A DNA stretch of 64,000 bases from Clavibacter michiganensis subsp. insidiosus (GTDB lineage: Bacteria > Actinomycetota > Actinomycetes > Actinomycetales > Microbacteriaceae), in contig NZ_MZMO01000001.1 in assembly GCF_002240565.1 (NCBI RefSeq), positions 2,418,001 to 2,482,000 of the forward strand. Reading direction: 5' to 3'. Positions 1 through 64,000 of the stretch are shown here, one piece after another; position 1 is the first letter of the stretch, and every line of letters begins with the position of its first letter. Under the pieces are notes generated by a model. That model was given only the letters and a program-made list of their open reading frames with translations, had not been told where the DNA came from and searched no databases. The position numbers and the translations under genes are program-made.

Positions 1-911
1 CGGTCGTCATCATCGGGGGCGGCGTCGTCGCGGCCGAGATGGCCACCGCGTACGCCTCGCTCGGCAGCACCGTCACGATCATCGCGCGCAGCGGCCTGCT
101 CGCCGGCCAGGAGCCCTTCGCGGGCGAGCTCGTCGGCGACAGCCTGCGCGACATGGGCGTCGACGTGCGCCTCGGCGCCTCGCCCTCCCGCGTCACGCGC
201 GACGGCGACCGGGTCACGGTCGCGATCGACGGCGGATCGGACGTGACGGCCGCCGAGGTGATCGTCGCGACCGGCCGCATCCCGCGCACGGAGGACCTGG
301 GGCTCGACACCGTGGGCCTCGAGGCCGGCGCGTACCTCGACGTGGACGACACGATGCTCGTCGCGGGCGAGGTCAACGCGGAGACGCCGTGGCTCTACGC
401 CGTCGGCGACGTCAACCACCGCGCGCTCCTCACCCACCAGGGCAAGTACCAGGCGCGCGCCGCCGGCGACGTCATCGCCGCGCGCGCGACCGGCGGCACC
501 GTCGACGACTCCCCCTGGGGCATCCACGTCGCGACCGCCGACCACCGCGCCGTCCCGCAGGTCACGTTCACCGACCCCGAGGTCGCGAGCGTCGGCCTCA
601 CGGCGAAGGCGGCCGACGACGCCGGGATCCGCACGCGCGTCGTCGACTACGACCTCGGATCCATCGCCGGCTCGAGCCTGCACGCCGACGGGTACGCGGG
701 GAAGGCCCGCATGGTCGTCGACGAGGACCGCGGCGTCATCGTCGGCGTCACGTTCGTCGGCCAGGACGTCGCCGAGCTGCTGCATTCCGCCACCATCGCG
801 GTCGTCGGCGAGGTGCCGCTCACGCGCCTCTGGCACGCCGTGCCGTCGTACCCCACCATCAGCGAGATCTGGCTGCGCCTCCTCGAGACGTACGGGCGGC
901 CGACCGCGTGA
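1..911 (+). CDS. FAD/NAD(P)-dependent disulfide oxidoreductase family protein, 5' end outside the window
   Basis: The reading frame is open from base 3 and opens with a Rossmann nucleotide-binding motif (GGGVVAAE), which is the second, NAD(P)-binding fold of the mercuric reductase / dihydrolipoamide dehydrogenase family. An ATGR motif and a GDVN segment for FAD contact follow. The C-terminal dimerisation domain ends with HAVPSYPTISE, where the family places its conserved His. The N-terminal FAD-binding part and any redox CxxxxC pair lie before the window, so mercuric reductase, Lpd and a generic flavoprotein reductase cannot be told apart. The stop codon overlaps the GTG start of the next gene by four bases, which suggests coupled translation. 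Confidence 0.85.
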   Translation, partial: VVIIGGGVVAAEMATAYASLGSTVTIIARSGLLAGQEPFAGELVGDSLRDMGVDVRLGASPSRVTRDGDRVTVAIDGGSDVTAAEVIVATGRIPRTEDLGLDTVGLEAGAYLDVDDTMLVAGEVNAETPWLYAVGDVNHRALLTHQGKYQARAAGDVIAARATGGTVDDSPWGIHVATADHRAVPQVTFTDPEVASVGLTAKAADDAGIRTRVVDYDLGSIAGSSLHADGYAGKARMVVDEDRGVIVGVTFVGQDVAELLHSATIAVVGEVPLTRLWHAVPSYPTISEIWLRLLETYGRPTA

Positions 912-1300
912 TCCGGGCCGGCATCGGCGCCGCGGTGGGAGCCCTCCGCGGCGTCCTGCTGGACTCGCCGCTCTCGCGCGCGGGCAGCGGCGTCGCCACC
1001 GCGGTGGGCCTCGCGATCGGCCTGCCGCTGAGCACGGGAGAGGTGCGCCGTCACGGCGACCTCATCGTGCTGACGGGCCTGCCGTCCTGGGTCTTCGGGC
1101 GCGGCGGCACGTGCGTCGGCCGGGTTTACCTCACGCGCGACAACGCCGGATCCGCGGTGCTCGAGCACGAAGCCGTGCACGTCGTGCAGTGGCGGCGGTA
1201 CGGGCTGCTGATGCCGCTGCTCTACTGGTGGGCGGGGCGGGATCCGCTGCGGAACCGGTTCGAGATCGAGGCCGGCCTGGAGAAGGGCGGCTACCGGTGA
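908..1300 (+). CDS. Small protein with HEAVH motif, unknown function
   Basis: 130 residues from a GTG start that overlaps the preceding stop (GTGA). The N-terminal third is glycine/alanine/leucine rich and mildly hydrophobic. The centre carries LEHEAVHVVQWRRYG, which resembles the HExxH zinc-binding helix of metallopeptidase-like proteins. A WWAGRDPLRNRFEIEA segment follows, and its glutamates could supply a third ligand. The family is not one I can name with certainty; a small zincin-like or DUF4157-like domain is possible. Its overlap with both neighbours places it in one operon with the flavoprotein and the SDR enzyme. Confidence 0.7.
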   Translation: MIRAGIGAAVGALRGVLLDSPLSRAGSGVATAVGLAIGLPLSTGEVRRHGDLIVLTGLPSWVFGRGGTCVGRVYLTRDNAGSAVLEHEAVHVVQWRRYGLLMPLLYWWAGRDPLRNRFEIEAGLEKGGYR

Positions 1301-2175
1301 GCGGGCCGCTCGACGGCCGCACGGTCGTCCTCACGGGCGCGAGCTCCGGCATCGGCCGCGTCGCCGCCCGCGAGCTGCACGCGCGCGGCGCCGACGTGGT
1401 CGTGGTCGGCCGCGATCCCGAGCGGACGCGCGGCGTCGCGGCCGAGCTGGGCGCGCGGCACGTGCTCGCCGACATGGACCGGCTCGACGAGGTGCGCGCG
1501 CTGGCGGCGACGCTGCTCGAGACGTGCCCGCGGATCCACGTTCTGGCCCTGAACGCCGGCAGCCTCGTCCCCCGGCGAGCTATGACGATCGACGGCCACG
1601 AGACCACGTTCCAGCGCAACGTCCTCGCGCCGTTCCTCCTCACGCGCCTGCTCCTCCCCCGCCTCGAGGAGACGCAGGCCGCGCTCGGCGCCGACGAGAG
1701 CCCGGTGCGCGTCATCGGCACCGCGAGCCGCGCGAACCTGTGGGGCCGCGTGCGCCTCGACGACCTCGACTGGCGGAAGCGCCCCTGGCTCGGCGGCTGG
1801 CAGGCGTACGGCACGTCGAAGGCGATGATGATCCTGATGATGCGCACGCTCGCCGAGCGCGTCGGCCCTCGGGGCATCGAGGCGTGCTCGTTCCACCCGG
1901 GCCTGGTGCGCACGTCGTTCGGATCCGACAGCACCGTGATGAAGGCGCTGCTCGCGCTCTCGATGGGCGCCTACGGCATCTCCGCCGAGGCGGGCGCCGT
2001 GCCTCTGGTGCAGCTCGCGTCGGTGCCCGACATGGCCGCGCCGAACGGCACGTACTTCGACCAGCTCACGCCCGACGGGAAGACGACCGCGCGGGCCAGG
2101 GACCCGCAGCTCGGCCGCGACCTGTGGGCGGCACTGGAGCTGGCGGCGGGCACGGACGAGCGACTGCCGCGCTGA
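1297..2175 (+). CDS. Short-chain dehydrogenase/reductase (SDR) family protein
   Basis: 292 residues. The GTG start overlaps the preceding stop by four bases. The cofactor loop TGASSGIG lies near residue 13, and a GRDPERTR segment after the second strand suits NADP(H) preference. The LNAGS motif sits at the end of strand 4, and the catalytic Tyr-x-x-x-Lys reads YGTSK. The spacing before the catalytic Tyr, and a long C-terminal tail with FHPGLVRTSFGSDS, resemble retinol-dehydrogenase or WW-oxidoreductase-like SDRs acting on lipophilic alcohols. The substrate is unknown. It ends 36 bases before a convergent gene. Confidence 0.88.
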   Translation: MSGPLDGRTVVLTGASSGIGRVAARELHARGADVVVVGRDPERTRGVAAELGARHVLADMDRLDEVRALAATLLETCPRIHVLALNAGSLVPRRAMTIDGHETTFQRNVLAPFLLTRLLLPRLEETQAALGADESPVRVIGTASRANLWGRVRLDDLDWRKRPWLGGWQAYGTSKAMMILMMRTLAERVGPRGIEACSFHPGLVRTSFGSDSTVMKALLALSMGAYGISAEAGAVPLVQLASVPDMAAPNGTYFDQLTPDGKTTARARDPQLGRDLWAALELAAGTDERLPR

Positions 2176-2211
2176 GACGCCCCGCAGCGCATCGCAGCCG
2201 GCGGATCCGCG

Positions 2212-2616
2212 TCAGCGCGTCGCGAGCAGGTGCAGCAGGTCGTCGTGCCCGCCGACATGGCCGCCGAGCAACACGCTGACCTCGGTGACCGGGTGCTCGT
2301 CGGAGATCGGCGCGGAGAAGACCATCATCTCGCTGGCCCACGCGCCGACCGCCCGGGCGACCGCGGCCATCGGCTCGGCAGGCGCGCCGTCGACCCCGCG
2401 GCCCTCGCGCGCGATCACGGTGACGACCATGCGCGGCGGGTGCGCGAGCGCGACCTCGACCGCGGCGTCCGGCACCTCGACGAACACGCTGCCGCGCGTG
2501 CACAGGGGCAGGGCGGCGAGCGCGGCCTGCGTCTCGGCGAGGCCGGTCTCGTCGGTGACGAGCAGCACCTGGCGCTTCACGTCCTTGCGCGTGCGCGAGC
2601 GGGTCGCTCCGGCCAT
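2212..2616 (-). CDS. Stand-alone SIP C-terminal-like domain protein
   Basis: 134 residues. The segment LLVTDETGLAETQAALAALP followed by FVEVP matches, position for position, the corresponding segment of the siderophore-interacting protein encoded just upstream (LLAGDETAAPAICNILSSLP, then FIEVP). It therefore looks like a free-standing paralogue of the NAD(P)H-binding half of that flavoprotein, without the FAD-binding beta-barrel. It begins two bases after the stop of the upstream gene, so the pair is almost certainly co-transcribed. Whether it modulates ferric-siderophore reduction is inference. Confidence 0.75.
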   Translation of the reverse strand: MAGATRSRTRKDVKRQVLLVTDETGLAETQAALAALPLCTRGSVFVEVPDAAVEVALAHPPRMVVTVIAREGRGVDGAPAEPMAAVARAVGAWASEMMVFSAPISDEHPVTEVSVLLGGHVGGHDDLLHLLATR

Positions 2617-2618
2617 GG

Positions 2619-3611
2619 TCAGGATCCCTCCGCCGCGCCCCGGCGCCAGTAGCCCATGAAGGCGACCTGGCGCCGGTCGATGCCGGTGTCGCGCACGAGG
2701 AAGCGGCGCAGGGCCTTGATGCAGCCGGACTCGCCCGCGAGCCAGGCGTAGAGCGTGGAGCCCTCGTGGACGACCGGCGCGTCCCAGACGATGGCGTCGG
2801 CGTCGTCCGCGGCGAGCGGCTGCGCGGCCTCGGCGAGCGCGACCTCGGGGACGGCGATGGCGCCGACCTTCACGTGGCAGTCGACCCAGTGGCGCACGGC
2901 CTCCTCGAGGCGGGATCCGTTCGGCCGTCCGTCGCGCGGCAGCCAGGTGAGGTGGACGCCCTTCGGCACGCGCACGTCGAGGCGGTCGCCCGTGACGGGC
3001 ACCTCGATGAAGGCGCAGCCCACGGCGTCGTCGGGAAGGGAGGAGAGGATGTTGCAGATGGCGGGCGCGGCCGTCTCGTCGCCCGCGAGGAGCAGCGAGC
3101 GCGCGGCGCCCGGGTGCCACTCGATGCCGAGGCCGCGGGCGGGGCTGAGGGCGTCGGGACCGATGATGACCATCTCGTCGCCGGGCTGCGCGGAGCCCGC
3201 CCAGCGGGAGGCGGGACCCATGTCGCCGTGCAGCGCGAAGTCGATGTCGACCTCGCCGAGCTCGCGGCGCACCGCGCGGGACGTGTAGGTGCGCAGCGGG
3301 TTGCGCTCGGCGTCCGGCAGGGCGCGCCACCAGGCGAACCAGTCGTCGCCGCCGACGCCGGTGAGATCCGGCAGGCCGTGCTCGGCGACGGGCAGCAGCA
3401 GCTTGATGCGCTGGTCGAGGCACTCGTCGCCGAAGTCGCGCAGGTCGTCGCTCTGGAACGTGATCCGCAGGAACGTGGGGCTGACGCGCTCGGTACGCGC
3501 GACCCGGGCCGCGAACGGCCGGTAGGCGGGACGCTCCACCGCGGGTTGCTCCGCGACCACGGCCGAGGCTTCTGCCGTGCTGCTGGCGAGGGTCGCGGTG
3601 GAGGTAAGCAC
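2619..3611 (-). CDS. Siderophore-interacting protein (FAD-binding ferric-siderophore reductase)
   Basis: 330 residues with both SIP/ViuB-family domains: an FAD-binding barrel (residues about 30-170, with RITFQSDDL and RTYTSRAVRR, the flavin-binding RxYTxR pattern) and a C-terminal NAD(P)H domain (LLAGDETAAPA near residue 195, then a FIEVP strand). The family reduces Fe(III)-siderophores in the cytoplasm to release iron. The start is GTG at 3611. A TACTTA-like -10 element lies only a few bases upstream, which would give a leaderless transcript. A palindromic DtxR/IdeR-type box covers this promoter. The downstream neighbour is a paralogue of its C-terminal domain. Confidence 0.88.
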   Translation of the reverse strand: MLTSTATLASSTAEASAVVAEQPAVERPAYRPFAARVARTERVSPTFLRITFQSDDLRDFGDECLDQRIKLLLPVAEHGLPDLTGVGGDDWFAWWRALPDAERNPLRTYTSRAVRRELGEVDIDFALHGDMGPASRWAGSAQPGDEMVIIGPDALSPARGLGIEWHPGAARSLLLAGDETAAPAICNILSSLPDDAVGCAFIEVPVTGDRLDVRVPKGVHLTWLPRDGRPNGSRLEEAVRHWVDCHVKVGAIAVPEVALAEAAQPLAADDADAIVWDAPVVHEGSTLYAWLAGESGCIKALRRFLVRDTGIDRRQVAFMGYWRRGAAEGS

Positions 3612-3613
3612 AG

Positions 3614-3636
3614 CCTAAGTATGGCATGCCTTACCT
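3614..3636. promoter_or_regulatory. Probable iron-dependent repressor (DtxR/IdeR-type) box
   Basis: An inverted repeat TAAG..GGCATGCC..TTA is centred between the siderophore-interacting protein gene and the divergent permease gene. TTAGGCTGTGCTTACCT, partly matching the 19-bp DtxR/IdeR consensus, overlaps the GTG start on the minus side. The placement over a -10-like sequence fits iron-dependent repression of the reductase. The match is by eye. Confidence 0.5.
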
Positions 3637-3691
3637 CAGGGAGCGAGGGCGGGCGGCGGATCGGGACCGGGATCCACGGGAGGATGTCAGG

Positions 3692-4429
3692 GTGATCGCC
3701 CCCGTCCTCGTCGCCGTGTTCGTGGGCGCGGTGGCGCAGCGCGTGACGGGCCTCGGCTTCGCGCTCGTGGTGGCGCCCGTGCTGGTGATCCTGCTCGGGC
3801 CGTTCGACGGCGTGATGATCGTCAACCTGTGCAGCGTGCTCTCGGCGTCGCTGATCCTCGCGGGCGTGCGGCGCGACGTGGAGTGTCGGCGCTACCTCCT
3901 GCTCGCGGGGCCCGCGGTGGTCGGCATCGTGCCGGGCGCGCTGCTCGCCTACCTGCTGCCGGAGCCGGCGCTCGAGATCGGCATCGGCGTGCTGCTCGTC
4001 GCCGCGCTCACGACCTCGCTCGCGCTGCGCCGCACCACCCGGGTGATCGACGGCCCGGGCGTCATGGCCGGCTTCGGCTTCGCGGCGGGCGTGATGAACG
4101 CGGCAGCCGGGATCGGCGGGCCGAGCGTGAGCGTCTACGCGGTCGTCAGCCGGTGGAAGCAGCGCGGGTTCGCGGCCACGCTGCAGCCGTTCTTCCTCAC
4201 CACGGGCGCGGCGTCGCTGATCACGAAGCTCGTTCTCGCGCCCGACCGCTTGCCGGACCTCGGCGCGGCCGCGTGGGTCGGCATCGTGGTGACGCTCGTC
4301 GCCGGGGTGGGCGCGGGCACGCTGCTGGCACCGCGGATCCCGTCCCGCGGGGCGCGCACGGCCGTCGTGGTGATCTCGTTCACGGGCGCGGTGACGGCGA
4401 TCGTCAAGGGCGTCGGCGGGCTCGTCTGA
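3692..4429 (+). CDS. TauE/SafE (TSUP) family membrane permease
   Basis: 245 residues from GTG 3692, chosen because GGGAGGA lies just upstream and the longer in-frame extension is charged and unlike the family. About eight hydrophobic segments are visible. The first carries GAVAQRVTGLGFALVVAPV, the typical TSUP opening with its small-residue GxGFA repeat, and a second half-repeat appears near AAGIGGPSVSVYAV. TSUP proteins move sulfur-containing organic anions or sulfite-like compounds across the membrane, but the substrate here is open. It is divergent from the iron-linked reductase and convergent with the amidase. Confidence 0.82.
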   Translation: MIAPVLVAVFVGAVAQRVTGLGFALVVAPVLVILLGPFDGVMIVNLCSVLSASLILAGVRRDVECRRYLLLAGPAVVGIVPGALLAYLLPEPALEIGIGVLLVAALTTSLALRRTTRVIDGPGVMAGFGFAAGVMNAAAGIGGPSVSVYAVVSRWKQRGFAATLQPFFLTTGAASLITKLVLAPDRLPDLGAAAWVGIVVTLVAGVGAGTLLAPRIPSRGARTAVVVISFTGAVTAIVKGVGGLV

Positions 4430-4435
4430 TCCGGG

Positions 4436-4480
4436 CGCTCCCCGCTGCGGCGCTCACCGCTGCGCCGCTCACCACTGCGG
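4436..4480. repeat. Three imperfect 15-bp tandem units between convergent genes
   Basis: Units at 4436-4450, 4451-4465 and 4466-4480 follow the pattern CGCTCACCGCTGCGG, with one to three differences from each other. They fill the gap between the permease stop and the amidase stop and run into the last codons of the amidase. Confidence 0.7.
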
Positions 4481-5896
4481 CGGGTGCCGGCGCTGCCAGT
4501 GCAGCCGCCGCTCGAGCTGCCGCCCGATCGCGAGGAGCGTCGCCTCCCCGCCCGGCCGCCCGATGAGCTGCACACCCATGGGCAGGTCGTCGTCCGTGAG
4601 GTGCACGGGCAGCGTGATCGCGGGCAGGCCCGTGACGTTCGCGAACGACGTGTACGGCGTGTACCGCACCTGCTGCGCGAAGTTCCGCTCGCCGTCCTCG
4701 GCGTCGTACCAGCCCACCGGCCGCGGCTCCTGCGCGAGGGCGGGCGTGAGCACGGCGTCGACGTGCGCGAACTGCGCGATGACGCTGCGCTCGTAGGCGG
4801 CGAGCTGGGCCAGCGCGCGGGCGAGGTCGCGGGCGGAGAGCGCGCGGCCGCGCTCGACGAGCCAGCGCGTGAGCGGCTCGAGGAGGTCGAGCTGGTCGCC
4901 CTCGGCCGGGATGCCCGCGGCACCGGCCTGCCAGATGGTGCGGAACGCGGGCGCGTAGGTGGGATCCGGGCGGAGCGCGAGGTCCTCGAGGCCGTGGCCC
5001 ATGGTCGCCAGCTCGCGCACGGCGAGGGCGAGGGCGTCGTCGGCGGAGGGGTCGCGCACGATCTCGTAGGCGTCGTCCCACGGGGTCGTCGTCATCACGC
5101 CGATCTGGAAGCGGCCCTCGCCGCGCACGGCCGCGCCCAGCAGGTCGCCGTCGGGATCCTCGGGCGCACGCAGGGTGAAGGGGTGCGGGATGCGGCCGTT
5201 GACCCGGCCGATCATCGCGTCGAGCAGCATGGCCGCGTCCGCGACGCTGCGGGCGAGCGGGCCGGGCACGACGAGGCCGGCGAGCGACTCCTGGCCGGAT
5301 CCCGCGGGCACGAGGCCGCGCGACGGCTTGAGGCCGACGAGGCCGGTGGCCGCGGCGGGGATGCGCACCGAGCCGCCGCCGTCGGATCCCGGGGCGAACG
5401 GGAGCAGGCCCGCCGCGACCGCGACGGCCGCTCCCCCGCTGGATCCGCCGGCCCCGCGCGTGGTGTCCCACGGCGTGCGGGCGGGCGGCGCGACGAGGCT
5501 CTCGGTGTACGACGGCAGGCCGAACTCGGGCGCGCTGGTCTTGCCGAGGCTGATGCCGCCCGCGTCGTCGAGCGCCTGCGGGATCGCGTCGGTGCGCTCG
5601 GAGATGTGGTCGCGGAACAGGCGCGAGCCGAACGTGGTGCGGACGCCGGCGCGCTCGGACAGGTCCTTGTCGCCGAACGGCAGGCCCCAGAGCGGCGCGG
5701 TGCGCGGCACCTCGCGCTCGACGAACCGCGCGCGCTCCAGGGCGCGGTCGGCGGTGACGGTCGAGAAGGCGCCGAGGCCCGGATCCAGCCGCTCGATGCG
5801 CTCGAGGTAGTGGGTCACGAGCTCGGTCGGGGTGACCACGCCGCGCTGGAGCTGGTCCCACTGGTCCTGGGCGCTGAGGTGGTGGAGTTCGAACAC
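4469..5896 (-). CDS. Amidase signature family hydrolase
   Basis: 475 residues, the usual length for the family. All three catalytic elements are present: Lys in GLPFGDKDL (about residue 75), the cis-Ser in the glycine-rich GAGGSSGGAA loop (about 150), and the nucleophile Ser in DGGGSVRIPAAATG (about 175). The family hydrolyses amide bonds of small amides, amino-acid amides or nylon-oligomer-type substrates. No GatA-specific partner genes are nearby, so it is probably a stand-alone amidase and not a tRNA amidotransferase subunit. It converges with the permease and reads away from the 5'-nucleotidase terminator. Confidence 0.88.
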   Translation of the reverse strand: MFELHHLSAQDQWDQLQRGVVTPTELVTHYLERIERLDPGLGAFSTVTADRALERARFVEREVPRTAPLWGLPFGDKDLSERAGVRTTFGSRLFRDHISERTDAIPQALDDAGGISLGKTSAPEFGLPSYTESLVAPPARTPWDTTRGAGGSSGGAAVAVAAGLLPFAPGSDGGGSVRIPAAATGLVGLKPSRGLVPAGSGQESLAGLVVPGPLARSVADAAMLLDAMIGRVNGRIPHPFTLRAPEDPDGDLLGAAVRGEGRFQIGVMTTTPWDDAYEIVRDPSADDALALAVRELATMGHGLEDLALRPDPTYAPAFRTIWQAGAAGIPAEGDQLDLLEPLTRWLVERGRALSARDLARALAQLAAYERSVIAQFAHVDAVLTPALAQEPRPVGWYDAEDGERNFAQQVRYTPYTSFANVTGLPAITLPVHLTDDDLPMGVQLIGRPGGEATLLAIGRQLERRLHWQRRHPPQW

Positions 5897-5925
5897 CGCT
5901 CCAGCGTAGGCCGGGGCGGATGCGC

Positions 5926-5965
5926 GGACGGGGCGGGCGCCGGTCGTCCGGCACCCGCCCCGTCC
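5926..5965 (-). terminator. Terminator of the 5'-nucleotidase gene
   Basis: A near-perfect GC stem of about 18 bp with a TCGT loop lies 18 bases after the nucleotidase stop on the minus strand. Confidence 0.7.
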
Positions 5966-5983
5966 GTCACGGACGCGCCCGCG

Positions 5984-8131
5984 TCAGCGGCGCACGGCCG
6001 ACGACATCCGGCGGCGGAAGGCGACCAGCGCGAGGCCGAGGACCAGCGCCGCGAGCGAGGTCCCGAGCACGGGGCCGGACTCGGATCCGGTCGCCGCGAG
6101 CGTCGGCTCGGAGCTCGGCGCGGGCACCGTGCCCGTGCCGGACGGGACGACGGATCCCGCCTCGGTGTCGAGCGCGTAGAGCACCGAGGCGCCCGTGCTC
6201 GGCAGCAGGAACGCGAGCTGGTGCGGTCCCGCGGCGAGGCCGGCCGGCACGGTGAACCGGACGCTCGCGCGCCCCTGCTCGTCGGTCGTGTCGACCACCG
6301 CGGCGTCGATCGGCGTGTGCGCGACCTCCTCGCCGTCGATGAGCGTCACGACCTCGGTGTCCTGCACGGGCGCGTTCGAGACGAGCAGCGAGGACATCTC
6401 GTACGAGCGCTCCTGGCCGGCGGCGGGTGCGGCTCCCGTGGTGTCGACGACCCCGATGGAGCGCGTCGCCGAGTCGGGCTCGACGGGCGAGAACTCGGTG
6501 ATGTGGTCCACGAACGCCGTGAGGTCGACGCGACCCGAGTCGCTCTGCTCGGTCGTGTTCGCGAGCTCCGTGAAGTTGTCGCCGCCCTCCGCGAGGAAGC
6601 TGTTGGCGACCATCGTGAAGACGCGCGCGGGATCCACCGGCTCGCCCTGGAAGAACACGCCCGCGATCCTCGCGCCGCGCGCGGCCGTCGGGTCGTACGT
6701 GTAGGTGAGGTCGCGCGAGAGGCCGAGCTTGAGGAACGGCCGCGACGACCCCTCCGGCTGCCACTGCTGCTCGAGCACGGCCTTGACACCCGCGCCCGTG
6801 ATCTTCGCGGTCGTGAGCGTGTTGGCGAACGGCTGCACGATGGCGGCCTCCTTGTAGGTCACCTCGCCCTCGGAGTCGCCCGCGCCGGAGGACGCGACGT
6901 TCAGGTCCTGGCGGATGCCGCCCGGGTTCATGAAGGCGATCTCGGTGCCGAGGTCCGCCTGCGTGGCCCACAGCTGCGCATCGGCGACGAGGTTGCCGAT
7001 CGTGGACTCGCCGCCGCGGTTCTCGGAGCCGTCGGCCTGGCGGGCGCGCGTGATGTCGCCCGTGATCTCGCCGACCGTGCGGCTGCCGATGACCTCGGCC
7101 TTCGCGACCGCGTCGTCGACGATGCGCTGCACCGCGGGATCCGCCGGAAAAGCCGGCTTCCCGTCCGCGGTGAGCAGCGGCACGAGCTCGCTCGAGATCG
7201 ACGTGAGGGCCCTGGTGGCGCTATCCACCGTGAGCGACAGGTGCCCGAGGTTCGTGCCGTAGCTGCCGGTCTGCAGCACGGGCAGCGGCAGGGCCCTGCC
7301 CGCGACGGGCAGCTCGTAGTCGTAGCCGAGGTGGGTGTGGCCGGAGATCACGGCGTCGACGTCGGCCTGCACGCCCGTGACGATGCGGCCGAAGACCGAG
7401 TCGTCGGTGAGGGACGACTCGTCGGAGGTGGACGCGCCCTCGTGCACGACGAGCACGACCACGTCGGCCTCGCCGTTCGCGTCGTCGCCGTCGCGGAGCG
7501 CGCGGGCGGTCGCGGTGGACGCGTCGACGACGCTGCCGACGTCGAGGGTCGCGATGCCGGCCGGGCTCACGAGCTCGGGCAGCGCCTCGGTGGTCGCGCC
7601 GACGAACGCGACGCGCACGCCGTCGATGTCCTGCACGTCATAGGCCGCGTACGCGTGCTCCGTCGTGCCCTTCTCGTAGAGGTTCGCCGAGATGTAGGGG
7701 AAGTCCGAGTGATCCGTGACGCGGCCGTCGACGTCGTCGCGGCCCTGGTCGAACTCGTGGTTGCCGAGGGTCGAGACGGAGACGCCCATGGCGTTGAGCG
7801 CGTCGAGCGTCGGCTCGTCGGCTTGCGACAGCGAGGTGAAGGTCGATGCGCCGATGTTGTCGCCCGCGCTGATCAGCGTGCTGTTCGGGTTCTCGGCCTT
7901 CGCCTGCTGGAAGGCGCCGGAGATGACGGCGGCGCCCGCGGTGGACGACGTGGTCTCGAGGCGGCCGTGGAAGTCGTTGATCGAGTACACGTCGATGGCG
8001 ACGTCGCCCTCGGCGGCCGACGCGGGCGCGGCGCCGAGGCCGAGGACCGCGGTGGCGGAGAGCCCCGCCACGAGGGCGAGGGCGCCGGAGCGCGCGGCTC
8101 CGGACGGGTGACGGGTGGGAGCTGAGCGCAT
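5984..8131 (-). CDS. Secreted, cell-wall-sorted 5'-nucleotidase / UDP-sugar hydrolase family protein
   Basis: 715 residues. An N-terminal signal peptide ends at APASAAEGD (about residue 40). The metallophosphatase domain follows with NDFHG, the metal motifs SAGDN and GNHEFD, and GHTH at about residue 275. The C-terminal 5'-nucleotidase domain (from about 370) carries the substrate pocket with NPGGIRQD. An acidic/Ser-Thr linker leads to LAATGSESG, a hydrophobic helix and FRRRMSSAVRR. This is a sortase signal of the LAxTG type favoured by class E sortases in high-GC actinobacteria. It probably hydrolyses nucleotides or UDP-sugars outside the cell for phosphate or nucleoside scavenging. Confidence 0.9.
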   Translation of the reverse strand: MRSAPTRHPSGAARSGALALVAGLSATAVLGLGAAPASAAEGDVAIDVYSINDFHGRLETTSSTAGAAVISGAFQQAKAENPNSTLISAGDNIGASTFTSLSQADEPTLDALNAMGVSVSTLGNHEFDQGRDDVDGRVTDHSDFPYISANLYEKGTTEHAYAAYDVQDIDGVRVAFVGATTEALPELVSPAGIATLDVGSVVDASTATARALRDGDDANGEADVVVLVVHEGASTSDESSLTDDSVFGRIVTGVQADVDAVISGHTHLGYDYELPVAGRALPLPVLQTGSYGTNLGHLSLTVDSATRALTSISSELVPLLTADGKPAFPADPAVQRIVDDAVAKAEVIGSRTVGEITGDITRARQADGSENRGGESTIGNLVADAQLWATQADLGTEIAFMNPGGIRQDLNVASSGAGDSEGEVTYKEAAIVQPFANTLTTAKITGAGVKAVLEQQWQPEGSSRPFLKLGLSRDLTYTYDPTAARGARIAGVFFQGEPVDPARVFTMVANSFLAEGGDNFTELANTTEQSDSGRVDLTAFVDHITEFSPVEPDSATRSIGVVDTTGAAPAAGQERSYEMSSLLVSNAPVQDTEVVTLIDGEEVAHTPIDAAVVDTTDEQGRASVRFTVPAGLAAGPHQLAFLLPSTGASVLYALDTEAGSVVPSGTGTVPAPSSEPTLAATGSESGPVLGTSLAALVLGLALVAFRRRMSSAVRR

Positions 8132-8255
8132 GCGGGGACATCCTCGTTCGGGCGGGCGGCGGTGCTCAATACCTTACGGAGCTGCGGTTTCCGTGCGGTT
8201 AACTCCCGGATCCGCTGCGAGCGCCGCCGCGCCCGCGCGCTGCCGCCGTGCCACC

Positions 8256-9569
8256 TCAGCCGCGCACGAGCCCCGCGAGCTCCGCCCGGGTGGAGGCGCC
8301 CATCTTCCGCAGCAGGTTCGCGACGTGGAACTTCACCGTGTTCTCGCTGATCCCGAGCGCGGTCGCGATGGCGCGGTTGCGGGATCCCCCGGCCACGAGC
8401 GCGAGCACCTCCCGCTCGCGCGCGCTGAGCCCCGCCTCCCCGGCGGCGTCGAGACCCGCGGCGGGCGCGTCGAGCGGCAGGCGCACGGCGATCTCGGATC
8501 CCCAGCCCGGCGTCGCCGTCACGTCGAGCGCGCCGTCGAGGGCGGCGACGCGGTCGGTGAGGCGGCGGAGCGCGTCGAGGTCGGCGGTGGTCGCGCCCGC
8601 GCCGTCGTCGCGGATCCCGACGAGCAGGTTGCTGCCGTCGCAGTCCCACTGGATCCGCACGCGCGTCACGTCCGGCTGCTCGACGAGCGCGAGCACGGCG
8701 CCGCGGACGATGGCCCGGCCCGCGTGCGCGACCTCGCCCGGGAGCGCCCGGCCGTCGACGGGCGGCTCGACGAACTGGACGTCGAGGTCGCGGAAGCGCA
8801 CGAGCGGCCGCAGGTCGTCGCGGAGCCGGGCGAAGGCGCGCGCGACGGGCTCCTCGCCGAGCGAGCGGTCGCGGTCGCTCGCGGCGCGCAGCTCGACCAT
8901 GGCGTTGGTCGCCAGGTCGGCGGCGGTCTGGCGCGCGGCCGCGTCGCCCGTGCGGGAGGAGCGGAGCACCGCGAGGAGCGACTCGAGCGTGGTGGCGTGC
9001 GCGTCGCCGAGCTCCGACACGACCCGGGCGCGCTCGGAGGAGACCGCGCGCGCCTCGGCGAGGTAGGCGGGCGGCGCGGCGGCGACCTGCTGCCGGATCC
9101 CGTGGGCCACGCTCCGCCACAGCGCGCGGACGAGCTCGCGGGCACCGGGGACGTCGTCGTGCGCGGCGACGGGATCCACGAGCACGAGGAGCGCGCCCGT
9201 GTCGGCGCGCCACGCGGCGACCGTGCGCGGTCGGCCGCCGACGGGGTGCTCGACGGCCCAGGCGGAGCCGGCGTCGCCGGCCACGTCGCCGGATCCGTCG
9301 GCGAGGCTCGCGAGGATCCGGTCGAGCTCGGCGATGGTCACGTTCTCCACGACCTCGGCCTCGCCCGCCTTCTTGCGCGGGCGGCCGGTGCAGTCCTCCG
9401 TGAAGATCACGAGGGCCCGGTGCGCGACCACCGGCTGGAGCAGTCCGGACAGCGCCTCGGCCACCTCCTGCAGCGGGGCGGCGAGCGCGTCGTGCAGGCC
9501 GTCGAGGAGGGCGACCTGGTCGGCGGCGGGAGGGGCGGCGGGATCGGCGGGGTGGGTCCGAGACGGCAT
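8256..9569 (-). CDS. LuxR-family regulator fused to a histidine-kinase-like sensor part
   Basis: 437 residues from ATG 9569. The order is an uncharacterised sensory region (about 1-190), a helical dimerisation-like region (VVSELGDAHATTLESLL, about 210), an HATPase-like segment ending in GIRDDGAGATTADLDALRRL (about 330) and TPGWGSEIAVRLP (about 365), and a C-terminal LuxR helix-turn-helix (LSAREREVLALVAGG and GISENTVKFHVANLLRKMGA, about 380-435). The usual phospho-acceptor His motif and the receiver domain are not evident, so sensor and DNA-binding output are in one chain. It is divergent from hxlB-hxlA, with two overlapping palindromes between them, and is the natural candidate regulator of that pair. 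Confidence 0.8.
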   Translation of the reverse strand: MPSRTHPADPAAPPAADQVALLDGLHDALAAPLQEVAEALSGLLQPVVAHRALVIFTEDCTGRPRKKAGEAEVVENVTIAELDRILASLADGSGDVAGDAGSAWAVEHPVGGRPRTVAAWRADTGALLVLVDPVAAHDDVPGARELVRALWRSVAHGIRQQVAAAPPAYLAEARAVSSERARVVSELGDAHATTLESLLAVLRSSRTGDAAARQTAADLATNAMVELRAASDRDRSLGEEPVARAFARLRDDLRPLVRFRDLDVQFVEPPVDGRALPGEVAHAGRAIVRGAVLALVEQPDVTRVRIQWDCDGSNLLVGIRDDGAGATTADLDALRRLTDRVAALDGALDVTATPGWGSEIAVRLPLDAPAAGLDAAGEAGLSAREREVLALVAGGSRNRAIATALGISENTVKFHVANLLRKMGASTRAELAGLVRG

Positions 9570-9630
9570 GCCGCCACCGTACGCCCACCCGATCCGCCGC
9601 CCGCGCGACGGCGACCTGCTCGGACGGGTA

Positions 9631-9652
9631 GGTGGATCCACCCGTCGGGTGG
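9631..9652. promoter_or_regulatory. Overlapping palindromes in the regulator/hxlB divergent region
   Basis: GGTGGATCCACC at 9631-9642 is a perfect 12-bp palindrome. It overlaps CCACCC-GTC-GGGTGG at 9638-9652. Both lie in the 119-bp gap between the LuxR-type gene and hxlB, where an operator for a LuxR dimer would be expected. The role is inferred. Confidence 0.45.
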
Positions 9653-9688
9653 GCGGCACGGACGGGCCGCGAGGAGCACCCTCGAAGA

Positions 9689-10297
9689 GTGACGAACACG
9701 ACGCACCCCCGCCCGACCGGCGACGCCCCCGTCGACGTCGCCGCCGCGATCACCCTGATCTCCGACGAGAACGCCCGCGTCGCCCGCGCCCTCACGGACC
9801 CGGATCTCGCGCAGCGCCTCGACGAGGCCGCCCGCGTGATCCGCGACGGCCGCCGCGTCTTCGCCCTCGGCGCCGGCCGCTCCGGCCTCGCGCTCCGCAT
9901 GACCGCCATGCGGTTCATGCACCTGGGGCTCGACGCGCACGTGGTCGGCGAGGCCACGTCGCCCGCGATCGAGGAGGGCGACGTCCTCCTGGTCGCGAGC
10001 GGATCCGGCACCACCGCCGGCATCGTCAGCGCCGCGCAGACGGCGCACGACGTCGGGGCCCGCATCGTGGCCCTGACGACGGCCGACGACTCGCCGCTCG
10101 CCGACCTCGCGGACGTCACCGTGCTGATCCCCGCGGCCGCCAAGCAGGACCACGGCGGCACGGTCTCGGCGCAGTACGCGGGCGGGCTCTTCGAGCTCTC
10201 CGTCGCGCTCGTCGGCGACGCCGTGTTCCACGCGCTGTGGCAGGCGTCCGGCCTCTCAGCCGACGAGCTGTGGCCGCGTCACGCCAACCTCGAGTGA
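9689..10297 (+). CDS. hxlB: 6-phospho-3-hexuloisomerase
   Basis: 202 residues from GTG 9689, preceded by GAGGAGCA; the longer in-frame start at 9632 would run through the palindromes upstream. The SIS-domain fold is clear: VFALGAGRSGLALRMTAMRFMHLG, then GDVLLVASGSGTTAGIVSAAQ for phosphosugar binding, and the terminal helix with PRHANLE. It converts hexulose-6-phosphate to fructose-6-phosphate, the second step of the ribulose monophosphate route that fixes formaldehyde. It is followed 56 bases later by hxlA, so the pair makes a complete formaldehyde-fixing module. Confidence 0.92.
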   Translation: MTNTTHPRPTGDAPVDVAAAITLISDENARVARALTDPDLAQRLDEAARVIRDGRRVFALGAGRSGLALRMTAMRFMHLGLDAHVVGEATSPAIEEGDVLLVASGSGTTAGIVSAAQTAHDVGARIVALTTADDSPLADLADVTVLIPAAAKQDHGGTVSAQYAGGLFELSVALVGDAVFHALWQASGLSADELWPRHANLE

Positions 10298-10353
10298 CCG
10301 ACGGTCACCCGATCCCCCACCACGACACGCATCACGACAGGAAGAGGAACCGC

Positions 10354-10977
10354 ATGAAGCTCCAGGTAGCCATGGACGTGCTCACGACGAAGGACGCTCT
10401 CGAGCTGGCCGGCAAGGCCGCGCCGCACGTCGACATCATCGAGCTGGGCACCCCGCTCATCAAGGCCGAGGGCCTCTCCGCGATCACCGCGATCAAGGAG
10501 GCGCACCCCGACAAGATCGTCTTCGCCGACCTGAAGACGATGGACGCCGGCGAGCTCGAGGCCGACATCGCGTTCTCCGCGGGCGCCGACCTCGTCACCG
10601 TCCTCGGCGTCGCAGGCGACAGCACCATCGCGGGCGCCGTCAAGGCTGCGAAGAAGCACGGCAAGGGCATCGTCGTGGACCTCATCGGCGTCCCCGACAA
10701 GGCCACGCGCGCGAAGGAGGTCACCGAGCTCGGTGCCGAGTTCGTGGAGATGCACGCGGGCCTCGACGAGCAGGCGGAGGACGGCTACACGTTCGGCGAC
10801 CTGCTCGAGGCCGGCAAGGCCTCCGGCGTCGCGTTCTCCGTCGCGGGCGGCGTGAAGCCCGGCACCATCGGCGACGTGCAGGACGCGGGCGCCGTGGTCG
10901 CCGTCGCGGGCGGCGCGATCTACTCGGCCGACGACCCGGCCGCGGCCGCCGCCGAGCTGCGGGCCGCCATTCGCTGA
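10354..10977 (+). CDS. hxlA: 3-hexulose-6-phosphate synthase
   Basis: 207 residues, the normal family size, with a GGAAGAGGAA ribosome site before ATG 10354. It belongs to the orotidine-phosphate-decarboxylase-like TIM-barrel superfamily. QVAMDV opens strand 1, ELGTPLIKAEG follows, and the signature DLKTMDAGELEAD carries the catalytic Asp-x-Lys-x-x-Asp. VAGGVKPGTIGDV and AGGAIYSADDP form the phosphate-binding end. It condenses formaldehyde with ribulose-5-phosphate. In a non-methylotroph this most likely detoxifies formaldehyde or supplies pentose phosphates. Confidence 0.95.
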   Translation: MKLQVAMDVLTTKDALELAGKAAPHVDIIELGTPLIKAEGLSAITAIKEAHPDKIVFADLKTMDAGELEADIAFSAGADLVTVLGVAGDSTIAGAVKAAKKHGKGIVVDLIGVPDKATRAKEVTELGAEFVEMHAGLDEQAEDGYTFGDLLEAGKASGVAFSVAGGVKPGTIGDVQDAGAVVAVAGGAIYSADDPAAAAAELRAAIR

Positions 10978-10992
10978 TCCACCCGCATCACC

Positions 10993-11035
10993 CGAGCGCC
11001 GCGCACCCCGTCTCCGGACGGGTGCGCGGCGCTCG
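10993..11035 (+). terminator. Terminator after hxlA
   Basis: A 16-bp perfect GC stem (CGAGCGCCGCGCACCC and its complement) starts 15 bases after the hxlA stop. It also faces the end of the convergent dehydratase gene. Confidence 0.8.
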
Positions 11036-11052
11036 TGCGTGCAGCCCGTGCG

Positions 11053-12057
11053 TCAGCCGAGCGTCGCCAGGACCTCGAGCTCCTCGTCGCGCGTGAGGCC
11101 GGATGCGCGCGGCCGGTCGAGCCCGCGCTCGCGCTCGTCGGCGAGCACGTCCCGCATCGTCTCGGCGAGCGGGCGGCGCGGGACGCCGAGCGCGCGGATG
11201 GCCGCGTCGCTCCGGGCGAGCATCCCGGCCGCCTCGCCCGGCAGCCACAGCGGCAGCGAGCGCGGTCCCGCCCAGTGCAGCACGTCGGCCTCCGCGAGCT
11301 GCTCGTCCGTCGCCACCACCCGCTCCCCGGTGGATCCCGCCGCCTCGGCCGCGAGGTCCAGCGCGTCCGCCAGCGGGACGCTCTCGCCCACCGCGTCGAC
11401 CACGCCGTCGAGCCCGCGCACCCCGGCCTCGACGACGAGGTCGGCGAGGTCGCGCGCGTCGATCACCTGCGAACGGCGTCCGGTCGTGTCCGGCACGAGC
11501 ACGGGTCCGTCGCCCGCGAGCGCGAACCGGGCGGCCCAGTACCCGAACCGGTCGCTGTCGTCGCCGGGTCCGGTGATGAGGCCGGGGCGCACGATCATGC
11601 GCCGTCCGGCGAGCGCCGCGGTCACCGCGCGCTCGGCCGCGACCTTCGCCTGGCCGTACTCCTCGAGGTCGACGGGGTCCACGAGCGGCGCCGTCTCGTC
11701 CTCGCCCGGACGCGCGAACGACGCGTACACCGACACGGTGCTGACGAGCGTCCAGTGCCGGGCCCGGTCGGCGAGCGCCGCCACGGCCTCGCGCGCGTGC
11801 TGCGCCGAGGAGGTGAGGTCGACGACCTCGTCCCAGTCCGCGCCGGCGACGGCCGCGTACGCGTCGGGCCGGTCGCGGTCGACCGCGACGAACCGCGTGA
11901 GCTCGGGTGCGGATCCGCCGGTGCCGCGCGCGAGGCACGTCACCCGGTCGCCGCGCGCCGCCAGCCGCTCCGCGACGAGCCGGCCGATCCACGCGGTGCC
12001 GCCGAGCACGAGCACGTCCCGCGGGGCCACCGAGACGCCCGCGTCCGCGCAGCTCAC
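11053..12057 (-). CDS. NAD-dependent epimerase/dehydratase family protein
   Basis: 334 residues from GTG 12057. It starts with the Rossmann strand DVLVLGGTAWIGRLVAERL (the extended-SDR GGTxxIG motif) and has an ARG(T) segment after strand 2. STVSVYASF and YGQAKVAAE supply the catalytic Ser and the Tyr-x-x-x-Lys pair. The C-terminal third is the variable substrate domain. It resembles plant CSP41/isoflavone-reductase-like and actinobacterial reductase members, and the substrate is unknown. The GTG start overlaps the stop of the small upstream gene by four bases. Confidence 0.82.
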   Translation of the reverse strand: MSCADAGVSVAPRDVLVLGGTAWIGRLVAERLAARGDRVTCLARGTGGSAPELTRFVAVDRDRPDAYAAVAGADWDEVVDLTSSAQHAREAVAALADRARHWTLVSTVSVYASFARPGEDETAPLVDPVDLEEYGQAKVAAERAVTAALAGRRMIVRPGLITGPGDDSDRFGYWAARFALAGDGPVLVPDTTGRRSQVIDARDLADLVVEAGVRGLDGVVDAVGESVPLADALDLAAEAAGSTGERVVATDEQLAEADVLHWAGPRSLPLWLPGEAAGMLARSDAAIRALGVPRRPLAETMRDVLADERERGLDRPRASGLTRDEELEVLATLG

Positions 12058-12275
12058 GACTCGCGCGCCGGCGTCGTCTTCCCGGGCCGCACCGACGCCG
12101 TCCCCGCGACGTCGATCCGCGTCACGCCGCCCTCCTCCTCGGTCACGTCGATGCGCGGTGCCGCGTCCGACTCCACGGCCTTGGGCGCCGTCGTCAGCTG
12201 CTCGTGCCGCTTCTCCGCGAAGTCGGCGTCGCGGGCCGCGTCGTGCCCCAGATCCTCGTGCTCGTCCTGCTGCAT
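12054..12275 (-). CDS. Small charged protein, unknown function
   Basis: 73 residues from ATG 12275. It is hydrophilic and acidic, with MQQDEHEDLGHDAARDADFAE at its start and IDVTEEEGGVTRIDV near the end, and has no hydrophobic segment or known motif. A GTGA overlap with the downstream dehydratase suggests coupled translation. I do not recognise the family. Confidence 0.6.
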   Translation of the reverse strand: MQQDEHEDLGHDAARDADFAEKRHEQLTTAPKAVESDAAPRIDVTEEEGGVTRIDVAGTASVRPGKTTPARES

Positions 12276-12403
12276 GGGTGCGCCTCTCGTCCCGTCCACC
12301 GTACGCGGACGCGCGACGACGACCGCGCGCCGTCCGCCCTCCGTCGCGCGCCCTCCACCGTCGGGGGGATCCGCGCCGCAGCCGCCCCGCGTACCGTGGC
12401 GGC

Positions 12404-13555
12404 ATGAGCGCACAGGAGCCGACCCCGCCCGATCCCGCCCCCAGCTCCTGGTCCCCGGTCGCGCCGCCCGTCGCGCCGCCCGTCGACCCCGGCGCTCCCC
12501 CGGCGGCCGGCATGCCCGACCCGATCCCGCCCGAGCTCCCGCCGCTCCCCGAGCGCCCGCCCGTCCCGTACCACCACGGCCTCCGCGACACGGGCGGCCC
12601 CTGGCGCGGGATCCTCGCGCTCGTGCTCGGCGTCGTCGCGTTCTTCGTCCTGTCGCTCGTGTTCGGCATCGTCGGCTTCGGGATCGACTTCCTCACCGGC
12701 CGCCTCGACCCGACGGACGAGTCGTCGCTCGAGACGATGACCCCCGTGATCATGCTCGCCACGAACCTGTCGCTGGCCGCCCTGATCCCCGTCTCCATGC
12801 TCCTGCAGCGCTGGCTCTTCGGCGTGCGGATGGGCGCGATGTCCTCCATCGCGGGCCGGTTCCGCTGGCGCTGGCTGGGCCGCGTCGCGCTCGTGATGGT
12901 GCCCGTCTTCGTCGTCTACATCGGCGTCACGTTCGCGCTCGACCCCTCCGGCGAGATCCGCGTCGACGGCGAGGTGGTCGCGTTCCTCGTCATCATCCTG
13001 CTCACGACCCCGCTGCAGTCCGCCGGCGAGGAGTACGGGTTCCGCGGTCTCGTCCAGCGCTCGGTCGGATCCTGGTTCCGGAGCACCCGGGTCGCCCTCG
13101 TGGTCGGGGCGCTGGTCTCCAGCTCCCTCTTCGCGCTCGCCCACCTCGCGGAGGACCCGTGGCTCATCGCCTACTACTTCGTGTTCGGCATCTCGGCGAC
13201 CATCTCGGCCCGCATGACCGGCGGCCTCGAGGCGCCCGTGCTGATCCACGCGCTCAACAACACGCTGCTGTTCCTCCCCACGGCGCTCCTGGGCCAGATG
13301 TCCGAGAGCCTCGACCGCAGCGCGGGCACCGGCGGCCCGTTCATGCTGCTGCCGATGGTCGTGGTGCTGGGATCCGCGCTCCTCACCGGCTGGTGGGCGC
13401 GCCGTCATCGCCTCCAGACGGTCGCGCCCCGGCCGCTCACCGCGAAGGAGGAGCGGCGGGAGCGGGAGCGGGCGTGGTGGGACGGGGAGCGGCAGCGCCA
13501 GGCGTCGCTCGCCGCATGGTCCGCGCCCACAGGCCCGGCCGCTCCGTCGGCTTGA
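12404..13555 (+). CDS. CPBP family intramembrane glutamic endopeptidase
   Basis: 383 residues. The first about 65 are proline-rich and probably cytoplasmic, followed by about eight membrane segments. The three Abi/CPBP motifs are present: EEYGFRG (EExxxR, about residue 205), a FALAHL His (about 245) and HALNN (about 283). The family includes CAAX-type proteases and bacteriocin self-immunity proteins. The role here is unknown. The last about 40 residues are highly charged and overlap a convergent acetyltransferase gene by 119 bp. Confidence 0.85.
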   Translation: MSAQEPTPPDPAPSSWSPVAPPVAPPVDPGAPPAAGMPDPIPPELPPLPERPPVPYHHGLRDTGGPWRGILALVLGVVAFFVLSLVFGIVGFGIDFLTGRLDPTDESSLETMTPVIMLATNLSLAALIPVSMLLQRWLFGVRMGAMSSIAGRFRWRWLGRVALVMVPVFVVYIGVTFALDPSGEIRVDGEVVAFLVIILLTTPLQSAGEEYGFRGLVQRSVGSWFRSTRVALVVGALVSSSLFALAHLAEDPWLIAYYFVFGISATISARMTGGLEAPVLIHALNNTLLFLPTALLGQMSESLDRSAGTGGPFMLLPMVVVLGSALLTGWWARRHRLQTVAPRPLTAKEERRERERAWWDGERQRQASLAAWSAPTGPAAPSA

Positions 13556-14126
13556 GCGTCAGCTGCATCGTGACGGTGCCGAGCCAGCGCCCGAACTTCC
13601 AGCCCACGCGGCCCATCCGCCCGCTCTCCGTGAAGCCGAGCGACGCGTGCAGCCGGATGGAGGCGTCCGCGCCCTGGTCGGCGATGACCGCGATGACCTC
13701 GCGGATCCCGGCCTCCCGGCACGCGCCGATGAGCGCCACCAGGAGCGCGCGCCCGAGGCCCTTGCCCGTGGATGCCGCGCCGAGGTAGATCGAGTCCTCC
13801 ACGGTCGTCCGCGACGACCGGCGGTTGCCGACCGGCTCGACGAGCGCGTAGCCGAGCACCTGCCCCGACGGCGAGACCGCGACGAGGAACGGCATGCCCA
13901 TGCGCTCGAGCTGGCTGAAGCGTCCGCGCCACCGGGCGAGCGTCATGCGCGTCTCGTCGAAGGTGACGGTGCTGTTCATCACGTAGTGGTTGTAGACCTC
14001 GCGGACGTCCGGGAGGTCGGAGGCCGTGGCCGACCGGATCTCGTAGGAGAAGACGGGCAGCGGCGGCGCGGGCTTCCGGAGGTGGGCGGGCAGGCGGCGC
14101 CTCCGCTGGTATTCCTCCTCGAGCAT
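13437..14126 (-). CDS. GNAT-family N-acetyltransferase, phosphinothricin-acetyltransferase-like
   Basis: 229 residues. The core (about 28-195) begins YEIRSATASDLPDVREVYNHYV, which is typical of Pat/YwnH-type acetyltransferases, and has the acetyl-CoA loop TGKGLGRALL near residue 120. LHASLGFTESGRMGRVGWKFGRW follows, as in that subfamily. It likely acetylates a small amino compound using acetyl-CoA. The basic N-terminal extension and the Ala/Pro-rich tail are unusual. The tail lies opposite the 3' end of the CPBP gene, so either both tails are real or one stop is misplaced. Confidence 0.85.
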   Translation of the reverse strand: MLEEEYQRRRRLPAHLRKPAPPLPVFSYEIRSATASDLPDVREVYNHYVMNSTVTFDETRMTLARWRGRFSQLERMGMPFLVAVSPSGQVLGYALVEPVGNRRSSRTTVEDSIYLGAASTGKGLGRALLVALIGACREAGIREVIAVIADQGADASIRLHASLGFTESGRMGRVGWKFGRWLGTVTMQLTLKPTERPGLWARTMRRATPGAAAPRPTTPAPAPAAPPSR

Positions 14127-14179
14127 GCCGCGATCCTACGGGGACCGCGGCGCGCTCGGCCGGAACCCGCGATGCGGTC

Positions 14180-14866
14180 TCAGAGCCGCCAGTCGACCGG
14201 ATCCGCGCCCTGCTCGGCGAGGAGCGCGTCCGCCCGGCTGAACGGCTTCGAGCCGAAGAACCCGCGCGACGCCGACAGCGGGCTCGGGTGCACCGAGGTG
14301 ATCGGGGGCACGGGAGCCAGCATCGGCGCGAGCGATCCCGCGTCCTTGCCCCACAGGATCGCGACGAGCGGGCCGCCGCGCGCCGCCAGCCCGCGGATCG
14401 CGCATTCCGTCACGGCCTCCCAGCCCTTCCCGCGGTGCGACGCGGGAGCACCCGGCCGCACCGTGAGCACGCGGTTGAGCAGCAGCACGCCGCTGCGGGT
14501 CCACGCGGTGAGGTCGCCGTGCTCGGGGGTCGGGATCCCGAGGTCGTCGCGCAGCTCGCGGTGGATGTTGACGAGGCTCCGCGGCACGGGCCGTACGTCG
14601 GGCTCGACCGAGAACGACAGGCCGACGGGGTGGCCGGGCGTGGGGTACGGATCCTGCCCGACGATGAGCACGCGCACGTCGGCCAGCGGCTGCTGGAACG
14701 CCCGCAGCACGCGGTCGCCCAAGGGGAGGTAGGGGCGGCCGGCGGCGACCTCGGCCCGCAGCCACTCCCCCATCCGCGCGATGTCGTCGGCGACGGGCGC
14801 GAGCACGTCGGCCCAGCCGGCGTCCATGAGGCCGCGCTCGACGAGCTCCGGCAGGGTCAGCGCCAC
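14180..14866 (-). CDS. ung: Uracil-DNA glycosylase (family 1)
   Basis: 228 residues from GTG 14866. The water-activating loop GQDPYP sits at residues 70-75. LSFSV and LLLNRVLTV follow. The uracil-specificity and minor-groove loop [18 protein letters not shown] lies near 190-210. It removes uracil from DNA to start base-excision repair. The gene starts 10 bases after the upstream peptidase gene and is probably co-transcribed with it. Confidence 0.96.
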
Positions 14867-14876
14867 GGGCGGTGGA

Positions 14877-15599
14877 TCAGGACGCGCCGGCGGAGCTGAC
14901 GGTGACGCCGGTCTCCGAGCCGATGACGGACCAGACGCTGCCGCGCCCCTCGACGACCAGCTGGCCCTCGCCCACGATGAGCACGGTGCCCTCGTCGATG
15001 GCGACGCCGCCCTCGACGAGCCCCGCCTCGGTCGCGGCGATGAGCCGGGTGAGGGTGCCCCACTGGGCGGCGTGCACGTCGACCGCGACGTCGATGAGGC
15101 CGATGCCCTGCTCCACGGTGACCTCATCGAGGTCCTCGCTCGCGGACTCCTGCACGACCTCGACGTCGCCGATGCGCCAGCCGCCGACGATCGCGGTCTC
15201 GGCGGCGACCGCGGCGCCCGCGGAGAAGCCGAGGTACGGGACCCCGGCGGTGACCTGGCGGCGGATCTCGCCGAAGACCGGCTCGAGCGCCTGGCGGTAC
15301 GCGGGGGTCAACCCGCCGCCGACGACGATGCCGTCGACGTCCTGCAGCTGCGCGACCTCGATGGATCCGCCCTCGGGCGCGAGCACCGCGACGGGCTCGG
15401 AGGCGCCCGCGGCACGGAGCGCGGCGGCGTACTGGTCGAACCACTCGGCGCCCAGGCCGTCGTGGACGAGGACCACGGCGATGCGAGCCGGCTCCAACCG
15501 GGCGGCAGCGGTCGCCCTCGTCGTCGCCTCGGACAGGAACCGCGCGAGGAGGGGGGTGTCGTCATCCGACAGGCCGCCTCCGACCAGGTGCACACTCAC
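14877..15599 (-). CDS. Peptidase S51-like (cyanophycinase / type 1 glutamine amidotransferase-like) protein
   Basis: 240 residues from GTG 15599. It opens with [26 protein letters not shown], then the nucleophile elbow [13 protein letters not shown] (Ser near residue 130), match the S51 family, which includes cyanophycinase and dipeptidase E. A GGWRI segment follows. The function could be cleavage of Asp-containing peptides; no cyanophycin synthetase is nearby. A start further upstream is possible, but SVHLVGGG is where homologous folds begin. Confidence 0.78.
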
Positions 15600-15681
15600 C
15601 CCTCGACGGTACAGGCCGCGGGGGTGGCGGGGAGCCGGATCCACGATGCCCGGCAGGTCCGCGGGCACCCCGGAACGACGA

Positions 15682-15712
15682 AACCCGGCATCTCGTGAGG
15701 AGATGCCGGGTT
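15682..15712 (-). terminator. Terminator downstream of tRNA-Glu
   Basis: A 13-bp perfect stem (AACCCGGCATCTC) with a 5-nt loop lies 15 bases past the 3' end of the tRNA on its strand. Confidence 0.75.
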
Positions 15713-15727
15713 CCGGTGAAGCGGTGG

Positions 15728-15800
15728 TGACCCCAACCGGATTCGAACCGGTGTTACCGCCGTGAGAGGGCGGTGTCCTAGGCCGCTAAACGATGGGGCC
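15728..15800 (-). tRNA. tRNA-Glu (anticodon CTC)
   Basis: 73 nt. The acceptor arm GGCCCCA pairs with TGGGGTC. The anticodon stem CCGCC/GGCGG encloses loop CTCTCAC with anticodon CTC. The T-arm is GGTTCGAATCC, and CCA is not encoded. Confidence 0.95.
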
Positions 15801-15969
15801 GTTTTTGCAACTCGTCGAGTATGCCACAGCGCGCACAGCCCGACCAAATCGAGCCCCGACCGGGCCGGATCCGCCCGACCCGGTGCCGATCGCGCGCCCC
15901 CGACAGACGCCAGCCGGCGCCCCCGCGCGCCGGTTTGCCCTGCCCGCCCGGACGGTGTTGGCTCCTCTC

Positions 15970-16608
15970 ATGCGATTGACGAAGCTCGAGCACGCCGCCC
16001 TGGTCCTGGAACTCTCGGGGCGCAAGCTCTTCATCGACCCGGGCTCCTTCACCACCCCCATCACGCAGGCGATGAACGCCGACGCCATCGTCATCACCCA
16101 CGAGCACGCGGACCACTGGACGCCGGAGCAGCTCAAGCGGATCCTCGACAAGAACGAGGGCGTGCCCATCTACGCCCCCGAGGGCGTCGCGGCCGCCGCG
16201 ACCGACTTCGACGTCACCGTCGTGCACGCGGGCGACGTCATCGAGGCCGGCCCCTTCACGCTGCGCTTCTTCGGCGGCACGCACGCCGTCATCCACGAGT
16301 CGATCCCCGAGGTCGACAACCTCGGCGTCCTCGTGAACGACACGCTCTACTACGCGGGCGACTCGTTCGTCGTGCCGGAGGGCGTCGAGGTCGACCTGCT
16401 CGCGGTCCCCGCGGGCGCGCCGTGGATGAAGATCAGCGAGTCCATCGACTACGTGCTCGCCGTGAAGCCCCGCCGCGCGTTCCCCACGCACGAGATGGTG
16501 CTGTCCACCGCGGGCAAGGGCATGTCGAACGGGCGCCTGCAGTGGGCGACCGAGCAGGGCGGCGGCGAGTTCCACGCCCTCGAGCCCGGCGATAGCATCG
16601 ACCTCTAG
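15970..16608 (+). CDS. Metallo-beta-lactamase fold hydrolase (UlaG-like)
   Basis: 212 residues from ATG 15970. The metal-binding motif THEHADHW sits near residue 40, with further ligands GGTHAVIHE and YYAGDSF. MRLTKLEHAALVLELSGRKLFIDPG is the usual opening of UlaG-like MBL proteins, which include lactonases and YtkL-type hydrolases. C-terminal PTHEMVLS supplies a last His. The substrate is unknown. It stands alone between tRNA-Glu and a small membrane protein. Confidence 0.85.
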   Translation: MRLTKLEHAALVLELSGRKLFIDPGSFTTPITQAMNADAIVITHEHADHWTPEQLKRILDKNEGVPIYAPEGVAAAATDFDVTVVHAGDVIEAGPFTLRFFGGTHAVIHESIPEVDNLGVLVNDTLYYAGDSFVVPEGVEVDLLAVPAGAPWMKISESIDYVLAVKPRRAFPTHEMVLSTAGKGMSNGRLQWATEQGGGEFHALEPGDSIDL

Positions 16609-16644
16609 GCCCGTTCGGGCTCGACGAGCGGACGGGTGGGCGGC

Positions 16645-17061
16645 ATGGACGGTCTCGCCGCGGCGTCGCTCATCATCGAGTTCCTCACCTGGATCGCGCT
16701 CGTCCCCGGCGTCCTGCTCTACGTCGCCGGGATCTCCGTGCGCGTCGTCGGCCGGCGCTGGACGGCGACCGAGGGCCTCGTCGCGGACGGCCCCGCCGGC
16801 GGCGACGGCCCCGCGCCGCGCGTCCTCCGCTGGTTCGACGACGAGGGCGACGTGCACGAGGCGCAGGCGGACACCCCGGAGACCCGCGACCTCGCCCCGG
16901 GGTCCGACGTGCGCGTCTGGTTCTCGCCGCGCTCCCCGTGGCGCGTGCGCACGCACGCCCCCGAGCTCGACGGCCGGGCGCTGCGCGTGACCGGGCTCGT
17001 GCTCATCGGCATCGGCGTCCTCGCGGCCGTCGCCGGGATCGCGCTGCTCTTCCTCGAGTAG
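16645..17061 (+). CDS. Two-helix membrane protein, DUF3592-like
   Basis: 138 residues from ATG 16645. One membrane helix lies at about 5-30 and another at about 115-138. The soluble part between them (RRWTATEGLVADGP and PRVLRWFDDEGDVHEAQ) has the beta-rich look of DUF3592-type domains. No function can be assigned. Confidence 0.7.
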   Translation: MDGLAAASLIIEFLTWIALVPGVLLYVAGISVRVVGRRWTATEGLVADGPAGGDGPAPRVLRWFDDEGDVHEAQADTPETRDLAPGSDVRVWFSPRSPWRVRTHAPELDGRALRVTGLVLIGIGVLAAVAGIALLFLE

Positions 17062-17131
17062 CGCGCGACGAGCTCCAGCTGGGGATCCGCCCGCGCGGTC
17101 GAGAGCGCTCCATGCGGCCGTATAGAGTGTT

Positions 17132-17260
17132 CCCTCGAAGGGGAGTACTCCCATCCGGCGGTCGTGTCGTCAATACGGTCGGACCACTCCGACCCGTACG
17201 ACCGGTTCCGTGAGCAGCAGCTCGCGGGGTGGAGGAGACCTTCAGTACCCCACCGGACCC
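17132..17260 (+). promoter_or_regulatory. yybP-ykoY type manganese riboswitch in the terC leader
   Basis: The family's conserved pieces occur in the right order. GAAGGGGAGTACTCCCATC comes first (17138-17156), then GTCGTCAATACG (17166-17177), a variable arm, then GGAGGAGACCTTCAGTACCCC (about 17231-17251) and ACCGGACCC. This family binds Mn2+ and commonly controls TerC-type and Mn-export genes. AGTACTC at 17144-17150 is exactly complementary to GAGTACT at 17271-17277, next to the GGAG ribosome site. That offers a simple way to hide or expose it. Confidence 0.75.
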
Positions 17261-17288
17261 ATCGAGGTCCGAGTACTGGAGAACCCTC

Positions 17289-18380
17289 ATGGATGTCCCC
17301 TTCTGGCTCTGGGCCGCGACCATCGCGGCCGTCCTGGGCCTGCTCGTCTTCGACTTCTTCGCGCACGTGCGGAAGGCGCACGAGCCGACGCTGAAGGAGT
17401 CCGCCACCTGGTCGGTCGTCTACATCGTCATCGCGCTCGTCTTCGGCGTGGGCGTCGGCGTCTTCTCGAACTGGACCTTCGGCGGCGAGTACTTCGCCGG
17501 CTACGTGACGGAGAAGGCGCTGAGCGTCGACAACCTCTTCGTCTTCCTCATCATCATGTCGAGCTTCGCCGTGCCGCGGGCCTTCCAGCAGAAGGTGCTC
17601 CTCGTGGGCATCGCGATAGCCCTCGTGATGCGCGGCATCTTCATCGCGATGGGCTCCGCGATCATCGACAACTTCTCCTGGGTCTTCTACCTCTTCGGCG
17701 CCCTGCTCCTCGTGATGGCCTACAAGCAGATGAAGGAGACGCACGACGAGGACGAGTCCGACTCGAAGCTCATCCGCGTGCTCCGCCGCTTCATCCCCAC
17801 CTCGGACCACTACGACGGCGACAAGCTGACGACCCGCGTCGACGGCAAGAAGCTCTTCACCCCGATGTTCCTGGTGATGCTCGCCATCGGCCTCACCGAC
17901 GTGCTGTTCGCGCTCGACTCCATCCCCGCGATCTTCGGCCTGACGCAGGAGGCGTACATCGTCTTCACCGCCAACGCCTTCGCGCTGCTCGGCCTGCGCC
18001 AGCTGTACTTCCTGATCTCGGGTCTCCTCGAGCGCCTCGTCTACCTCTCGCAGGGCCTCGCGGTGATCCTCGGCTTCATCGCCGTGAAGCTCGTGCTGCA
18101 CGCGATGCACGTCAACGAGGTGCCCTTCATCAACGGCGGCGAGCCGATGCTCTGGGCCCCCGAGATCCCGATCTGGTTCTCGCTGTCGTTCATCCTCCTC
18201 ACCATCACGGTGGCGACCGTCGCGAGCCTCGCGAAGACGAAGCGCGACGGCAGCGCGGTCGAGGGAACCGACCAGGCGGCCTCCGTCGAGGGCGAGAACG
18301 CCCCGGCCGACGCGGACGACGACGCGGCCCGCGGCTCCGGCCGCAGCGTGGACGCCGACGCGGACGCCCCGCGCCGCTAG
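17289..18380 (+). CDS. TerC family integral membrane protein
   Basis: 363 residues with about nine membrane helices. ALSVDNLFVF (about residue 75) and DVLFALDSIPAIFG (about 205) are the two family signatures carrying acidic residues within the membrane. The C-terminal 45 residues are hydrophilic and acidic. TerC/Alx proteins are linked to manganese export and metallation of secreted proteins, and to tellurite resistance in some hosts. The Mn-type riboswitch in the leader supports the manganese role here. The start is ATG 17289 with GGAG nine bases upstream. Confidence 0.92.
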   Translation: MDVPFWLWAATIAAVLGLLVFDFFAHVRKAHEPTLKESATWSVVYIVIALVFGVGVGVFSNWTFGGEYFAGYVTEKALSVDNLFVFLIIMSSFAVPRAFQQKVLLVGIAIALVMRGIFIAMGSAIIDNFSWVFYLFGALLLVMAYKQMKETHDEDESDSKLIRVLRRFIPTSDHYDGDKLTTRVDGKKLFTPMFLVMLAIGLTDVLFALDSIPAIFGLTQEAYIVFTANAFALLGLRQLYFLISGLLERLVYLSQGLAVILGFIAVKLVLHAMHVNEVPFINGGEPMLWAPEIPIWFSLSFILLTITVATVASLAKTKRDGSAVEGTDQAASVEGENAPADADDDAARGSGRSVDADADAPRR

Positions 18381-18398
18381 CGCTCTCCCGCACGACCA

Positions 18399-18433
18399 CG
18401 ACGCCCGCTCCCGGATCCGGGGGCGGGCGTCGT
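18399..18433 (+). terminator. Terminator after terC
   Basis: A GC-rich stem (CGACGCCCGC and its complement) encloses a GGATCC-containing loop, starting about 18 bases past the stop. Confidence 0.7.
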
Positions 18434-18497
18434 CGTGCGTGCCGCCGTCGCACACTTTCGTGGAGACCCGCGGAGGCTCCCGGCGTACGGTCGGACC

Positions 18498-19508
18498 ATG
18501 GAATTCAGATACCTCGGCAACTCCGGCTTCAAGATCTCCGAGATCACCTACGGCAACTGGCTCACCCACGGATCGCAGGTCGAGAACGACACCGCGACCG
18601 CGTGCGTGAAGGCCGCGCTCGAGGCGGGGATCACCACGTTCGACACCGCGGACGTCTACGCCAACACCAAGGCGGAGACCGTGCTCGGCGAGGCGCTCAA
18701 GGGCGAGCGGCGCGCCTCGATCGAGATCTTCACCAAGGTCTTCGGCCCCACCGGACCCAAGGGCCACAACGACGTGGGGCTCTCGCGGAAGCACATCATG
18801 GACTCGGTCGACGCGTCGCTCACGCGCCTCCAGACCGACTACATCGACCTGTACCAGGCGCACCGGTTCGACTACGAGACGCCCCTCGAGGAGACGATGC
18901 AGGCGTTCGCCGACGTCGTCCGCCAGGGCAAGGCCCTTTACATCGGCGTGAGCGAGTGGACGAGCGAGCAGCTGCGCGCCGGCCACGCGCTGGCCGACCA
19001 GCTCGGCTTCCAGCTCATCTCGAACCAGCCGCAGTACTCGGCCCTCTGGCGCGTCATCGAGGAGGAGGTCGTGCCCACCTCGAAGGAGCTCGGCATCTCG
19101 CAGATCGTGTGGTCCCCCATCGCGCAGGGTGTGCTGACGGGCAAGTACAAGCCCGGCCAGGAGCTGCCGTCCGGATCCCGCGCGACCGACGACAAGGGCG
19201 GCGCGGACATGATCAAGCGCTACATGAACGACGACACGCTCTCCCGCGTGCAGGACCTCCAGCCCGTCGCCGACGAGCTCGGCCTGTCCCTCGCGCAGCT
19301 CGCCGTCGCGTGGGTGCTGCAGAACGAGAACGTGGCGTCCGCGATCATCGGCGCGTCCCGTCCCGAGCAGGTGCACGAGAACGTCAGGGCGTCCGGCGTG
19401 AAGATCCCCGCGGAGCTCCTTACCCGCATCGACGACGCCCTCGGCGACATCGTCGAGAAGGACCCGCGCACGACCGAGGCCAGCTCGCCGAAGACCCGCG
19501 AGGCCTGA
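18498..19508 (+). CDS. Aldo/keto reductase, Kv-beta/YghZ-like (first of a pair)
   Basis: 336 residues. The AKR barrel carries FDTADVYANTKAETVLGEAL (catalytic Asp and Tyr), FTKVFGP (catalytic Lys), an LYQAHRFD segment (catalytic His), and IGASRPEQVHENV for NADP(H) near the C-terminus. WSPIAQGVLTGKY is typical of the KCNAB/YghZ branch, which reduces aldehydes such as methylglyoxal. It is a close paralogue of the gene at 29691. Its first 25 bases differ at three positions from the element's core site. It ends at a strong terminator. Confidence 0.93.
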   Translation: MEFRYLGNSGFKISEITYGNWLTHGSQVENDTATACVKAALEAGITTFDTADVYANTKAETVLGEALKGERRASIEIFTKVFGPTGPKGHNDVGLSRKHIMDSVDASLTRLQTDYIDLYQAHRFDYETPLEETMQAFADVVRQGKALYIGVSEWTSEQLRAGHALADQLGFQLISNQPQYSALWRVIEEEVVPTSKELGISQIVWSPIAQGVLTGKYKPGQELPSGSRATDDKGGADMIKRYMNDDTLSRVQDLQPVADELGLSLAQLAVAWVLQNENVASAIIGASRPEQVHENVRASGVKIPAELLTRIDDALGDIVEKDPRTTEASSPKTREA

Positions 19509-19531
19509 CCAGCGCTCCCCCCTGCACGACC

Positions 19532-19568
19532 GTGCGGCCCCGCCCGAGACCATCGGGCGGGGCCGCAC
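19532..19568 (+). terminator. Terminator after the first aldo/keto reductase
   Basis: A 15-bp GC stem GTGCGGCCCCGCCCG / CGGGCGGGGCCGCAC with a 7-nt loop. Confidence 0.85.
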
Positions 19569-19641
19569 GTGCATCTCCCGGTCACCCGGCGGACAGACCC
19601 CGCCCCGGGCTCCCCCAGCGCCCGCGGCGTACGCTCGGAGG

Positions 19642-19666
19642 ATGGAATTCCGCTACCTAGGCAACT
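19642..19666 (+). repeat. attL core, 25-bp direct repeat
   Basis: Starts at the old ATG of the reductase gene and is identical to 29691-29715; the flanking bases differ on both sides. CCTAGG sits at its centre-right. The old ribosome site (CTCGGAGG) remains just upstream. Confidence 0.93.
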
Positions 19667-19746
19667 GTGCCAGTGGCACGGTCGACCACAGTGATTCGTC
19701 GACTGACCAGCTTGTTTCTAGAAACGAGTGTACCTCCTCCAAGTAG
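19642..19746 (+). pseudogene. Chimeric 34-codon remnant: old reductase start fused to element sequence
   Basis: The old ribosome site and ATG now read eight reductase codons (MEFRYLGN) and then 26 codons of element DNA (CASGTVDHSDSS and on) to a TAG stop. It is the stranded 5' end of the gene whose body now sits at 29691. A functional product is unlikely. Confidence 0.7.
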
Positions 19747-19839
19747 TCGCTGGCCTCTTCGTGTGGCACGCCCGTGGCACGCGACGATGGATCGTCTGCG
19801 ACCTGGAGCCAAGGTCGCCTCGGTTGTGCCGCGTGCCAC
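19673..19839. repeat. Left-arm integrase-type sites
   Basis: GTGGCACG occurs at 19673-19680 and as a pair with 11-bp spacing at 19763-19770 and 19774-19781. An inverted copy lies at 19832-19839. A palindrome GTTTCTAGAAAC lies at 19714-19725. The same pair and a GTTT-N4-AAAC palindrome recur in the right arm, which is what arm-type integrase and accessory-factor sites look like. GTGCCA-G-TGGCAC at 19667-19679 directly abuts the core. No other gene is seen between 19747 and 19942. Confidence 0.6.
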
Positions 19840-19942
19840 CGGGGACGGGCTCTCGAAGCATGCACTTTTGGCGGCGTGGCGCTCGCCGCGGTGAGTTGGG
19901 TGGACCCCGAGGCGCGTCGGTGGAGCGACGTAACCTCAGGCC

Positions 19943-20792
19943 ATGACCGAGCCCGCCTTACCTCCTGCCCCCCTCCGCGACACCGCGGTCCCGCTGTCGC
20001 TTTTGCCAGACCACGACGGGCAAGCGCTCGAAGGAGCACGTACTTCGAAAGTCCTACAAGGATCGGATCTGGACGCACCCCAGCAGCTTCTACACGTACT
20101 CCGAGAACGGCGAGATGAAGACCAGCCGAAAGGTCAACAAGACCGCGTTCGAAATGGAGGTGAACGAGGTGTGCGAGGAGTGCAATAACGGGTGGCTGGA
20201 GCGCTTGGAGCAGGAAGTCGACCCACTGGTCATCGACCTGTCCCGCGGTCGCACGCCGAACGTCGACGATGACGCTTGGGACCGGCTCGCGTTCTGGATG
20301 GTCCTACGGGCGCTCCTGAGGACCTTAGAAGACAAGGAGCACGTGAAGGCACCCAGGATCCTCTTCCAGCACGTCTACAGGACCCGACAGATCCCCACCG
20401 GCTTCATCGTCCAGTGGGCTCGCGCAGACGGCTACTTCCTGAGTGCAGGCAGGAGCAGCATGATGCTCCGCGGGACACCCAAGCCCAACTACAACCACTT
20501 TGACGGCCTTGTCACGTTCGGGATTCAGAAGCTGTTCTTCCAGGTCTTCATGTGCGGAGGGAGCCTCGTATCCCAGGCCGCAACCATCAAAAGCTTTCGC
20601 CACGTCGAAGAGACCTTCCCAGACACGTTCAATGTCATCCACCCCTACCGGGAGGACACGCTGGCGAAGGGCGCCGTGCCCTCGTACGGGGCTGCCCTGG
20701 TGGCCAGTAACGCTCCTGCACGGGACTCCACCCACTTCAGCCCCCTCGGTATCAAAGGGGTGCGAGGTGCGTTCGGAGAGCGTCTGCGGTGA
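19943..20792 (+). pseudogene. HNH-endonuclease-like gene with an apparent +1 frameshift near its start
   Basis: The main frame, read from about 19990 to 20792, gives CRFCQTTTGKRSKEHVLRKS, then NEVCEECNNGWLERLEQEV. That is the pattern of HNH proteins with two zinc-binding CxxC pairs, where the EHV segment holds the first catalytic His. This frame has no ATG before 20115, and its upstream stop lies at 19944. The only good start, ATG 19943, is in another frame and would join the main frame after a one-base shift, perhaps in the run of six C at about 19969-19974. The candidates are a real frameshift mutation, a base-calling error, or use of a CTG start. The C-terminal 150 residues are not recognised. 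Confidence 0.6.
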
Positions 20793-20824
20793 CCCTCACG
20801 AGACCAGCTACCCCCTACGTCTCC

Positions 20825-21247
20825 TCAGGGAATGATCGTCCCACCGAGGTTGACGACCTCTCCGGCATCACTGACAGTCAGGCGCTCGACCACGAGTGTT
20901 CCGGCGTCCACCTCGGGGAAGGGAGTACCTGTACGCGGATCCGGCTTGCCGACCTGTGACGGCCCCCAGCTCAGGTTCCCGACAAGTCCGACACGGTCTC
21001 GCACCTCGTAGACATGGCCCACGAGCGTGACCGACAAGCGGGATCCGAACTTGATCTTCTTCACGCGCTCCATGACGGTCGCCCGGCGGAGGCTCGACAC
21101 GCTGGGAGTCCCCGCCTCCATGAGGTCGAGGGCACGGGCGGGCGTTGTTCCGTAGATGCACTCGCCGTTCTCGTGGACCATGCCGACGGACAGACGGCCC
21201 TTCCGCCACGATCCAGGACTCTTGCTGCCCATGGTGGCGGATCCCAT
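20825..21247 (-). CDS. Unknown element-borne protein
   Basis: 140 residues from ATG 21247; an ATG at 21232 is an alternative. It is a beta-strand-rich soluble protein with MVHENGECIYG, SRLSVTLVGHVYEVRDRVGLVGNL and LVVERLTVSDAGEVVNLGG. No membrane segment or catalytic motif is seen. It faces the HNH-like gene (convergent, 32 bases apart). I do not recognise the family. Confidence 0.55.
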   Translation of the reverse strand: MGSATMGSKSPGSWRKGRLSVGMVHENGECIYGTTPARALDLMEAGTPSVSSLRRATVMERVKKIKFGSRLSVTLVGHVYEVRDRVGLVGNLSWGPSQVGKPDPRTGTPFPEVDAGTLVVERLTVSDAGEVVNLGGTIIP

Positions 21248-21357
21248 GGCGCGACTGCTACGGCATCACTCCTGCGAGCGGAAACGCTGTGCGTTCTCGG
21301 AGACCAGGACCATGCGGACGGCCGCCGGGTGCCACAAGCTCCCGCGGCAGGGATGCA

Positions 21358-21392
21358 GAAGCCCCGGCGACCACCATGGGTACCGGGGCTTC
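21358..21392 (-). terminator. Terminator after the lipoprotein gene
   Basis: A 10-bp perfect stem GAAGCCCCGG / CCGGGGCTTC with a 15-nt loop lies 15 bases beyond the lipoprotein stop on the minus strand. Confidence 0.7.
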
Positions 21393-21406
21393 AGCGTCAA
21401 GTCGAC

Positions 21407-21964
21407 CTAGTTGGTCCAGATTCGCGACGAGTACTCAAAGCCAGGGGTGATCTCCATGACCATGTCGTTCGGGTCGAGCACGCCATAGGCGACCGTCCAC
21501 TTCGCCTCGCGCCCCGGCAGCAGCGAAGTTGTCGGCGAGTTCCCCAGGCCCTGCTGGCTGTCGTAGACCTCCTCAGACTCTGCATTGGCGCTCTGCAGCG
21601 TGTCGTAGAACGACGTCGGGTCATAGTTGCCCTCGGAGCCATTGACCACCGTGATCTCGAAGAGTACGAAGTTCGGCTCGCTGCCCTTGTTCGCGTACTC
21701 ACTGGGAGTAAACGGCTGCGGTGCGCTGACCGTCACGGAGACACCGTCCGTGTAGGCGAAGGTCTCACCGAAGACCGAGTTCAGCGTTGTGGTCGACTCG
21801 GGGTCGATCTCCGAGCCGGCATCGGCCTCGGCTTCGGCCTGCTCCTCATCGGCAGGCCGATTGATGCCGGTGTCCGGCTCGGCGTCAGGGGCACCCCCGG
21901 TGCACGCGGAGAGCGACAGGGCAATCGCAGCGGACAGAGCAAGAATGGGCAGGCGAAGCTTCAC
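21407..21964 (-). CDS. Secreted lipoprotein, unknown (DUF4352-like)
   Basis: 185 residues. The signal peptide ends in the lipobox LSACTGG (Cys near residue 21), followed by an acidic linker (DEEQAEAEADAGSEIDPES). The beta-domain has VSVTVSAPQPF, FVLFEITVVNGSEG and REAKWTVAYGV, the layout of DUF4352/telomeric-repeat-binding-like immunoglobulin folds found on many actinobacterial mobile elements. It is probably anchored on the outer face of the membrane. Surface or exclusion functions are possible but unsupported. Confidence 0.75.
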   Translation of the reverse strand: MKLRLPILALSAAIALSLSACTGGAPDAEPDTGINRPADEEQAEAEADAGSEIDPESTTTLNSVFGETFAYTDGVSVTVSAPQPFTPSEYANKGSEPNFVLFEITVVNGSEGNYDPTSFYDTLQSANAESEEVYDSQQGLGNSPTTSLLPGREAKWTVAYGVLDPNDMVMEITPGFEYSSRIWTN

Positions 21965-22179
21965 GGGTTCTCATTTCGGGTACTGGGTAATCTTCCGGAA
22001 GCCTATGAGTTGGCATGGAGTACCCGAAGGGCTACGACGCCCCCAGTTCGGGTGCGTGCTTCTACTTACCGCGGCCCTCCCGTCGAAGTCCTGCCCTGCG
22101 GTAGCAGCTCAGGGCACCCGTTCCCTCGCACCCCTCGGGGGATCACCCGCCGCTGAGGGGCACGGGAGATGAGGACCCT

Positions 22180-22890
22180 CTACTGGTCACCCACATCGGC
22201 AGCTCGCAGTTCGTAGCCGAGTACCTTTCCCGTCTCTCCGAAGCCGTCGTTCATGCCAACACGCGACAGCATCTGCCAGGCCCCGTCAAGGCTGGAGGCA
22301 ATGCGCTCCCGCAAAATCGTGTCGAACTGATCCGAGGCGACCTGATCAAACAGGTCTGCCATCGCCTCGTCACGGGCGCGCGAGACCTCCGGGTCAGCCA
22401 ATGCGGCCTGTTCCACGGCATTGAACATCTCGTCAGGGGACAGATCCTCCTGCGGACGCCCGCCGAGAGCGTCCAGGTTGTAGAACCTGCCAGACCGGCC
22501 GTATCGGTCGAGGACCTCTAGGAGGGGACGCAATACTGGGTCCACATCCACACCAGCGTCCAGACCTCGGATGTACTCGCTCTTGTCCTCGGTGCGACGG
22601 TGCACCTCGTCCATGACGCGATCCCACATCTCAGCGATTCCGTGCCCGTAGCCCATCATCTCGGCCTTGGAGGGCCAGCGCTGGTGTTCATCCAGGGAGA
22701 TGGTGCCGAGGATCAGCTTCAGGTACTTCTCCACCCCGATGGACAACGTGGTGAAGATCGGATCCTTGGTCGTGTCGAAGAAGGCTCCTTCGCGAAGGAT
22801 TCGCAGCCCGCTGGCAAGCAGGTTCCGAGTAGAAGTGATCTCTCCGACGAAGACAAGCCCCTGCGTGCTGTCGAGGTTTTCAATGGGCAT
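22180..22890 (-). CDS. Unknown helical protein, HEPN-like features
   Basis: 236 residues, all helical in appearance. LSIGVEKYLKLILGTISLDEHQRWP (49-73) and GYGHGIAEMWDRV (80-92) resemble the paired-helix core of HEPN-type proteins with the GH motif. Arg91 to His97 (RVMDEVH) fits the Rx4-6H ribonuclease pattern, although that motif normally lies in a later helix. It is divergent from the two-gene operon at 22991 across a 100-bp gap. HEPN identity is a suggestion only. Confidence 0.55.
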   Translation of the reverse strand: MPIENLDSTQGLVFVGEITSTRNLLASGLRILREGAFFDTTKDPIFTTLSIGVEKYLKLILGTISLDEHQRWPSKAEMMGYGHGIAEMWDRVMDEVHRRTEDKSEYIRGLDAGVDVDPVLRPLLEVLDRYGRSGRFYNLDALGGRPQEDLSPDEMFNAVEQAALADPEVSRARDEAMADLFDQVASDQFDTILRERIASSLDGAWQMLSRVGMNDGFGETGKVLGYELRAADVGDQ

Positions 22891-22990
22891 GGCGCTGCTC
22901 CTGTTGCTCTAGGCCGGCCGACGACCTCGTTGTCGACAGCGGGTGTGCTTGACGGTACCGGTGCGACCGCGATGGCTCTACCGTGAGGCC

Positions 22991-23764
22991 ATGAGCGATG
23001 CAGTCGAGCCGTTGCAGATGAGCCCTGCGGCACAGGACAAGGCCATCGGGGTAGGCGTGGACGTCATCGAATTGGCGCTCTCGATGTTCCCGGTCATCGG
23101 CGGCCCGGCCAGCGGCGGCATGGCAATGATCCGGGGCCGTCGCGCGCAGGATCGCGTGGAACGGATTTTGGGAGAGCTACGCAAGGAAGTTGAGCTGGCT
23201 GCCCACTTGAGGGTTCAGGAGTCCTCACGCCTCGATGAGGTCGCGTCCATCGTCGACAGCAACGGTGAGCGGTTTATCCCCCTGGTGGAACGGGTGCTGT
23301 CCGAGTCGCTGGAGACCTCGGACAGAGGCAAGCTCCGCCGAATGAGGCGTGGCCTTGGATCCCTGGTTGGCCAGGCCATCACGGACGAGCGAGACCTGTT
23401 CCTGCGTCTGGTGTGCCGCTACGACGTGCTCGAAGTCTTCATCCTCCAGACCCTCGCCCAGCACTCCTACGGCACCCCCCGACTGTTGCCGAACGCGCCT
23501 CAGCTGGTCTGGGACTCGATCCAAGCTGAGTTCCGAGGTGAGTTTTACCAGTCACAGATCCCGTCGATGACCAACACCTTGGAAGCCGATGGCCTGCTTG
23601 TCCGGGACCAGGAATCCCACATGAGGCGCAGCCCTCACGAGCCCGGCCGGTACTACGTCAATGACAATCCAACCTTGGGTCTCACCGTCACGGACCGCGG
23701 TCTGCGTTTTTTGGAGTACCTGGCGAAGGGCGATGCACGGCACCCACAGGCGGCCGACCAGTGA
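22991..23764 (+). CDS. Unknown element protein with hydrophobic N-terminus and winged-helix-like C-terminus
   Basis: 257 residues from ATG 22991, preferred over an upstream in-frame start with poor context. Residues about 19-47 are hydrophobic and glycine-rich (VIELALSMFPVIGGPASGG). A charged helical part (about 50-150) follows. The end (MTNTLEADGLLV through YYVNDNPTLGLTVTDRGLRFLEYL) looks like a winged helix. Its stop overlaps the GTG start of the next gene by four bases, so the two products probably act together. No family is recognised. Element cargo such as a membrane-linked defence module is conceivable. Confidence 0.6.
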   Translation: MSDAVEPLQMSPAAQDKAIGVGVDVIELALSMFPVIGGPASGGMAMIRGRRAQDRVERILGELRKEVELAAHLRVQESSRLDEVASIVDSNGERFIPLVERVLSESLETSDRGKLRRMRRGLGSLVGQAITDERDLFLRLVCRYDVLEVFILQTLAQHSYGTPRLLPNAPQLVWDSIQAEFRGEFYQSQIPSMTNTLEADGLLVRDQESHMRRSPHEPGRYYVNDNPTLGLTVTDRGLRFLEYLAKGDARHPQAADQ

Positions 23765-24621
23765 ATCTGATCGAGTTCGTTCTGCCGGTCGATGTTCAGC
23801 GGGACGGTGCCGACTGGTGGATGTTGGGCGCGACCCTGGGGGCTGCCATGGCGACGGCGGTGTCCGCCTACGTCGTGGCCTACCAGGCTGTCCAAACCCG
23901 CAAGGCGACGAAGGCGTCTGTCCGAGCCGCGGAAGCTGCCGAGCGTAACGCGGAGGCAGCTGTCGCGGCGGCCAAGGTGTCAGAACGCATGCTCGCGCAG
24001 ACTGAACAGGCGAGGCGCGAAGCTGCCCTACCGAAGATCACGGTGCACTGCCCGGACTTCTCACAAGCATCCGTCTTCAGACTGAAGCCGCGCAGCGAAA
24101 CGGGATGGGAGCTTCTGCCCAAAGACTTCCGCCTGATCCACGGCGGAGCTCGCGCAGACCTCGACATGTTCGACGAGGTTGCGGTCCGGGTGCCCTTGAC
24201 CTTCATCAATGATGGGGACGAGAGCGCCGTCCTGACGGTGCAGGGACTTCCATTCATCCTGGAGATGGCGGAGTCGTACCCCCAAAGCACCTGGGTAGTG
24301 CCAGCGCATGACAGCCTCATGGGCTTCGTCATGGTGGCGCAGATGGTGAACCAGTGGGCGAACGACGACCCCTACAGAAGCGAATACGATCCTGCAGGAT
24401 CAGCGCTGCTGACTGCGGAAGTGGGCGCACATCGCTCTGCATCGCAGACGTGGCAGCTGATCGCAACTGGGATGCCGTTCCGACGCGATCCTGACGATGA
24501 TGACGTTCTTGTTGCCGCCGTGACTGGTACGCAGGTGCGCTCTGCTGTGAAGTACCTTGGGTCCGATCTGAGCGAGCCCGTCGAGGAGCACGCTCCTGAC
24601 GCTTCAAGTGGTGACGCGTGA
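23761..24621 (+). CDS. Membrane-anchored protein with coiled coil, unknown function
   Basis: 286 residues from GTG 23761. A single membrane helix lies at about 18-40 (WWMLGATLGAAMATAVSAYVVAY). An Ala/Glu/Arg-rich coiled coil runs from about 42 to 90. A soluble domain follows with VRVPLTFINDGDESAVLTVQGLPF, a pattern common in phage- and island-borne membrane proteins of unknown role. Translation is coupled to the upstream gene by GTGA. It ends one base before the convergent resolvase. Confidence 0.6.
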   Translation: MNLIEFVLPVDVQRDGADWWMLGATLGAAMATAVSAYVVAYQAVQTRKATKASVRAAEAAERNAEAAVAAAKVSERMLAQTEQARREAALPKITVHCPDFSQASVFRLKPRSETGWELLPKDFRLIHGGARADLDMFDEVAVRVPLTFINDGDESAVLTVQGLPFILEMAESYPQSTWVVPAHDSLMGFVMVAQMVNQWANDDPYRSEYDPAGSALLTAEVGAHRSASQTWQLIATGMPFRRDPDDDDVLVAAVTGTQVRSAVKYLGSDLSEPVEEHAPDASSGDA

Positions 24622-24622
24622 C

Positions 24623-25183
24623 CTACTGGGCAGCTTCCAGCGCCCGGTAGATGGTCGGCCTCGACACATTGAAGGACGATGCGAGGTCCGTGGCACCTTC
24701 GCCTTCGTCGTAGCGGAGGCGGATTGCCTTGACTTGCTTGTCGGTGAGCTTGGGCTTCCGACCACCTACCCGGCCGCGCTCACGAGCCGCCGCGAGGCCA
24801 TCCAGTGTGCGGCCCTGCATCATCGCGTGCTCGAACTCTGCGAACGCGGCAATCATGGTGAAGAAGAGTCGGCCTTCGGCGGTTGTGGTGTCGATTTGCT
24901 GTTCCGTGGCGACGAGCGCGATGCCATTGGCACTCAGCCACTCCGCGATGGCCAAGAGGTCCTTGGTGGAGCGCCCCAACCGGTCGAGTCGCGTGATGAC
25001 AAGTGTGTCACCTTCGCGTAGGACATCGCGGGCGCGGTCCCATTCCGGCCGGGAGGCCTTGGTGCCTGTGAAGGTGTCCACGAAGATCCGCGAGCATCCC
25101 GCCACCTTCAGTGCGTCCTGCTGCGACTCAGGGTTCTGATCGGTCGTGCTGACGCGGGAGTAGCCAATGCGGTGCGAGGTCAT
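24623..25183 (-). CDS. Serine recombinase of the resolvase/invertase family
   Basis: 186 residues. IGYSRVSTTDQNPESQQDAL contains the nucleophile Ser near residue 10. TRLDRLGRSTKDLL and EQQIDTTTAEGRLFF (residues about 65-110) complete the catalytic domain. FEHAMMQGRTLDGLAAAR forms the long dimer helix, and LTDKQVKAIRLRYDEGEGATDLASSFNVSRPTIYRAL is the DNA-binding helix-turn-helix. The length matches Tn3 resolvases and DNA invertases. It could resolve dimers of the circular element or invert a segment. Inverted repeats lie just upstream. Confidence 0.93.
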   Translation of the reverse strand: MTSHRIGYSRVSTTDQNPESQQDALKVAGCSRIFVDTFTGTKASRPEWDRARDVLREGDTLVITRLDRLGRSTKDLLAIAEWLSANGIALVATEQQIDTTTAEGRLFFTMIAAFAEFEHAMMQGRTLDGLAAARERGRVGGRKPKLTDKQVKAIRLRYDEGEGATDLASSFNVSRPTIYRALEAAQ

Positions 25184-25239
25184 GGTTACAACCGTAACGC
25201 AAACGGTCTCAGCGTTACAAGGGATTCGGACACGAGTTC

Positions 25240-25304
25240 TGAGACACCTGGCACCGCGTGTCGCGGCATTCTCCGATGGTGTCTCACAGACGATCGTTTG
25301 TCTG
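25240..25304. repeat. Inverted repeats upstream of the resolvase gene, candidate res/crossover sites
   Basis: TGAGACACC (25240-25248) is exactly repeated in reverse as GGTGTCTCA (25278-25286). CAGAC and GTCTG (25287-25304) flank GATCGTTT. The position directly before a resolvase gene is where such enzymes usually bind. A further GGTCTCA lies near 25205. Confidence 0.5.
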
Positions 25305-25339
25305 CCACCGCGGTGGTGCGGTGGAGGACCATGGTCGGG

Positions 25340-25507
25340 TTAGACGGTCGGCGTCTCCCCCAACGCCCACCGGAGCGCACCGCGTACGCCGATGGCATGT
25401 GCCTTCTGGATCAGGGACACGTCTGCGCCGTCTGCGTCCAGCTCGTCCAGCTCCCGGCTCACCTGCTCCAGCTGTGCCCGGATGTCGAGCGTGTTCCTGG
25501 CGCTCAT
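25340..25507 (-). CDS. Tiny unknown protein, second of a tandem pair
   Basis: 55 residues from ATG 25507, which overlaps the stop of the upstream tiny gene (ATGA). It has a helical N-terminus (AQLEQVSRELDELDADG) and ends AHAIGVRGALRWALGETP. That tail aligns with AYVTGVRDALQGVLDDTP of its neighbour, so the two are diverged duplicates. I do not recognise the family. Confidence 0.55.
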   Translation of the reverse strand: MSARNTLDIRAQLEQVSRELDELDADGADVSLIQKAHAIGVRGALRWALGETPTV

Positions 25508-25668
25508 CGGTCTGCACCAGGGGTGTCGTCCAGCACGCCCTGGAGCGCGTCGCGGACGCCTGTGACGTAGGCGCGCACCGTGGGTGGGCAATCCACACCG
25601 GGTTCTCCCATGGCGGCCAGCGCGGCGTTCATGCGGTCGAGTCGATGCTGCAAGACAAGGATGTTCAC
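25504..25668 (-). CDS. Tiny unknown protein, first of a tandem pair
   Basis: 54 residues from GTG 25668, with GAAGAGGAAGA upstream as ribosome site. LVLQHRLDRMNAALAAMG is a short helix, and the C-terminal part matches the following gene. Both are small enough to be regulators or phage-type accessory proteins; no function can be assigned. Confidence 0.55.
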   Translation of the reverse strand: MNILVLQHRLDRMNAALAAMGEPGVDCPPTVRAYVTGVRDALQGVLDDTPGADR

Positions 25669-25698
25669 GATGGTCTTCCTCTTCGCGTAGTAGGTGGT

Positions 25699-25736
25699 GG
25701 CCCTGCCCCGGGAACGTCCATCCGTGGGGCAGGGCC
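25699..25736 (-). terminator. Hairpin, possible terminator
   Basis: An 11-bp perfect stem GGCCCTGCCCC / GGGGCAGGGCC with a 16-nt loop lies between two minus-strand gene groups of the element. Confidence 0.5.
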
Positions 25737-25813
25737 GTTGGCGGGCCGATGAGGAGTACAACTCCCGCCATCCGTGACTCGGCCCTCATTCCGACTCACG
25801 GGAGCTTGTGGGT

Positions 25814-25846
25814 CCCCTCCGGCCCAACACCGTGATGTCGGAGGGG
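25814..25846 (-). terminator. Hairpin, possible terminator of the phage-like module
   Basis: An 8-bp stem CCCCTCCG / CGGAGGGG with a 17-nt loop, about 80 bases past the stop at 25926. Apart from this and the hairpin at 25699-25736, I see nothing between 25669 and 25925. Confidence 0.45.
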
Positions 25847-25925
25847 GTGGGCGGCCACTCGATGAAAGATCCGCCCGTGAAGGTGACAAGCCTTCACATC
25901 GTGTACATCACTGCACACGAATTCT

Positions 25926-26321
25926 TTATTCTTCTTCAGTACCCGCGTCGCAATTCTTCTGCGCCTGTGCAACAAGAATTCCAAACTGCTGAAGTGGAAG
26001 CACGACGTAGCTGTCCTGCGCTGCACGTCGAGGTCGCTTCCATACGGCCGCGTAGTGATCTACCCCGGCCTCTTCAGCTGCGGCCTTCGCCTCGTCCACA
26101 CCCAGTGCCAGGTCCCGCGCCTGAGCCGTGAAGGTGCGGATCACCCAGTTGGGAACGCCCAGGACGTCGGAGGGCTCACGGGGCTGCTGTAGACGCTCAG
26201 AGAGCGTTGTAGGACGGGGCTGGCGGGCCTCAGCTGGGACATCACAGACCTGGAGGACAAGCGCCACAAGCTGGCGGAACTCAAAGGCTCGAATGCGTGG
26301 ATCCCGAGTGCTCTCACTCAC
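25926..26321 (-). CDS. Unknown protein, third gene of the coupled phage-like module
   Basis: 131 residues from GTG 26321, which overlaps the preceding stop by four bases (GTGA). It is charged and helical, with ALVLQVCDVPAEARQP near the start and YVVLPLQQFGILVAQAQKN near the end. No known motif. The tight coupling to the upstream genes implies a shared process. Confidence 0.55.
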   Translation of the reverse strand: MSESTRDPRIRAFEFRQLVALVLQVCDVPAEARQPRPTTLSERLQQPREPSDVLGVPNWVIRTFTAQARDLALGVDEAKAAAEEAGVDHYAAVWKRPRRAAQDSYVVLPLQQFGILVAQAQKNCDAGTEEE

Positions 26322-26710
26322 TTGTAGTCACGCAATGTTCGGCTGGTGCGCGTGCTCCCCAGCTCCCTGCGAATTGCTGCCAGCTCGTCGTATCGTTCGG
26401 TTGGGTTGGTCTTCGCCCATGCGAGTCGCATTCGACGGTCGCGCTCGATGTCCTCGTCTGGGGATCCCTTCACCCACGGTGTGAGGTCCGATGGGAATTC
26501 ACCAACTCCAATCTTCGGCTCACCCCATCGCTTGATCTGCGCGTCCTCGTCGTCCGCGATGGAAAGGGATGAAACCCCCTACGCATTCAAGCTCAGCTCG
26601 ATATGCTGCCGCGTGAGGATCAGGGTGTCGCCCCTCTTGAGAGCAACGTCACCGAAGACGAATGCTTGTAGAACATGGATTCGCTCTCCTGGTGTGGGCG
26701 TGAAGGTCAT
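26318..26710 (-). pseudogene. Phage-like gene interrupted by an in-frame TAG
   Basis: ATG 26710 overlaps the upstream stop (ATGA). The frame runs 43 codons (MTFTPTPGERIHVLQAFVF through HIELSLNA), meets TAG at 26579-26581, and then continues open for another 86 codons (GVSSLSIADDEDAQIKRWGE and on) to TGA at 26318, overlapping the next gene's GTG. Keeping both couplings and coding character past the TAG shows this was one 130-codon gene. The sense half contains RWGEPKIGVGEFP and WVKGSPDEDIERDRRMRLAWAKTNP, a type seen in actinobacterial phage-derived islands. Either a recent nonsense mutation or amber readthrough explains it. Confidence 0.7.
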
Positions 26711-27249
26711 GCTGTAAGTCCTTTGTTTCTAGAGGTTGATGCGCGCAGGGTGTCTGCGAACACACGGTGGCCGAGCTGTTCGAGGGCGTCCGCGAGTAGC
26801 TGTCCGGCCTCTGCCGATTGCGCGGCCGTGGATCCCACCGCGCGGTACACGTCGTCGGCTGCCTGGAGGTCTCGCGCCACGGTGTCGCTGCTGATGCCGA
26901 ACCGCTCTGCCAAGGCTGTGAGGGCGCGTAGCTCTGCGTCCCCTGCACGGAGGGCGGCTGCGATGTTCCCCTTCTCCAGTGCCTCGTCGCGTAGATCGCG
27001 GGCGCTGTTGGCCACCTCCTGCACGCGCATGATGACGACAGCTGGGGACAGCCCCTCCACGGTGCGCAGGGCCTCCTTCACCTTCAGATCCACGTGGGCG
27101 TAGAGGTGTCGCCGTACGGCATCGGGGTAGACCTCGAAAGCACGCGAAATGCGCGAAATTCGTTCGCCGTCGATGGCCGCGCCTTCGATGGCTGCACGGT
27201 GCGGAGACGTGCAGATGCTGCACGGCCTGCCTGCTCGAATTACTGTCAC
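26707..27249 (-). CDS. DNA-binding-like protein with N-terminal CxxC and helix-turn-helix (phage-type)
   Basis: 180 residues. The N-terminus has PCSICTSPHRAAIEGAAIDGERISRISRAF and then EVYPDAVRRHLYAHV. This is a small zinc-knuckle-like start followed by a recognition helix ending in RRHxxxH, a layout common to terminase small subunits and regulators of actinophages. The rest is a long helical region with AERFGISSDTVARDL, possibly a second helix-turn-helix. It is the first gene of the coupled module 27249-25926. Confidence 0.6.
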   Translation of the reverse strand: MTVIRAGRPCSICTSPHRAAIEGAAIDGERISRISRAFEVYPDAVRRHLYAHVDLKVKEALRTVEGLSPAVVIMRVQEVANSARDLRDEALEKGNIAAALRAGDAELRALTALAERFGISSDTVARDLQAADDVYRAVGSTAAQSAEAGQLLADALEQLGHRVFADTLRASTSRNKGLTA

Positions 27250-27314
27250 ATGTATTACTATCGGCCGCTCTTCGATTCAGTTCATCTGAACCTGGGAGCG
27301 CTGGAGTCGATGAT

Positions 27315-28127
27315 CTAGCTGGTACCTTCGATGTTCTTCGTCTTCTTGTAGTACGGGTGACGGTCTCGAAGTCGGTACAGCGCTGCCTGGCTGATCCCAG
27401 TGTCAGCCAGCTCCACCAGCTGCTGCTTGCGTGTCAGGTCCAAGATGTCATCCAACAACTCGATGCCGTACTGGAAGGGCGTCTTGCTGGCCGTCCCACC
27501 CTTCTTGCCCCATGCACGGCGCTTCGGGATGAAGTCCGACTCCCACACCTCCATGGCAAATCGTGCCTGTGCCTCACAGCGGGCGTAGATGGCTTCACCC
27601 TGGTACGCGGCAGGTCCACCTGCTGCTGTGTCTCCCAGACCCCCGTACCCAGCTTCCACGCACGCCTGAAAGAGAACGTCAGTAAGGTCCCACACGTACA
27701 TGTGGGAGCTGGTCTTCAACTCCACCATGGTGGTCAGCTCCTCGAAGGTGAGCTTCCTGTGCGGATCCCTGGTCTCCAAGGCTGCGAAGTCGTTCAGTGT
27801 GCGGAGAGCGAGCTGGGTGAGGACGGTGTTCATCTCGTCGTGCCATCCACCAAGACCCTTGATCCCGCAGTCCTTCAGGTTGTTCCCGGTGATGGATCTG
27901 GTCTTGTAAGGCTTGGGTACTGTGATGGTCTTCTTCTTCGGGAAGGCTCGTGCGTGCTGTGCTTCTCTTCTACGGAGGTTCTTGTAGTCCTGCTGGATGA
28001 GGAGCAGGAGCTTCACTCTGCTCACTTCACCTGCATCCGTGAAGGAGACTCGATGCTCTCCCTCTACTGGGACTAGCACGTTGCATGAGAAAATCTCAGG
28101 CGCGCTCTTATTTTGCAAAACAGTCAA
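27315..28127 (-). CDS. Unknown element protein with C-terminal helix-turn-helix
   Basis: The open frame reaches back to a TTG at 28127. GTG 28079 and later GTG codons are alternatives, and the TTGACT at 28127 could instead be a -35 element, so the start is uncertain. The product (up to 270 residues) is basic at its start (RRREAQHARAFPKKKTITVPK), has a central helical domain, and ends LVELADTGISQAALYRLRDRHPYYKKTK, which resembles a helix-turn-helix. It might be a replication or regulatory protein. I do not recognise the family. Confidence 0.55.
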   Translation of the reverse strand: MTVLQNKSAPEIFSCNVLVPVEGEHRVSFTDAGEVSRVKLLLLIQQDYKNLRRREAQHARAFPKKKTITVPKPYKTRSITGNNLKDCGIKGLGGWHDEMNTVLTQLALRTLNDFAALETRDPHRKLTFEELTTMVELKTSSHMYVWDLTDVLFQACVEAGYGGLGDTAAGGPAAYQGEAIYARCEAQARFAMEVWESDFIPKRRAWGKKGGTASKTPFQYGIELLDDILDLTRKQQLVELADTGISQAALYRLRDRHPYYKKTKNIEGTS

Positions 28128-28222
28128 TGTAGTACTCCAAGTGGCACCTGGGGTTCAACCAGTACTCGCATCGTATCTGTGACATCCATGACACAACGTA
28201 GTAAGTGCCGTGGGCACGAGAA

Positions 28223-28281
28223 AGCCCCACCGGTGAACCCTCAGTGCTGACCTTGGAGAATTAACACGAGCCGGTGGGGCT
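28223..28281 (-). terminator. Long inverted repeat after the integrase gene, possible terminator
   Basis: AGCCCCACCGG (28223-28233) pairs perfectly with CCGGTGGGGCT (28271-28281) across a 37-nt loop. No gene is supported between 28128 and 28411, so this structure separates the integrase from the gene at 27315. Confidence 0.5.
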
Positions 28282-28411
28282 GTACAGGTGGACTGTTGGA
28301 CACCCGATGTAGTACCCAGTGTACTCGATACACCTTCGCCACGGTGCGAATGGAGCGGGTCTGGGTAATCTGTCCGAAGCACCCAGACCCTCGGAACGGA
28401 CCCGGTTGTCC

Positions 28412-29533
28412 CTACTGCGATTGTACCGACTGATTGTCGTGACTCCTGGATACCCTGTTGAGCTCATTCAACAGGGTGTTTCCAGCTGCTGTTGCAACAA
28501 CGCGATCACGCTCGACCGAGGCGTGCTGATACCGAAGAGCCGCGCTCGCCGTGGTGTGGCCACCACGGGCCATAAGTTCCCGCAATGTCGCTTCCTGGGC
28601 CACGAGTGTCAGCGAGATGTGGCGGATGTCATGAAGGTGCATTTGGGGGAACTCGGCTGCCGCTCGCGCCTCCCTCCAATACTTCGCCACGTACCGCCTC
28701 GTGATGGGCCTCCCGTTCTCCAGCGTGAAAAGGGGTGCACCGGGGAGCATCGGGTGCTGGCTGACGTGGTTGTCCACCATGCTTCGTACCGGCTGCAGGA
28801 GCGTCACAGCTTTCGGCTTGCCGGTCTTCGTCGTCGTGGTGTGCAGACCTCCACGGACCTCTTGTACCTGCCGCTCATCGCGCATGAGACCGGTCTTGGG
28901 GTTGTAGTCGCCCCGCTGAAGACCGACGAGTTCACCCACGCGCAGGTGCGCCCCGAACACCGTCCAGACGATCAGCGCCATGCGCTCATCTAGGTGCGCA
29001 ACCACACGAGCGAAGTCCTCGACGGTGAAGTCGGGACGCGGTGCAGTCGCATCCCTCGATGCGTTGGGCACCCGGCAGGGCGATGCAGGGAGGTAGCTGT
29101 AATCCACCGCGGTGCGCATGATCTTCGACAGGAGCATGTACTGGTGGCGACGGGCCACAAGGTGCCCTCGCTTGCCCCCGTCCGCCCACCAACGGTCCAC
29201 CCGCTGCCGGGTGATCTTCGCCAGCGGCACAGAGCCGAAACTGGGCAGAAGCGACCTTCGCATGGTCGCCTCATGCTGTTCCCGGGTGCTGCGCTTCCAT
29301 TCGTAGGTAGGGAGGACATCCGCTGCGAACTGCGCAAAGGTGACGCCGCTCAGGGCCGGGTCCGTCCATACACCGCGGGTGACGTCGGTCTGCGCGGCCG
29401 CGAGGGTCTGGTCTGCGACCTTCTGGGTGTCGAAGGTCCCCAGGGTGCGGAGTCGTCCTTCGGGGTCGCGGTGGCGGGCTTGCCATCGGCCACTCGGTAG
29501 GCGACGGACGCTGCCGGAAGTTCTCTTACTCAT
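28412..29533 (-). CDS. int: Tyrosine recombinase / phage-type integrase
   Basis: 373 residues from ATG 29533. An N-terminal arm-binding region (SVRRLPSGRWQARHRDPEGR, about 8-27) is typical of integrases with arm-type sites. A core-binding helical domain (about 60-165, TFAQFAADVLPTYEWK) follows. The catalytic domain has Arg198 in GAHLRVGEL, a Lys near 237, His301-x-x-Arg304 in HDIRH, His326 in GGHTTAS and the nucleophile Tyr335 in ALRYQHA. All catalytic residues are intact, so the enzyme should be active. It lies 157 bases from attR, the usual arrangement. No excisionase gene is obvious. Confidence 0.95.
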   Translation of the reverse strand: MSKRTSGSVRRLPSGRWQARHRDPEGRLRTLGTFDTQKVADQTLAAAQTDVTRGVWTDPALSGVTFAQFAADVLPTYEWKRSTREQHEATMRRSLLPSFGSVPLAKITRQRVDRWWADGGKRGHLVARRHQYMLLSKIMRTAVDYSYLPASPCRVPNASRDATAPRPDFTVEDFARVVAHLDERMALIVWTVFGAHLRVGELVGLQRGDYNPKTGLMRDERQVQEVRGGLHTTTTKTGKPKAVTLLQPVRSMVDNHVSQHPMLPGAPLFTLENGRPITRRYVAKYWREARAAAEFPQMHLHDIRHISLTLVAQEATLRELMARGGHTTASAALRYQHASVERDRVVATAAGNTLLNELNRVSRSHDNQSVQSQ

Positions 29534-29580
29534 CGTGGAACTCACCTTAGATTCGTTTGCCGACCACCCCCATAACTCCC

Positions 29581-29638
29581 GTGGCATGACCGTGGCACGA
29601 ACGCAGGACAAATAGCGCCGCACTGTTTATGGAAACAG
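29581..29638. repeat. Right-arm integrase-type sites
   Basis: GTGGCATG (29581-29588) and GTGGCACG (29592-29599) repeat the left-arm pair with the same 11-bp spacing; the two 19-bp blocks differ at two positions. CTGTTT-ATGG-AAACAG at 29623-29638 mirrors the GTTT-N4-AAAC palindrome of the left arm. They lie between the integrase start and attR. Confidence 0.6.
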
Positions 29639-29690
29639 ACGAAGTGCTGGTCAGGCACGAACCTTGATCCCCAGGAGTAGGGTGGGTCTC

Positions 29691-29715
29691 ATGGAATTCC
29701 GCTACCTAGGCAACT
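29691..29715 (+). repeat. attR core, 25-bp direct repeat
   Basis: Identical to 19642-19666. It forms the first 25 bases of the intact reductase reading frame. Confidence 0.93.
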
Positions 29716-30701
29716 CAGGCTTCAAGATCTCCGAGATCACGTACGGCAACTGGCTGACCCACGGGTCGCAGGTCGAGAACGACACCGCCACGCAGTGCGT
29801 GCAGGCGGCCCTCGAGGCCGGCATCACCACGTTCGACACGGCCGACGGCTACGCGAACACCGTCGCCGAGAAGGTCCTTGGGCAAGCGCTCAAGGGCGAG
29901 AACAGGGACGGCCTCGAGATCTTCACGAAGGTCTACTTCCCGACCGGCGCCAAGGGCCACAACGACACCGGCCTCTCGCGCAAGCACATCATGGCGTCGA
30001 TCGACGGCTCGCTCGAGCGCCTCCAGACCGACCACGTGGACCTCTACCAGGCCCACCGCTACGACTACGAGACCCCGCTCGAGGAGACGATGCAGGCCTT
30101 CGCCGACGTCGTCCGCCAGGGCAAGGCGCTCTACATCGGCGTCAGCGAGTGGACTCCCGAGCAGCTCCGCGAGGCGCACGGCCTCTCCCGCGAGCTCGGC
30201 TTCCAGCTCATCTCGAACCAGCCGCAGTACTCGGCCCTCTGGCGCGTCATCGAGGAGGAGGTCGTCCCCACGTCCGCCGAGCTCGGCATCTCGCAGATCG
30301 TCTGGTCCCCCATCGCGCAGGGCGTCCTCACCGGCAAGTACAAGCCGGGCCAGGACCTGCCGCAGGGCTCGCGCGCCACGGACGACAAGGGCGGCGCCGA
30401 CATGATCAAGCGCTACATGAACGACGACGTCCTCACCCGCGTCCAGGAGTTGCAGCCCGTCGCCGACGAGCTGGACCTGTCGCTGGCCCAGCTCGCCGTC
30501 GCGTGGGTGCTCCAGAACGACAACGTCGCCTCGGCGATCATCGGCGCCTCGCGCCCCGAGCAGGTGCACGAGAACGTCAAGGCCTCAGGCGTCACGATCC
30601 CGGCGGAGCTCCTGACCCGCATCGACGACGCCCTCGGCGACGTCGTGGAGAAGGACCCGTCGAAGACGAGCGACAGCTCGCCGAAGGGGCGCCTCGCCTG
30701 A
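29691..30701 (+). CDS. Aldo/keto reductase, Kv-beta/YghZ-like (second of a pair; integration target)
   Basis: 336 residues, nearly colinear with the gene at 18498. Catalytic residues sit in FDTADGYANTVAEKVLGQAL, FTKVYFP and LYQAHRYD, and the NADP(H) site is IGASRPEQVHENV. ATG 29691 is the start because it matches the paralogue and follows CAGGAGTAGGGTGGG; a longer in-frame start at 29664 lies in element DNA. The reading frame is intact, but everything upstream of the ATG, including the ribosome site, now belongs to the element. Its expression may therefore differ from an uninserted strain. Confidence 0.93.
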   Translation: MEFRYLGNSGFKISEITYGNWLTHGSQVENDTATQCVQAALEAGITTFDTADGYANTVAEKVLGQALKGENRDGLEIFTKVYFPTGAKGHNDTGLSRKHIMASIDGSLERLQTDHVDLYQAHRYDYETPLEETMQAFADVVRQGKALYIGVSEWTPEQLREAHGLSRELGFQLISNQPQYSALWRVIEEEVVPTSAELGISQIVWSPIAQGVLTGKYKPGQDLPQGSRATDDKGGADMIKRYMNDDVLTRVQELQPVADELDLSLAQLAVAWVLQNDNVASAIIGASRPEQVHENVKASGVTIPAELLTRIDDALGDVVEKDPSKTSDSSPKGRLA

Positions 30702-30716
30702 TCCTCTTGCGCTGAA

Positions 30717-30766
30717 CACGACGACGGCCCCGCTCGAGCAGATGCTCGGGCGGGGCCGTCGTCGTG
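30717..30766. terminator. Terminator after the second aldo/keto reductase
   Basis: A 17-bp GC stem CACGACGACGGCCCCGC with its complement and a 16-nt interior. It serves the reductase and, being symmetrical, possibly the convergent membrane gene. Confidence 0.8.
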
Positions 30767-30769
30767 TCG

Positions 30770-31798
30770 TCAACCGCCATCGCCGCGCAGATCCCTGACC
30801 TCGTTACAACTCCGGACGTATCTACGAGTCAGATATATCGCCGCAGATCTCGAAGCACAGCCGCGAATCGTCCAATTCGTGACGCTCCTTCGCCCAGGTT
30901 TGCGTAGAGGCCAGCAAGCAGACACCGTGAGAAAGAAAATTCCCGCCACAACGGACCATGCCAGGGACGGCAAATTCTCGATGAGCGCCTCGAGCACGCC
31001 AAGCGCCAATGCCGGAAGAACGCATACAATCGGCACGAAACGAGTGGCACGGTCGAATCTGGTCACCGCCGTGTACCTCCCCCGGCGAGTCGTCATCTGC
31101 CCGATGAGATAGATGATTTGCAGGCAGGTGCTGTACGCGACAACGGCCCATAGAGGTCCCTTTCCTCCGCTGCCGGCGAACACGAGTGCACTTGCTATAT
31201 TTGCAACTGCCACATTCGCCCCGATCGTCACAGGCATCGGCAGCCACGCACGACGACGAACCGCCCCCAATTTCTGCCTCGCCCAGGCTTTCACCCTCTC
31301 CGCGGCCTTGAGTTTCTCGGCAGGCTCATATGCCAGGAATCGGCCCAGCTGACTGGCAAGGAAAACGGTGAGGGCCATGGCGGGAATAATGGCGAGGAGC
31401 GAGGCGGCTTCGATGGGTTCGGAGAGGCAAAAAATACCGACCAAGGCAACACACGGCACCAGCCCCGCCGCAAGCCACTCCGCAACGAGGCTCAAGTCAC
31501 GACGGAGACGAGAGCCGTCATGCGGGCCCATCACCCATTGTCCACCTAGCACAAGCACATACAGCCCCAGTAGTACCGGAACGAGTAGCCCGAACAACCA
31601 CCCGATGTGCTGAAGGAGGACACCGCCCATGGCAGCTAGATCATCGAAAAGGGACTCGGAAAAGCGCTGCGGCAGAGATGTCCGCAGCATGTAGATGAAG
31701 TACCCCGAGAGGGCACAGGTGGCAAAACTGAAGCCCGCCATCTCGCGAAGGGACTCACGCACTGACCTGACAGGGACATCCACGTCATCCTCGTACAT
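30770..31798 (-). CDS. Multi-pass membrane protein, unknown function
   Basis: 342 residues with about eight hydrophobic stretches (for example FATCALSGYFIYML and LFGLLVPVLLGLYVLVLGGQW). A basic cytoplasmic loop lies near 165-185 (KLKAAERVKAWARQKLGAVRRR), and the C-terminus is basic. Base composition is clearly poorer in GC than the chromosome around it, and codon use is less biased, so horizontal transfer is likely. No family is recognised. Confidence 0.6.
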   Translation of the reverse strand: MYEDDVDVPVRSVRESLREMAGFSFATCALSGYFIYMLRTSLPQRFSESLFDDLAAMGGVLLQHIGWLFGLLVPVLLGLYVLVLGGQWVMGPHDGSRLRRDLSLVAEWLAAGLVPCVALVGIFCLSEPIEAASLLAIIPAMALTVFLASQLGRFLAYEPAEKLKAAERVKAWARQKLGAVRRRAWLPMPVTIGANVAVANIASALVFAGSGGKGPLWAVVAYSTCLQIIYLIGQMTTRRGRYTAVTRFDRATRFVPIVCVLPALALGVLEALIENLPSLAWSVVAGIFFLTVSACWPLRKPGRRSVTNWTIRGCASRSAAIYLTRRYVRSCNEVRDLRGDGG

Positions 31799-32235
31799 CG
31801 TTTACATCACTCTCCTCATCCGTTGAGGCCGGCGCGCTACGCTCCTGCACGCTTGAGGACGAGAAGACAGCGCGGCTGGCCGTCGTGCGGCGCGAGGCGG
31901 TGACGGACGCAGCACCGACGACTTGGCGCCTTCCTCCGGATCGCTTGCATGTGGGCGGTCAGTCAGCATCAGCGTCAGTCCCTAAACCAACGTCATGCAT
32001 TGCGGCTGGAGCCAAGACCCTTCCCCTCGAACCGCTCCGGCAGGTGCGCACAGCGCATGGCTGGAACTGGCGTTGACACACAGACGGAGGCCGGCCCTGC
32101 CCATCGACAGAGCTCGGACGCTACCAGACCCAGGCGATCGGAACACACGATAGCGATCCTGGACGGGACGCCGCGCACCTTGTCCTCGTCGAGGAGGACA
32201 GGCCTCCGATCTCGAAGGGCACAGCAAAAAGGAAA
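31799..32235. other. Gene-free stretch of mixed composition
   Basis: About 440 bases without a supportable gene. The frames open here have neither good starts nor host-like codon use. It joins the low-GC membrane-protein patch to the tRNA-Gln terminator and may be degraded transferred DNA. Confidence 0.4.
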
Positions 32236-32255
32236 AGGCCCGGAGAACCGGGCCT
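32236..32255 (-). terminator. Terminator of tRNA-Gln
   Basis: Stem AGGCCCGG / CCGGGCCT with a 4-nt loop, followed on the minus strand by a T-rich run (TTTCCTTTTT). Confidence 0.85.
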
Positions 32256-32277
32256 GTCATATCCTGCTATTTCAGTG

Positions 32278-32349
32278 CTGGGGTACCTGGACTCGAACCA
32301 AGAACAAAAGAATCAGAATCTTCCGTGTTGCCAATTACACCATACCCCA
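32278..32349 (-). tRNA. tRNA-Gln (anticodon CTG)
   Basis: 72 nt. The acceptor arm TGGGGTA pairs with TACCCCA and the discriminator base is G. The anticodon arm GAAGA-TTCTGAT-TCTTT has anticodon CTG. The T-arm is GGTTCGAGTCC, and CCA is not encoded. Its 3' end faces the low-GC patch. Confidence 0.93.
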
Positions 32350-32437
32350 AGGCCCCGATGCGGGATCGGGCCTCGTCGAGTGTAGCCCATCGGCCGGATC
32401 CGCGCCAAACCGGCGCCCGCCCGACAGGCGCCACGCG

Positions 32438-33388
32438 TCAGATCACGGGCAGCAGGTCCCGGTTGATCGCGCTGGCCGCGCGCGCCCCGAAGCCGGCCGC
32501 GATGATCAGCTGCTGCGGGCCCGGCTGCGAGCTGTCGCCCGCCGCGTAGACGCCCGCGTGCGAGGTGCGGCCCTCGGCGTCGACGGCGATGTGGCCGTCG
32601 TCGTCCGTCTCGAGGTCGAGCCCCGAGAGGAAGTCGAGCGCGGTCGAGTAGCGGGGGCGCACGAAGCCGCCGGTGCGGGGGACGACGGTGCCGTCCTGCA
32701 TGCGGATGCCGGTGACGACCGCGCGCTCCCCCTCGATGTCGGCGACGGGTCGGCGGTCCACGCGGATCCCGAGGGACGCGAGCCCGCGCTCCCCCGCCTC
32801 GTCGATGCGCGCGACGCCGTTGGTGAAGACGATGATGTCGCGCGACCACTGCGAGAGCAGCAGCGCACGCTCCACGAGGTCGTCGGTCTCGCCGATGAGG
32901 AAGAGCGGCTCGTCGGCCTTCTCGTAGCCGTCGCACTCCATGCAGCTGTGCACGGCGGTGCCGTAGTAGGCGCGGATGCTCGGCAGGTCGGGGAGAGTCT
33001 CCACGAGGCCCGTGGCGATGAGGATCCGGCGCGCGTGCACCTCGCGGTCGGGAGCGCGGCGCACGCCCTTCGCGCGGATGGTGAACCCACCCGGAGCCGG
33101 CTCCGCGGACCGCACGACGGCGAGCTGGAACTCGCCCTCGTCGTACCCCTCCACCTCGACCTGGCCGAGCTTGCGGAGCTCGAGCGGGGAGATCCCGTCG
33201 CGGGTGACGAAGCCGTGCGACATGAGGGTCGCGGCGTTGCGCGGGCGGCTGCTGTCGAGCACGAGGGTGCGGCGGCGGGCGCGCACCAGGTTCAGCGCGG
33301 CGGACAGGCCAGCGGGGCCGGCGCCGATGACGACGACGTCGTAGGAGTCGCCGGTCGCGGTGGATCCCGCGACCCCGGGATCACTCAC
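32438..33388 (-). CDS. Thioredoxin-reductase-like FAD/NAD(P) oxidoreductase
   Basis: 316 residues from GTG 33388, overlapping the end of gltX by eight bases. The FAD fold starts [26 protein letters not shown] (about residue 145) takes the place of the CAxC redox motif, so one CxxC pair is present. The second Rossmann strand [16 protein letters not shown] lacks the usual GGGx[26 protein letters not shown] closes the FAD site. It is nearer to the actinobacterial TrxB-like or gliotoxin-reductase-like group than to housekeeping TrxB. Its electron partner is unknown. Confidence 0.82.
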
Positions 33389-34901
33389 CGAGCATCCCCA
33401 CGAGGCGGTCGAGGCGGGCGATGGTCTCGTCCTTGCCGAGCAGCACCATCGACTCGAACAGCGGCGGCGAGATCCGGCGCCCGGAGACGGCGACGCGCAG
33501 CGGGCCGTACGCGAGGCGCGGCTTCATGCCCATGCCGGTGATGAGGGTGTTCTGCAGCACCTCCTGCACGAGGTCGATGTCCCACTGCGTGTGCGGGACC
33601 CCCGCGAGCGCGCCGCGCGAGGCGGCGAGCACCTCGGGGGCGTCGTCCTTGAGCGCCTGGACGGCCGCGTCGTCGTAGGGCAGCGCGTCGGCCGTGGTGA
33701 AGAGGAACGAGAGGAGGTCGGGCGCCTCGCCGAGCAGCTGCATGCGCTCCTGCACGAGGGGAGCCGCGGCGTCGAGCATCCGCTGCTCGTCGTGCGTCAG
33801 CTCGGCGCCGACGACGTCGGCCGCCTGCAGGTACGGCACGAGGCGCTGGGCGAAGTCGTCGAGCTGGAGCAGTCGGATGTGGTCGCCGTTCAGCGACTCC
33901 GCCTTCTTGAGGTCGAAGCGCGCGGGCGCGGGCGTGACGTCGGCGACATCGAAGGCGGTGACCATCTCCATCCGGCTGAACACGTCCCGGTCGTGCGTGA
34001 GCGACCAGCCGAGCAGCGCCAGGTAGTTGATGAGGCCCTCGGGGATGAAGCCGCGGTCGCGGTGGTGGAACAGGTTCGACTCGGGGTCGCGCTTGGAGAG
34101 CTTCTTGTTGCCCTCCCCCATCACGTAGGGCAGGTGGCCGAAGCGCGGGATGGCGTCGGCCACGCCGATGTCGATGAGCGCGTGGTACAGCGCGATCTGC
34201 CGGGGCGTCGACGAGAGCAGGTCCTCACCGCGGAGCACGTGCGTGATGCCCATGAGGGCGTCGTCGACGGGGTTCACGAGCGTGTAGAGCGGGGCGCCGT
34301 TGGGGCGCACGAGCACGAAGTCGGGGAAGGATCCCGCGGGGAACGTGACCGTGCCGCGCACGAGGTCGTCGAACGAGAGGTCGGTGTCCGGCACGCGGAG
34401 GCGGAGGGCGGGCGAGCGGCCCTCGTCGCGGAAGGCCTGGCGCTCGGCCTCGGTGAGGTCGCGCTCGAAGTTGTCGTAGCCCATCTTCGGGTCGCGGCCG
34501 GCGGCGCGGTTGCGCGCCTCGATCTCCTCGGCCGTCGCGTAGCTCTCGTAGAGGTGGCCGGACTCGGTGAGCTTCCGGATCACGTCGAGGTAGAGGTCGG
34601 TGCGCTGCGACTGACGGTACGGCGCGTGCGGTCCGCCGACGCCCTCGCCCTCGTCCCAGTCGATCTCGAGCCAGCGCAGCGCCTCGATGAGCTGCTCGTA
34701 GCTCTCCTCGCTGTCGCGCGCGGCGTCGGTGTCCTCGACGCGGAAGATCAGCTTGCCGCCCGTGTGGCGCGCGTAGGCCCAGTTGAAGAGCGCCGTGCGG
34801 ATGAGCCCCACGTGCGGGGTCCCGGTCGGGGACGGGCAGAACCGGACGCGGACGTCGGTGCCGGAAGCGGTGGTCACGGGGTGGGTCGTTGCGTCAGTCA
34901 T
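33381..34901 (-). CDS. gltX: Glutamyl-tRNA synthetase
   Basis: 506 residues. The class I signature HIGH appears as HVGL in [30 protein letters not shown], the usual bacterial GluRS form. FRVEDTD binds [22 protein letters not shown] follows, and KLSKRDPE is the KMSKS loop. The C-terminal anticodon-binding helical domains fill residues 320-506. It charges tRNA-Glu, and in actinobacteria often also tRNA-Gln for later amidation. It sits in a compact minus-strand run with leuB, ilvE, an FAH-family gene and a lipoprotein. Confidence 0.96.
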
Positions 34902-34914
34902 CCTGCTGACGATT

Positions 34915-35685
34915 CTAGGGCTCGGGCTGCGCCGCGCCGTCGGTGCCTGGCGCGACGTCGGCGCAGTACGGCTCGAGCAGGTCCCACCGGTCGTACTGGT
35001 CGCCGGGCGGCACGCCGCACTCGAGGAGGACGGCGCCGGCGTATCGCATGGGGTCGAGCCCGACCAGGGATCCCGTGGAGCGGAACGCGCCGTCGCAGCC
35101 GGTGATCGTGAAGCGCACGGACCGCGTGGCCCCGAGGTAGCCGATCACGTACCGCGCCTCCCGGTCGAGGACCGGATCGAAGGAGACGAGCTGCAGCGAG
35201 CGGCCGAATCGCGGCGGGACGAGGTCCCGGTCGCGGAGGTCGCCGAGCAGGTACGGCGCCCAGACCGCATCGGGCGTGAGCGGATCGACGGCCGTCGCGG
35301 ATCCGCCGCCCGCCGCGTCGACCTCGAGGCGCACGGGCGGCACGAGCTCGGTGTCGGTGCGCGTCACGCTCTGCGGGGTCGAGCCGAGGCCGGGCTGCTC
35401 CCCCGGGCCGGGGACCCGCACCTGCATGGTCCGGACGGCGAGGAGGTCGTCGGCCGGACCCACCGCGGGCTCGGCCCAGTCGATGGCGAGGTCGCCCGGC
35501 GCGCAGCCCGCGGGCAGGTCGAGCGGCGGCGGCTCGTCCACGACGGGGGTCGCGGTCGGGGATCCCGTGTCGGAGGGCTCCGGCGTCTCCAGCCCGTAGT
35601 CCGACACGTCGTACACGCAGCCCGAGAGCAGCCCCACCGCCGCGGCCGCCAGCGCGACGCGCGCGGGACGACCGAGGCGGATCAC
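34915..35685 (-). CDS. Lipoprotein of unknown function
   Basis: 256 residues from GTG 35685, overlapping the upstream FAH-family stop by four bases. The signal peptide ends in lipobox LLSGC (about residue 23). A Thr/Pro/Ser linker follows, then a soluble domain with [14 protein letters not shown] and [18 protein letters not shown]. The three later Cys residues may form disulfides. No known family. It is probably co-transcribed with gltX. Confidence 0.7.
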
Positions 35686-36461
35686 GGTCCGGCGCGGGCG
35701 CGCGCGGGATTGGAGAGCGTGCCGATGCCCTCGATCGACACCTCGACGACCTGGCCGTCGGTGAAGGGGCCGACGCCCGCGGGCGTGCCCGTGAGGATCA
35801 CGTCGCCGGGCAGCAGGGTCCACACGCGCGAGGCGAACGCGATGAGCTCGGGCACCGAGTGCACCATCTCGCTGGTGCGGCCGGACTGGCGGAGCTCGCC
35901 GTCCACGCGGGTCTCGATGACCGCGTCCTCGAACGAGCCCTCGGTCTCGATGACCGGGCCGAGCGGGCAGAACGTGTCGTACCCCTTGGCGCGCGCCCAC
36001 TGGCTCTCGGAGTGCTGGATGTCGCGGGCGGTCACGTCGTTGCCGATCGTGTAGCCGAAGATCGACCGGCGCGCGTCCTCCACGGACACGTCGCGCGTGA
36101 TCCGGCCGATGACCACCGCGAGCTCGCCCTCGTGCTCGACCTGCTGGCTGTCGGCGGGGAGGCGGATCGCGTCGTCCGGACCGATGACCGAGGTGTTGGG
36201 CTTGAGGAAGATGAGCGGCGTGGTGGGCGCCTCGCTGCCGTGCTCGGCCGCGTGCGCCGCGTAGTTGCGGCCCACCGCGACGACCTTGGAGCGCGGGATC
36301 ACCGGGGCGAGCAGCCGGGCGTCGGCGAGCGGCACGCGCTCCCCCGTCGTCTGGTAGCCGCTGAACATGGGGTCGCCGGTGAGGACGACCAGGTGGCCCT
36401 CCTCCTCGTCGAGGATGCCGAAGCGGGGGTCGTCACCGGTGCTGAAACGCGCGATCTTCAC
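35682..36461 (-). CDS. Fumarylacetoacetate hydrolase family protein
   Basis: 259 residues from GTG 36461. VAVGRNYAAHAAEHGSE opens the C-terminal FAH domain. Metal ligands are in VEHEGELAVVIGR (two Glu) and the later GNDVTARD (Asp), and LLPGDVILTGTPAGVGPF is the family signature. Members hydrolyse or decarboxylate 2-oxo-acid compounds such as acylpyruvates and 2-hydroxyhepta-2,4-dienedioate. Its position between ilvE and gltX suggests a general metabolite-repair role. Confidence 0.88.
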   Translation of the reverse strand: MKIARFSTGDDPRFGILDEEEGHLVVLTGDPMFSGYQTTGERVPLADARLLAPVIPRSKVVAVGRNYAAHAAEHGSEAPTTPLIFLKPNTSVIGPDDAIRLPADSQQVEHEGELAVVIGRITRDVSVEDARRSIFGYTIGNDVTARDIQHSESQWARAKGYDTFCPLGPVIETEGSFEDAVIETRVDGELRQSGRTSEMVHSVPELIAFASRVWTLLPGDVILTGTPAGVGPFTDGQVVEVSIEGIGTLSNPARARAGP

Positions 36462-36522
36462 GCTGACGACCCTAGCCGTGCGGACGGCGCGCGGCCGCCG
36501 GCACGAGGCACCGTGCTGCGCG

Positions 36523-37641
36523 CTACGCGTCGAGGCGCGTGAGCCAGCCGTGGCGGTCGGGGATGCGGCCGTACTGGATGTCGGTGAGCTCCTGGCGCAG
36601 CGACATCGTCAGCTCGCCGGCGGGCGCGTCGATGTCGCCGACGTCGAGGCCCTCGCCCATCAGGCGGCCGATCGGCGTGATGACCGCCGCGGTGCCGCAC
36701 GCGAACACCTCCGTGATCTCGCCCGACGCGACGCCGTCGACCCACTCCGACAGCTCGACGCGGCGCTTCTCGACCGTGAGGCCGCGGTCGCGCGCGAGCT
36801 CGAGGATCGAGTCGCGCGTGATGCCCTCGAGGATGCTCTCGGAGTCGGGTGTGACGAGCCGGCTGTCCCTGTAGACCAGCACGATGTTCATGCCCCCGAG
36901 CTCCTCGAGGTAGCGGCCCTCCTCGGAGTCGAGGAACAGCACCTGCGCGCAGCCGTGCGACGCGGCCTCGGCCTGCGGGAGGAGCGACGCGGCGTAGTTG
37001 CCGCCGCACTTCGCGGCGCCCGTGCCGCCCTTGCCCGCGCGGGAGTACTGCGTGGACAGCCAGATGGACACCGGCGCGACGCCGCCCGTGAAGTACGCGC
37101 CCGCGGGGCTCGCGATGACGTAGTACCCCACGCGCTGGGCGGCGCGGACGCCGAGGAAGCTCTCGTTGGCGATCATGAACGGGCGGAGGTAGAGGCTCTG
37201 CTCGGGCGCCGACGGGACCCAGTCCAGGTCGGCGCGGACCAGCTGGCGCACCGACTCCACGAAGTCCTCCGTGGGGAGCTCGGGCAGCGCGAGGCGGCGG
37301 GCCGAGCGCTGCAGGCGGGCGGCGTTGCGGTCGGGGCGGAAGGTCCAGACGGATCCGTCGGCGTGGCGGTACGCCTTCATGCCCTCGAAGATCTCCTGGC
37401 CGTAGTGCAGCACGCTCGCGGCCGGATCCAGCTGGAGCGGCCCGTACGGGACGACGCGCGCGTCGTGCCAGCCGGCGTCGAGGGTCCAGTCGATCTGGAC
37501 CATGTGGTCCGTGAAGTGCTTGCCGAAGCCCGGGTCGGCGAGGATCGCCTCCCGCTCGGCGTCGGCGCGGGCGGTCTCCGACGGGGTCTGCTCGAAGGAC
37601 AGGGGGAAGGCGGTGCCGGTGGTGGTGCTGGTGGAGCTCAT
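36523..37641 (-). CDS. ilvE: Branched-chain amino acid aminotransferase
   Basis: 372 residues. Fold-type IV PLP enzyme: ILHYGQEIFEGMKAYRHADGSVWTFRP at the start, the Schiff-base Lys in KCGGNYAASL (about residue 210), and ELSEWVDGVASGEITEVFACGTAAVITPIG at the phosphate end. It transfers amino groups between glutamate and the 2-oxo acids of Leu, Ile and Val, the last step of their synthesis. It begins eight bases after the leuB stop. Confidence 0.96.
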   Translation of the reverse strand: MSSTSTTTGTAFPLSFEQTPSETARADAEREAILADPGFGKHFTDHMVQIDWTLDAGWHDARVVPYGPLQLDPAASVLHYGQEIFEGMKAYRHADGSVWTFRPDRNAARLQRSARRLALPELPTEDFVESVRQLVRADLDWVPSAPEQSLYLRPFMIANESFLGVRAAQRVGYYVIASPAGAYFTGGVAPVSIWLSTQYSRAGKGGTGAAKCGGNYAASLLPQAEAASHGCAQVLFLDSEEGRYLEELGGMNIVLVYRDSRLVTPDSESILEGITRDSILELARDRGLTVEKRRVELSEWVDGVASGEITEVFACGTAAVITPIGRLMGEGLDVGDIDAPAGELTMSLRQELTDIQYGRIPDRHGWLTRLDA

Positions 37642-37649
37642 GGGGTCCT

Positions 37650-38717
37650 TCAGTGGTTCGTGGAGAGGGCGCGGATGACGGCGTCGCCGACATCCGCGGT
37701 GGATCGGGGTGCGGCGTCGCCCGCGGCGCGCGCGGCGAGGTCGGCGGATACCGCGGCCGTGACGCGCGCGGCGGCCTTGGGCAGGCCCAGGTGGTCGAGC
37801 AGGAGCGCGACCGAGAGGATCGCCGCGGTCGGGTCGGCCTTCTGCTGGCCGGCGATGTCGGGCGCGGATCCGTGCACCGGCTCGAACATGCTCGGGAACG
37901 CGCCCGTGGGGTTGACGTTGCCCGACGCGGCGAGGCCGATGCCGCCCGAGATCGCGGCGGCGAGGTCGGTGATGATGTCGCCGAACAGGTTGTCGGAGAC
38001 CACGACGTCGAAGCGCGACGCGTCGGTGACCAGGAAGATCATCGTGGCGTCGACGTGCAGGTAGTCGACCGTGACGTCCGGGTGCTCGGCGGCGACGCGG
38101 TCGACGGTGCGCTGCCAGAGGGATCCGGCGAAGGTCAGCACGTTGGTCTTGTGCACGAGGGTGACGCGCTTGCGGTCGCGCGTCGAGGCCAGCTCGAACG
38201 CGAAGCGGACGGTGCGCTCGACGCCGTGCGCCGTGTTCACGGACACCTCGGTCGCGATCTCGTGCTCGGTACCGCGGCGGAGCACGCCTCCGTTGCCCGC
38301 GTACGGTCCCTCGGTGCCCTCGCGGACGACGACGAAGTCGACCTCCCCGGGCGCGGCGAGCGGCGAGACGACGCCGGGCAGCAGCGTGGTGGGCCGCAGG
38401 TTGATGTAGTGGTCGAACGCGAAGCGGAGCTTGAGCAGCAGGCCGCGCTCGATGATGCCGCCGGCGAGGCGCGCGTCGCGCGGGTCGCCGCCGACCGCGC
38501 CGAGCAGGATCGCGTCGTGCTGCGCGAGGGCGGCGAGGTCGGAGTCGGTGAGGATCTCGCCGGTCTCGAGGTAGTGGCCGGCGCCGAACGGGTACTGCGT
38601 GGTGTCGAGCGACACGTCGTCGGGGACCGCCTCCCGGAGCACGCGGAGGGCCTCGTGGACGACCTCCGGACCGATGCCGTCCCCGGGGACGACGGCGAGC
38701 GAGATGGTGCGGGGCAT
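37650..38717 (-). CDS. leuB: 3-isopropylmalate dehydrogenase
   Basis: 355 residues from ATG 38717. [11 protein letters not shown] is the NAD-loop start. [10 protein letters not shown] and the Lys of HKTNVL contact substrate, and [21 protein letters not shown] holds the metal-binding Asp residues. [14 protein letters not shown] completes the cofactor site. It oxidises and decarboxylates 3-isopropylmalate in leucine synthesis. It is the first gene of the minus-strand leuB-ilvE-FAH-lipoprotein-gltX run, and starts opposite a small plus-strand membrane gene. Confidence 0.96.
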
Positions 38718-38829
38718 GGATCCTCCCGGGACTCGTGGGTTTCCGGACAGGCTACCTGTCCGTCGCGGGGCACCGGCGCTACGTTGAGGGCGTCCGACTA
38801 CTCGGCGGGCACGACCCAAGGAGCACCGC

Positions 38830-39084
38830 ATGAGCATCGGCCTCGGAATCTTCCTCGTGGTCGTCGGCGCGATACTCGCGTTCGCCGTCGACCTCACCGT
38901 CCCGGGCGTCGACCTGCAGCTCGTCGGCTACATCCTGATGGGCGGCGGCGCGCTGGTCATCATCATCGGCGTCGCGCTCCTCGCCCGCCGCCGCACGGCC
39001 GTGAGCGAGACGCGCACGCGCATCGACCCCGCGACCGGCCAGCGCATCACGCGAAGCGAGCGCTCCGACGACAACGTCGTCTGA
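38830..39084 (+). CDS. Small two-helix membrane protein, DUF6458-like
   Basis: 84 residues. Two membrane helices (about 3-20 and 28-50) are followed by a hydrophilic tail [23 protein letters not shown]. This arrangement is common in small conserved proteins of Actinobacteria, with no known function. AAGGAG stands nine bases upstream of ATG 38830. Confidence 0.75.
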
Positions 39085-39103
39085 TCCGCTCCCCCGCAGG
39101 CAT

Positions 39104-39135
39104 CGGGCCCGTCACCTCGCGAGGTGACGGGCCCG
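39104..39135. terminator. Bidirectional terminator
   Basis: A perfect 32-bp palindrome (CGGGCCCGTCACCTCG and its complement) lies between the small membrane gene and the convergent exporter gene. Confidence 0.85.
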
Positions 39136-39160
39136 TCGTGCGTCACGGATCGGGTCTCGG

Positions 39161-40702
39161 TCAGTCGTGCGAGCTGGCGCGACGCAGGCTCGTGAGCGAG
39201 ATGACGATCGCGCCGACCATGAGCAGGGCGCCGATGATCGACGTCGTCACCACGCCGCCGTCGAACGCACGGTGCGCCGACTCCAGCAGCGCCGCGCCCA
39301 TGTCGGCCGGCACGCGCTCGGCGACCGAGACCGCTCCCCCGAGCGTCTCCCGGGCCGCGGACGCGTCGCCCTCGGAGAGGCCGGCGGGCAGCGTGAGGCC
39401 CGTGCGGTAGCTGGCCGTCAGGATGCTGCCGAGAACGGCCGTGCCGAGCACGGCGCCCACCTCGTATGCCGTCTCCGAGACCGCGGACGCCGCACCCGCC
39501 TTCGCCGGCGGGACGGCCGCGATGATCAGGTCGTTCGAGATGGTCTGCGAGGCGCCGATGCCCGCGCCCAGCAGGCAGAACGCGAACACGAGGAGGCCCA
39601 CGGATGCGTCACTGCCGGTGACCGCGAGCAGCGCGTAGGCGACGGCGGAGAACGCGAGCGCGATGGCGACGACGCGCGACGGGCGGGCGCGCGCCACGAT
39701 CGGCACGATCACGAGCCCGGAGACGATGACGACCACGGATCCCGGGATGAGCGCGAAGCCCGCGGCCAGCGGGTCGAGGCCCGCGACCAGCTGCAGGTGC
39801 TGCGTCACGAAGAAGAGGAAGCCGACGAGCGAGACGACGCTCAGCAGGTTGACGAGCACCGCGCCCGTGAAGACCGGCTCGCGGAAGAGCGCGACGTCGA
39901 GCATGGGGTTCCGCGCGCGGGACATGCGGCGCACGAAGAGGATGCCGGCGACCACGCCCACGACGGGCGCGGCGAGCGCGAGCGGCGTGACGCCCTCGGT
40001 CGCGAACGTCTTGATCGCGTAGACGAGGGGCGCGACGGTCGCCAGCGACAGCAGGATCGCGATCCCGTCGATCGGCCCGGGCGCCGGGTCCTTCGACTCC
40101 GGCACGAGCACGGGCGTGAGGATGAGCAGCGGCAGCATCACGGGCACCGCGACGAGGAACACGGATCCCCACCAGAAGTGCTCGAGCAGCACGCCGCCGA
40201 CGAGCGGGCCGAGCGCGGATCCGCCGGAGAAGCCCGACGCCCAGATCGCGATGGCGAGGCGGCGCTGCTTCCGGTCGGTGAAGATCGAGCGGAGGAGCGA
40301 CAGCGTGGAGGGCATGAGCATCGCGCCGAAGAAGCCGAGCGCGGCGCGCGCGGCGATGAGATGCGAGGCGTCGGTCGCGAACGCGGCGAGGGCCGAGACG
40401 ACGCCGAAGCCGGCCGCGCCGATCATGAGGAGGCGCCGGCGGCCGTAGCGGTCGCCCATGTTGCCCATCGCGACGAGGAGCCCCGCGAGCACGAGCGGGT
40501 ACGCGTCGATGACCCAGAGCTGGGCGGCGCCCGACGGCTCGAGGTCGCGCGCGATGGACGGCATCGCGAAGCTCAGCACCGTGTTGTCGATGGAGACGAG
40601 GAGCACCGGGAGAATCAGCACCACGAGCGCGGCCCACTGGCGTCGCCCGGCGCGGCCGGCGACGGCGGTCACGGGGACGGATGCGGTGCGGGGCGTGGAC
40701 AT
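39161..40702 (-). CDS. MFS multidrug exporter, DHA2 (14-helix) type
   Basis: 513 residues from ATG 40702 with about 14 membrane helices. LPVLLVSIDNTVLSFAMPSIARDL in helix 1 has the membrane Asp typical of QacA/SmvA/LfrA exporters, and MGNMGDRYGRRRLLMIGA is motif A. SGFSGGSALGPLVGGVLLEHFWW is motif C, the antiporter signature. It should expel toxic cations or drugs in exchange for protons. It is divergent from a TetR-type gene with a clear operator between them. Confidence 0.9.
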   Translation of the reverse strand: MSTPRTASVPVTAVAGRAGRRQWAALVVLILPVLLVSIDNTVLSFAMPSIARDLEPSGAAQLWVIDAYPLVLAGLLVAMGNMGDRYGRRRLLMIGAAGFGVVSALAAFATDASHLIAARAALGFFGAMLMPSTLSLLRSIFTDRKQRRLAIAIWASGFSGGSALGPLVGGVLLEHFWWGSVFLVAVPVMLPLLILTPVLVPESKDPAPGPIDGIAILLSLATVAPLVYAIKTFATEGVTPLALAAPVVGVVAGILFVRRMSRARNPMLDVALFREPVFTGAVLVNLLSVVSLVGFLFFVTQHLQLVAGLDPLAAGFALIPGSVVVIVSGLVIVPIVARARPSRVVAIALAFSAVAYALLAVTGSDASVGLLVFAFCLLGAGIGASQTISNDLIIAAVPPAKAGAASAVSETAYEVGAVLGTAVLGSILTASYRTGLTLPAGLSEGDASAARETLGGAVSVAERVPADMGAALLESAHRAFDGGVVTTSIIGALLMVGAIVISLTSLRRASSHD

Positions 40703-40776
40703 GACGGGGCTTCCTGACGTCGGGAGGCGTGGGGCGCGGGGTGCGCGGACGGGGCCGCGGGAGCGGCCGGGATCAC

Positions 40777-40796
40777 TGTACCGTCCGGTTGGTACA
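40777..40796. promoter_or_regulatory. Operator for the TetR-type repressor
   Basis: A 20-bp inverted repeat TGTACCGTCCGGTTGGTACA lies in the gap between the exporter and repressor genes, about 30 bases before the repressor ATG. Such a position allows control of both promoters. Confidence 0.7.
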
Positions 40797-40824
40797 GCGG
40801 GCAACCCGCCGCTACGCTGGATCC

Positions 40825-41442
40825 ATGCCCGCCACTCCCCCCGACGACCCCGCACCCGCGCCCGAGGCCGGACCCGACCCGGCGTCCTCCCCCGGCGGAG
40901 GCGCGCGCGACCGCATCCTCGACGCCTTCGAGGAGCTGCTCGTGCAGCAGGGCGAGCGCGGCACGACGCTCGAGGCCGTCGCCGCGGCGGCCGGCGTCTC
41001 CAAGGGCGGGCTGCTCTACCACTTCGGCGGCAAGGAGGCGCTCGTCGACGGCCTGCTCGCGCGCATGGCGGCGCTCGCGCAGGCGGACGTCGCGCGCCTC
41101 CGGGCCGCGGAACGGGGACCGGTCGACCTCTGGATCCGCAGCTCGCTGTCCACCGCCACGCCCTTCGACCGCACGTACGTCGCCACCTCCCGGCTCGCGC
41201 AGGGCAACCACCCGCGCGCCCGCGACACGCTCACGCACCTGCAGGACGAGTGGGCCGCCGTGATCCTCGAGGCCGTGGGCGACCCGGCCGTCGCGCGCGC
41301 CGTGCTCCTCATCGGCGACGGCCTCTACTACAACAGCGCGCTGCAGCCCTGGCTCGGCGGATCCGCGCCCGCGGACGACGCGCTCGACGAGCTCATCCGC
41401 GTGGTCGACGACCTCGTCAGGCTCCGCTCGACCCGCGGCTGA
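40825..41442 (+). CDS. TetR-family transcriptional repressor
   Basis: 205 residues. A proline-rich lead of about 25 is followed by the TetR DNA-binding domain (RDRILDAFEELL through TTLEAVAAAAGVSKGGLLYHFGGKEALVDGLL, about 28-75). The C-terminal ligand domain starts at about 80 and contains LIGDGLYYNSAL. It likely represses itself and the divergent exporter until a drug-like ligand binds. Confidence 0.9.
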   Translation: MPATPPDDPAPAPEAGPDPASSPGGGARDRILDAFEELLVQQGERGTTLEAVAAAAGVSKGGLLYHFGGKEALVDGLLARMAALAQADVARLRAAERGPVDLWIRSSLSTATPFDRTYVATSRLAQGNHPRARDTLTHLQDEWAAVILEAVGDPAVARAVLLIGDGLYYNSALQPWLGGSAPADDALDELIRVVDDLVRLRSTRG

Positions 41443-41458
41443 CCGGGTCCGGACGCGC

Positions 41459-41492
41459 CGCGAGGGCGGCCGCCGCAGCAGCCGCCCTCGCG
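41459..41492. terminator. Bidirectional terminator between the TetR gene and serA
   Basis: Stem CGCGAGGGCGGC / GCCGCCCTCGCG with a 10-nt loop between two converging genes. Confidence 0.85.
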
Positions 41493-41511
41493 CGGGTCCG
41501 TCCGACGGGTC

Positions 41512-43101
41512 TCAGTCGGCGATGTCGATCTCGCGCAGCGACGTGGCCTGGATCGCGCGCCGCACGTTCTCCAGCACGCCGTCCGGCACGGGCGAGTCGA
41601 CGCTGAGCACGCTGAGCGCGCGCCCGCCGGCCTCCTGGCGGGCGATCTGCATGCCGGCGATGTTGACCTCGGCGTCGCCGAACTCCTTGCCGTAGACCGC
41701 GACGATGCCGGGGCGGTCCTCGTACTTCATGACGATGAGGTGGCGGCTGAACGGCACCTCGACGTCGTAGCCGTCGATCTCGACGAGCTTCTCGATCTGC
41801 TTGGTGCCCGTGAGCGTGCCCGACACCGACACCTGCGTGCCGTCGGACAGCGCGCCGCGGATGCTGAGCACGTTGCGGTACTCCTCCGACACGGCGTCCG
41901 TGATGAGGCGCACCTCGAGCCCGCGCTGCTCGGCGAGGAGCGGCGCGTTCACGTAGGAGACGTTCTCGCTCACGACGTTCGTGAACACGCCCTTGAGCGC
42001 CGCGAGCTTGAGGACGCTGACGTCGTAGCCCGCGAGCTCGCCGCGGACGACCACGTCGATGCTGGTGAGCGCCTCGTGCGCGAGGCCGGAGAACACCTGG
42101 CCGAGCTTCTCCATCAGCGGGATGCCGGGGCGCACGTAGGGGTCGATGACGCCGCCGGCGACGTTGACCGCGTCCGGCACGAGCTCGCCGCCGAGCGCGA
42201 GGCGCACGCTCTTCGCGACCGAGACACCCGCCTTCTCCTGCGCCTCGTCGGTGGAGGCGCCGAGGTGCGGCGTGACGATGATGTTGTCGAGCTCGAGCAG
42301 CGGCGACCCCGTGGGCGGCTCGCTCACGAACACGTCGAGGCCGGCGCCCGCGATGCGCTGCGACTTGAGCGCCGTGTACAGCGCGTCCTCGTCGATGATG
42401 CCGCCGCGGCTCGCGTTGACGATGCGGAGCGACGGCTTCGCGAGCGCGAACTGCTCCGTGGAGATGAGGCCCGTGGTGTCGGGCGTCTTGGGGATGTGGA
42501 TGGTGATGAAGTCCGAGACCCTCATCAGCTCGTCGAGCGGGAGGAGCTGCACGCCGAGCTGCTGCGCGCGTGCGGGCGTGACGTAGGGGTCGTACGCGAC
42601 GAGCGTGGCGCCGAAGCCCGCGAGGCGCTGGGCGACGAGCGTGCCGATGCGACCGAGGCCGACGATGCCGATGGTCTTCTCGTAGAGCTCGACGCCCGTG
42701 AAGGACGAGCGCTTCCAGAGGCCCTGCTTGAGCGAGGCGCTCGCGTCCGGGATGAAGCGCGCGAGCGAGAGGATGTGGCCGATGGCGAGCTCGGCGGCCG
42801 AGATGACGTTGGAGGTCGGCGCGTTCACGACCATGACGCCCGCGGTGGTCGCGGCCTTGATGTCGACGTTGTCGAGGCCCACGCCCGCGCGGGCGACGAC
42901 CTGGAGGCGGGGAGCTGCGGCGATGGCCTCGGCGTCGATCTTCGTGGCGGACCGGACGAGCACGGCGTCCGCCTCCGCGAGGGCCGCGAGCAGGGCCGGG
43001 CGGTCGGTGCCGTCGACGGATCGGACGTCGAAGTCGGGCCCCAGGGCGTCGACGGTGGCGGGCGAGAGTTCTTCGGCGATGACGACGACGGGCTTGGTCA
43101 A
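41512..43101 (-). CDS. serA: D-3-phosphoglycerate dehydrogenase (long form)
   Basis: 529 residues, the long actinobacterial type. The substrate and NAD domains (about 1-310) have GVGLDNVDIKAATTAG, the Rossmann loop GLGRIGTLVAQRLAGFG, and the catalytic Arg (NASRGG), Glu (FVSEPP) and His (TPHLGAST). The intervening ASB domain follows (about 315-445). The C-terminal ACT domain (about 455-529, LIVMKYEDRPGIVAVYG) is a site for serine feedback. It starts serine synthesis. The start is TTG 43101, supported by GAAGGA seven bases upstream. Confidence 0.96.
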   Translation of the reverse strand: MTKPVVVIAEELSPATVDALGPDFDVRSVDGTDRPALLAALAEADAVLVRSATKIDAEAIAAAPRLQVVARAGVGLDNVDIKAATTAGVMVVNAPTSNVISAAELAIGHILSLARFIPDASASLKQGLWKRSSFTGVELYEKTIGIVGLGRIGTLVAQRLAGFGATLVAYDPYVTPARAQQLGVQLLPLDELMRVSDFITIHIPKTPDTTGLISTEQFALAKPSLRIVNASRGGIIDEDALYTALKSQRIAGAGLDVFVSEPPTGSPLLELDNIIVTPHLGASTDEAQEKAGVSVAKSVRLALGGELVPDAVNVAGGVIDPYVRPGIPLMEKLGQVFSGLAHEALTSIDVVVRGELAGYDVSVLKLAALKGVFTNVVSENVSYVNAPLLAEQRGLEVRLITDAVSEEYRNVLSIRGALSDGTQVSVSGTLTGTKQIEKLVEIDGYDVEVPFSRHLIVMKYEDRPGIVAVYGKEFGDAEVNIAGMQIARQEAGGRALSVLSVDSPVPDGVLENVRRAIQATSLREIDIAD

Positions 43102-43163
43102 GAGCGGTCCTTCGGGCGGGGGCGGCTGGGACCCTCACATGCTAGTGGCCCCAGAATGGGGCG

Positions 43164-43565
43164 ATGAGCGATGTGACGTGGGCGGCGATCCAGCTCGCCG
43201 TGCGGATCCTGCTGGCCCTCGTCTTCGTCGGCATGGGCGTCAACCACTTCGTGCCGAAGGCCGCGCGGGCCATGGCGGCGATCATCCCGCCGTCGTTCCG
43301 GCGGCCCGGCGTGCCCTCTCCGCTGGCGCTCGTGTGGTTCACGGGGCTCTGCGAGATCGCGGGCGGGATCGGCCTGCTGGTCGAGCCGCTGCGGCTCGCC
43401 GCGGGCATCGCGCTGGCCGTCTTCCTGGTCGCGGTCTTCCCCGCGAACGCGTACGCAGCTCGGCACCCGGAGCGCTTCGGCCGCATCGCGATCCCGCTGG
43501 TGCCACGCCTCGTGGCGCAGGCGGTGCTGATCGTGCTCGTGCTGTTCGCCGGGTGGCCGCTCTAG
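43164..43565 (+). CDS. DoxX-family membrane protein
   Basis: 133 residues with four membrane helices. RILLALVFVGMGVNHFVP and LVWFTGLCEIAGGIGLLVEPLRLAAG are the DoxX/MauE-type signatures, and the second half has AVFPANAYAARHPE. Members associate with redox and oxidative-stress systems, but the role here is unknown. It is divergent from serA. Confidence 0.85.
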   Translation: MSDVTWAAIQLAVRILLALVFVGMGVNHFVPKAARAMAAIIPPSFRRPGVPSPLALVWFTGLCEIAGGIGLLVEPLRLAAGIALAVFLVAVFPANAYAARHPERFGRIAIPLVPRLVAQAVLIVLVLFAGWPL

Positions 43566-43591
43566 CGGTCCGTCGCCGGCGCCGCGCGTCG

Positions 43592-43960
43592 CTAGACGAG
43601 CGGCAGCAGCGCCGCGAGGCCGACCGTGAGCGCGCTCGCGGCGGCGAGGCCCGCGAGCATGACGAGGACGCGCGCGGCAGCGGGCCGGCCGCGCGTGGCG
43701 AGCGCCGCGAGGACGAACGCGACGACGGGCACGAGGATGGCGCCGACGAGCGTCGCGAGCGTGCCCGGCCGGAGCGATCCGCCGAACGCCGTCGCGATGT
43801 CCCGGAAGGCCGTGTACTGGTCGACGGCCTGCCACACGAGGATCCCGTGGGAGAGCGCGCCGAGGATCCCGACGACCCAGCCGGCGCGCGTCGGCCGACC
43901 CCGGAGCCTCCGTGCGGGTGCGGTCCCGGTGGCGTCGACGGCGGGCTGCTCGCCGCTCAC
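43592..43960 (-). CDS. Small membrane protein, unknown function
   Basis: 122 residues from GTG 43960, overlapping the upstream stop by four bases. Three membrane helices are visible (VVGILGALSHGILVWQAV, TLVGAILVPVVAFVLAALA, VLVMLAGLAAASALTVGLAAL) after a hydrophilic N-terminus. It pairs with the gene at 43957. No family is recognised. Confidence 0.65.
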   Translation of the reverse strand: MSGEQPAVDATGTAPARRLRGRPTRAGWVVGILGALSHGILVWQAVDQYTAFRDIATAFGGSLRPGTLATLVGAILVPVVAFVLAALATRGRPAAARVLVMLAGLAAASALTVGLAALLPLV

Positions 43961-44508
43961 CGGGTCACCACCCAGGGCCACGGGAAGAGGACCACGGCGC
44001 CCGCGGCGAGGACGAGCATGCGGCGTCCGACGCGCATCCCGCGCAGGGCGGCGACGACGGCGGCCAGCCACAGCAGCGGCGCGAGCACGGTGAGCGCCTC
44101 GGTCGCCTGCGCGACGCCGACCTGGAACGCGGATCCGGCGCTCGACGGGTTGTCGCGCACGACGAAGAACCAGGCGATGGTCTCGAGCACCGCGACGGCG
44201 CCGAAGAAGGCGAGCCCCACCACCTCGGGCGAGGCGTCGGGGGCGGCGCGGTCGTCGTCGTCGGCCGCGAGGCCGTCACGCGGCTCGTCGGATCCCGCGG
44301 CGGATCCCGCGGCGGATCCGGACGCGGCGGCCCGGCGCGCGGCCGTCGCACCGAGGGCGGACGCCCGGCCGCTCCCGGTCGCGGTCGCGGGTGCGGCGTC
44401 GGGGCGGCGGCGTGGCACGGCCCGCTGCGGCTCGGGCGAGCGGGCGAGCGTGGGATCCGCGTCCTCGCCGGCCCAGCTGAGGGCGTCGTCGTCGGGGGTC
44501 CGGGGCAT
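43957..44508 (-). CDS. Membrane protein with long disordered N-terminus, unknown function
   Basis: 183 residues. The first about 95 are rich in Ala, Asp, Arg and Ser with short repeats (AAGSAAGS) and are probably unstructured. Three hydrophobic segments follow (VVGLAFFGAVAVLETIAWFFV, LTVLAPLLWLAAVVAAL, LVLAAGAVVLFPWPW). It is translationally coupled to the next gene. Confidence 0.65.
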   Translation of the reverse strand: MPRTPDDDALSWAGEDADPTLARSPEPQRAVPRRRPDAAPATATGSGRASALGATAARRAAASGSAAGSAAGSDEPRDGLAADDDDRAAPDASPEVVGLAFFGAVAVLETIAWFFVVRDNPSSAGSAFQVGVAQATEALTVLAPLLWLAAVVAALRGMRVGRRMLVLAAGAVVLFPWPWVVTR

Positions 44509-44570
44509 CCCCCGATCGTACGTGCTCGGATCCGGACGCCCGCCGCGTGCCTCGACGCCCTGGGGACGCG

Positions 44571-44605
44571 CGGACGCCCGGCCGCGCGAGGCGACCGGGC
44601 GTCCG
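44571..44605 (-). terminator. Terminator after ilvC
   Basis: An 11-bp stem CGGACGCCCGG / CCGGGCGTCCG with a 13-nt loop, 22 bases beyond the ilvC stop. Confidence 0.75.
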
Positions 44606-44626
44606 GTGGAGCGGGTGGGGCATCGG

Positions 44627-45652
<1,026 letters not shown>

Positions 45653-45775
45653 GTGATGGATCTCCTTGTTCTGTCGTCCCCGCGGAAGGGCGAGGGGCGG
45701 TCGTGCCTGGCTGCCCCGCGCTCGGGCGGGGCGTGGTCGTGCGGGCGGGTACGTGCGGGTGCCGCGGACGCGGCG

Positions 45776-45803
45776 CGCGGGGAGCCTAACGGCTCCCCCC
45801 GCG
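45776..45803 (-). terminator. Terminator after ilvN
   Basis: Stem CGCGGGGAGCC / GGCTCCCCCGCG with a 4-nt loop, 17 bases after the ilvN stop. It separates ilvDBN from ilvC. Confidence 0.8.
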
Positions 45804-45820
45804 GCCCGCCGGGATCGGCG

Positions 45821-46330
45821 CTAGGGGGTGCGGAAGACGCGGTCGGTGATCGACTTGGACCCGCGCCCCATGGCGAGGAGCCCCGACTGCGCGAGCTCCT
45901 TGATGCCGAAGGGCTCGAGCACGCGGAGGAGGGCCTGCACCTTCCCCGAGTCGCCCGTGACCTCGATGATCAGCGCGTCGGTGGCCACGTCGACCACGCG
46001 GGCGCGGAACAGGTTCACGGCCTCGAGCACCTGCGAGCGGGTCGTGTTGTCCACGCGCACCTTGACGAGCAGGTGCTCGCGCTCGACGGCCTGGCCGGGA
46101 TCGAGCTCCACGATCTTGATGACGTTGATCAGCTTGTTGAGCTGCTTCGTCACCTGCTCCAGCGGCAGCGCCTCGACGTCCACGACAACCGTGATCCGCG
46201 AGAGGCCCTCGATCTCGCTCGCGCCGACCGCGAGCGACTCGATGTTGAAGCCGCGGCGGGCGAACAGGCCCGCGACGCGGGTGAGGAGGCCCGGCTTGTC
46301 CTCCACCAGGAGGCTCAGGATGTGGCTCAC
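45821..46330 (-). CDS. ilvN: Acetolactate synthase small (regulatory) subunit
   Basis: 169 residues from GTG 46330, overlapping the ilvB stop (GTGA). The N-terminal ACT domain [34 protein letters not shown] binds valine. A second half (about 80-169) with [28 protein letters not shown] activates the catalytic subunit. It gives feedback control to acetolactate synthase. Confidence 0.97.
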
Positions 46331-48210
46331 TTCTCGGTCCTCCCGGTCTCGGCGAGGTCGTCGTCCCAGTCGGGCGCGTGGTCGCGGGCGTACTGCACGG
46401 CGCTGTTGCTGAGGCCCTGCGGCACCATCGGCCACACCATCGCGTCGCGGCTGACCACGAAGTCGATGACGACGGGCCGGTCGTTGGTCGCGAGCGCCAG
46501 GCGGATCGCGTCGTCGACCTCCTCCGGCTTGGTGACGCGGATCCCGAGGGCGCCGTACGCGTCGGCCATCTTCACGAAGTCGGGCACCATGCGGGTGCCG
46601 CCGCCCGTGTTGAGGTCGGTGTTCGAGTAGCGGCCCTCGTAGAAGAGGGTCTGCCACTGGCGCACCATGCCGAGGGACGAGTTGTTGATGATCGCGACCT
46701 TGATGGGGATGTCGTTGATCGTGCAGGTGGCGAGCTCCTGGTTGGTCATCTGGAAGCAGCCGTCGCCGTCGATCGCCCACACGTGGCGGTCGGGCTGGGC
46801 GACCTTGGCGCCCATCGCGGCGGGCACCGAGTAGCCCATGGTGCCGGCGCCGCCGGAGTTGAGCCACGAGTTGGGGCGCTCGTACTTGATGAACTGCGCC
46901 GCCCACATCTGGTGCTGGCCGACGCCGGAGGCGAACACGCCCTCCGGTCCCGTGATCTCGCCGATGCGCTGGATGACGTACTGCGGCGCGAGCTGGCCGT
47001 CCGCGGGCTCCGTGTAGCCGAGCGGGAACTCCTCGCGGAGGCCGTCGAGGTAGGTCCACCAGTCGGCGATGTCCTGCTCGACCGCGGACGCGGCCTTCGC
47101 CTCGCGGAACGCGACGGCCAGGTCGGCGATGACGTCCTTCGCGTCGCCCACGATGGGGACGTCCGCAATGCGGATCTTGGATATCTCGGCAGGGTCGACG
47201 TCGACGTGGACCACCTTGGCGTGCGGCGCGAAGAGCGACGCCTTGCCGGTGACCCGGTCGTCGAAGCGCGCGCCGAGCGAGACCAGCAGGTCGGACTCCT
47301 GCAGCGCGAGCACCGCGGGGACCGTGCCGTGCATCCCGGGCATGCCGAGCTGCTGCGGGTGGGAGTCGGGGAACGCGCCGCGCGCCATGAGCGTCGTGAC
47401 GACGGGCGCGCCGACCGCCTCGGCCAGCGCGAGGAGCTCCTCGTGCGCCTTGGCGCGGATCACGCCGCCGCCCACGTAGAGGACGGGCTTCTTCGCCTCG
47501 ACGAGCAGCTGCGCGGCCGCCTGGATCTGCTTGCCGTGCGCCTTGACGACGGGGCGGTAGCCGGGCAGGTCGATCTTCGGCGGCCAGTGGAACGGCGCCT
47601 CGAGCTGCTGGGCGTCCTTCGTGATGTCGACGAGGACCGGGCCCGGGCGGCCCGTGGAGGCGATGTGGTACGCCGATGCGATGGTGGACGGGATGTCCTC
47701 GGGACGGGTTACCAGGAAGCTGTGCTTCGTGATGGGCATCGTGATGCCCACGATGTCCGCCTCCTGGAAGGCGTCGGTGCCCATGAGGGTGGAGAAGACC
47801 TGGCCGGTGATCGCGAGGAGCGGCACCGAGTCCATGTACGCGTCCGCGATGGCCGTGACGAGGTTCGTCGCTCCGGGGCCGGAGGTCGCGATGCAGACGC
47901 CGGTGCGTCCGCTCGAGGACGCGTAGCCCTCGGCGGCGTGGCCGGCGCCCTGCTCGTGGCGGACGAGGATGTGGCGCAGCTTCGTCGAGTCCATGAGCGG
48001 GTCGTAGGTGGGGAGGATGGCGCCTCCAGGGAGGCCGAAGATGTCGTCGACCCCGAGGAGCTCGAGGGTGCGGACGACGGCCTCGGCGCCCGTGAGGATC
48101 TCGTCGCCCTGGTGGGCGGTCGGCGCCTGCGGCGTGGGGGGCGGGGTGGGCAGAGCTGGCATGGGTGCGCGATTCCTGGGAGAGGGTGCTGGAGGTGAGG
48201 AGGGGGTCAT
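46327..48210 (-). CDS. ilvB: Acetolactate synthase large (catalytic) subunit
   Basis: 627 residues from ATG 48210, whose overlap with the ilvD stop (ATGA) decides the start. The ThDP-dependent fold has [10 protein letters not shown] and the catalytic Glu in [29 protein letters not shown] segment follows, with FAD-contact residues in the middle domain. The ThDP/Mg motif [29 protein letters not shown] lies near residue 480. It makes acetolactate and acetohydroxybutyrate. The first 45 residues are Pro/Ala-rich and not part of the fold. Confidence 0.97.
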
Positions 48211-49901
48211 CCCGTGATCGCGCCCTCGGCGGCCGAGTGCACGAGCTTGGCGTACTTGGCGAGGACCCCGCGCGTGTAGCGCGGCGGGAGAGGTGCCCAC
48301 CCCTCACGGCGGGCGGCGAGCTCGGCCTCGTCGACCAGTAGGTCGAGCGTGCGAGCGGCGATGTCGACGCGGATCCGGTCTCCATCGCGCACGAAGGCGA
48401 CGGGACCTGCGTCCACCGCTTCGGGAGCCATGTGGCCGATGCACAGTCCGGTTGTGCCGCCTGAGAATCGACCGTCCGTCAAGAGTAGTACATCCTTGCC
48501 GAGGCCGGCGCCCTTGATGGCGCCCGTGATGGCGAGCATCTCGCGCATGCCAGGGCCGCCCTTCGGGCCCTCGTAGCGGATGACGATGACGTCGCCCTTC
48601 GAGATGCGGCCCTCGGTGAGCGCGTCCATGGCGGCGCGCTCGCGCTCGAAGACGCGGGCGGGGCCCTCGAACACGTCGAGGTCGAAGCCGGCCGTCTTCA
48701 CGACCGCGCCCTCGGGGGCGAGGGAGCCGTGCAGCACGCTGATGCCGCCGGTGGCGTGGATGGGGTCGTCCATCTTGCGGATGACCGTGCCGTCGAGCTC
48801 CGCGAGGTCCATCGACTCGAGGTTCTCGCGCATGGTGCGGCCGGTGACCGTCATGACGTCGCCGTCGAGGAGGCCCGCGTCGAGGAGCGCCTTCATGACG
48901 ACGGGGACGCCGCCGACGCGGTCGACGTCGTTCATGACGAAGCGGCCGAACGGCTTGAGGTCGCCGAGGTGCGGCACGCGGTCGGCGATGCGGTTGAAGT
49001 CGGACAGCTGCAGGTCGACCTCGGCCTCGCGCGCGATGGCGAGCAGGTGGAGGACCGCGTTGGTGGATCCGCCGAACGCCATGACCACGGAGATGGCGTT
49101 CTCGAACGCCCCCTTCGTCATGATGTCGCGCGCGGTGATGCCCTTCGCGATGAGGTTCACGACGGCCTCGCCCGAGCGGTGGGCGAAGTAGTCGCGACGG
49201 CGGTCGGCGCTCGGCGGGGCCGCGGATCCGGGCAGGCTCATGCCGAGGGCCTCGGCCACGCTCGCCATGGTGTTCGCGGTGTACATGCCGCCGCAGGCGC
49301 CCTCGCCCGGGCAGATGGCCTTCTCGATGCGAGTCAGGTCCTCCTGGCTCATCGTGCCGGCCTTGCAGGCGCCCACCGCCTCGAAGGCGTCGATGATGGT
49401 GACCTCCTTCTCGGTGCCGTCCGAGAGCTTCACCCAGCCGGGGGCGATGGATCCCGCGTAGAGGAACACGGAGGAGAGGTCGAGGCGCGCGGCGGCCATG
49501 AGCATGCCGGGGAGCGACTTGTCGCAGCCGGCCAGGAGCACGGATCCGTCGAGGCGCTCGGCCATCATGACGGTCTCGACGCTGTCGGCGATGACCTCGC
49601 GCGAGACGAGCGAGAAGTGCATGCCCTCGTGGCCCATGGCGATGCCGTCGCTGACGGAGATGGTGCCGAACTGGAGCGGGTACCCGCCGCCCGCGTGGAC
49701 GCCCTCCTTGGCGCCCTGCGCGAGGCGGTCGAGGCTGAGGTTGCATGGTGTCACCTCGTTCCACGAGCTGGCGACGCCGATCTGGGGCTTCTCCCAGTCC
49801 TCGTCGCCCATCCCGACGGCGCGGAGCATGCCCCGCGATGAGGTGGCCTCGATCCCGTCGGTGACGTCGCGGCTCCGGGGCTTCATGTCGATCTCAGGCA
49901 T
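48207..49901 (-). CDS. ilvD: Dihydroxy-acid dehydratase
   Basis: 564 residues. Iron-sulfur and Mg ligands are in TPCNLSL (Cys near 53), [10 protein letters not shown] (Cys near 126) and [16 protein letters not shown] (Cys near 198). [32 protein letters not shown] and [16 protein letters not shown] are the family signatures. It dehydrates dihydroxy acids to 2-oxo acids, the third step of Val/Ile synthesis. It is first in the ilvD-ilvB-ilvN operon, 66 bases after mnhG. Confidence 0.97.
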
Positions 49902-49967
49902 GGCATGAGTTTATGTCCTGCCGCGGAGCAGTCCCGGCGCCCTGGGCGCGCGCGGACACGGGTGCCG

Positions 49968-50549
49968 TCAGCCGAAGCCCGGGGGCAGCCGGCCCGCGTC
50001 CGCCTCGCCGTCGCGGCCGTCGTGGGCCGGGTCGTCGGGCGTCGGCGCGGCGACCGGCGGCTCCGCGTCGCGCGGCCCCGCCCCGCCCGGGACGTGGCCG
50101 GCCTCCTCCGCGGCGATGTTCTCGGCGGATCCGACGGGGAGCGTCGACGCGTCCACCTCGTCGGCGGCGCGCAGCTCCTCGTGCGCCCGGTCGATGGCCT
50201 CCTCCAGCTCGTCGACGAGGAGGTCCTCGCGGAGGAAGTGGCGGAGGCGGTACCCGGCGCGGCCGACCATGTGCGCGGAGATCGGCGCCGTGAGCATCTG
50301 GAAGAGGAGCACGGGCACGAGCATCGCGACCGTGCTGAGGCTCTGCGACTGCAGGGCCAGGGCGAGGAGCACGAGGATCACGCCGAGGATCTGCGGCTTG
50401 GTGGCGGCGTGCATGCGGGCGAGCGGATCCGGGAAGCGGAGGAGCCCGACGCCCGCCGCGACCGAGAGCACGCCGCCGAGGAGGAGGAGCACGAGGCTCA
50501 CGACGTCGAGGGCGTCGGCCAGCGGGCCGGACACGAGGATGCCGCTCAC
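49968..50549 (-). CDS. mnhG: Mrp-type Na+/H+ antiporter subunit G
   Basis: 193 residues from GTG 50549. Three membrane helices fill the first about 100 residues (VVSLVLLLLGGVLSVAAGVGLLRFPDPLARMHAATKP is the MnhG/MrpG signature). The hydrophilic C-terminal tail of about 90 residues is longer than in most MrpG proteins. The start overlaps the mnhF stop. It is the last gene of the antiporter operon. Confidence 0.92.
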   Translation of the reverse strand: MSGILVSGPLADALDVVSLVLLLLGGVLSVAAGVGLLRFPDPLARMHAATKPQILGVILVLLALALQSQSLSTVAMLVPVLLFQMLTAPISAHMVGRAGYRLRHFLREDLLVDELEEAIDRAHEELRAADEVDASTLPVGSAENIAAEEAGHVPGGAGPRDAEPPVAAPTPDDPAHDGRDGEADAGRLPPGFG

Positions 50550-50821
50550 GACGGGTCCTGCTTCGAGACGTAGCGGGCGACGGCGACCGTGGCGAGGAAC
50601 GCGGTCATGGCGAGCACGAGCATCACGGGGACCGTGCGGGTGTGGCCGTTGAAGATCATCTCCGCGCCGAGCACGCAGATGAGCGTGGTGAGCAGCACGT
50701 CGGACGCGATGATCCGGTCGAGGATGCTCGGACCGCGCACGATGCGCACGAGCGCCATGGCGGCGGTCGAGAAGAACAGGGCGCCGACGACGACCCAGCC
50801 GACCTGCATCACGATGCTCAT
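50546..50821 (-). CDS. mnhF: Mrp-type Na+/H+ antiporter subunit F
   Basis: 91 residues, three helices, with MALVRIVRGPSILDRIIASDVL, the conserved MrpF loop. ATG 50821 overlaps the mnhE stop, and the gene's own stop overlaps mnhG. Confidence 0.92.
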   Translation of the reverse strand: MSIVMQVGWVVVGALFFSTAAMALVRIVRGPSILDRIIASDVLLTTLICVLGAEMIFNGHTRTVPVMLVLAMTAFLATVAVARYVSKQDPS

Positions 50822-51492
50822 GCGAGCTCCTCCCCCGTGGTCGAGATGAGCCCCGCCTCGAGGTCGCGGTCGCGCACCAGCTCGTGCGCGCGCTGCCGGC
50901 GGGTCTGCAGCAGCGGCTCGCGGCCGGACTCGCGCCGCTCGCGGTTGACGCGCCACACGTCGTCGGCGGTGCCGAGCGTGAACACGATCCGGCTCTCCAC
51001 CTGCAGCGTCGTCTCCCGGACGCGCTCCACCTCCTCCGGGGTGGAGGTGCCGAGCGCGTGGAGGTAGAGGATCGAGCGCTCCCGGTCGGCCTCGACCACG
51101 ATGGATCCCGGCACGAGCGACACGAGCTCGGCCGTGAGCGTCATGACGAAGTCGCTGCGGGTGTGCAGGTGCACCGCGATGACCGAGTTGACCGGCACGC
51201 GGCGCCAGTCGAACGCCATCGCCGCGACCTGGAACGACGCGCGCACGAGGTCGACCGCGAAGTGCCCGAGGAGGATCAGGGCCCAGCGGATGTCGAACCG
51301 GCCGGACAGCTCCACCGGCGGCAGGTAGAACACGCGCGTCACGAGGAGCGCGAGCACGATGCCGGTGACGACCGAGATGACGGTGACGTGGCCCCAGAGC
51401 AGGAGCCACAGGATCACGAGCCAGACGAGCAGCGGCAGCTGCACGAGGAGCGAGAGCCGCTCGGCGCGGGCCCGGGCCTTCCGCGGGCTCAT
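50818..51492 (-). CDS. mnhE: Mrp-type Na+/H+ antiporter subunit E
   Basis: 224 residues. Two N-terminal helices (PLLVWLVILWLLLWGHVTVISVVTG) are followed by the MrpE core: LVRASFQVAAMAF, then VNSVIAVHLHTRSDFVMTLTAELVSLVPGSIVVE. The acidic/basic C-terminal extension of about 60 residues is an actinobacterial addition. ATGA overlaps are present on both sides. Confidence 0.92.
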   Translation of the reverse strand: MSPRKARARAERLSLLVQLPLLVWLVILWLLLWGHVTVISVVTGIVLALLVTRVFYLPPVELSGRFDIRWALILLGHFAVDLVRASFQVAAMAFDWRRVPVNSVIAVHLHTRSDFVMTLTAELVSLVPGSIVVEADRERSILYLHALGTSTPEEVERVRETTLQVESRIVFTLGTADDVWRVNRERRESGREPLLQTRRQRAHELVRDRDLEAGLISTTGEELA

Positions 51493-53081
51493 TCGACGCC
51501 TCCCGGGAAGACGGTCTCGACGTAGCCGAGCTCGCCGGATCCGTTGCCGGACCCGGGTCCGGTGAGGCTCTCACCCGCGCGCTCGGCGAGGGCGTACACG
51601 GGGCCCGCGAAGACCGTGAGCGCGACGCTCACGACGACCATGCCGGCCGTCGCGCCCGTCATGAGCACGGGCGTCTTCCGGACGGTGGTCGTCGCCTCGC
51701 CGCCGGGCCGCTCGGAGAGCTGGTCGAGCAGGGGCGACTCGTAGTCCTCGACCTCCTCCGCGCCGCGCCAGAACGCCATGTTCCAGACGCGGGCGAGGGC
51801 GTAGAGGGTGAGGAGGCTCGTGGCCGCGCCCGCCGCGATGACCGCGTAGGTGAGCCAGCCGCCGACCTCGGCGCCGGAGTCGAACAGCGCGACCTTGCCG
51901 ATGAAGCCCGAGAACGGCGGGATGCCGCCGAGGTTGAGCGCGGGGATGAAGAACAGGATCGCCATCACGGGCGCCGCCTTCAGCAGGCCGCCGAGCCGGT
52001 TGATCGACGTGCTGCCGCCCGTGCGCTCGATGAGCCCGGAGGCGAGGAACAGCGTCGTCTGCACGACGATGTGGTGGATCACGTAGTAAATGGTCGCGGT
52101 CATGCCGGCCACCGTGTTGAGCGCGATGCCGAAGATCATGTAGCCGATGTGGCTCACGAGCGTGAACGAGAGCAGCCTCTTGATGTCGGCCTGCGCGACC
52201 GCGCCGAGGATGCCGATCACCATCGTGAGCGCGGCGACGACCATGAGCGCCGTGGAGAGCTGGTCGGTCGGGAACATGACCGTCTCGGTGCGGAGGATCG
52301 CGTAGACGCCGACCTTGGTGAGGAGCCCGGCGAACACCGCGGTGACGGGCGCGGGCGCCGTCGGGTAGGAGTCCGGCAGCCAGAACGACAGCGGGAACAC
52401 GGCCGCCTTGATGCCGAACGCGACCAGCAGCATGATGTGCAGGATCAGCTGCACGTCCGGCGGGATCTCGTCGAGCCGCACCGAGATCTGCGCGATGTTC
52501 ACCGTGCCGAGGGCGCCGTAGATCATGGCGATGGACGCGAGGAACAGCATCGAGGAGACGAGGCTCACGACGATGTAGGTGACGCCCGCCCGGATCCGGG
52601 CCTCGGTGCCGCCGAGCGTGAGCAGCACGTAGCTCGCCACGAGCAGGATCTCGAACCCGACGTAGAGGTTGAAGAGGTCGCCCGCGACGAAGGCGTTGAA
52701 GACGCCGGCCGCGAGGATCAGGTAGGTCGGGTTGTAGATCGACACGGGCGTCTCGCCGTCGCCGTCCTCGAGGCCCTGGCCGATCGAGAACATGAGGACC
52801 GCGAGCAGCACGATCGACGAGACCAGCAGCATGAGCGCTGAGAGGCGATCGACCACGAGCACGATGCCGAACGGCGCGGCCCACCCGCCGACCTCGACGG
52901 ACTGGCCGCCCTGCTGGTCGACCAGCACGAGGAGCGCGCCGCTGATCACGACGACGGCCAGGAGCACGAGGACCGACACGGCGACCTGCAGGCGTCGCTG
53001 GCGCGCGGCGACCAGGGCCGCGGCCGCCCCGAGCAGCGGCACGAGCACCACGAGCGGGATCAGGGTCTGGAAGATCGTCAT
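51489..53081 (-). CDS. mnhD: Mrp-type Na+/H+ antiporter subunit D
   Basis: 530 residues, about 14 membrane helices, homologous to Nuo M/N proton-channel subunits. The conserved membrane Glu lies in FNLYVGFEILLVASYVLL. Membrane lysines lie in FGIKAAVFPLSFWLPDSYPTAPAPVTAVFAGLLTKVGVYA. It forms part of the ion path of the antiporter. Confidence 0.94.
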   Translation of the reverse strand: MTIFQTLIPLVVLVPLLGAAAALVAARQRRLQVAVSVLVLLAVVVISGALLVLVDQQGGQSVEVGGWAAPFGIVLVVDRLSALMLLVSSIVLLAVLMFSIGQGLEDGDGETPVSIYNPTYLILAAGVFNAFVAGDLFNLYVGFEILLVASYVLLTLGGTEARIRAGVTYIVVSLVSSMLFLASIAMIYGALGTVNIAQISVRLDEIPPDVQLILHIMLLVAFGIKAAVFPLSFWLPDSYPTAPAPVTAVFAGLLTKVGVYAILRTETVMFPTDQLSTALMVVAALTMVIGILGAVAQADIKRLLSFTLVSHIGYMIFGIALNTVAGMTATIYYVIHHIVVQTTLFLASGLIERTGGSTSINRLGGLLKAAPVMAILFFIPALNLGGIPPFSGFIGKVALFDSGAEVGGWLTYAVIAAGAATSLLTLYALARVWNMAFWRGAEEVEDYESPLLDQLSERPGGEATTTVRKTPVLMTGATAGMVVVSVALTVFAGPVYALAERAGESLTGPGSGNGSGELGYVETVFPGGVE

Positions 53082-53638
53082 CGCTCGTCCCCCGTCCCCT
53101 TCTCGGCGCGCTTCGTGCGGAAGTCGCGGTCGTCGTCGTCGTCGGCGAAGTCGTCGATGGCCTCTTCCAGGTCGGATCGGTTGTCGCGGAGCTTCCGGGC
53201 GGAGGCGATCGCGGCCTCGGCGTTGGTGCCGAACTCGGTGTCGTCGTCGTCGGGCACGGTGGGCTCCTCGCCGAGGCCCGTGCGGGGGCCGCGCATCGCG
53301 AGGTCGTCCTCGTCGTCCGTCACCACGTCGGCGTTGGCCAGCCGCCAGGAGCGGTAGATGAGCGCCATGAGGAAGGCCGAGACGCCGAAGGTGATGACGA
53401 TGGCCGTGAGGATGAGGGCCTGCGGCAGCGGATCGGCGTACTCCGACGGATCCACGTCGGGGTCGTAGATGGGCGCGAGGCCCACGCGGCCGGACATGAT
53501 GAGGATGAGGATGTTGGTCGCGTTGCCCACCAGCAGGAAGCCGAGGAGCACGCGCGTCATGCTCCGCTCGAGCATGAGGTAGATGCCCGTCGCGTACAGC
53601 GCGGCCATGATCACGATGAGGGTGACGGAGACGCTCAC
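53078..53638 (-). CDS. mnhC: Mrp-type Na+/H+ antiporter subunit C
   Basis: 186 residues from GTG 53638. Three helices at 4-110 have the NuoK-like pattern (LLGFLLVGNATNILILIMSG and DPLPQALILTAIVITFGVSAFLMALIYR). An unusually long acidic tail follows (VTDDEDD, VPDDDDTEFG, DFADDDDDRDF), about 70 residues beyond typical MrpC. Confidence 0.94.
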   Translation of the reverse strand: MSVSVTLIVIMAALYATGIYLMLERSMTRVLLGFLLVGNATNILILIMSGRVGLAPIYDPDVDPSEYADPLPQALILTAIVITFGVSAFLMALIYRSWRLANADVVTDDEDDLAMRGPRTGLGEEPTVPDDDDTEFGTNAEAAIASARKLRDNRSDLEEAIDDFADDDDDRDFRTKRAEKGTGDER

Positions 53639-56600
53639 ACGCTCACCCCCTGCTCGGTCTCCATGCCGTCCGCTCCCTGCTCGACCGTCCGGTCGCTCTC
53701 CTCCTGGCGGTCGACCTCCGCGCCGAGGCTGCGGAGCACGTCGAGCGTGAGGCCGACGACGACGAGGTAGACGCCGACGTCGAAGAAGGTGCTCGTGACG
53801 AACTCGACGTGGCCGACGAAGGGCACCTCGGTGTCGATCCACGTGGAGGTGAGGGCGTCGGCGCCGAAGACGAGCGGGACGATCGCCGTGCCGACCGCGA
53901 AGACGAGGCCCGTGCCGAGGACTCGACCGGCGTCCACGGGCGCCGCGGCGCCGAGCTCGTACCGGCCGCCCGCGAGGTAGCGCGCGACGAGCGCCATGCC
54001 CGCGAGGAGGCCCCCCGCGAATCCGCCGCCCGGCAGGTTGTGGCCGGAGAAGAGCAGGTACACCGACACCACGATGAGGCTGTGGAAGAGGAGCCGGACG
54101 ACGACCTCGAGGAGGATCGACCGGTTCTGCGGGGCGAGCGTGCGGCCCGCGAGGAGCCAAGGGCTGCGCTGGTCGCGGTGCGAGTCCGTGACCGCCTCGC
54201 GCGCGTCCATGCGCGGCCCGCCGACGCCGTGCTCGACCTCGAACGGCGCCTCGGCGTCCTGCGGGCCGTGCCGTCCGGTGAGCCGCGCGATGAGGCTGCG
54301 GCGCGACGGCGCGGTCAGACGAGGCAGGGAGTCGGTGCGGCGGTTGAGGAAGATGAGGCTCGCGACGCCCGTGGCCGCGACGATGAGCACCGAGATCTCG
54401 CCCATGGTGTCCCAGCCGCGGAGGTCCACCAGCGTGACGTTGACGACGTTGCTGCCGTGGCCCTGCTCGTAGGCGAGGCGCGGGAACTCCAGCGAGATGG
54501 GCGACGCGACGCGGGCGCCGAGCGCGACGACCGCGACGGTGGACATGAGCGCGGCGACGGCGATGCCGATGGAGGCGCGCCAGATCGGGTGCACCGACCT
54601 GTTCCGCTCCCCCAGCCGGACGGGCAGGCGGCGGAGCACGAGGACGAAGGCGACCAGCGTGATCGTCTCGATCAGCACCTGCGTGAGCGCGAGGTCGGGC
54701 GCGCCGTGCAGGGCGAAGAGCGCGGCCATGCCGTAGCCCGTGACGCCCACGAGGACGACGGCCTGGAAGCGCTTGCCGGCGCGGGCGGCGGCGACGGCGG
54801 CCACGATCATCACGACGCCGATCACGGGCTGCGCGGGGTGGTCGAAGGGCACGGCGGTGGTCGGCCAGGAGCGGTTGAGCGCGAGCGCGGATCCGACGGA
54901 GCCGATGAGCACGAGCAGGATCACGCCGAGGTAGAACGGGAGCGAGCCGCGCTGCGTGGTGGCGGTGGTGCGCGCGGCGACCCGGTCGATGAGCCGCATC
55001 GACGCCCAGTAGACGCGGGCCGCGTCGATCCAGGAGGGCACGCGCGACTGCAGCGCGAAGACCCCGTCGCGGAGGCGGAACATCGTGAGGCCGACGACGA
55101 GCGTGCCCGCGGAGATGAGGAGCGCGGGCTCGATCCCGTGCCAGAGCGCGAGGTGGTACGTGTGGTCGGGCTCCCCGGGGGCGCCGGCGCTCACGGGCGG
55201 CAGCGTGTCGGCGTAGCCCGCGATCCAGCCGTCGACGGAGGAGGCGAGGAAGCCGAGCACGAGGCCGGTGACGGCGAGCACGGCCGGCGGCACGAGGAAG
55301 TCGAGGTGCTCGTGCACGGGCTGGACCTCGTCGACGCCGCGCTTGCGGGCGAACGCGCCCCACATGAAGCGCGCGCTGTACGCGACGGTGAGGCAGGAGC
55401 CGACGGAGACGCCGACGAGCGCGACCCAGCCGAGCCCGCCGCCGAGCTCCGCGTCGGTCAGGAACGCCGTGAGCACGGCCTCCTTCGCGACGAAGCCGAG
55501 GAAGGGAGGCAGGCCCGCCATCGAGGCGAGCGCGAGGGCCGCGACGACCGCGAGCACGGGCGCCTTGCGGCCGAGCCCGCTGATCTTGCGGAGGTCGCGG
55601 GTGCCGGCCCGGTGGTCGACCACGCCGACGACGAGGAACAGCGTCGCCTTGAACAGCGCGTGCGCGAGGAGGAGGGCGACGCCCGCGAGCGCGGCGTCGC
55701 GCGTGCCGTAGCCGACCACCACGGTGAGGAAGCCGAGCTGGCTGACCGTGCCGTACGCGAGGACGAGCTTGAGGTCCATCTGCTTGAGCGCGCGCCAGCC
55801 GCCGACGAGCATCGTCGCGACGCCGAGCGCCACGAGCAGCACGCGCCAGCCGGGCACGTCGGCGTAGCCGGGCGCGAGGCGGGCGATGAGGTAGATGCCG
55901 GCCTTCACCATGGCGGCGGCGTGCAGGTACGCGCTCACCGGGGTCGGCGCGGCCATGGCGGCGGGCAGCCAGAAGTGGAAGGGCACGAGGGCGGACTTCG
56001 AGAGCGCGCCGAGGAGGACCAGCACGACCGCGACGGGGATCAGCGGGCCGCCGGGGGGATCCGCGACGAGCGCGGCGAGGCTCGTGGTGCCGCCCGCGAC
56101 CGAGAGGATCACGAGGCCGACGAGCATCGCGAGCCCGCCCGCCGTGGTGACGAGGAGCGCCTGCAGCGCCGCGCCGCGGCTCGCCTTCTTGCCCGTGTAG
56201 TGCCCGATGAGGAGGTAGGAGAGGACGCTCGTCGCCTCCCAGAAGGTGAAGAGCACGAAGACGTCGTCGGCGAGGACGAGGCCGAACATGACGCCCGCGA
56301 ACGCGACGAGGAGACCCGCGAACCGGCCGAGGCCGTCCTCCGAGCTGCGGAAGTAGCGGGCGCAGTAGAGGAGCACGAGCGCGCCGACGCCCGTGACCAC
56401 GAGGGAGAGGAGCCAGGAGAGCGCGTCCATCCGCATGTCGAGCGTGATGCCGAGCGACGGGATCCACTCGGCGCGCTCGACGACCTCGCCGTCGGGCAGC
56501 ACGGCCGGGCCCTGCGCGACGGTGTAGGCGAAGGCGGCGGCCGGCACGAGGGCGGCGACGACGAACGCGCGCACGCCGAGCACGCGGGCGAGGAGGGGGA

Positions 56601-56643
56601 TGCCGACGGAGGCGACCAGGAACACCGCGAGGAGGACGATCAC
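53635..56643 (-). CDS. mnhA: Mrp-type Na+/H+ antiporter subunit A fused with subunit B
   Basis: 1002 residues from GTG 56643. The NuoL-like MrpA part (about 1-500) contains LFTFWEATSVLSYLLIGHYTGKKASRGAAL and FHFWLPAAMAAPTPVSAYLHAAAMVKAGIYLIARL. A central MbhD/E-like region follows (about 600-780, ALHGAPDLALTQVLIETITLVAFVLVLRRLP). The C-terminal MrpB domain (about 800-965) has RLLFHSLIVVSVYLLFSGHNLPGGGFAGGLLAGMALV. No separate mnhB exists, so the subunits are joined in one chain, as in many Actinobacteria. First gene of a six-gene operon giving Na+ and pH tolerance. Confidence 0.95.
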   Translation of the reverse strand: MIVLLAVFLVASVGIPLLARVLGVRAFVVAALVPAAAFAYTVAQGPAVLPDGEVVERAEWIPSLGITLDMRMDALSWLLSLVVTGVGALVLLYCARYFRSSEDGLGRFAGLLVAFAGVMFGLVLADDVFVLFTFWEATSVLSYLLIGHYTGKKASRGAALQALLVTTAGGLAMLVGLVILSVAGGTTSLAALVADPPGGPLIPVAVVLVLLGALSKSALVPFHFWLPAAMAAPTPVSAYLHAAAMVKAGIYLIARLAPGYADVPGWRVLLVALGVATMLVGGWRALKQMDLKLVLAYGTVSQLGFLTVVVGYGTRDAALAGVALLLAHALFKATLFLVVGVVDHRAGTRDLRKISGLGRKAPVLAVVAALALASMAGLPPFLGFVAKEAVLTAFLTDAELGGGLGWVALVGVSVGSCLTVAYSARFMWGAFARKRGVDEVQPVHEHLDFLVPPAVLAVTGLVLGFLASSVDGWIAGYADTLPPVSAGAPGEPDHTYHLALWHGIEPALLISAGTLVVGLTMFRLRDGVFALQSRVPSWIDAARVYWASMRLIDRVAARTTATTQRGSLPFYLGVILLVLIGSVGSALALNRSWPTTAVPFDHPAQPVIGVVMIVAAVAAARAGKRFQAVVLVGVTGYGMAALFALHGAPDLALTQVLIETITLVAFVLVLRRLPVRLGERNRSVHPIWRASIGIAVAALMSTVAVVALGARVASPISLEFPRLAYEQGHGSNVVNVTLVDLRGWDTMGEISVLIVAATGVASLIFLNRRTDSLPRLTAPSRRSLIARLTGRHGPQDAEAPFEVEHGVGGPRMDAREAVTDSHRDQRSPWLLAGRTLAPQNRSILLEVVVRLLFHSLIVVSVYLLFSGHNLPGGGFAGGLLAGMALVARYLAGGRYELGAAAPVDAGRVLGTGLVFAVGTAIVPLVFGADALTSTWIDTEVPFVGHVEFVTSTFFDVGVYLVVVGLTLDVLRSLGAEVDRQEESDRTVEQGADGMETEQGVSV

Positions 56644-56717
56644 GTGCGGTCTCCTCTCGCGAGTCGGCTATTTCCCCAGTCTACCTGAGCCCTACCTGAG
56701 AGGCCGGGGCGGCCACC

Positions 56718-57545
56718 TCAATCGGGATGGACGGCCGGCTCGGCGCGGAGGTCGGCGAGCACCTGGAGCACGCGCGCGACGTCGTGCGGGCCGTCGACGC
56801 GGAAGTCCGCCGCCGTGGCGCCCGTGCCGCTCTTGAGCCCGAGGTCGCCGGCCTGGAGCGCGGCGAACGCGTCCTCGTCGGTGACGTCGTCGCCCGCGTA
56901 GAAGACGGCCGTCGCCTCGGCGTACCGGCGCAGGTGCTCGACCGCCTCGCCCTTGGTCGCGTGCCGGACGCTGAACTCCAGCACGTCCTTGCCGGAGCGC
57001 ACCTTGATGCCCTCGACCTCGGCGTGCGCCTCCTGCGTCGCGACGAGGTGCGCGATGCGGCTGTGCTTCTCCGTGGCGAGGCGCGTATGGAGGGCGAAGC
57101 CCGCGGGCTTCTCCTCGATCCACACCTCGTCGAGCGAGTCGGCGACCTGGCCGAGCACGTCGGAGAGGACGCCGCGCTGGGCGAGCTCGCCCTCGTCGAG
57201 GGTGAGCTCGATGTCGTCGGTGTCGAGGCGGATCTCCACCCCGTGCGACCCGACGAGCAGCACGTCGTCCGGCAGGTCGGCCACGGCCTCGAGGCTCCGC
57301 AGCGCGCGACCGGACACGAGCGCGACGCGCGTCTGCGGCAGGGCGAGCAGCGCGAGCACCGCGGCGCGGGCCTCGGGGACCGCGCGCGCCTTCTCGGGGT
57401 CGTCGACCTCCGGCGCGAGCGTGCCGTCGAAGTCGAGCGCGACCAGCAGGCGCGGCGTGCGCGCGAGCTCGGTGAGCGCCTCGAACAGGCGGCCGGGGAA
57501 CCCGCGGCCGCCCTTGGCCTGGATGTCGGTGGTCAGCTCGGCCAC
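56718..57545 (-). CDS. otsB: Trehalose-6-phosphate phosphatase
   Basis: 275 residues from GTG 57545. HAD-family motifs: LLVALDFDGTLAPEVDDP (catalytic Asp pair), VALVSGRALRSL, a Lys in the KGEAVEHL segment, and AVFYAGDDVTDEDAFAAL. GSHGVEI and FSVRHATKGEA are typical of OtsB. It removes phosphate from trehalose-6-phosphate. The start lies five bases after the otsA stop. Confidence 0.95.
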   Translation of the reverse strand: MAELTTDIQAKGGRGFPGRLFEALTELARTPRLLVALDFDGTLAPEVDDPEKARAVPEARAAVLALLALPQTRVALVSGRALRSLEAVADLPDDVLLVGSHGVEIRLDTDDIELTLDEGELAQRGVLSDVLGQVADSLDEVWIEEKPAGFALHTRLATEKHSRIAHLVATQEAHAEVEGIKVRSGKDVLEFSVRHATKGEAVEHLRRYAEATAVFYAGDDVTDEDAFAALQAGDLGLKSGTGATAADFRVDGPHDVARVLQVLADLRAEPAVHPD

Positions 57546-57550
57546 GCGCG

Positions 57551-59146
<1,596 letters not shown>

Positions 59147-59246
59147 GGTTCCCGTCTCGGTTGCGCAGAGCTCTGTGGTACCTGCTCGGTGGGTCGAGGC
59201 TACCAGCCTCACCCGGGCCTGACCGGGGGTCGCGCGTCCGCCGGCG

Positions 59247-60065
59247 TCACATCCGGAGCACCGTGCGGGCGGCGTCGTGCAGCGCGTCGCCGTAGGACGG
59301 GCCGTGCGACGCGGCGTGCACGGCGAGCGGGTGCAGCTGGTGCAGCGGCACGCGGGCGCGCCACCCGGCGGCGAGGCATCCGGTCTCCGCGTACGCGCCG
59401 AGGAGGTCGTCGAGGCCGGGGCAGCCGAAGAGCGCGAGCATCGCGAGGTCGGTCTCGCGGTGACCGCCGTGGGCGGCCGGGTCGATGAGGACGGCGCCGG
59501 TGTCCGTCCACTGCACGTTGCCCGACCACAGGTCGCCGTGGATCCGGGCGGGCGGCGCCGGGTCGTCGAACCGGCCATCGGCGGCGATGGCGCACGCCCG
59601 CTCCACGTCGGCCGCCTGCGCGGAGGTCGCGTTGCCGGCGTCGACCGCGCGACGGAGGTACGGCAGCACCCGCTCGCGGGCGTACCAGGCACCCCAGCCC
59701 TCCCCCGCGCCGTCCGCGTCGCCGGCGAGCACCGACAGCGGCTGCCGGCCGATGAAGGCGGGGCCGTCGAGCCCTCGGGGCGCCGACCCGAAGGCGGGCG
59801 CGCCGGCGTCGTGCGTGACGGCGAGCGCCGCGCCGAGCGCCCGGGCGGCCTCGCGCGTGGGATGGGCGGGCGCGAGGCGCTCGAGGTCGATGCGGCCGGG
59901 CGCGACGGCGAGCACCCGGACGACGCGCGCTCCCCCCGCGGGCTCCGCCTCCGCCAGCCACGCGAGCCCGCCCGCCTCGGCCTCGAAGAACCCGCGCGGC
60001 GCGTCGGCCCGCTCCTTCCGGAACGCCTGCGCGCTCCCGCTCCCGCTCGATCCCGCAGCCGCCAT
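59247..60065 (-). CDS. Fructosamine kinase family protein
   Basis: 272 residues from ATG 60065. The protein-kinase-like fold has [14 protein letters not shown] (the Lys/Glu pair region of the family is less clear). [30 protein letters not shown] is a typical fructosamine-kinase segment, [13 protein letters not shown] is the catalytic loop, and [23 protein letters not shown] is the metal-binding loop. Members phosphorylate ketosamines, leading to repair of glycated proteins or small molecules. Confidence 0.9.
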
Positions 60066-60212
60066 GCCCGCTCCCCTCCTCGCGGGAGGTGCGTCGACCG
60101 CGCTCCCGTCGGATCCAGCATGCCGACCCCCGCTGTCCGCGTCGCGCATCCGACACGCGCCGGACCGCCCGCGTATCCCGGGGGCACAGGGGCGGCGGGT
60201 AGGGTCGCCGAC

Positions 60213-61088
60213 GTGATCCGAGTAGGCATGAGCACCACCTGCGTGTACCCCCAGCCCGTCGAGAACGCCTTCCTCATGGCGAAGCGCGCCGGCTTCGACG
60301 GCGTCGAGATCATGGTGACGAACGACGAGGTCACCCAGGACGCCGACGCCCTGCGGGCCATGTCGGAGAAGCACGGCCTGCCCATCCTCTCCATCCACGC
60401 GCCCGTCCTGCTGCTCACGCACTTCGTGTGGGGCCGGGACCCGAAGGTGAAGCTCGAGCGGTCCGCCGAGCTCGCCCGCGCGGTCGGGGCGCCCGCCGTC
60501 GTGGTGCACCCGCCCTTCCGCTGGCAGGCCGGCTACGCCGAGTCGTTCCTCGACATCGTGCGGTCAGTCCAGACGGAGACGGGCGTCGAGATCGCGGTCG
60601 AGAACATGTTCCCGTGGCAGGTCGCCGGCCGCAGCATGAAGGCGTACTCACCCGGCTGGGATCCGCGGGACATGGACTGCGACGCCACCACGCTCGACTT
60701 CTCGCATGCCTCCCTCTCCGGACAGGACGCGCTCGAGATGGCCAAGGCCCTCGGCCCGCGCCTGCGCCACGTGCACCTGTGCGACGGATCCGGATCGCAG
60801 GACGACGGCCGCATCCTCGACGAGCACCTCCTCCCCGGCCGCGGCACGCAGCCCGTCGCCGAGACGCTCCGCTGGCTCGCCGAGCAGGGCTGGCAGGGCG
60901 GCGTCGTCGCCGAGGTCAACACCCGCAAGGCCAAGAACGAGGAGCAGCGGCTCGCGATGCTGATCGAGACGCGCGAGTTCGCGCAGCGGCAGCTCCGGCT
61001 CGACATGGCGCCCGAGAAGACGCCCGTCGCGCCGCCCGTGGTGTCCGGGTACCAGCGGCTCCGCACGGCGCTCCGCCGCGACAGGTGA
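60213..61088 (+). CDS. Sugar-phosphate isomerase/epimerase-like TIM-barrel protein
   Basis: 291 residues from GTG 60213 (ATG 60228 is an alternative). AP-endonuclease-2-like barrel: [62 protein letters not shown] (metal Glu), [21 protein letters not shown] and [17 protein letters not shown], then [10 protein letters not shown]. Metal-binding Glu, Asp and His residues are in place. The substrate is unknown; endonuclease IV and xylose-isomerase-like epimerases share the fold. Confidence 0.88.
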
Positions 61089-61268
61089 TCCGCGGGGCGT
61101 GCCGATCGGGCCTCCGCATCCCGGGTCACGGCGCCGTCCGACACGCCCGCGCGTGCCCGTCGGGAGTGCCGCCCCGTCGCACGGGGTTGGAGGGGACAGG
61201 GGAACGTCCCCGCACATGATCGACGTCGCGCGCGGCCCCGCCCGCCCGCCGTCGGGACCGGAGACACC

Positions 61269-61571
61269 ATGAGCACCACCGTGCACCTCGAGATCCAGGT
61301 CAACGAGAGCCGCCTGGCCGACGTCGCCGACGTCCTCGCCGAGACCCTGCAGGCCACTCGCGCGTTCGCGGGCAACGAGGGGCTCGACGTCCTCGTCGAC
61401 GACGCCGACCCGGCCCGCATGGTCGTCGTGGAGCAGTGGGCGTCCACCGCCGACCACGACGCGTACGTCGCCTGGCGCGCCACGCCGGAGGGTGCCGCCC
61501 GCCTCGGCGAGGTGCTGGCCGCGCCGCCCGTGACCCGCGTGTTCGGCGGGCGCATCGCGCTCGCGCTGTAG
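61269..61571 (+). CDS. Antibiotic biosynthesis monooxygenase (ABM) domain protein
   Basis: 100 residues forming one dimeric alpha+beta barrel domain: VHLEIQVNESRLADVADVLAETLQATRAFAGNEGLDVLVDD, then VVVEQWASTADHDAYVAWRATPEG. This is the ABM/YgiN pattern. Such proteins act on quinones or other small aromatics, or degrade haem in some cases. The active residues are not diagnostic. Confidence 0.85.
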   Translation: MSTTVHLEIQVNESRLADVADVLAETLQATRAFAGNEGLDVLVDDADPARMVVVEQWASTADHDAYVAWRATPEGAARLGEVLAAPPVTRVFGGRIALAL

Positions 61572-61586
61572 CGGCGCACGCACGAC

Positions 61587-61630
61587 GCACGACGAGGGCC
61601 GCCCGGGCATCCGGGCGGCCCTCGTCGTGC
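61587..61630. terminator. Strong terminator between converging genes
   Basis: An almost unbroken 20-bp stem GCACGACGAGGGCCGCCCGG with its complement and a small loop. Confidence 0.88.
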
Positions 61631-61649
61631 GCGGGACGGGATCCCGCGG

Positions 61650-62960
61650 TCAGCGCCCACTGAGGTCGTAGGGCCGCTGGTGCGGATCCACCGTGGCGAG
61701 GTACCCGCCGTCCGCGAGCGCGGACGGGACGGCGATCGTGCCGCGCACCGTCGCCGTCGTGCCCGCGACGTCGATCTCGAGGACGGATCCCGTGCCCGCC
61801 CGGGACAGGAACAGCTCGGAGCCGTCGTCGGACGCGGCGAGGAAGCGCGCGGCGGATCCGGTGCCCTGCACCTGCCCGAGGGCCGGCAACCGAACGGTCG
61901 TCACGGCGCCGTCGTACAGGCCGGCGCGACCGCGGGCGACGAGGGACAGCGTGTCCACGCCGCCGGCGGTCACGACCGCGGCCGCGTAGCCGGGCGTGAC
62001 GACCGCGCGCGTGGACGCGCCCGAGCCGAGGGCGACGCTGGCGACTCCCCACCCGCGCATCGACGATGACGTGATCAGCGTGGGCGCGCCCGGACCGGTG
62101 CCGGTCTGCGTGCCCACGGCGGTCTCCCCGTCGGGCGCCATGCGCGGCCGGTAGCTCTGCACGGCGGGCTCGGGGTAGGCGCGGGAGACGGAGGCGCCGA
62201 AGCCGCCGTGCGTCAGCGGCACCGTCTCGATCCCGTCGTGGAGCGTCGAGCCGATCACGGTGCCGCGCGCGTCGGCCATGGGACCGTGCGGGTACGCGCC
62301 GAGCGGGGTGGTCGCCACGGGTGTCGGGGCGGTGTCGCCGCCGAGGATCGACGCGACGTCGTAGGAGTCGAGGCGGCCGCCCGCGCTCACGACGAGGCGC
62401 AGCGGCGAGCCGACGAGGAACGTCTCCATCTCCTCGGTGCCGCGCTCCCCCGTGGTGGCGAGGGTGACCTCGCTGGTGCGGATGGTGGCGGTGCGGGCCA
62501 GGCCCTTGCGGGTGTCGAGCACCGTGACCTGCTGCGTGGTGGATCCGTCGATGTCCGACGCCACGGCCACGAAGCGGTGGCCCGGGTCGTCGGCGATCCA
62601 GCCGGCCCGGGTCCACGCGCCGGCGACCGCGGGGATCGGCGTGGAGGACGCGATGCGCGGCACGCCGGACGAGGCGATGTCGACCACGTCGAGCCGCGGC
62701 CCGGCCTCATCGACGAAGGCGACGCGGCCGTGGCCCATCTGGATCACGCCGGCGTGCGTGCCGAGGGCCGCGCCCGGCAGCGTCCCGGTGATGCGGCCGG
62801 TCGACGCGTCGACGACGGAGACGGCGTGCGCGGACGCGTCGGCCACCAGCAGCCACCTGGCGCGCGGCGCCGCCTCGGCATCAGGGGCGGGTGCCGCGAG
62901 CGAGCCCGCGAGGAGGCCGAGGGCGGCGACGCCGACGGCGAGGAGGGAGGGGATGCGCAT
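61650..62960 (-). CDS. Secreted beta-propeller protein, possibly AztD-like zinc chaperone
   Basis: 436 residues. The signal peptide ends near residue 30 (APAPDAEAAPRA). The rest is repeated beta-strand units with WLLVADASAHAVSVVDASTGRI, VAFVDEAGPRLDVVDIAS, RFVAVASDIDGSTTQQVTVLDTRKG and FLSRAGTGSVLEIDVAG, as expected of a WD40/YVTN-like propeller. The AztD family of zinc chaperones has this architecture, and a Zur-like box overlaps the promoter. The His-rich zinc loops of AztD are not obvious and no ABC transporter genes are visible, so the assignment is tentative. Confidence 0.7.
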   Translation of the reverse strand: MRIPSLLAVGVAALGLLAGSLAAPAPDAEAAPRARWLLVADASAHAVSVVDASTGRITGTLPGAALGTHAGVIQMGHGRVAFVDEAGPRLDVVDIASSGVPRIASSTPIPAVAGAWTRAGWIADDPGHRFVAVASDIDGSTTQQVTVLDTRKGLARTATIRTSEVTLATTGERGTEEMETFLVGSPLRLVVSAGGRLDSYDVASILGGDTAPTPVATTPLGAYPHGPMADARGTVIGSTLHDGIETVPLTHGGFGASVSRAYPEPAVQSYRPRMAPDGETAVGTQTGTGPGAPTLITSSSMRGWGVASVALGSGASTRAVVTPGYAAAVVTAGGVDTLSLVARGRAGLYDGAVTTVRLPALGQVQGTGSAARFLAASDDGSELFLSRAGTGSVLEIDVAGTTATVRGTIAVPSALADGGYLATVDPHQRPYDLSGR

Positions 62961-62973
62961 GGTGCCCGCTTTC

Positions 62974-62996
62974 TGAGAATGGTTCTCAAGAGATTA
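62974..62996 (-). promoter_or_regulatory. Zur-like operator and -10 element of the propeller gene
   Basis: TGAGAACCATTCTCA (minus strand, 62988-62974) is a 6-3-6 inverted repeat of the form seen in actinobacterial Zur boxes. It lies 13 bases before the ATG. A TAATCT -10-like hexamer (62996-62991) sits immediately upstream, so bound repressor would block transcription. Confidence 0.55.
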
Positions 62997-63078
62997 CGGG
63001 TTCGCCGGCGCAGGTGCGGCCCGCCGTGCACGGACCGCGCCGCGGCGACCGGCCGACGAGGCCCGCCGCCGCGGATCG

Positions 63079-64000
63079 TCAGACCGCGACGGCCACCGAG
63101 GACGGCGCCGTCCCGGGCACGAGCCCGAGGCTCGTCGCCCGGCGGGACCGCCGCGTCACGAGGTACGACACGGCGAGGCTCAGCAGCAGGAACACCACGA
63201 GCATGCCGGCCGCTCCCCATGCCAGGCCCGGGGCGCCGCCCGCGATGATCGCCTGCATGCCCGACGCCGCGTAGGTCAGCGGCAGGAACGGGCTGATCGC
63301 CTGGAACGGCGCGGCCACGAGCTGCAGCGGGATCACCCCGCCCATCGACGCGGCCTGGATGGCGAGCAGGATCAGCGACACCACGAGCCCGGCCCGGCCG
63401 AACGCCTGCCGGAGCAGGTAGTGGATCGCCGTGAAGGCCGCCGCCGTGACGGCCGCGAACCCGAGCGTCGCGGGCAGCAGCGCGAGGGACAGCCCGAGCG
63501 CGGCGTGCACGAGCGCGACGAGCAGCACGACCTGGGCGAGCGCGATGAGGGCGGCGCGCGCGAGCACGCGCCCCATCACGCGGCCGGTCGCGGCCGAGGA
63601 GGCGAGCAGCCGGCGGGCCGCGGGGCGCAGCACGAGGAAGGTCGCGAACGCGCCCAGCCACAGGCCGATGGGCACGAAGATCGCGGCGATCGCATCACCC
63701 GGGTTGCCGATCTCGTTCTCGCGCTCGACCGTGAGGCCGACCGGATCCGCGACGACGCCCGACGCCTGGGACGCCTGGTCGGCGTCGAGCGACGGGATCT
63801 GCTCCGCGCCCTGCATGAGGCCGGTGCCGAGCTCGGTCGCGCCGGACGAGAGCGCGTCCGCACCGGTCGCGAGGTCGCCCGCGCCCGTCGCCGCCGACGT
63901 CGTGCCGGTGCGCAGCTGGCCGAGGCCGTCGCTCAGCTGGCGGGCGCCCGAGACGAGGGCACCGCCGTTGGCCGCGAGCTGCGACGCCCCCGACGCGCTC
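63079..64000 (-). CDS. YhgE/Pip-type (DUF3533-like) membrane protein, 5' end outside the window
   Basis: The frame is open to the window edge. The visible part begins with repeated Gly/Leu/Ser heptad-like units (LVSGARQLSDGLGQLRTGTTSAATGAGDLATGADALSSGA), the extracellular coiled region of YhgE/Pip proteins. Five or six membrane helices follow (for example AIFVPIGLWLGAFATFLVL and LVVSLILLAIQAASMGGVIPLQL). The C-terminal tail is short. Such proteins serve as phage-infection or ESX-type accessory membrane proteins, or ABC-2-like exporters. The function here is unknown. Confidence 0.8.
   Translation of the reverse strand, partial: SASGASQLAANGGALVSGARQLSDGLGQLRTGTTSAATGAGDLATGADALSSGATELGTGLMQGAEQIPSLDADQASQASGVVADPVGLTVERENEIGNPGDAIAAIFVPIGLWLGAFATFLVLRPAARRLLASSAATGRVMGRVLARAALIALAQVVLLVALVHAALGLSLALLPATLGFAAVTAAAFTAIHYLLRQAFGRAGLVVSLILLAIQAASMGGVIPLQLVAAPFQAISPFLPLTYAASGMQAIIAGGAPGLAWGAAGMLVVFLLLSLAVSYLVTRRSRRATSLGLVPGTAPSSVAVAV

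What the first reader, a model, noticed from the sequence alone, without database searches (positions are those of the whole stretch)
19642..29715. Integrative element that uses the start codon region of an aldo/keto reductase gene as its attachment site
A perfect 25-bp repeat flanks 10 kb of lower-GC DNA with an intact tyrosine integrase at one end. The target is the first 25 bases of a protein gene, where the element enters at the ATG itself. Most known tyrosine-integrase islands use tRNA genes or the 3' ends of genes. This element also carries cargo I cannot name, so it may be an undescribed family.
Basis: partly seen in the sequence, partly recalled or inferred. Interest (0 to 1): 0.85.

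Follow-up and report, generated by a model that had tools for sequence, protein, structure and literature searches.

The report
Mobile island inserted at start codon
A 10-kb mobile DNA island sits exactly at the first letter of a bacterial gene, leaving the protein intact but replacing the DNA in front that should switch the gene on, and several relatives of its integrase also insert at the starts of genes.

Summary
A perfect 25-bp repeat (19642-19666, 29691-29715) bounds 10,049 bp of lower-GC DNA with an intact tyrosine integrase beside the right copy. The empty site is present in 16 of 17 congeneric genomes; in the 17th the tandem reductase genes have recombined and the site is gone. The right copy is the first 25 bases of reductase gene 2, whose protein is unchanged. 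What changes is the DNA before the ATG. All 35 native starts examined have TANNNT exactly 6 nt before the ATG, a leaderless-promoter pattern; the element ends in TAGGGT 7 nt before it, so it probably supplies a substitute promoter. Transcription was not tested. In the integrase tree, 6 of 9 site-labelled members on the window's side of a 96/94 split sit at protein genes (5 at starts or promoters), and 13 of 13 on the other side beside tRNA or tmRNA genes. Insertion at gene 5' ends is known (prfC, dusA, mutL), so the principle is not new. The lineage-wide preference and the leaderless-promoter swap look new. Whether it is a phage satellite is open.

The parts
19642..19666 (+). left core repeat (attL side): old start codon and first 25 bases of reductase gene 2, now reading into a 34-codon orphan frame
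29691..29715 (+). right core repeat (attR side): first 25 bases of the intact reductase gene 2
19630..19635 (+). displaced native -10-like hexamer TACGCT, 6 nt before the old ATG
   Evidence: 35 of 35 native reductase starts have TANNNT at exactly this spacing; promoter role inferred
29678..29683 (+). element-borne -10-like hexamer TAGGGT, 7 nt before the ATG of reductase gene 2
   Evidence: the only forward TA[GC]G[GCT]T in the 10,024 bp between the cores (4 on the reverse strand); promoter role inferred
28412..29533 (-). tyrosine integrase, 373 aa, N-terminus facing the right repeat (157 bp between)
27315..28127 (-). 270-aa (or shorter) protein with C-terminal HTH; distant relatives in a small element (L117) and viral contigs (L075, L076)
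   Evidence: low-confidence model
26707..27249 (-). 180-aa protein with CxxC start and HTH-like stretch; matches in 17 of 398 family genomes, own included
25926..26321 (-). 131-aa protein of unknown function; relatives in L117, L061 and (weakly) L158
24623..25183 (-). small serine recombinase (resolvase/invertase type), 186 aa
22943..23764 (+). cargo, about 260 aa, hydrophobic N-terminal stretch by eye and winged-helix-like C-terminus; 4 database proteins found, one of them identical
   Evidence: no fold match with E below 0.001
23761..24621 (+). cargo, 286 aa, hydrophobic N-terminal stretch by eye, overlaps the gene before it
   Evidence: no Pfam family
22180..22890 (-). cargo, 236 aa, only sub-threshold family matches
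21407..21964 (-). lipoprotein-like protein (by eye), 185 aa; phrog_806 E 8.9e-5; 41% relative beside a related integrase in L053
20825..21247 (-). cargo ORF, 140 aa, no Pfam family; distant relative in L157
20115..20792 (+). cargo ORF, 225 aa from first ATG; the frame runs further upstream with paired cysteines but no usual start
18498..19508 (+). reductase gene 1 (tandem paralogue, 3 mismatches in the core)
29691..30701 (+). reductase gene 2 (target), 336 aa, intact

Best explanation
A small integrative element, 10,049 bp with one core copy. Its tyrosine integrase recombined a 25-bp attP core with an identical attB core that is the first 25 bases of reductase gene 2 (shown by the repeat and the empty sites; the enzyme's part is inferred). 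Because the core starts at the ATG, the protein is regenerated exactly and only the upstream DNA is exchanged (shown). The native gene looks leaderless (inferred); the element carries TAGGGT 7 nt before the core on its integrase-side end, so after insertion gene 2 is probably driven by an element-borne promoter divergent from the integrase gene (inferred). Several relatives of the integrase insert at other gene starts or promoters in the same geometry: the integrase N-terminus faces the site and the host gene points away (sites shown, rule inferred). Excision would return the native promoter (inferred).
For: Exact repeat and empty site in 16 of 17 congeners. TANNNT at exactly 6 nt in 35 of 35 native starts (17 congener and 1 own gene-1 starts, 16 congener gene-2 starts, and the displaced gene-2 start in the window), and TAGGGT at 7 nt at the new junction. 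From the element's own motif counts, TA[GC]G[GCT]T within 4 offsets has chance 0.001 and TANNNT 0.0066; the single forward occurrence of the stricter motif is at 29678, the junction (motif chosen after seeing the natives). Site class needs 3 changes on the integrase tree; 5 of 1000 label shuffles do as well. Empty sites for three relatives: one alignment spans the predicted core by 15 bp or more on each side in 29 of 29, 30 of 30 and 6 of 6 congener loci tested (gaps of up to 52 in the parC set). The int-side host gene points away in 6 of 6 (identities).
Against: No transcript data: leaderless reading and promoter swap rest on sequence motifs. The new spacing is 7, not 6. An AGGAG 13 nt before the ATG could be read as a poor ribosome site. 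Three labelled members on the same side of the tree sit beside or in tRNA-Gly genes (L044, L048, L118), so the preference is not absolute. Several forks on that side are unsupported, and L117 and L044 are on long branches whose place is unsure. RNA labels rest on a tRNA or tmRNA within 110-247 bp of the integrase in 15 of 16; a core repeat was seen only for L059 and L118, and two of the 16 rows are identical. L056's 12-bp core is one of four 12-bp matches in its search and stands on the empty-site test; L115's rests on one of two 12-bp repeats and lies at the tlyA 3' end. No excised circle was looked for; mobility is inferred.
Confidence: 0.8

Rival explanations
1. The insertion cuts reductase gene 2 off from its promoter and silences or lowers it; the TAGGGT is a coincidence, and the tandem paralogue makes the loss harmless.
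For: Paralogue gene 1 is intact with its own -10-like site; the new spacing differs by 1 nt; the motif was chosen post hoc. In one congener (G008, L005) the gene-2 frame stops after 462 nt, so loss of gene 2 may be tolerated. SpyCI in mutL is a precedent for a 5' insertion that disrupts expression (PMC4701971, passage).
Against: The stricter hexamer occurs once on the forward strand in 10,024 bp, at the junction; TAGGGT is the native gene-2 hexamer in 5 of 16 congeners.
Confidence: 0.35
2. The element is a phage satellite that relies on a helper phage such as the small prophages carrying related integrases.
For: Integrase 39-44% identical to those of L054, L056, L075 and L076, prophages or viral contigs of about 15-18 kb; terminase, portal and head HMM hits in L054 and L056; distant g27315 relatives in L075 and L076; no structural family at convincing E-values in the 11 ORFs scanned; size 10 kb.
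Against: No AlpA, primase or terminase-small-subunit hit at convincing E-values; no helper identified; g27315 role unknown (model pLDDT 65.5).
Confidence: 0.35
3. A remnant of a larger temperate phage that lost its structural genes and kept its integrase.
For: Same prophage kinship; a g27315 relative lies between the integrase and a terminase-like frame (by eye) in viral contig L075.
Against: An 8.4-kb element with the same five genes in the same order exists in G259 (L117); L061 has four of the five (integrase placed differently) and L116 and L161 three, which argues for a stable small element type rather than one decay event.
Confidence: 0.2
4. The repeat is a leftover of the tandem duplication of the reductase genes, not an attachment site.
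For: Two related reductase genes are adjacent.
Against: The left copy is identical to gene 2, not to gene 1 (3 mismatches), and ends at base 25; 16 congeners have both genes and one uninterrupted site.
Confidence: 0.01

Closest known systems
dusA-associated integrases and islands (PMC4482086, passages)
   Same: Tyrosine recombinase; island in the 5' end of a protein gene; putative -10/-35 before and after insertion, so transcription may be kept
   Different: dusA islands replace part of the coding 5' end with new sequence and are reported from proteobacterial lineages; here the core starts at the ATG, the protein is unchanged and the target is a reductase. Integrase kinship to that family was not tested
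SXT/R391 ICEs in prfC (PMC4542580, passages)
   Same: Site-specific insertion at a gene's 5' end
   Different: 79-110-kb conjugative elements; this one is 10 kb and no conjugation family was hit in the ORFs scanned
Streptococcal ICEs in ftsK, rbgA, ebfC and SpyCI in mutL (PMC4701971, passages)
   Same: N-terminus of the target protein unchanged in the ICEs, upstream promoter replaced in some
   Different: Different hosts and elements; the paper suggests an impact on expression, while here a matching -10 is found at the element end
Mycobacteriophage tyrosine integrases such as HelDan and Odin
   Same: Among the 15 listed of 303 phage records with a match; near full length, 30-31% identity
   Different: Distant; attachment sites of those phages were not examined here
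Prophages of Curtobacterium sp. A7_M15 (L054) and sp. MCBA15_008 (L056)
   Same: Integrase 44% and 39% identical, same side of the tree, cores one base before the ATG of parC-type and bioY genes, between divergent genes
   Different: Prophages of about 16 kb with head genes; different target genes

Membership tests
Tyrosine-recombinase integrative element | Identical direct repeats equal to the target sequence | tested here: met
Tyrosine-recombinase integrative element | Intact integrase with the catalytic R-K-H-R-H-Y set | tested here: met
   (residue roles recalled)
Tyrosine-recombinase integrative element | Empty site in relatives | tested here: met
   16 of 17 congeners; the 17th lost the site
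Tyrosine-recombinase integrative element | Excised circle | not testable with these tools
   no reads held
dusA-associated integrase family | Insertion in the 5' end of dusA | tested here: not met
   target is an aldo/keto reductase gene
dusA-associated integrase family | Sequence kinship to that integrase family | not tested
   -
Integrative and conjugative element | Relaxase and conjugation proteins | tested here: not met
   no such family among the Pfam matches of the 11 element ORFs scanned; shorter ORFs not scanned
Phage satellite (PICI-like) | Integrase and no structural genes | tested here: met
   (only sub-threshold matches to structural families)
Phage satellite (PICI-like) | AlpA or other regulator, primase or replication module, packaging gene (list recalled) | tested here: inconclusive
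   no convincing HMM hit; two HTH-bearing proteins of unknown role
Phage satellite (PICI-like) | Packaging by a helper phage | not testable with these tools
   -

The most novel reading that the evidence does not exclude
A lineage of Microbacteriaceae integrases favours gene starts and promoters instead of tRNA genes, and its elements carry, next to the integrase, a ready-made -10 (or promoter) that takes over the host gene divergently from int. Excision and insertion would then switch a host gene between its own leaderless promoter and one regulated by the element, for genes such as the reductase, glgC/glgA, hrcA, a parC-type topoisomerase and bioY.
Probability: 0.3. Interest if true: 0.7.

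Novelty: new variant of a known kind. Interest (0 to 1): 0.52.

Why it matters
It turns one odd insertion into a testable rule: a set of related integrases that sit at gene starts, with the integrase facing a host gene that reads away (6 of 6 protein-gene cases). If the element-borne promoter works, these islands and prophages control host genes such as hrcA or parC, and the sites predict where new ones will land. It also gives a clean case for asking how an element keeps a leaderless gene alive.

Tried and rejected
Same element in the phage and plasmid collections: no megablast match. 22 bases of the core in viral contigs: 0 exact matches. The window integrase alone found nothing in viral contigs; the alignment found 22 loci there. 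Defence cargo: in 10 ORFs no PADLOC match except one weak match of the serine recombinase. Fold of the 260-aa cargo: no match with E below 0.001; PadR-like winged-helix chains only as weak local matches. Fold of g27315 not searched because the model is poor. Rfam at gathering thresholds, 18000-32500: only the known tRNA. PDB sequences: no match for the integrase at 0.001. A special conservation of the attB alone was considered and rejected: both paralogues are conserved at synonymous sites over codons 2-27 (single codon at 23 of 24 and 24 of 25 amino-acid-invariant codons, against 144 of 260 and 166 of 271 later, 18 gene-1 rows and 15 gene-2 rows; L005 left out for its short frame, L020 for running off the locus).
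Full report
What is there. A 25-bp sequence occurs twice without mismatch, at 19642-19666 and 29691-29715; in the 3,387,165-bp genome G000 the only other match with up to 3 mismatches is the start of reductase gene 1. The right copy is the start of an intact 336-codon aldo/keto reductase gene. The DNA between is 62.4% GC against 72.7% in the rest of the window. The host genus is inferred to be Clavibacter from recall and from the name given to one 65% integrase homologue; no call names the genome.

Empty site. A search of the 18 genomes of the genus (own included) with the left flank matched all 18. In 16 of the 17 others the left flank, one core and the body of reductase gene 2 are contiguous; the core is identical in 13 of 16 and has one mismatch in 3 of 16. 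In one of the 16 (G016) the DNA further upstream is longer and different (630 against 133 bp between the genes), but the core runs straight into the gene. In another (G008) the gene-2 frame stops after 462 nt. In the 17th (G011) reductase 1 runs into the sequence downstream of reductase 2, so the tandem pair has recombined and the site is gone. In the 17 congeners the integrase has matches in 4, none above 30% identity.

What insertion changes. All 35 native starts examined have TANNNT exactly 6 nt before the ATG (18 gene-1 starts, 16 congener gene-2 starts, and the displaced gene-2 start in the window). From recalled actinobacterial promoter structure this is a -10 with the transcript starting at the ATG, so the gene is probably leaderless and the GGAGG that touches the ATG is not a ribosome site. 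At the new junction the element ends with TAGGGT 7 nt before the ATG. That hexamer is the native gene-2 one in 5 of 16 congeners, and TA[GC]G[GCT]T occurs once on the forward strand of the 10,024 bp between the cores, at 29678, and 4 times on the reverse strand. From these counts the chance within 4 offsets is 0.001, or 0.0066 for any TANNNT; the motif was chosen after seeing the native starts. I read this as a substitute promoter. Transcription was not tested. On the left the old promoter now reads into a 34-codon orphan frame.

The integrase and its kin. The likely start is ATG 29533; R198, K236, H301, R304, H326 and Y335 are among the invariant columns of 20 homologues. A 39-row tree has a split with support 96/94. 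On the side without the window, 13 of 13 rows with a site label lie beside tRNA or tmRNA genes (two of these rows are identical). On the window's side 9 rows have a label: 6 protein genes and 3 tRNA-Gly (L044, L048, L118). Several forks on that side are unsupported and L117 and L044 have long branches. Site class changes 3 times on the tree; 5 of 1000 label shuffles reach 3 or fewer, and leaving out L115 also gives 3. Not counted: L051, L052, L053 (no site), L062, L063, L071 (nearest tRNA 787-2118 bp away), L065 (fragment, left out of the tree) and the 11 P rows (no context). RNA labels rest on a distance of 110-247 bp in 15 of 16, with a core repeat seen for L059 and L118.

The other protein-gene sites. 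L117/G259: 40-bp core from the A of the glgC ATG to 7 bp before the glgA start read by eye. L116/G180: 17-bp core covering half of a CIRCE-like inverted repeat (name recalled) and a -10-like TATCAT (by eye) before hrcA. L054/G406: 17-bp core one base before the ATG of a parC-type topoisomerase gene, with a divergent phosphodiesterase gene on the int side. L056/G048: 12-bp core one base before the bioY ATG, with a divergent ABC-F gene on the int side; four 12-bp matches turned up in that search, so this core stands on the next test. L115/G157: one of two 12-bp repeats, at the tlyA 3' end with nadK on the int side, the weakest case. For L056, L054 and L117 one alignment spans the predicted empty site in 29 of 29, 30 of 30 and 6 of 6 congener loci tested. 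The searches behind them matched 38 of 39, 40 of 40 and 6 of 6 other genomes (in one search one of the 40, G425, matched only at about 70%, probably a paralogue), and only the fetched loci were tested. In the rows that match these sites closely, the homology begins at the core or within a few bases of it. In all 6 protein-gene cases, the window included, the int-side host gene points away from the element. Empty sites of L116 and L115 were not tested.

What the element is. In G259 an 8.4-kb element carries an integrase and relatives of g27315, g26707, g25926 and the serine recombinase in the same order; L061 has three of these four, L116 and L161 two. The integrases of L061 and of L161's genome fall on the other side of the tree, so integrases and module may recombine. 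g26707 matches in 17 of 398 family genomes, own included. Related integrases sit in prophages with terminase, portal and head genes (L054, L056), and a distant g27315 relative follows the integrase in viral contig L075. No structural, relaxase or defence gene was recognised in the ORFs scanned. A phage satellite or phage-derived element is likely but not shown.

Compared with the known. Insertion at gene 5' ends is in print: dusA islands with putative promoters before and after insertion (PMC4482086, passages), SXT/R391 in prfC (PMC4542580, passages), streptococcal ICEs and SpyCI (PMC4701971, passages). A survey of actinobacterial prophages places at least 15% of loci near tRNA genes and does not mention Clavibacter (PMC10023795, passages). 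Listings for 'leaderless' plus attachment-site words (6 of 6 papers), 'start codon' plus attB words (11 of 11), Clavibacter plus island words (15 of 536 and 10 of 1,766 listed; PMC4059874 passages) and Microbacteriaceae plus satellite words (10 of 1,191 listed) showed no title or abstract start reporting this element or a leaderless-promoter swap. The library holds open-licence papers only, so absence from print is not shown.

Noticed in passing
L116 2841-2875 (G180): An element's core covers one half of a CIRCE-like inverted repeat and a -10-like hexamer before hrcA, so insertion exchanges what lies upstream of a heat-shock repressor gene.
   Followed up: partly
L131 (G406:C167) and L119 (G048:C67): Two prophages of about 16 kb in Curtobacterium with cores one base before the ATG of a parC-type topoisomerase gene and of bioY.
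   Followed up: yes
L021 (G011): The tandem reductase genes have recombined into one, which removes the attachment site.
   Followed up: partly
L020 (G016): 630 bp instead of 133 bp between the two reductase genes, without the element.
   Followed up: no
L005 (G008): The frame of reductase gene 2 stops after 462 nt in this congener.
   Followed up: no
window 19960-20114: The frame of cargo ORF 20115-20792 continues upstream with paired cysteines but has no usual start; possibly broken.
   Followed up: no
window 31001-32000: Second local drop in GC (0.61) just downstream, over a membrane-protein-like ORF.
   Followed up: no
L118 1341-1382 (G321:C2): A related integrase's element repeats 42 bp of the 5' part of a tRNA-Gly gene, not the usual 3' end.
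   Followed up: no
L044 (G113): The integrase frame of this relative contains one in-frame TAG.
   Followed up: no
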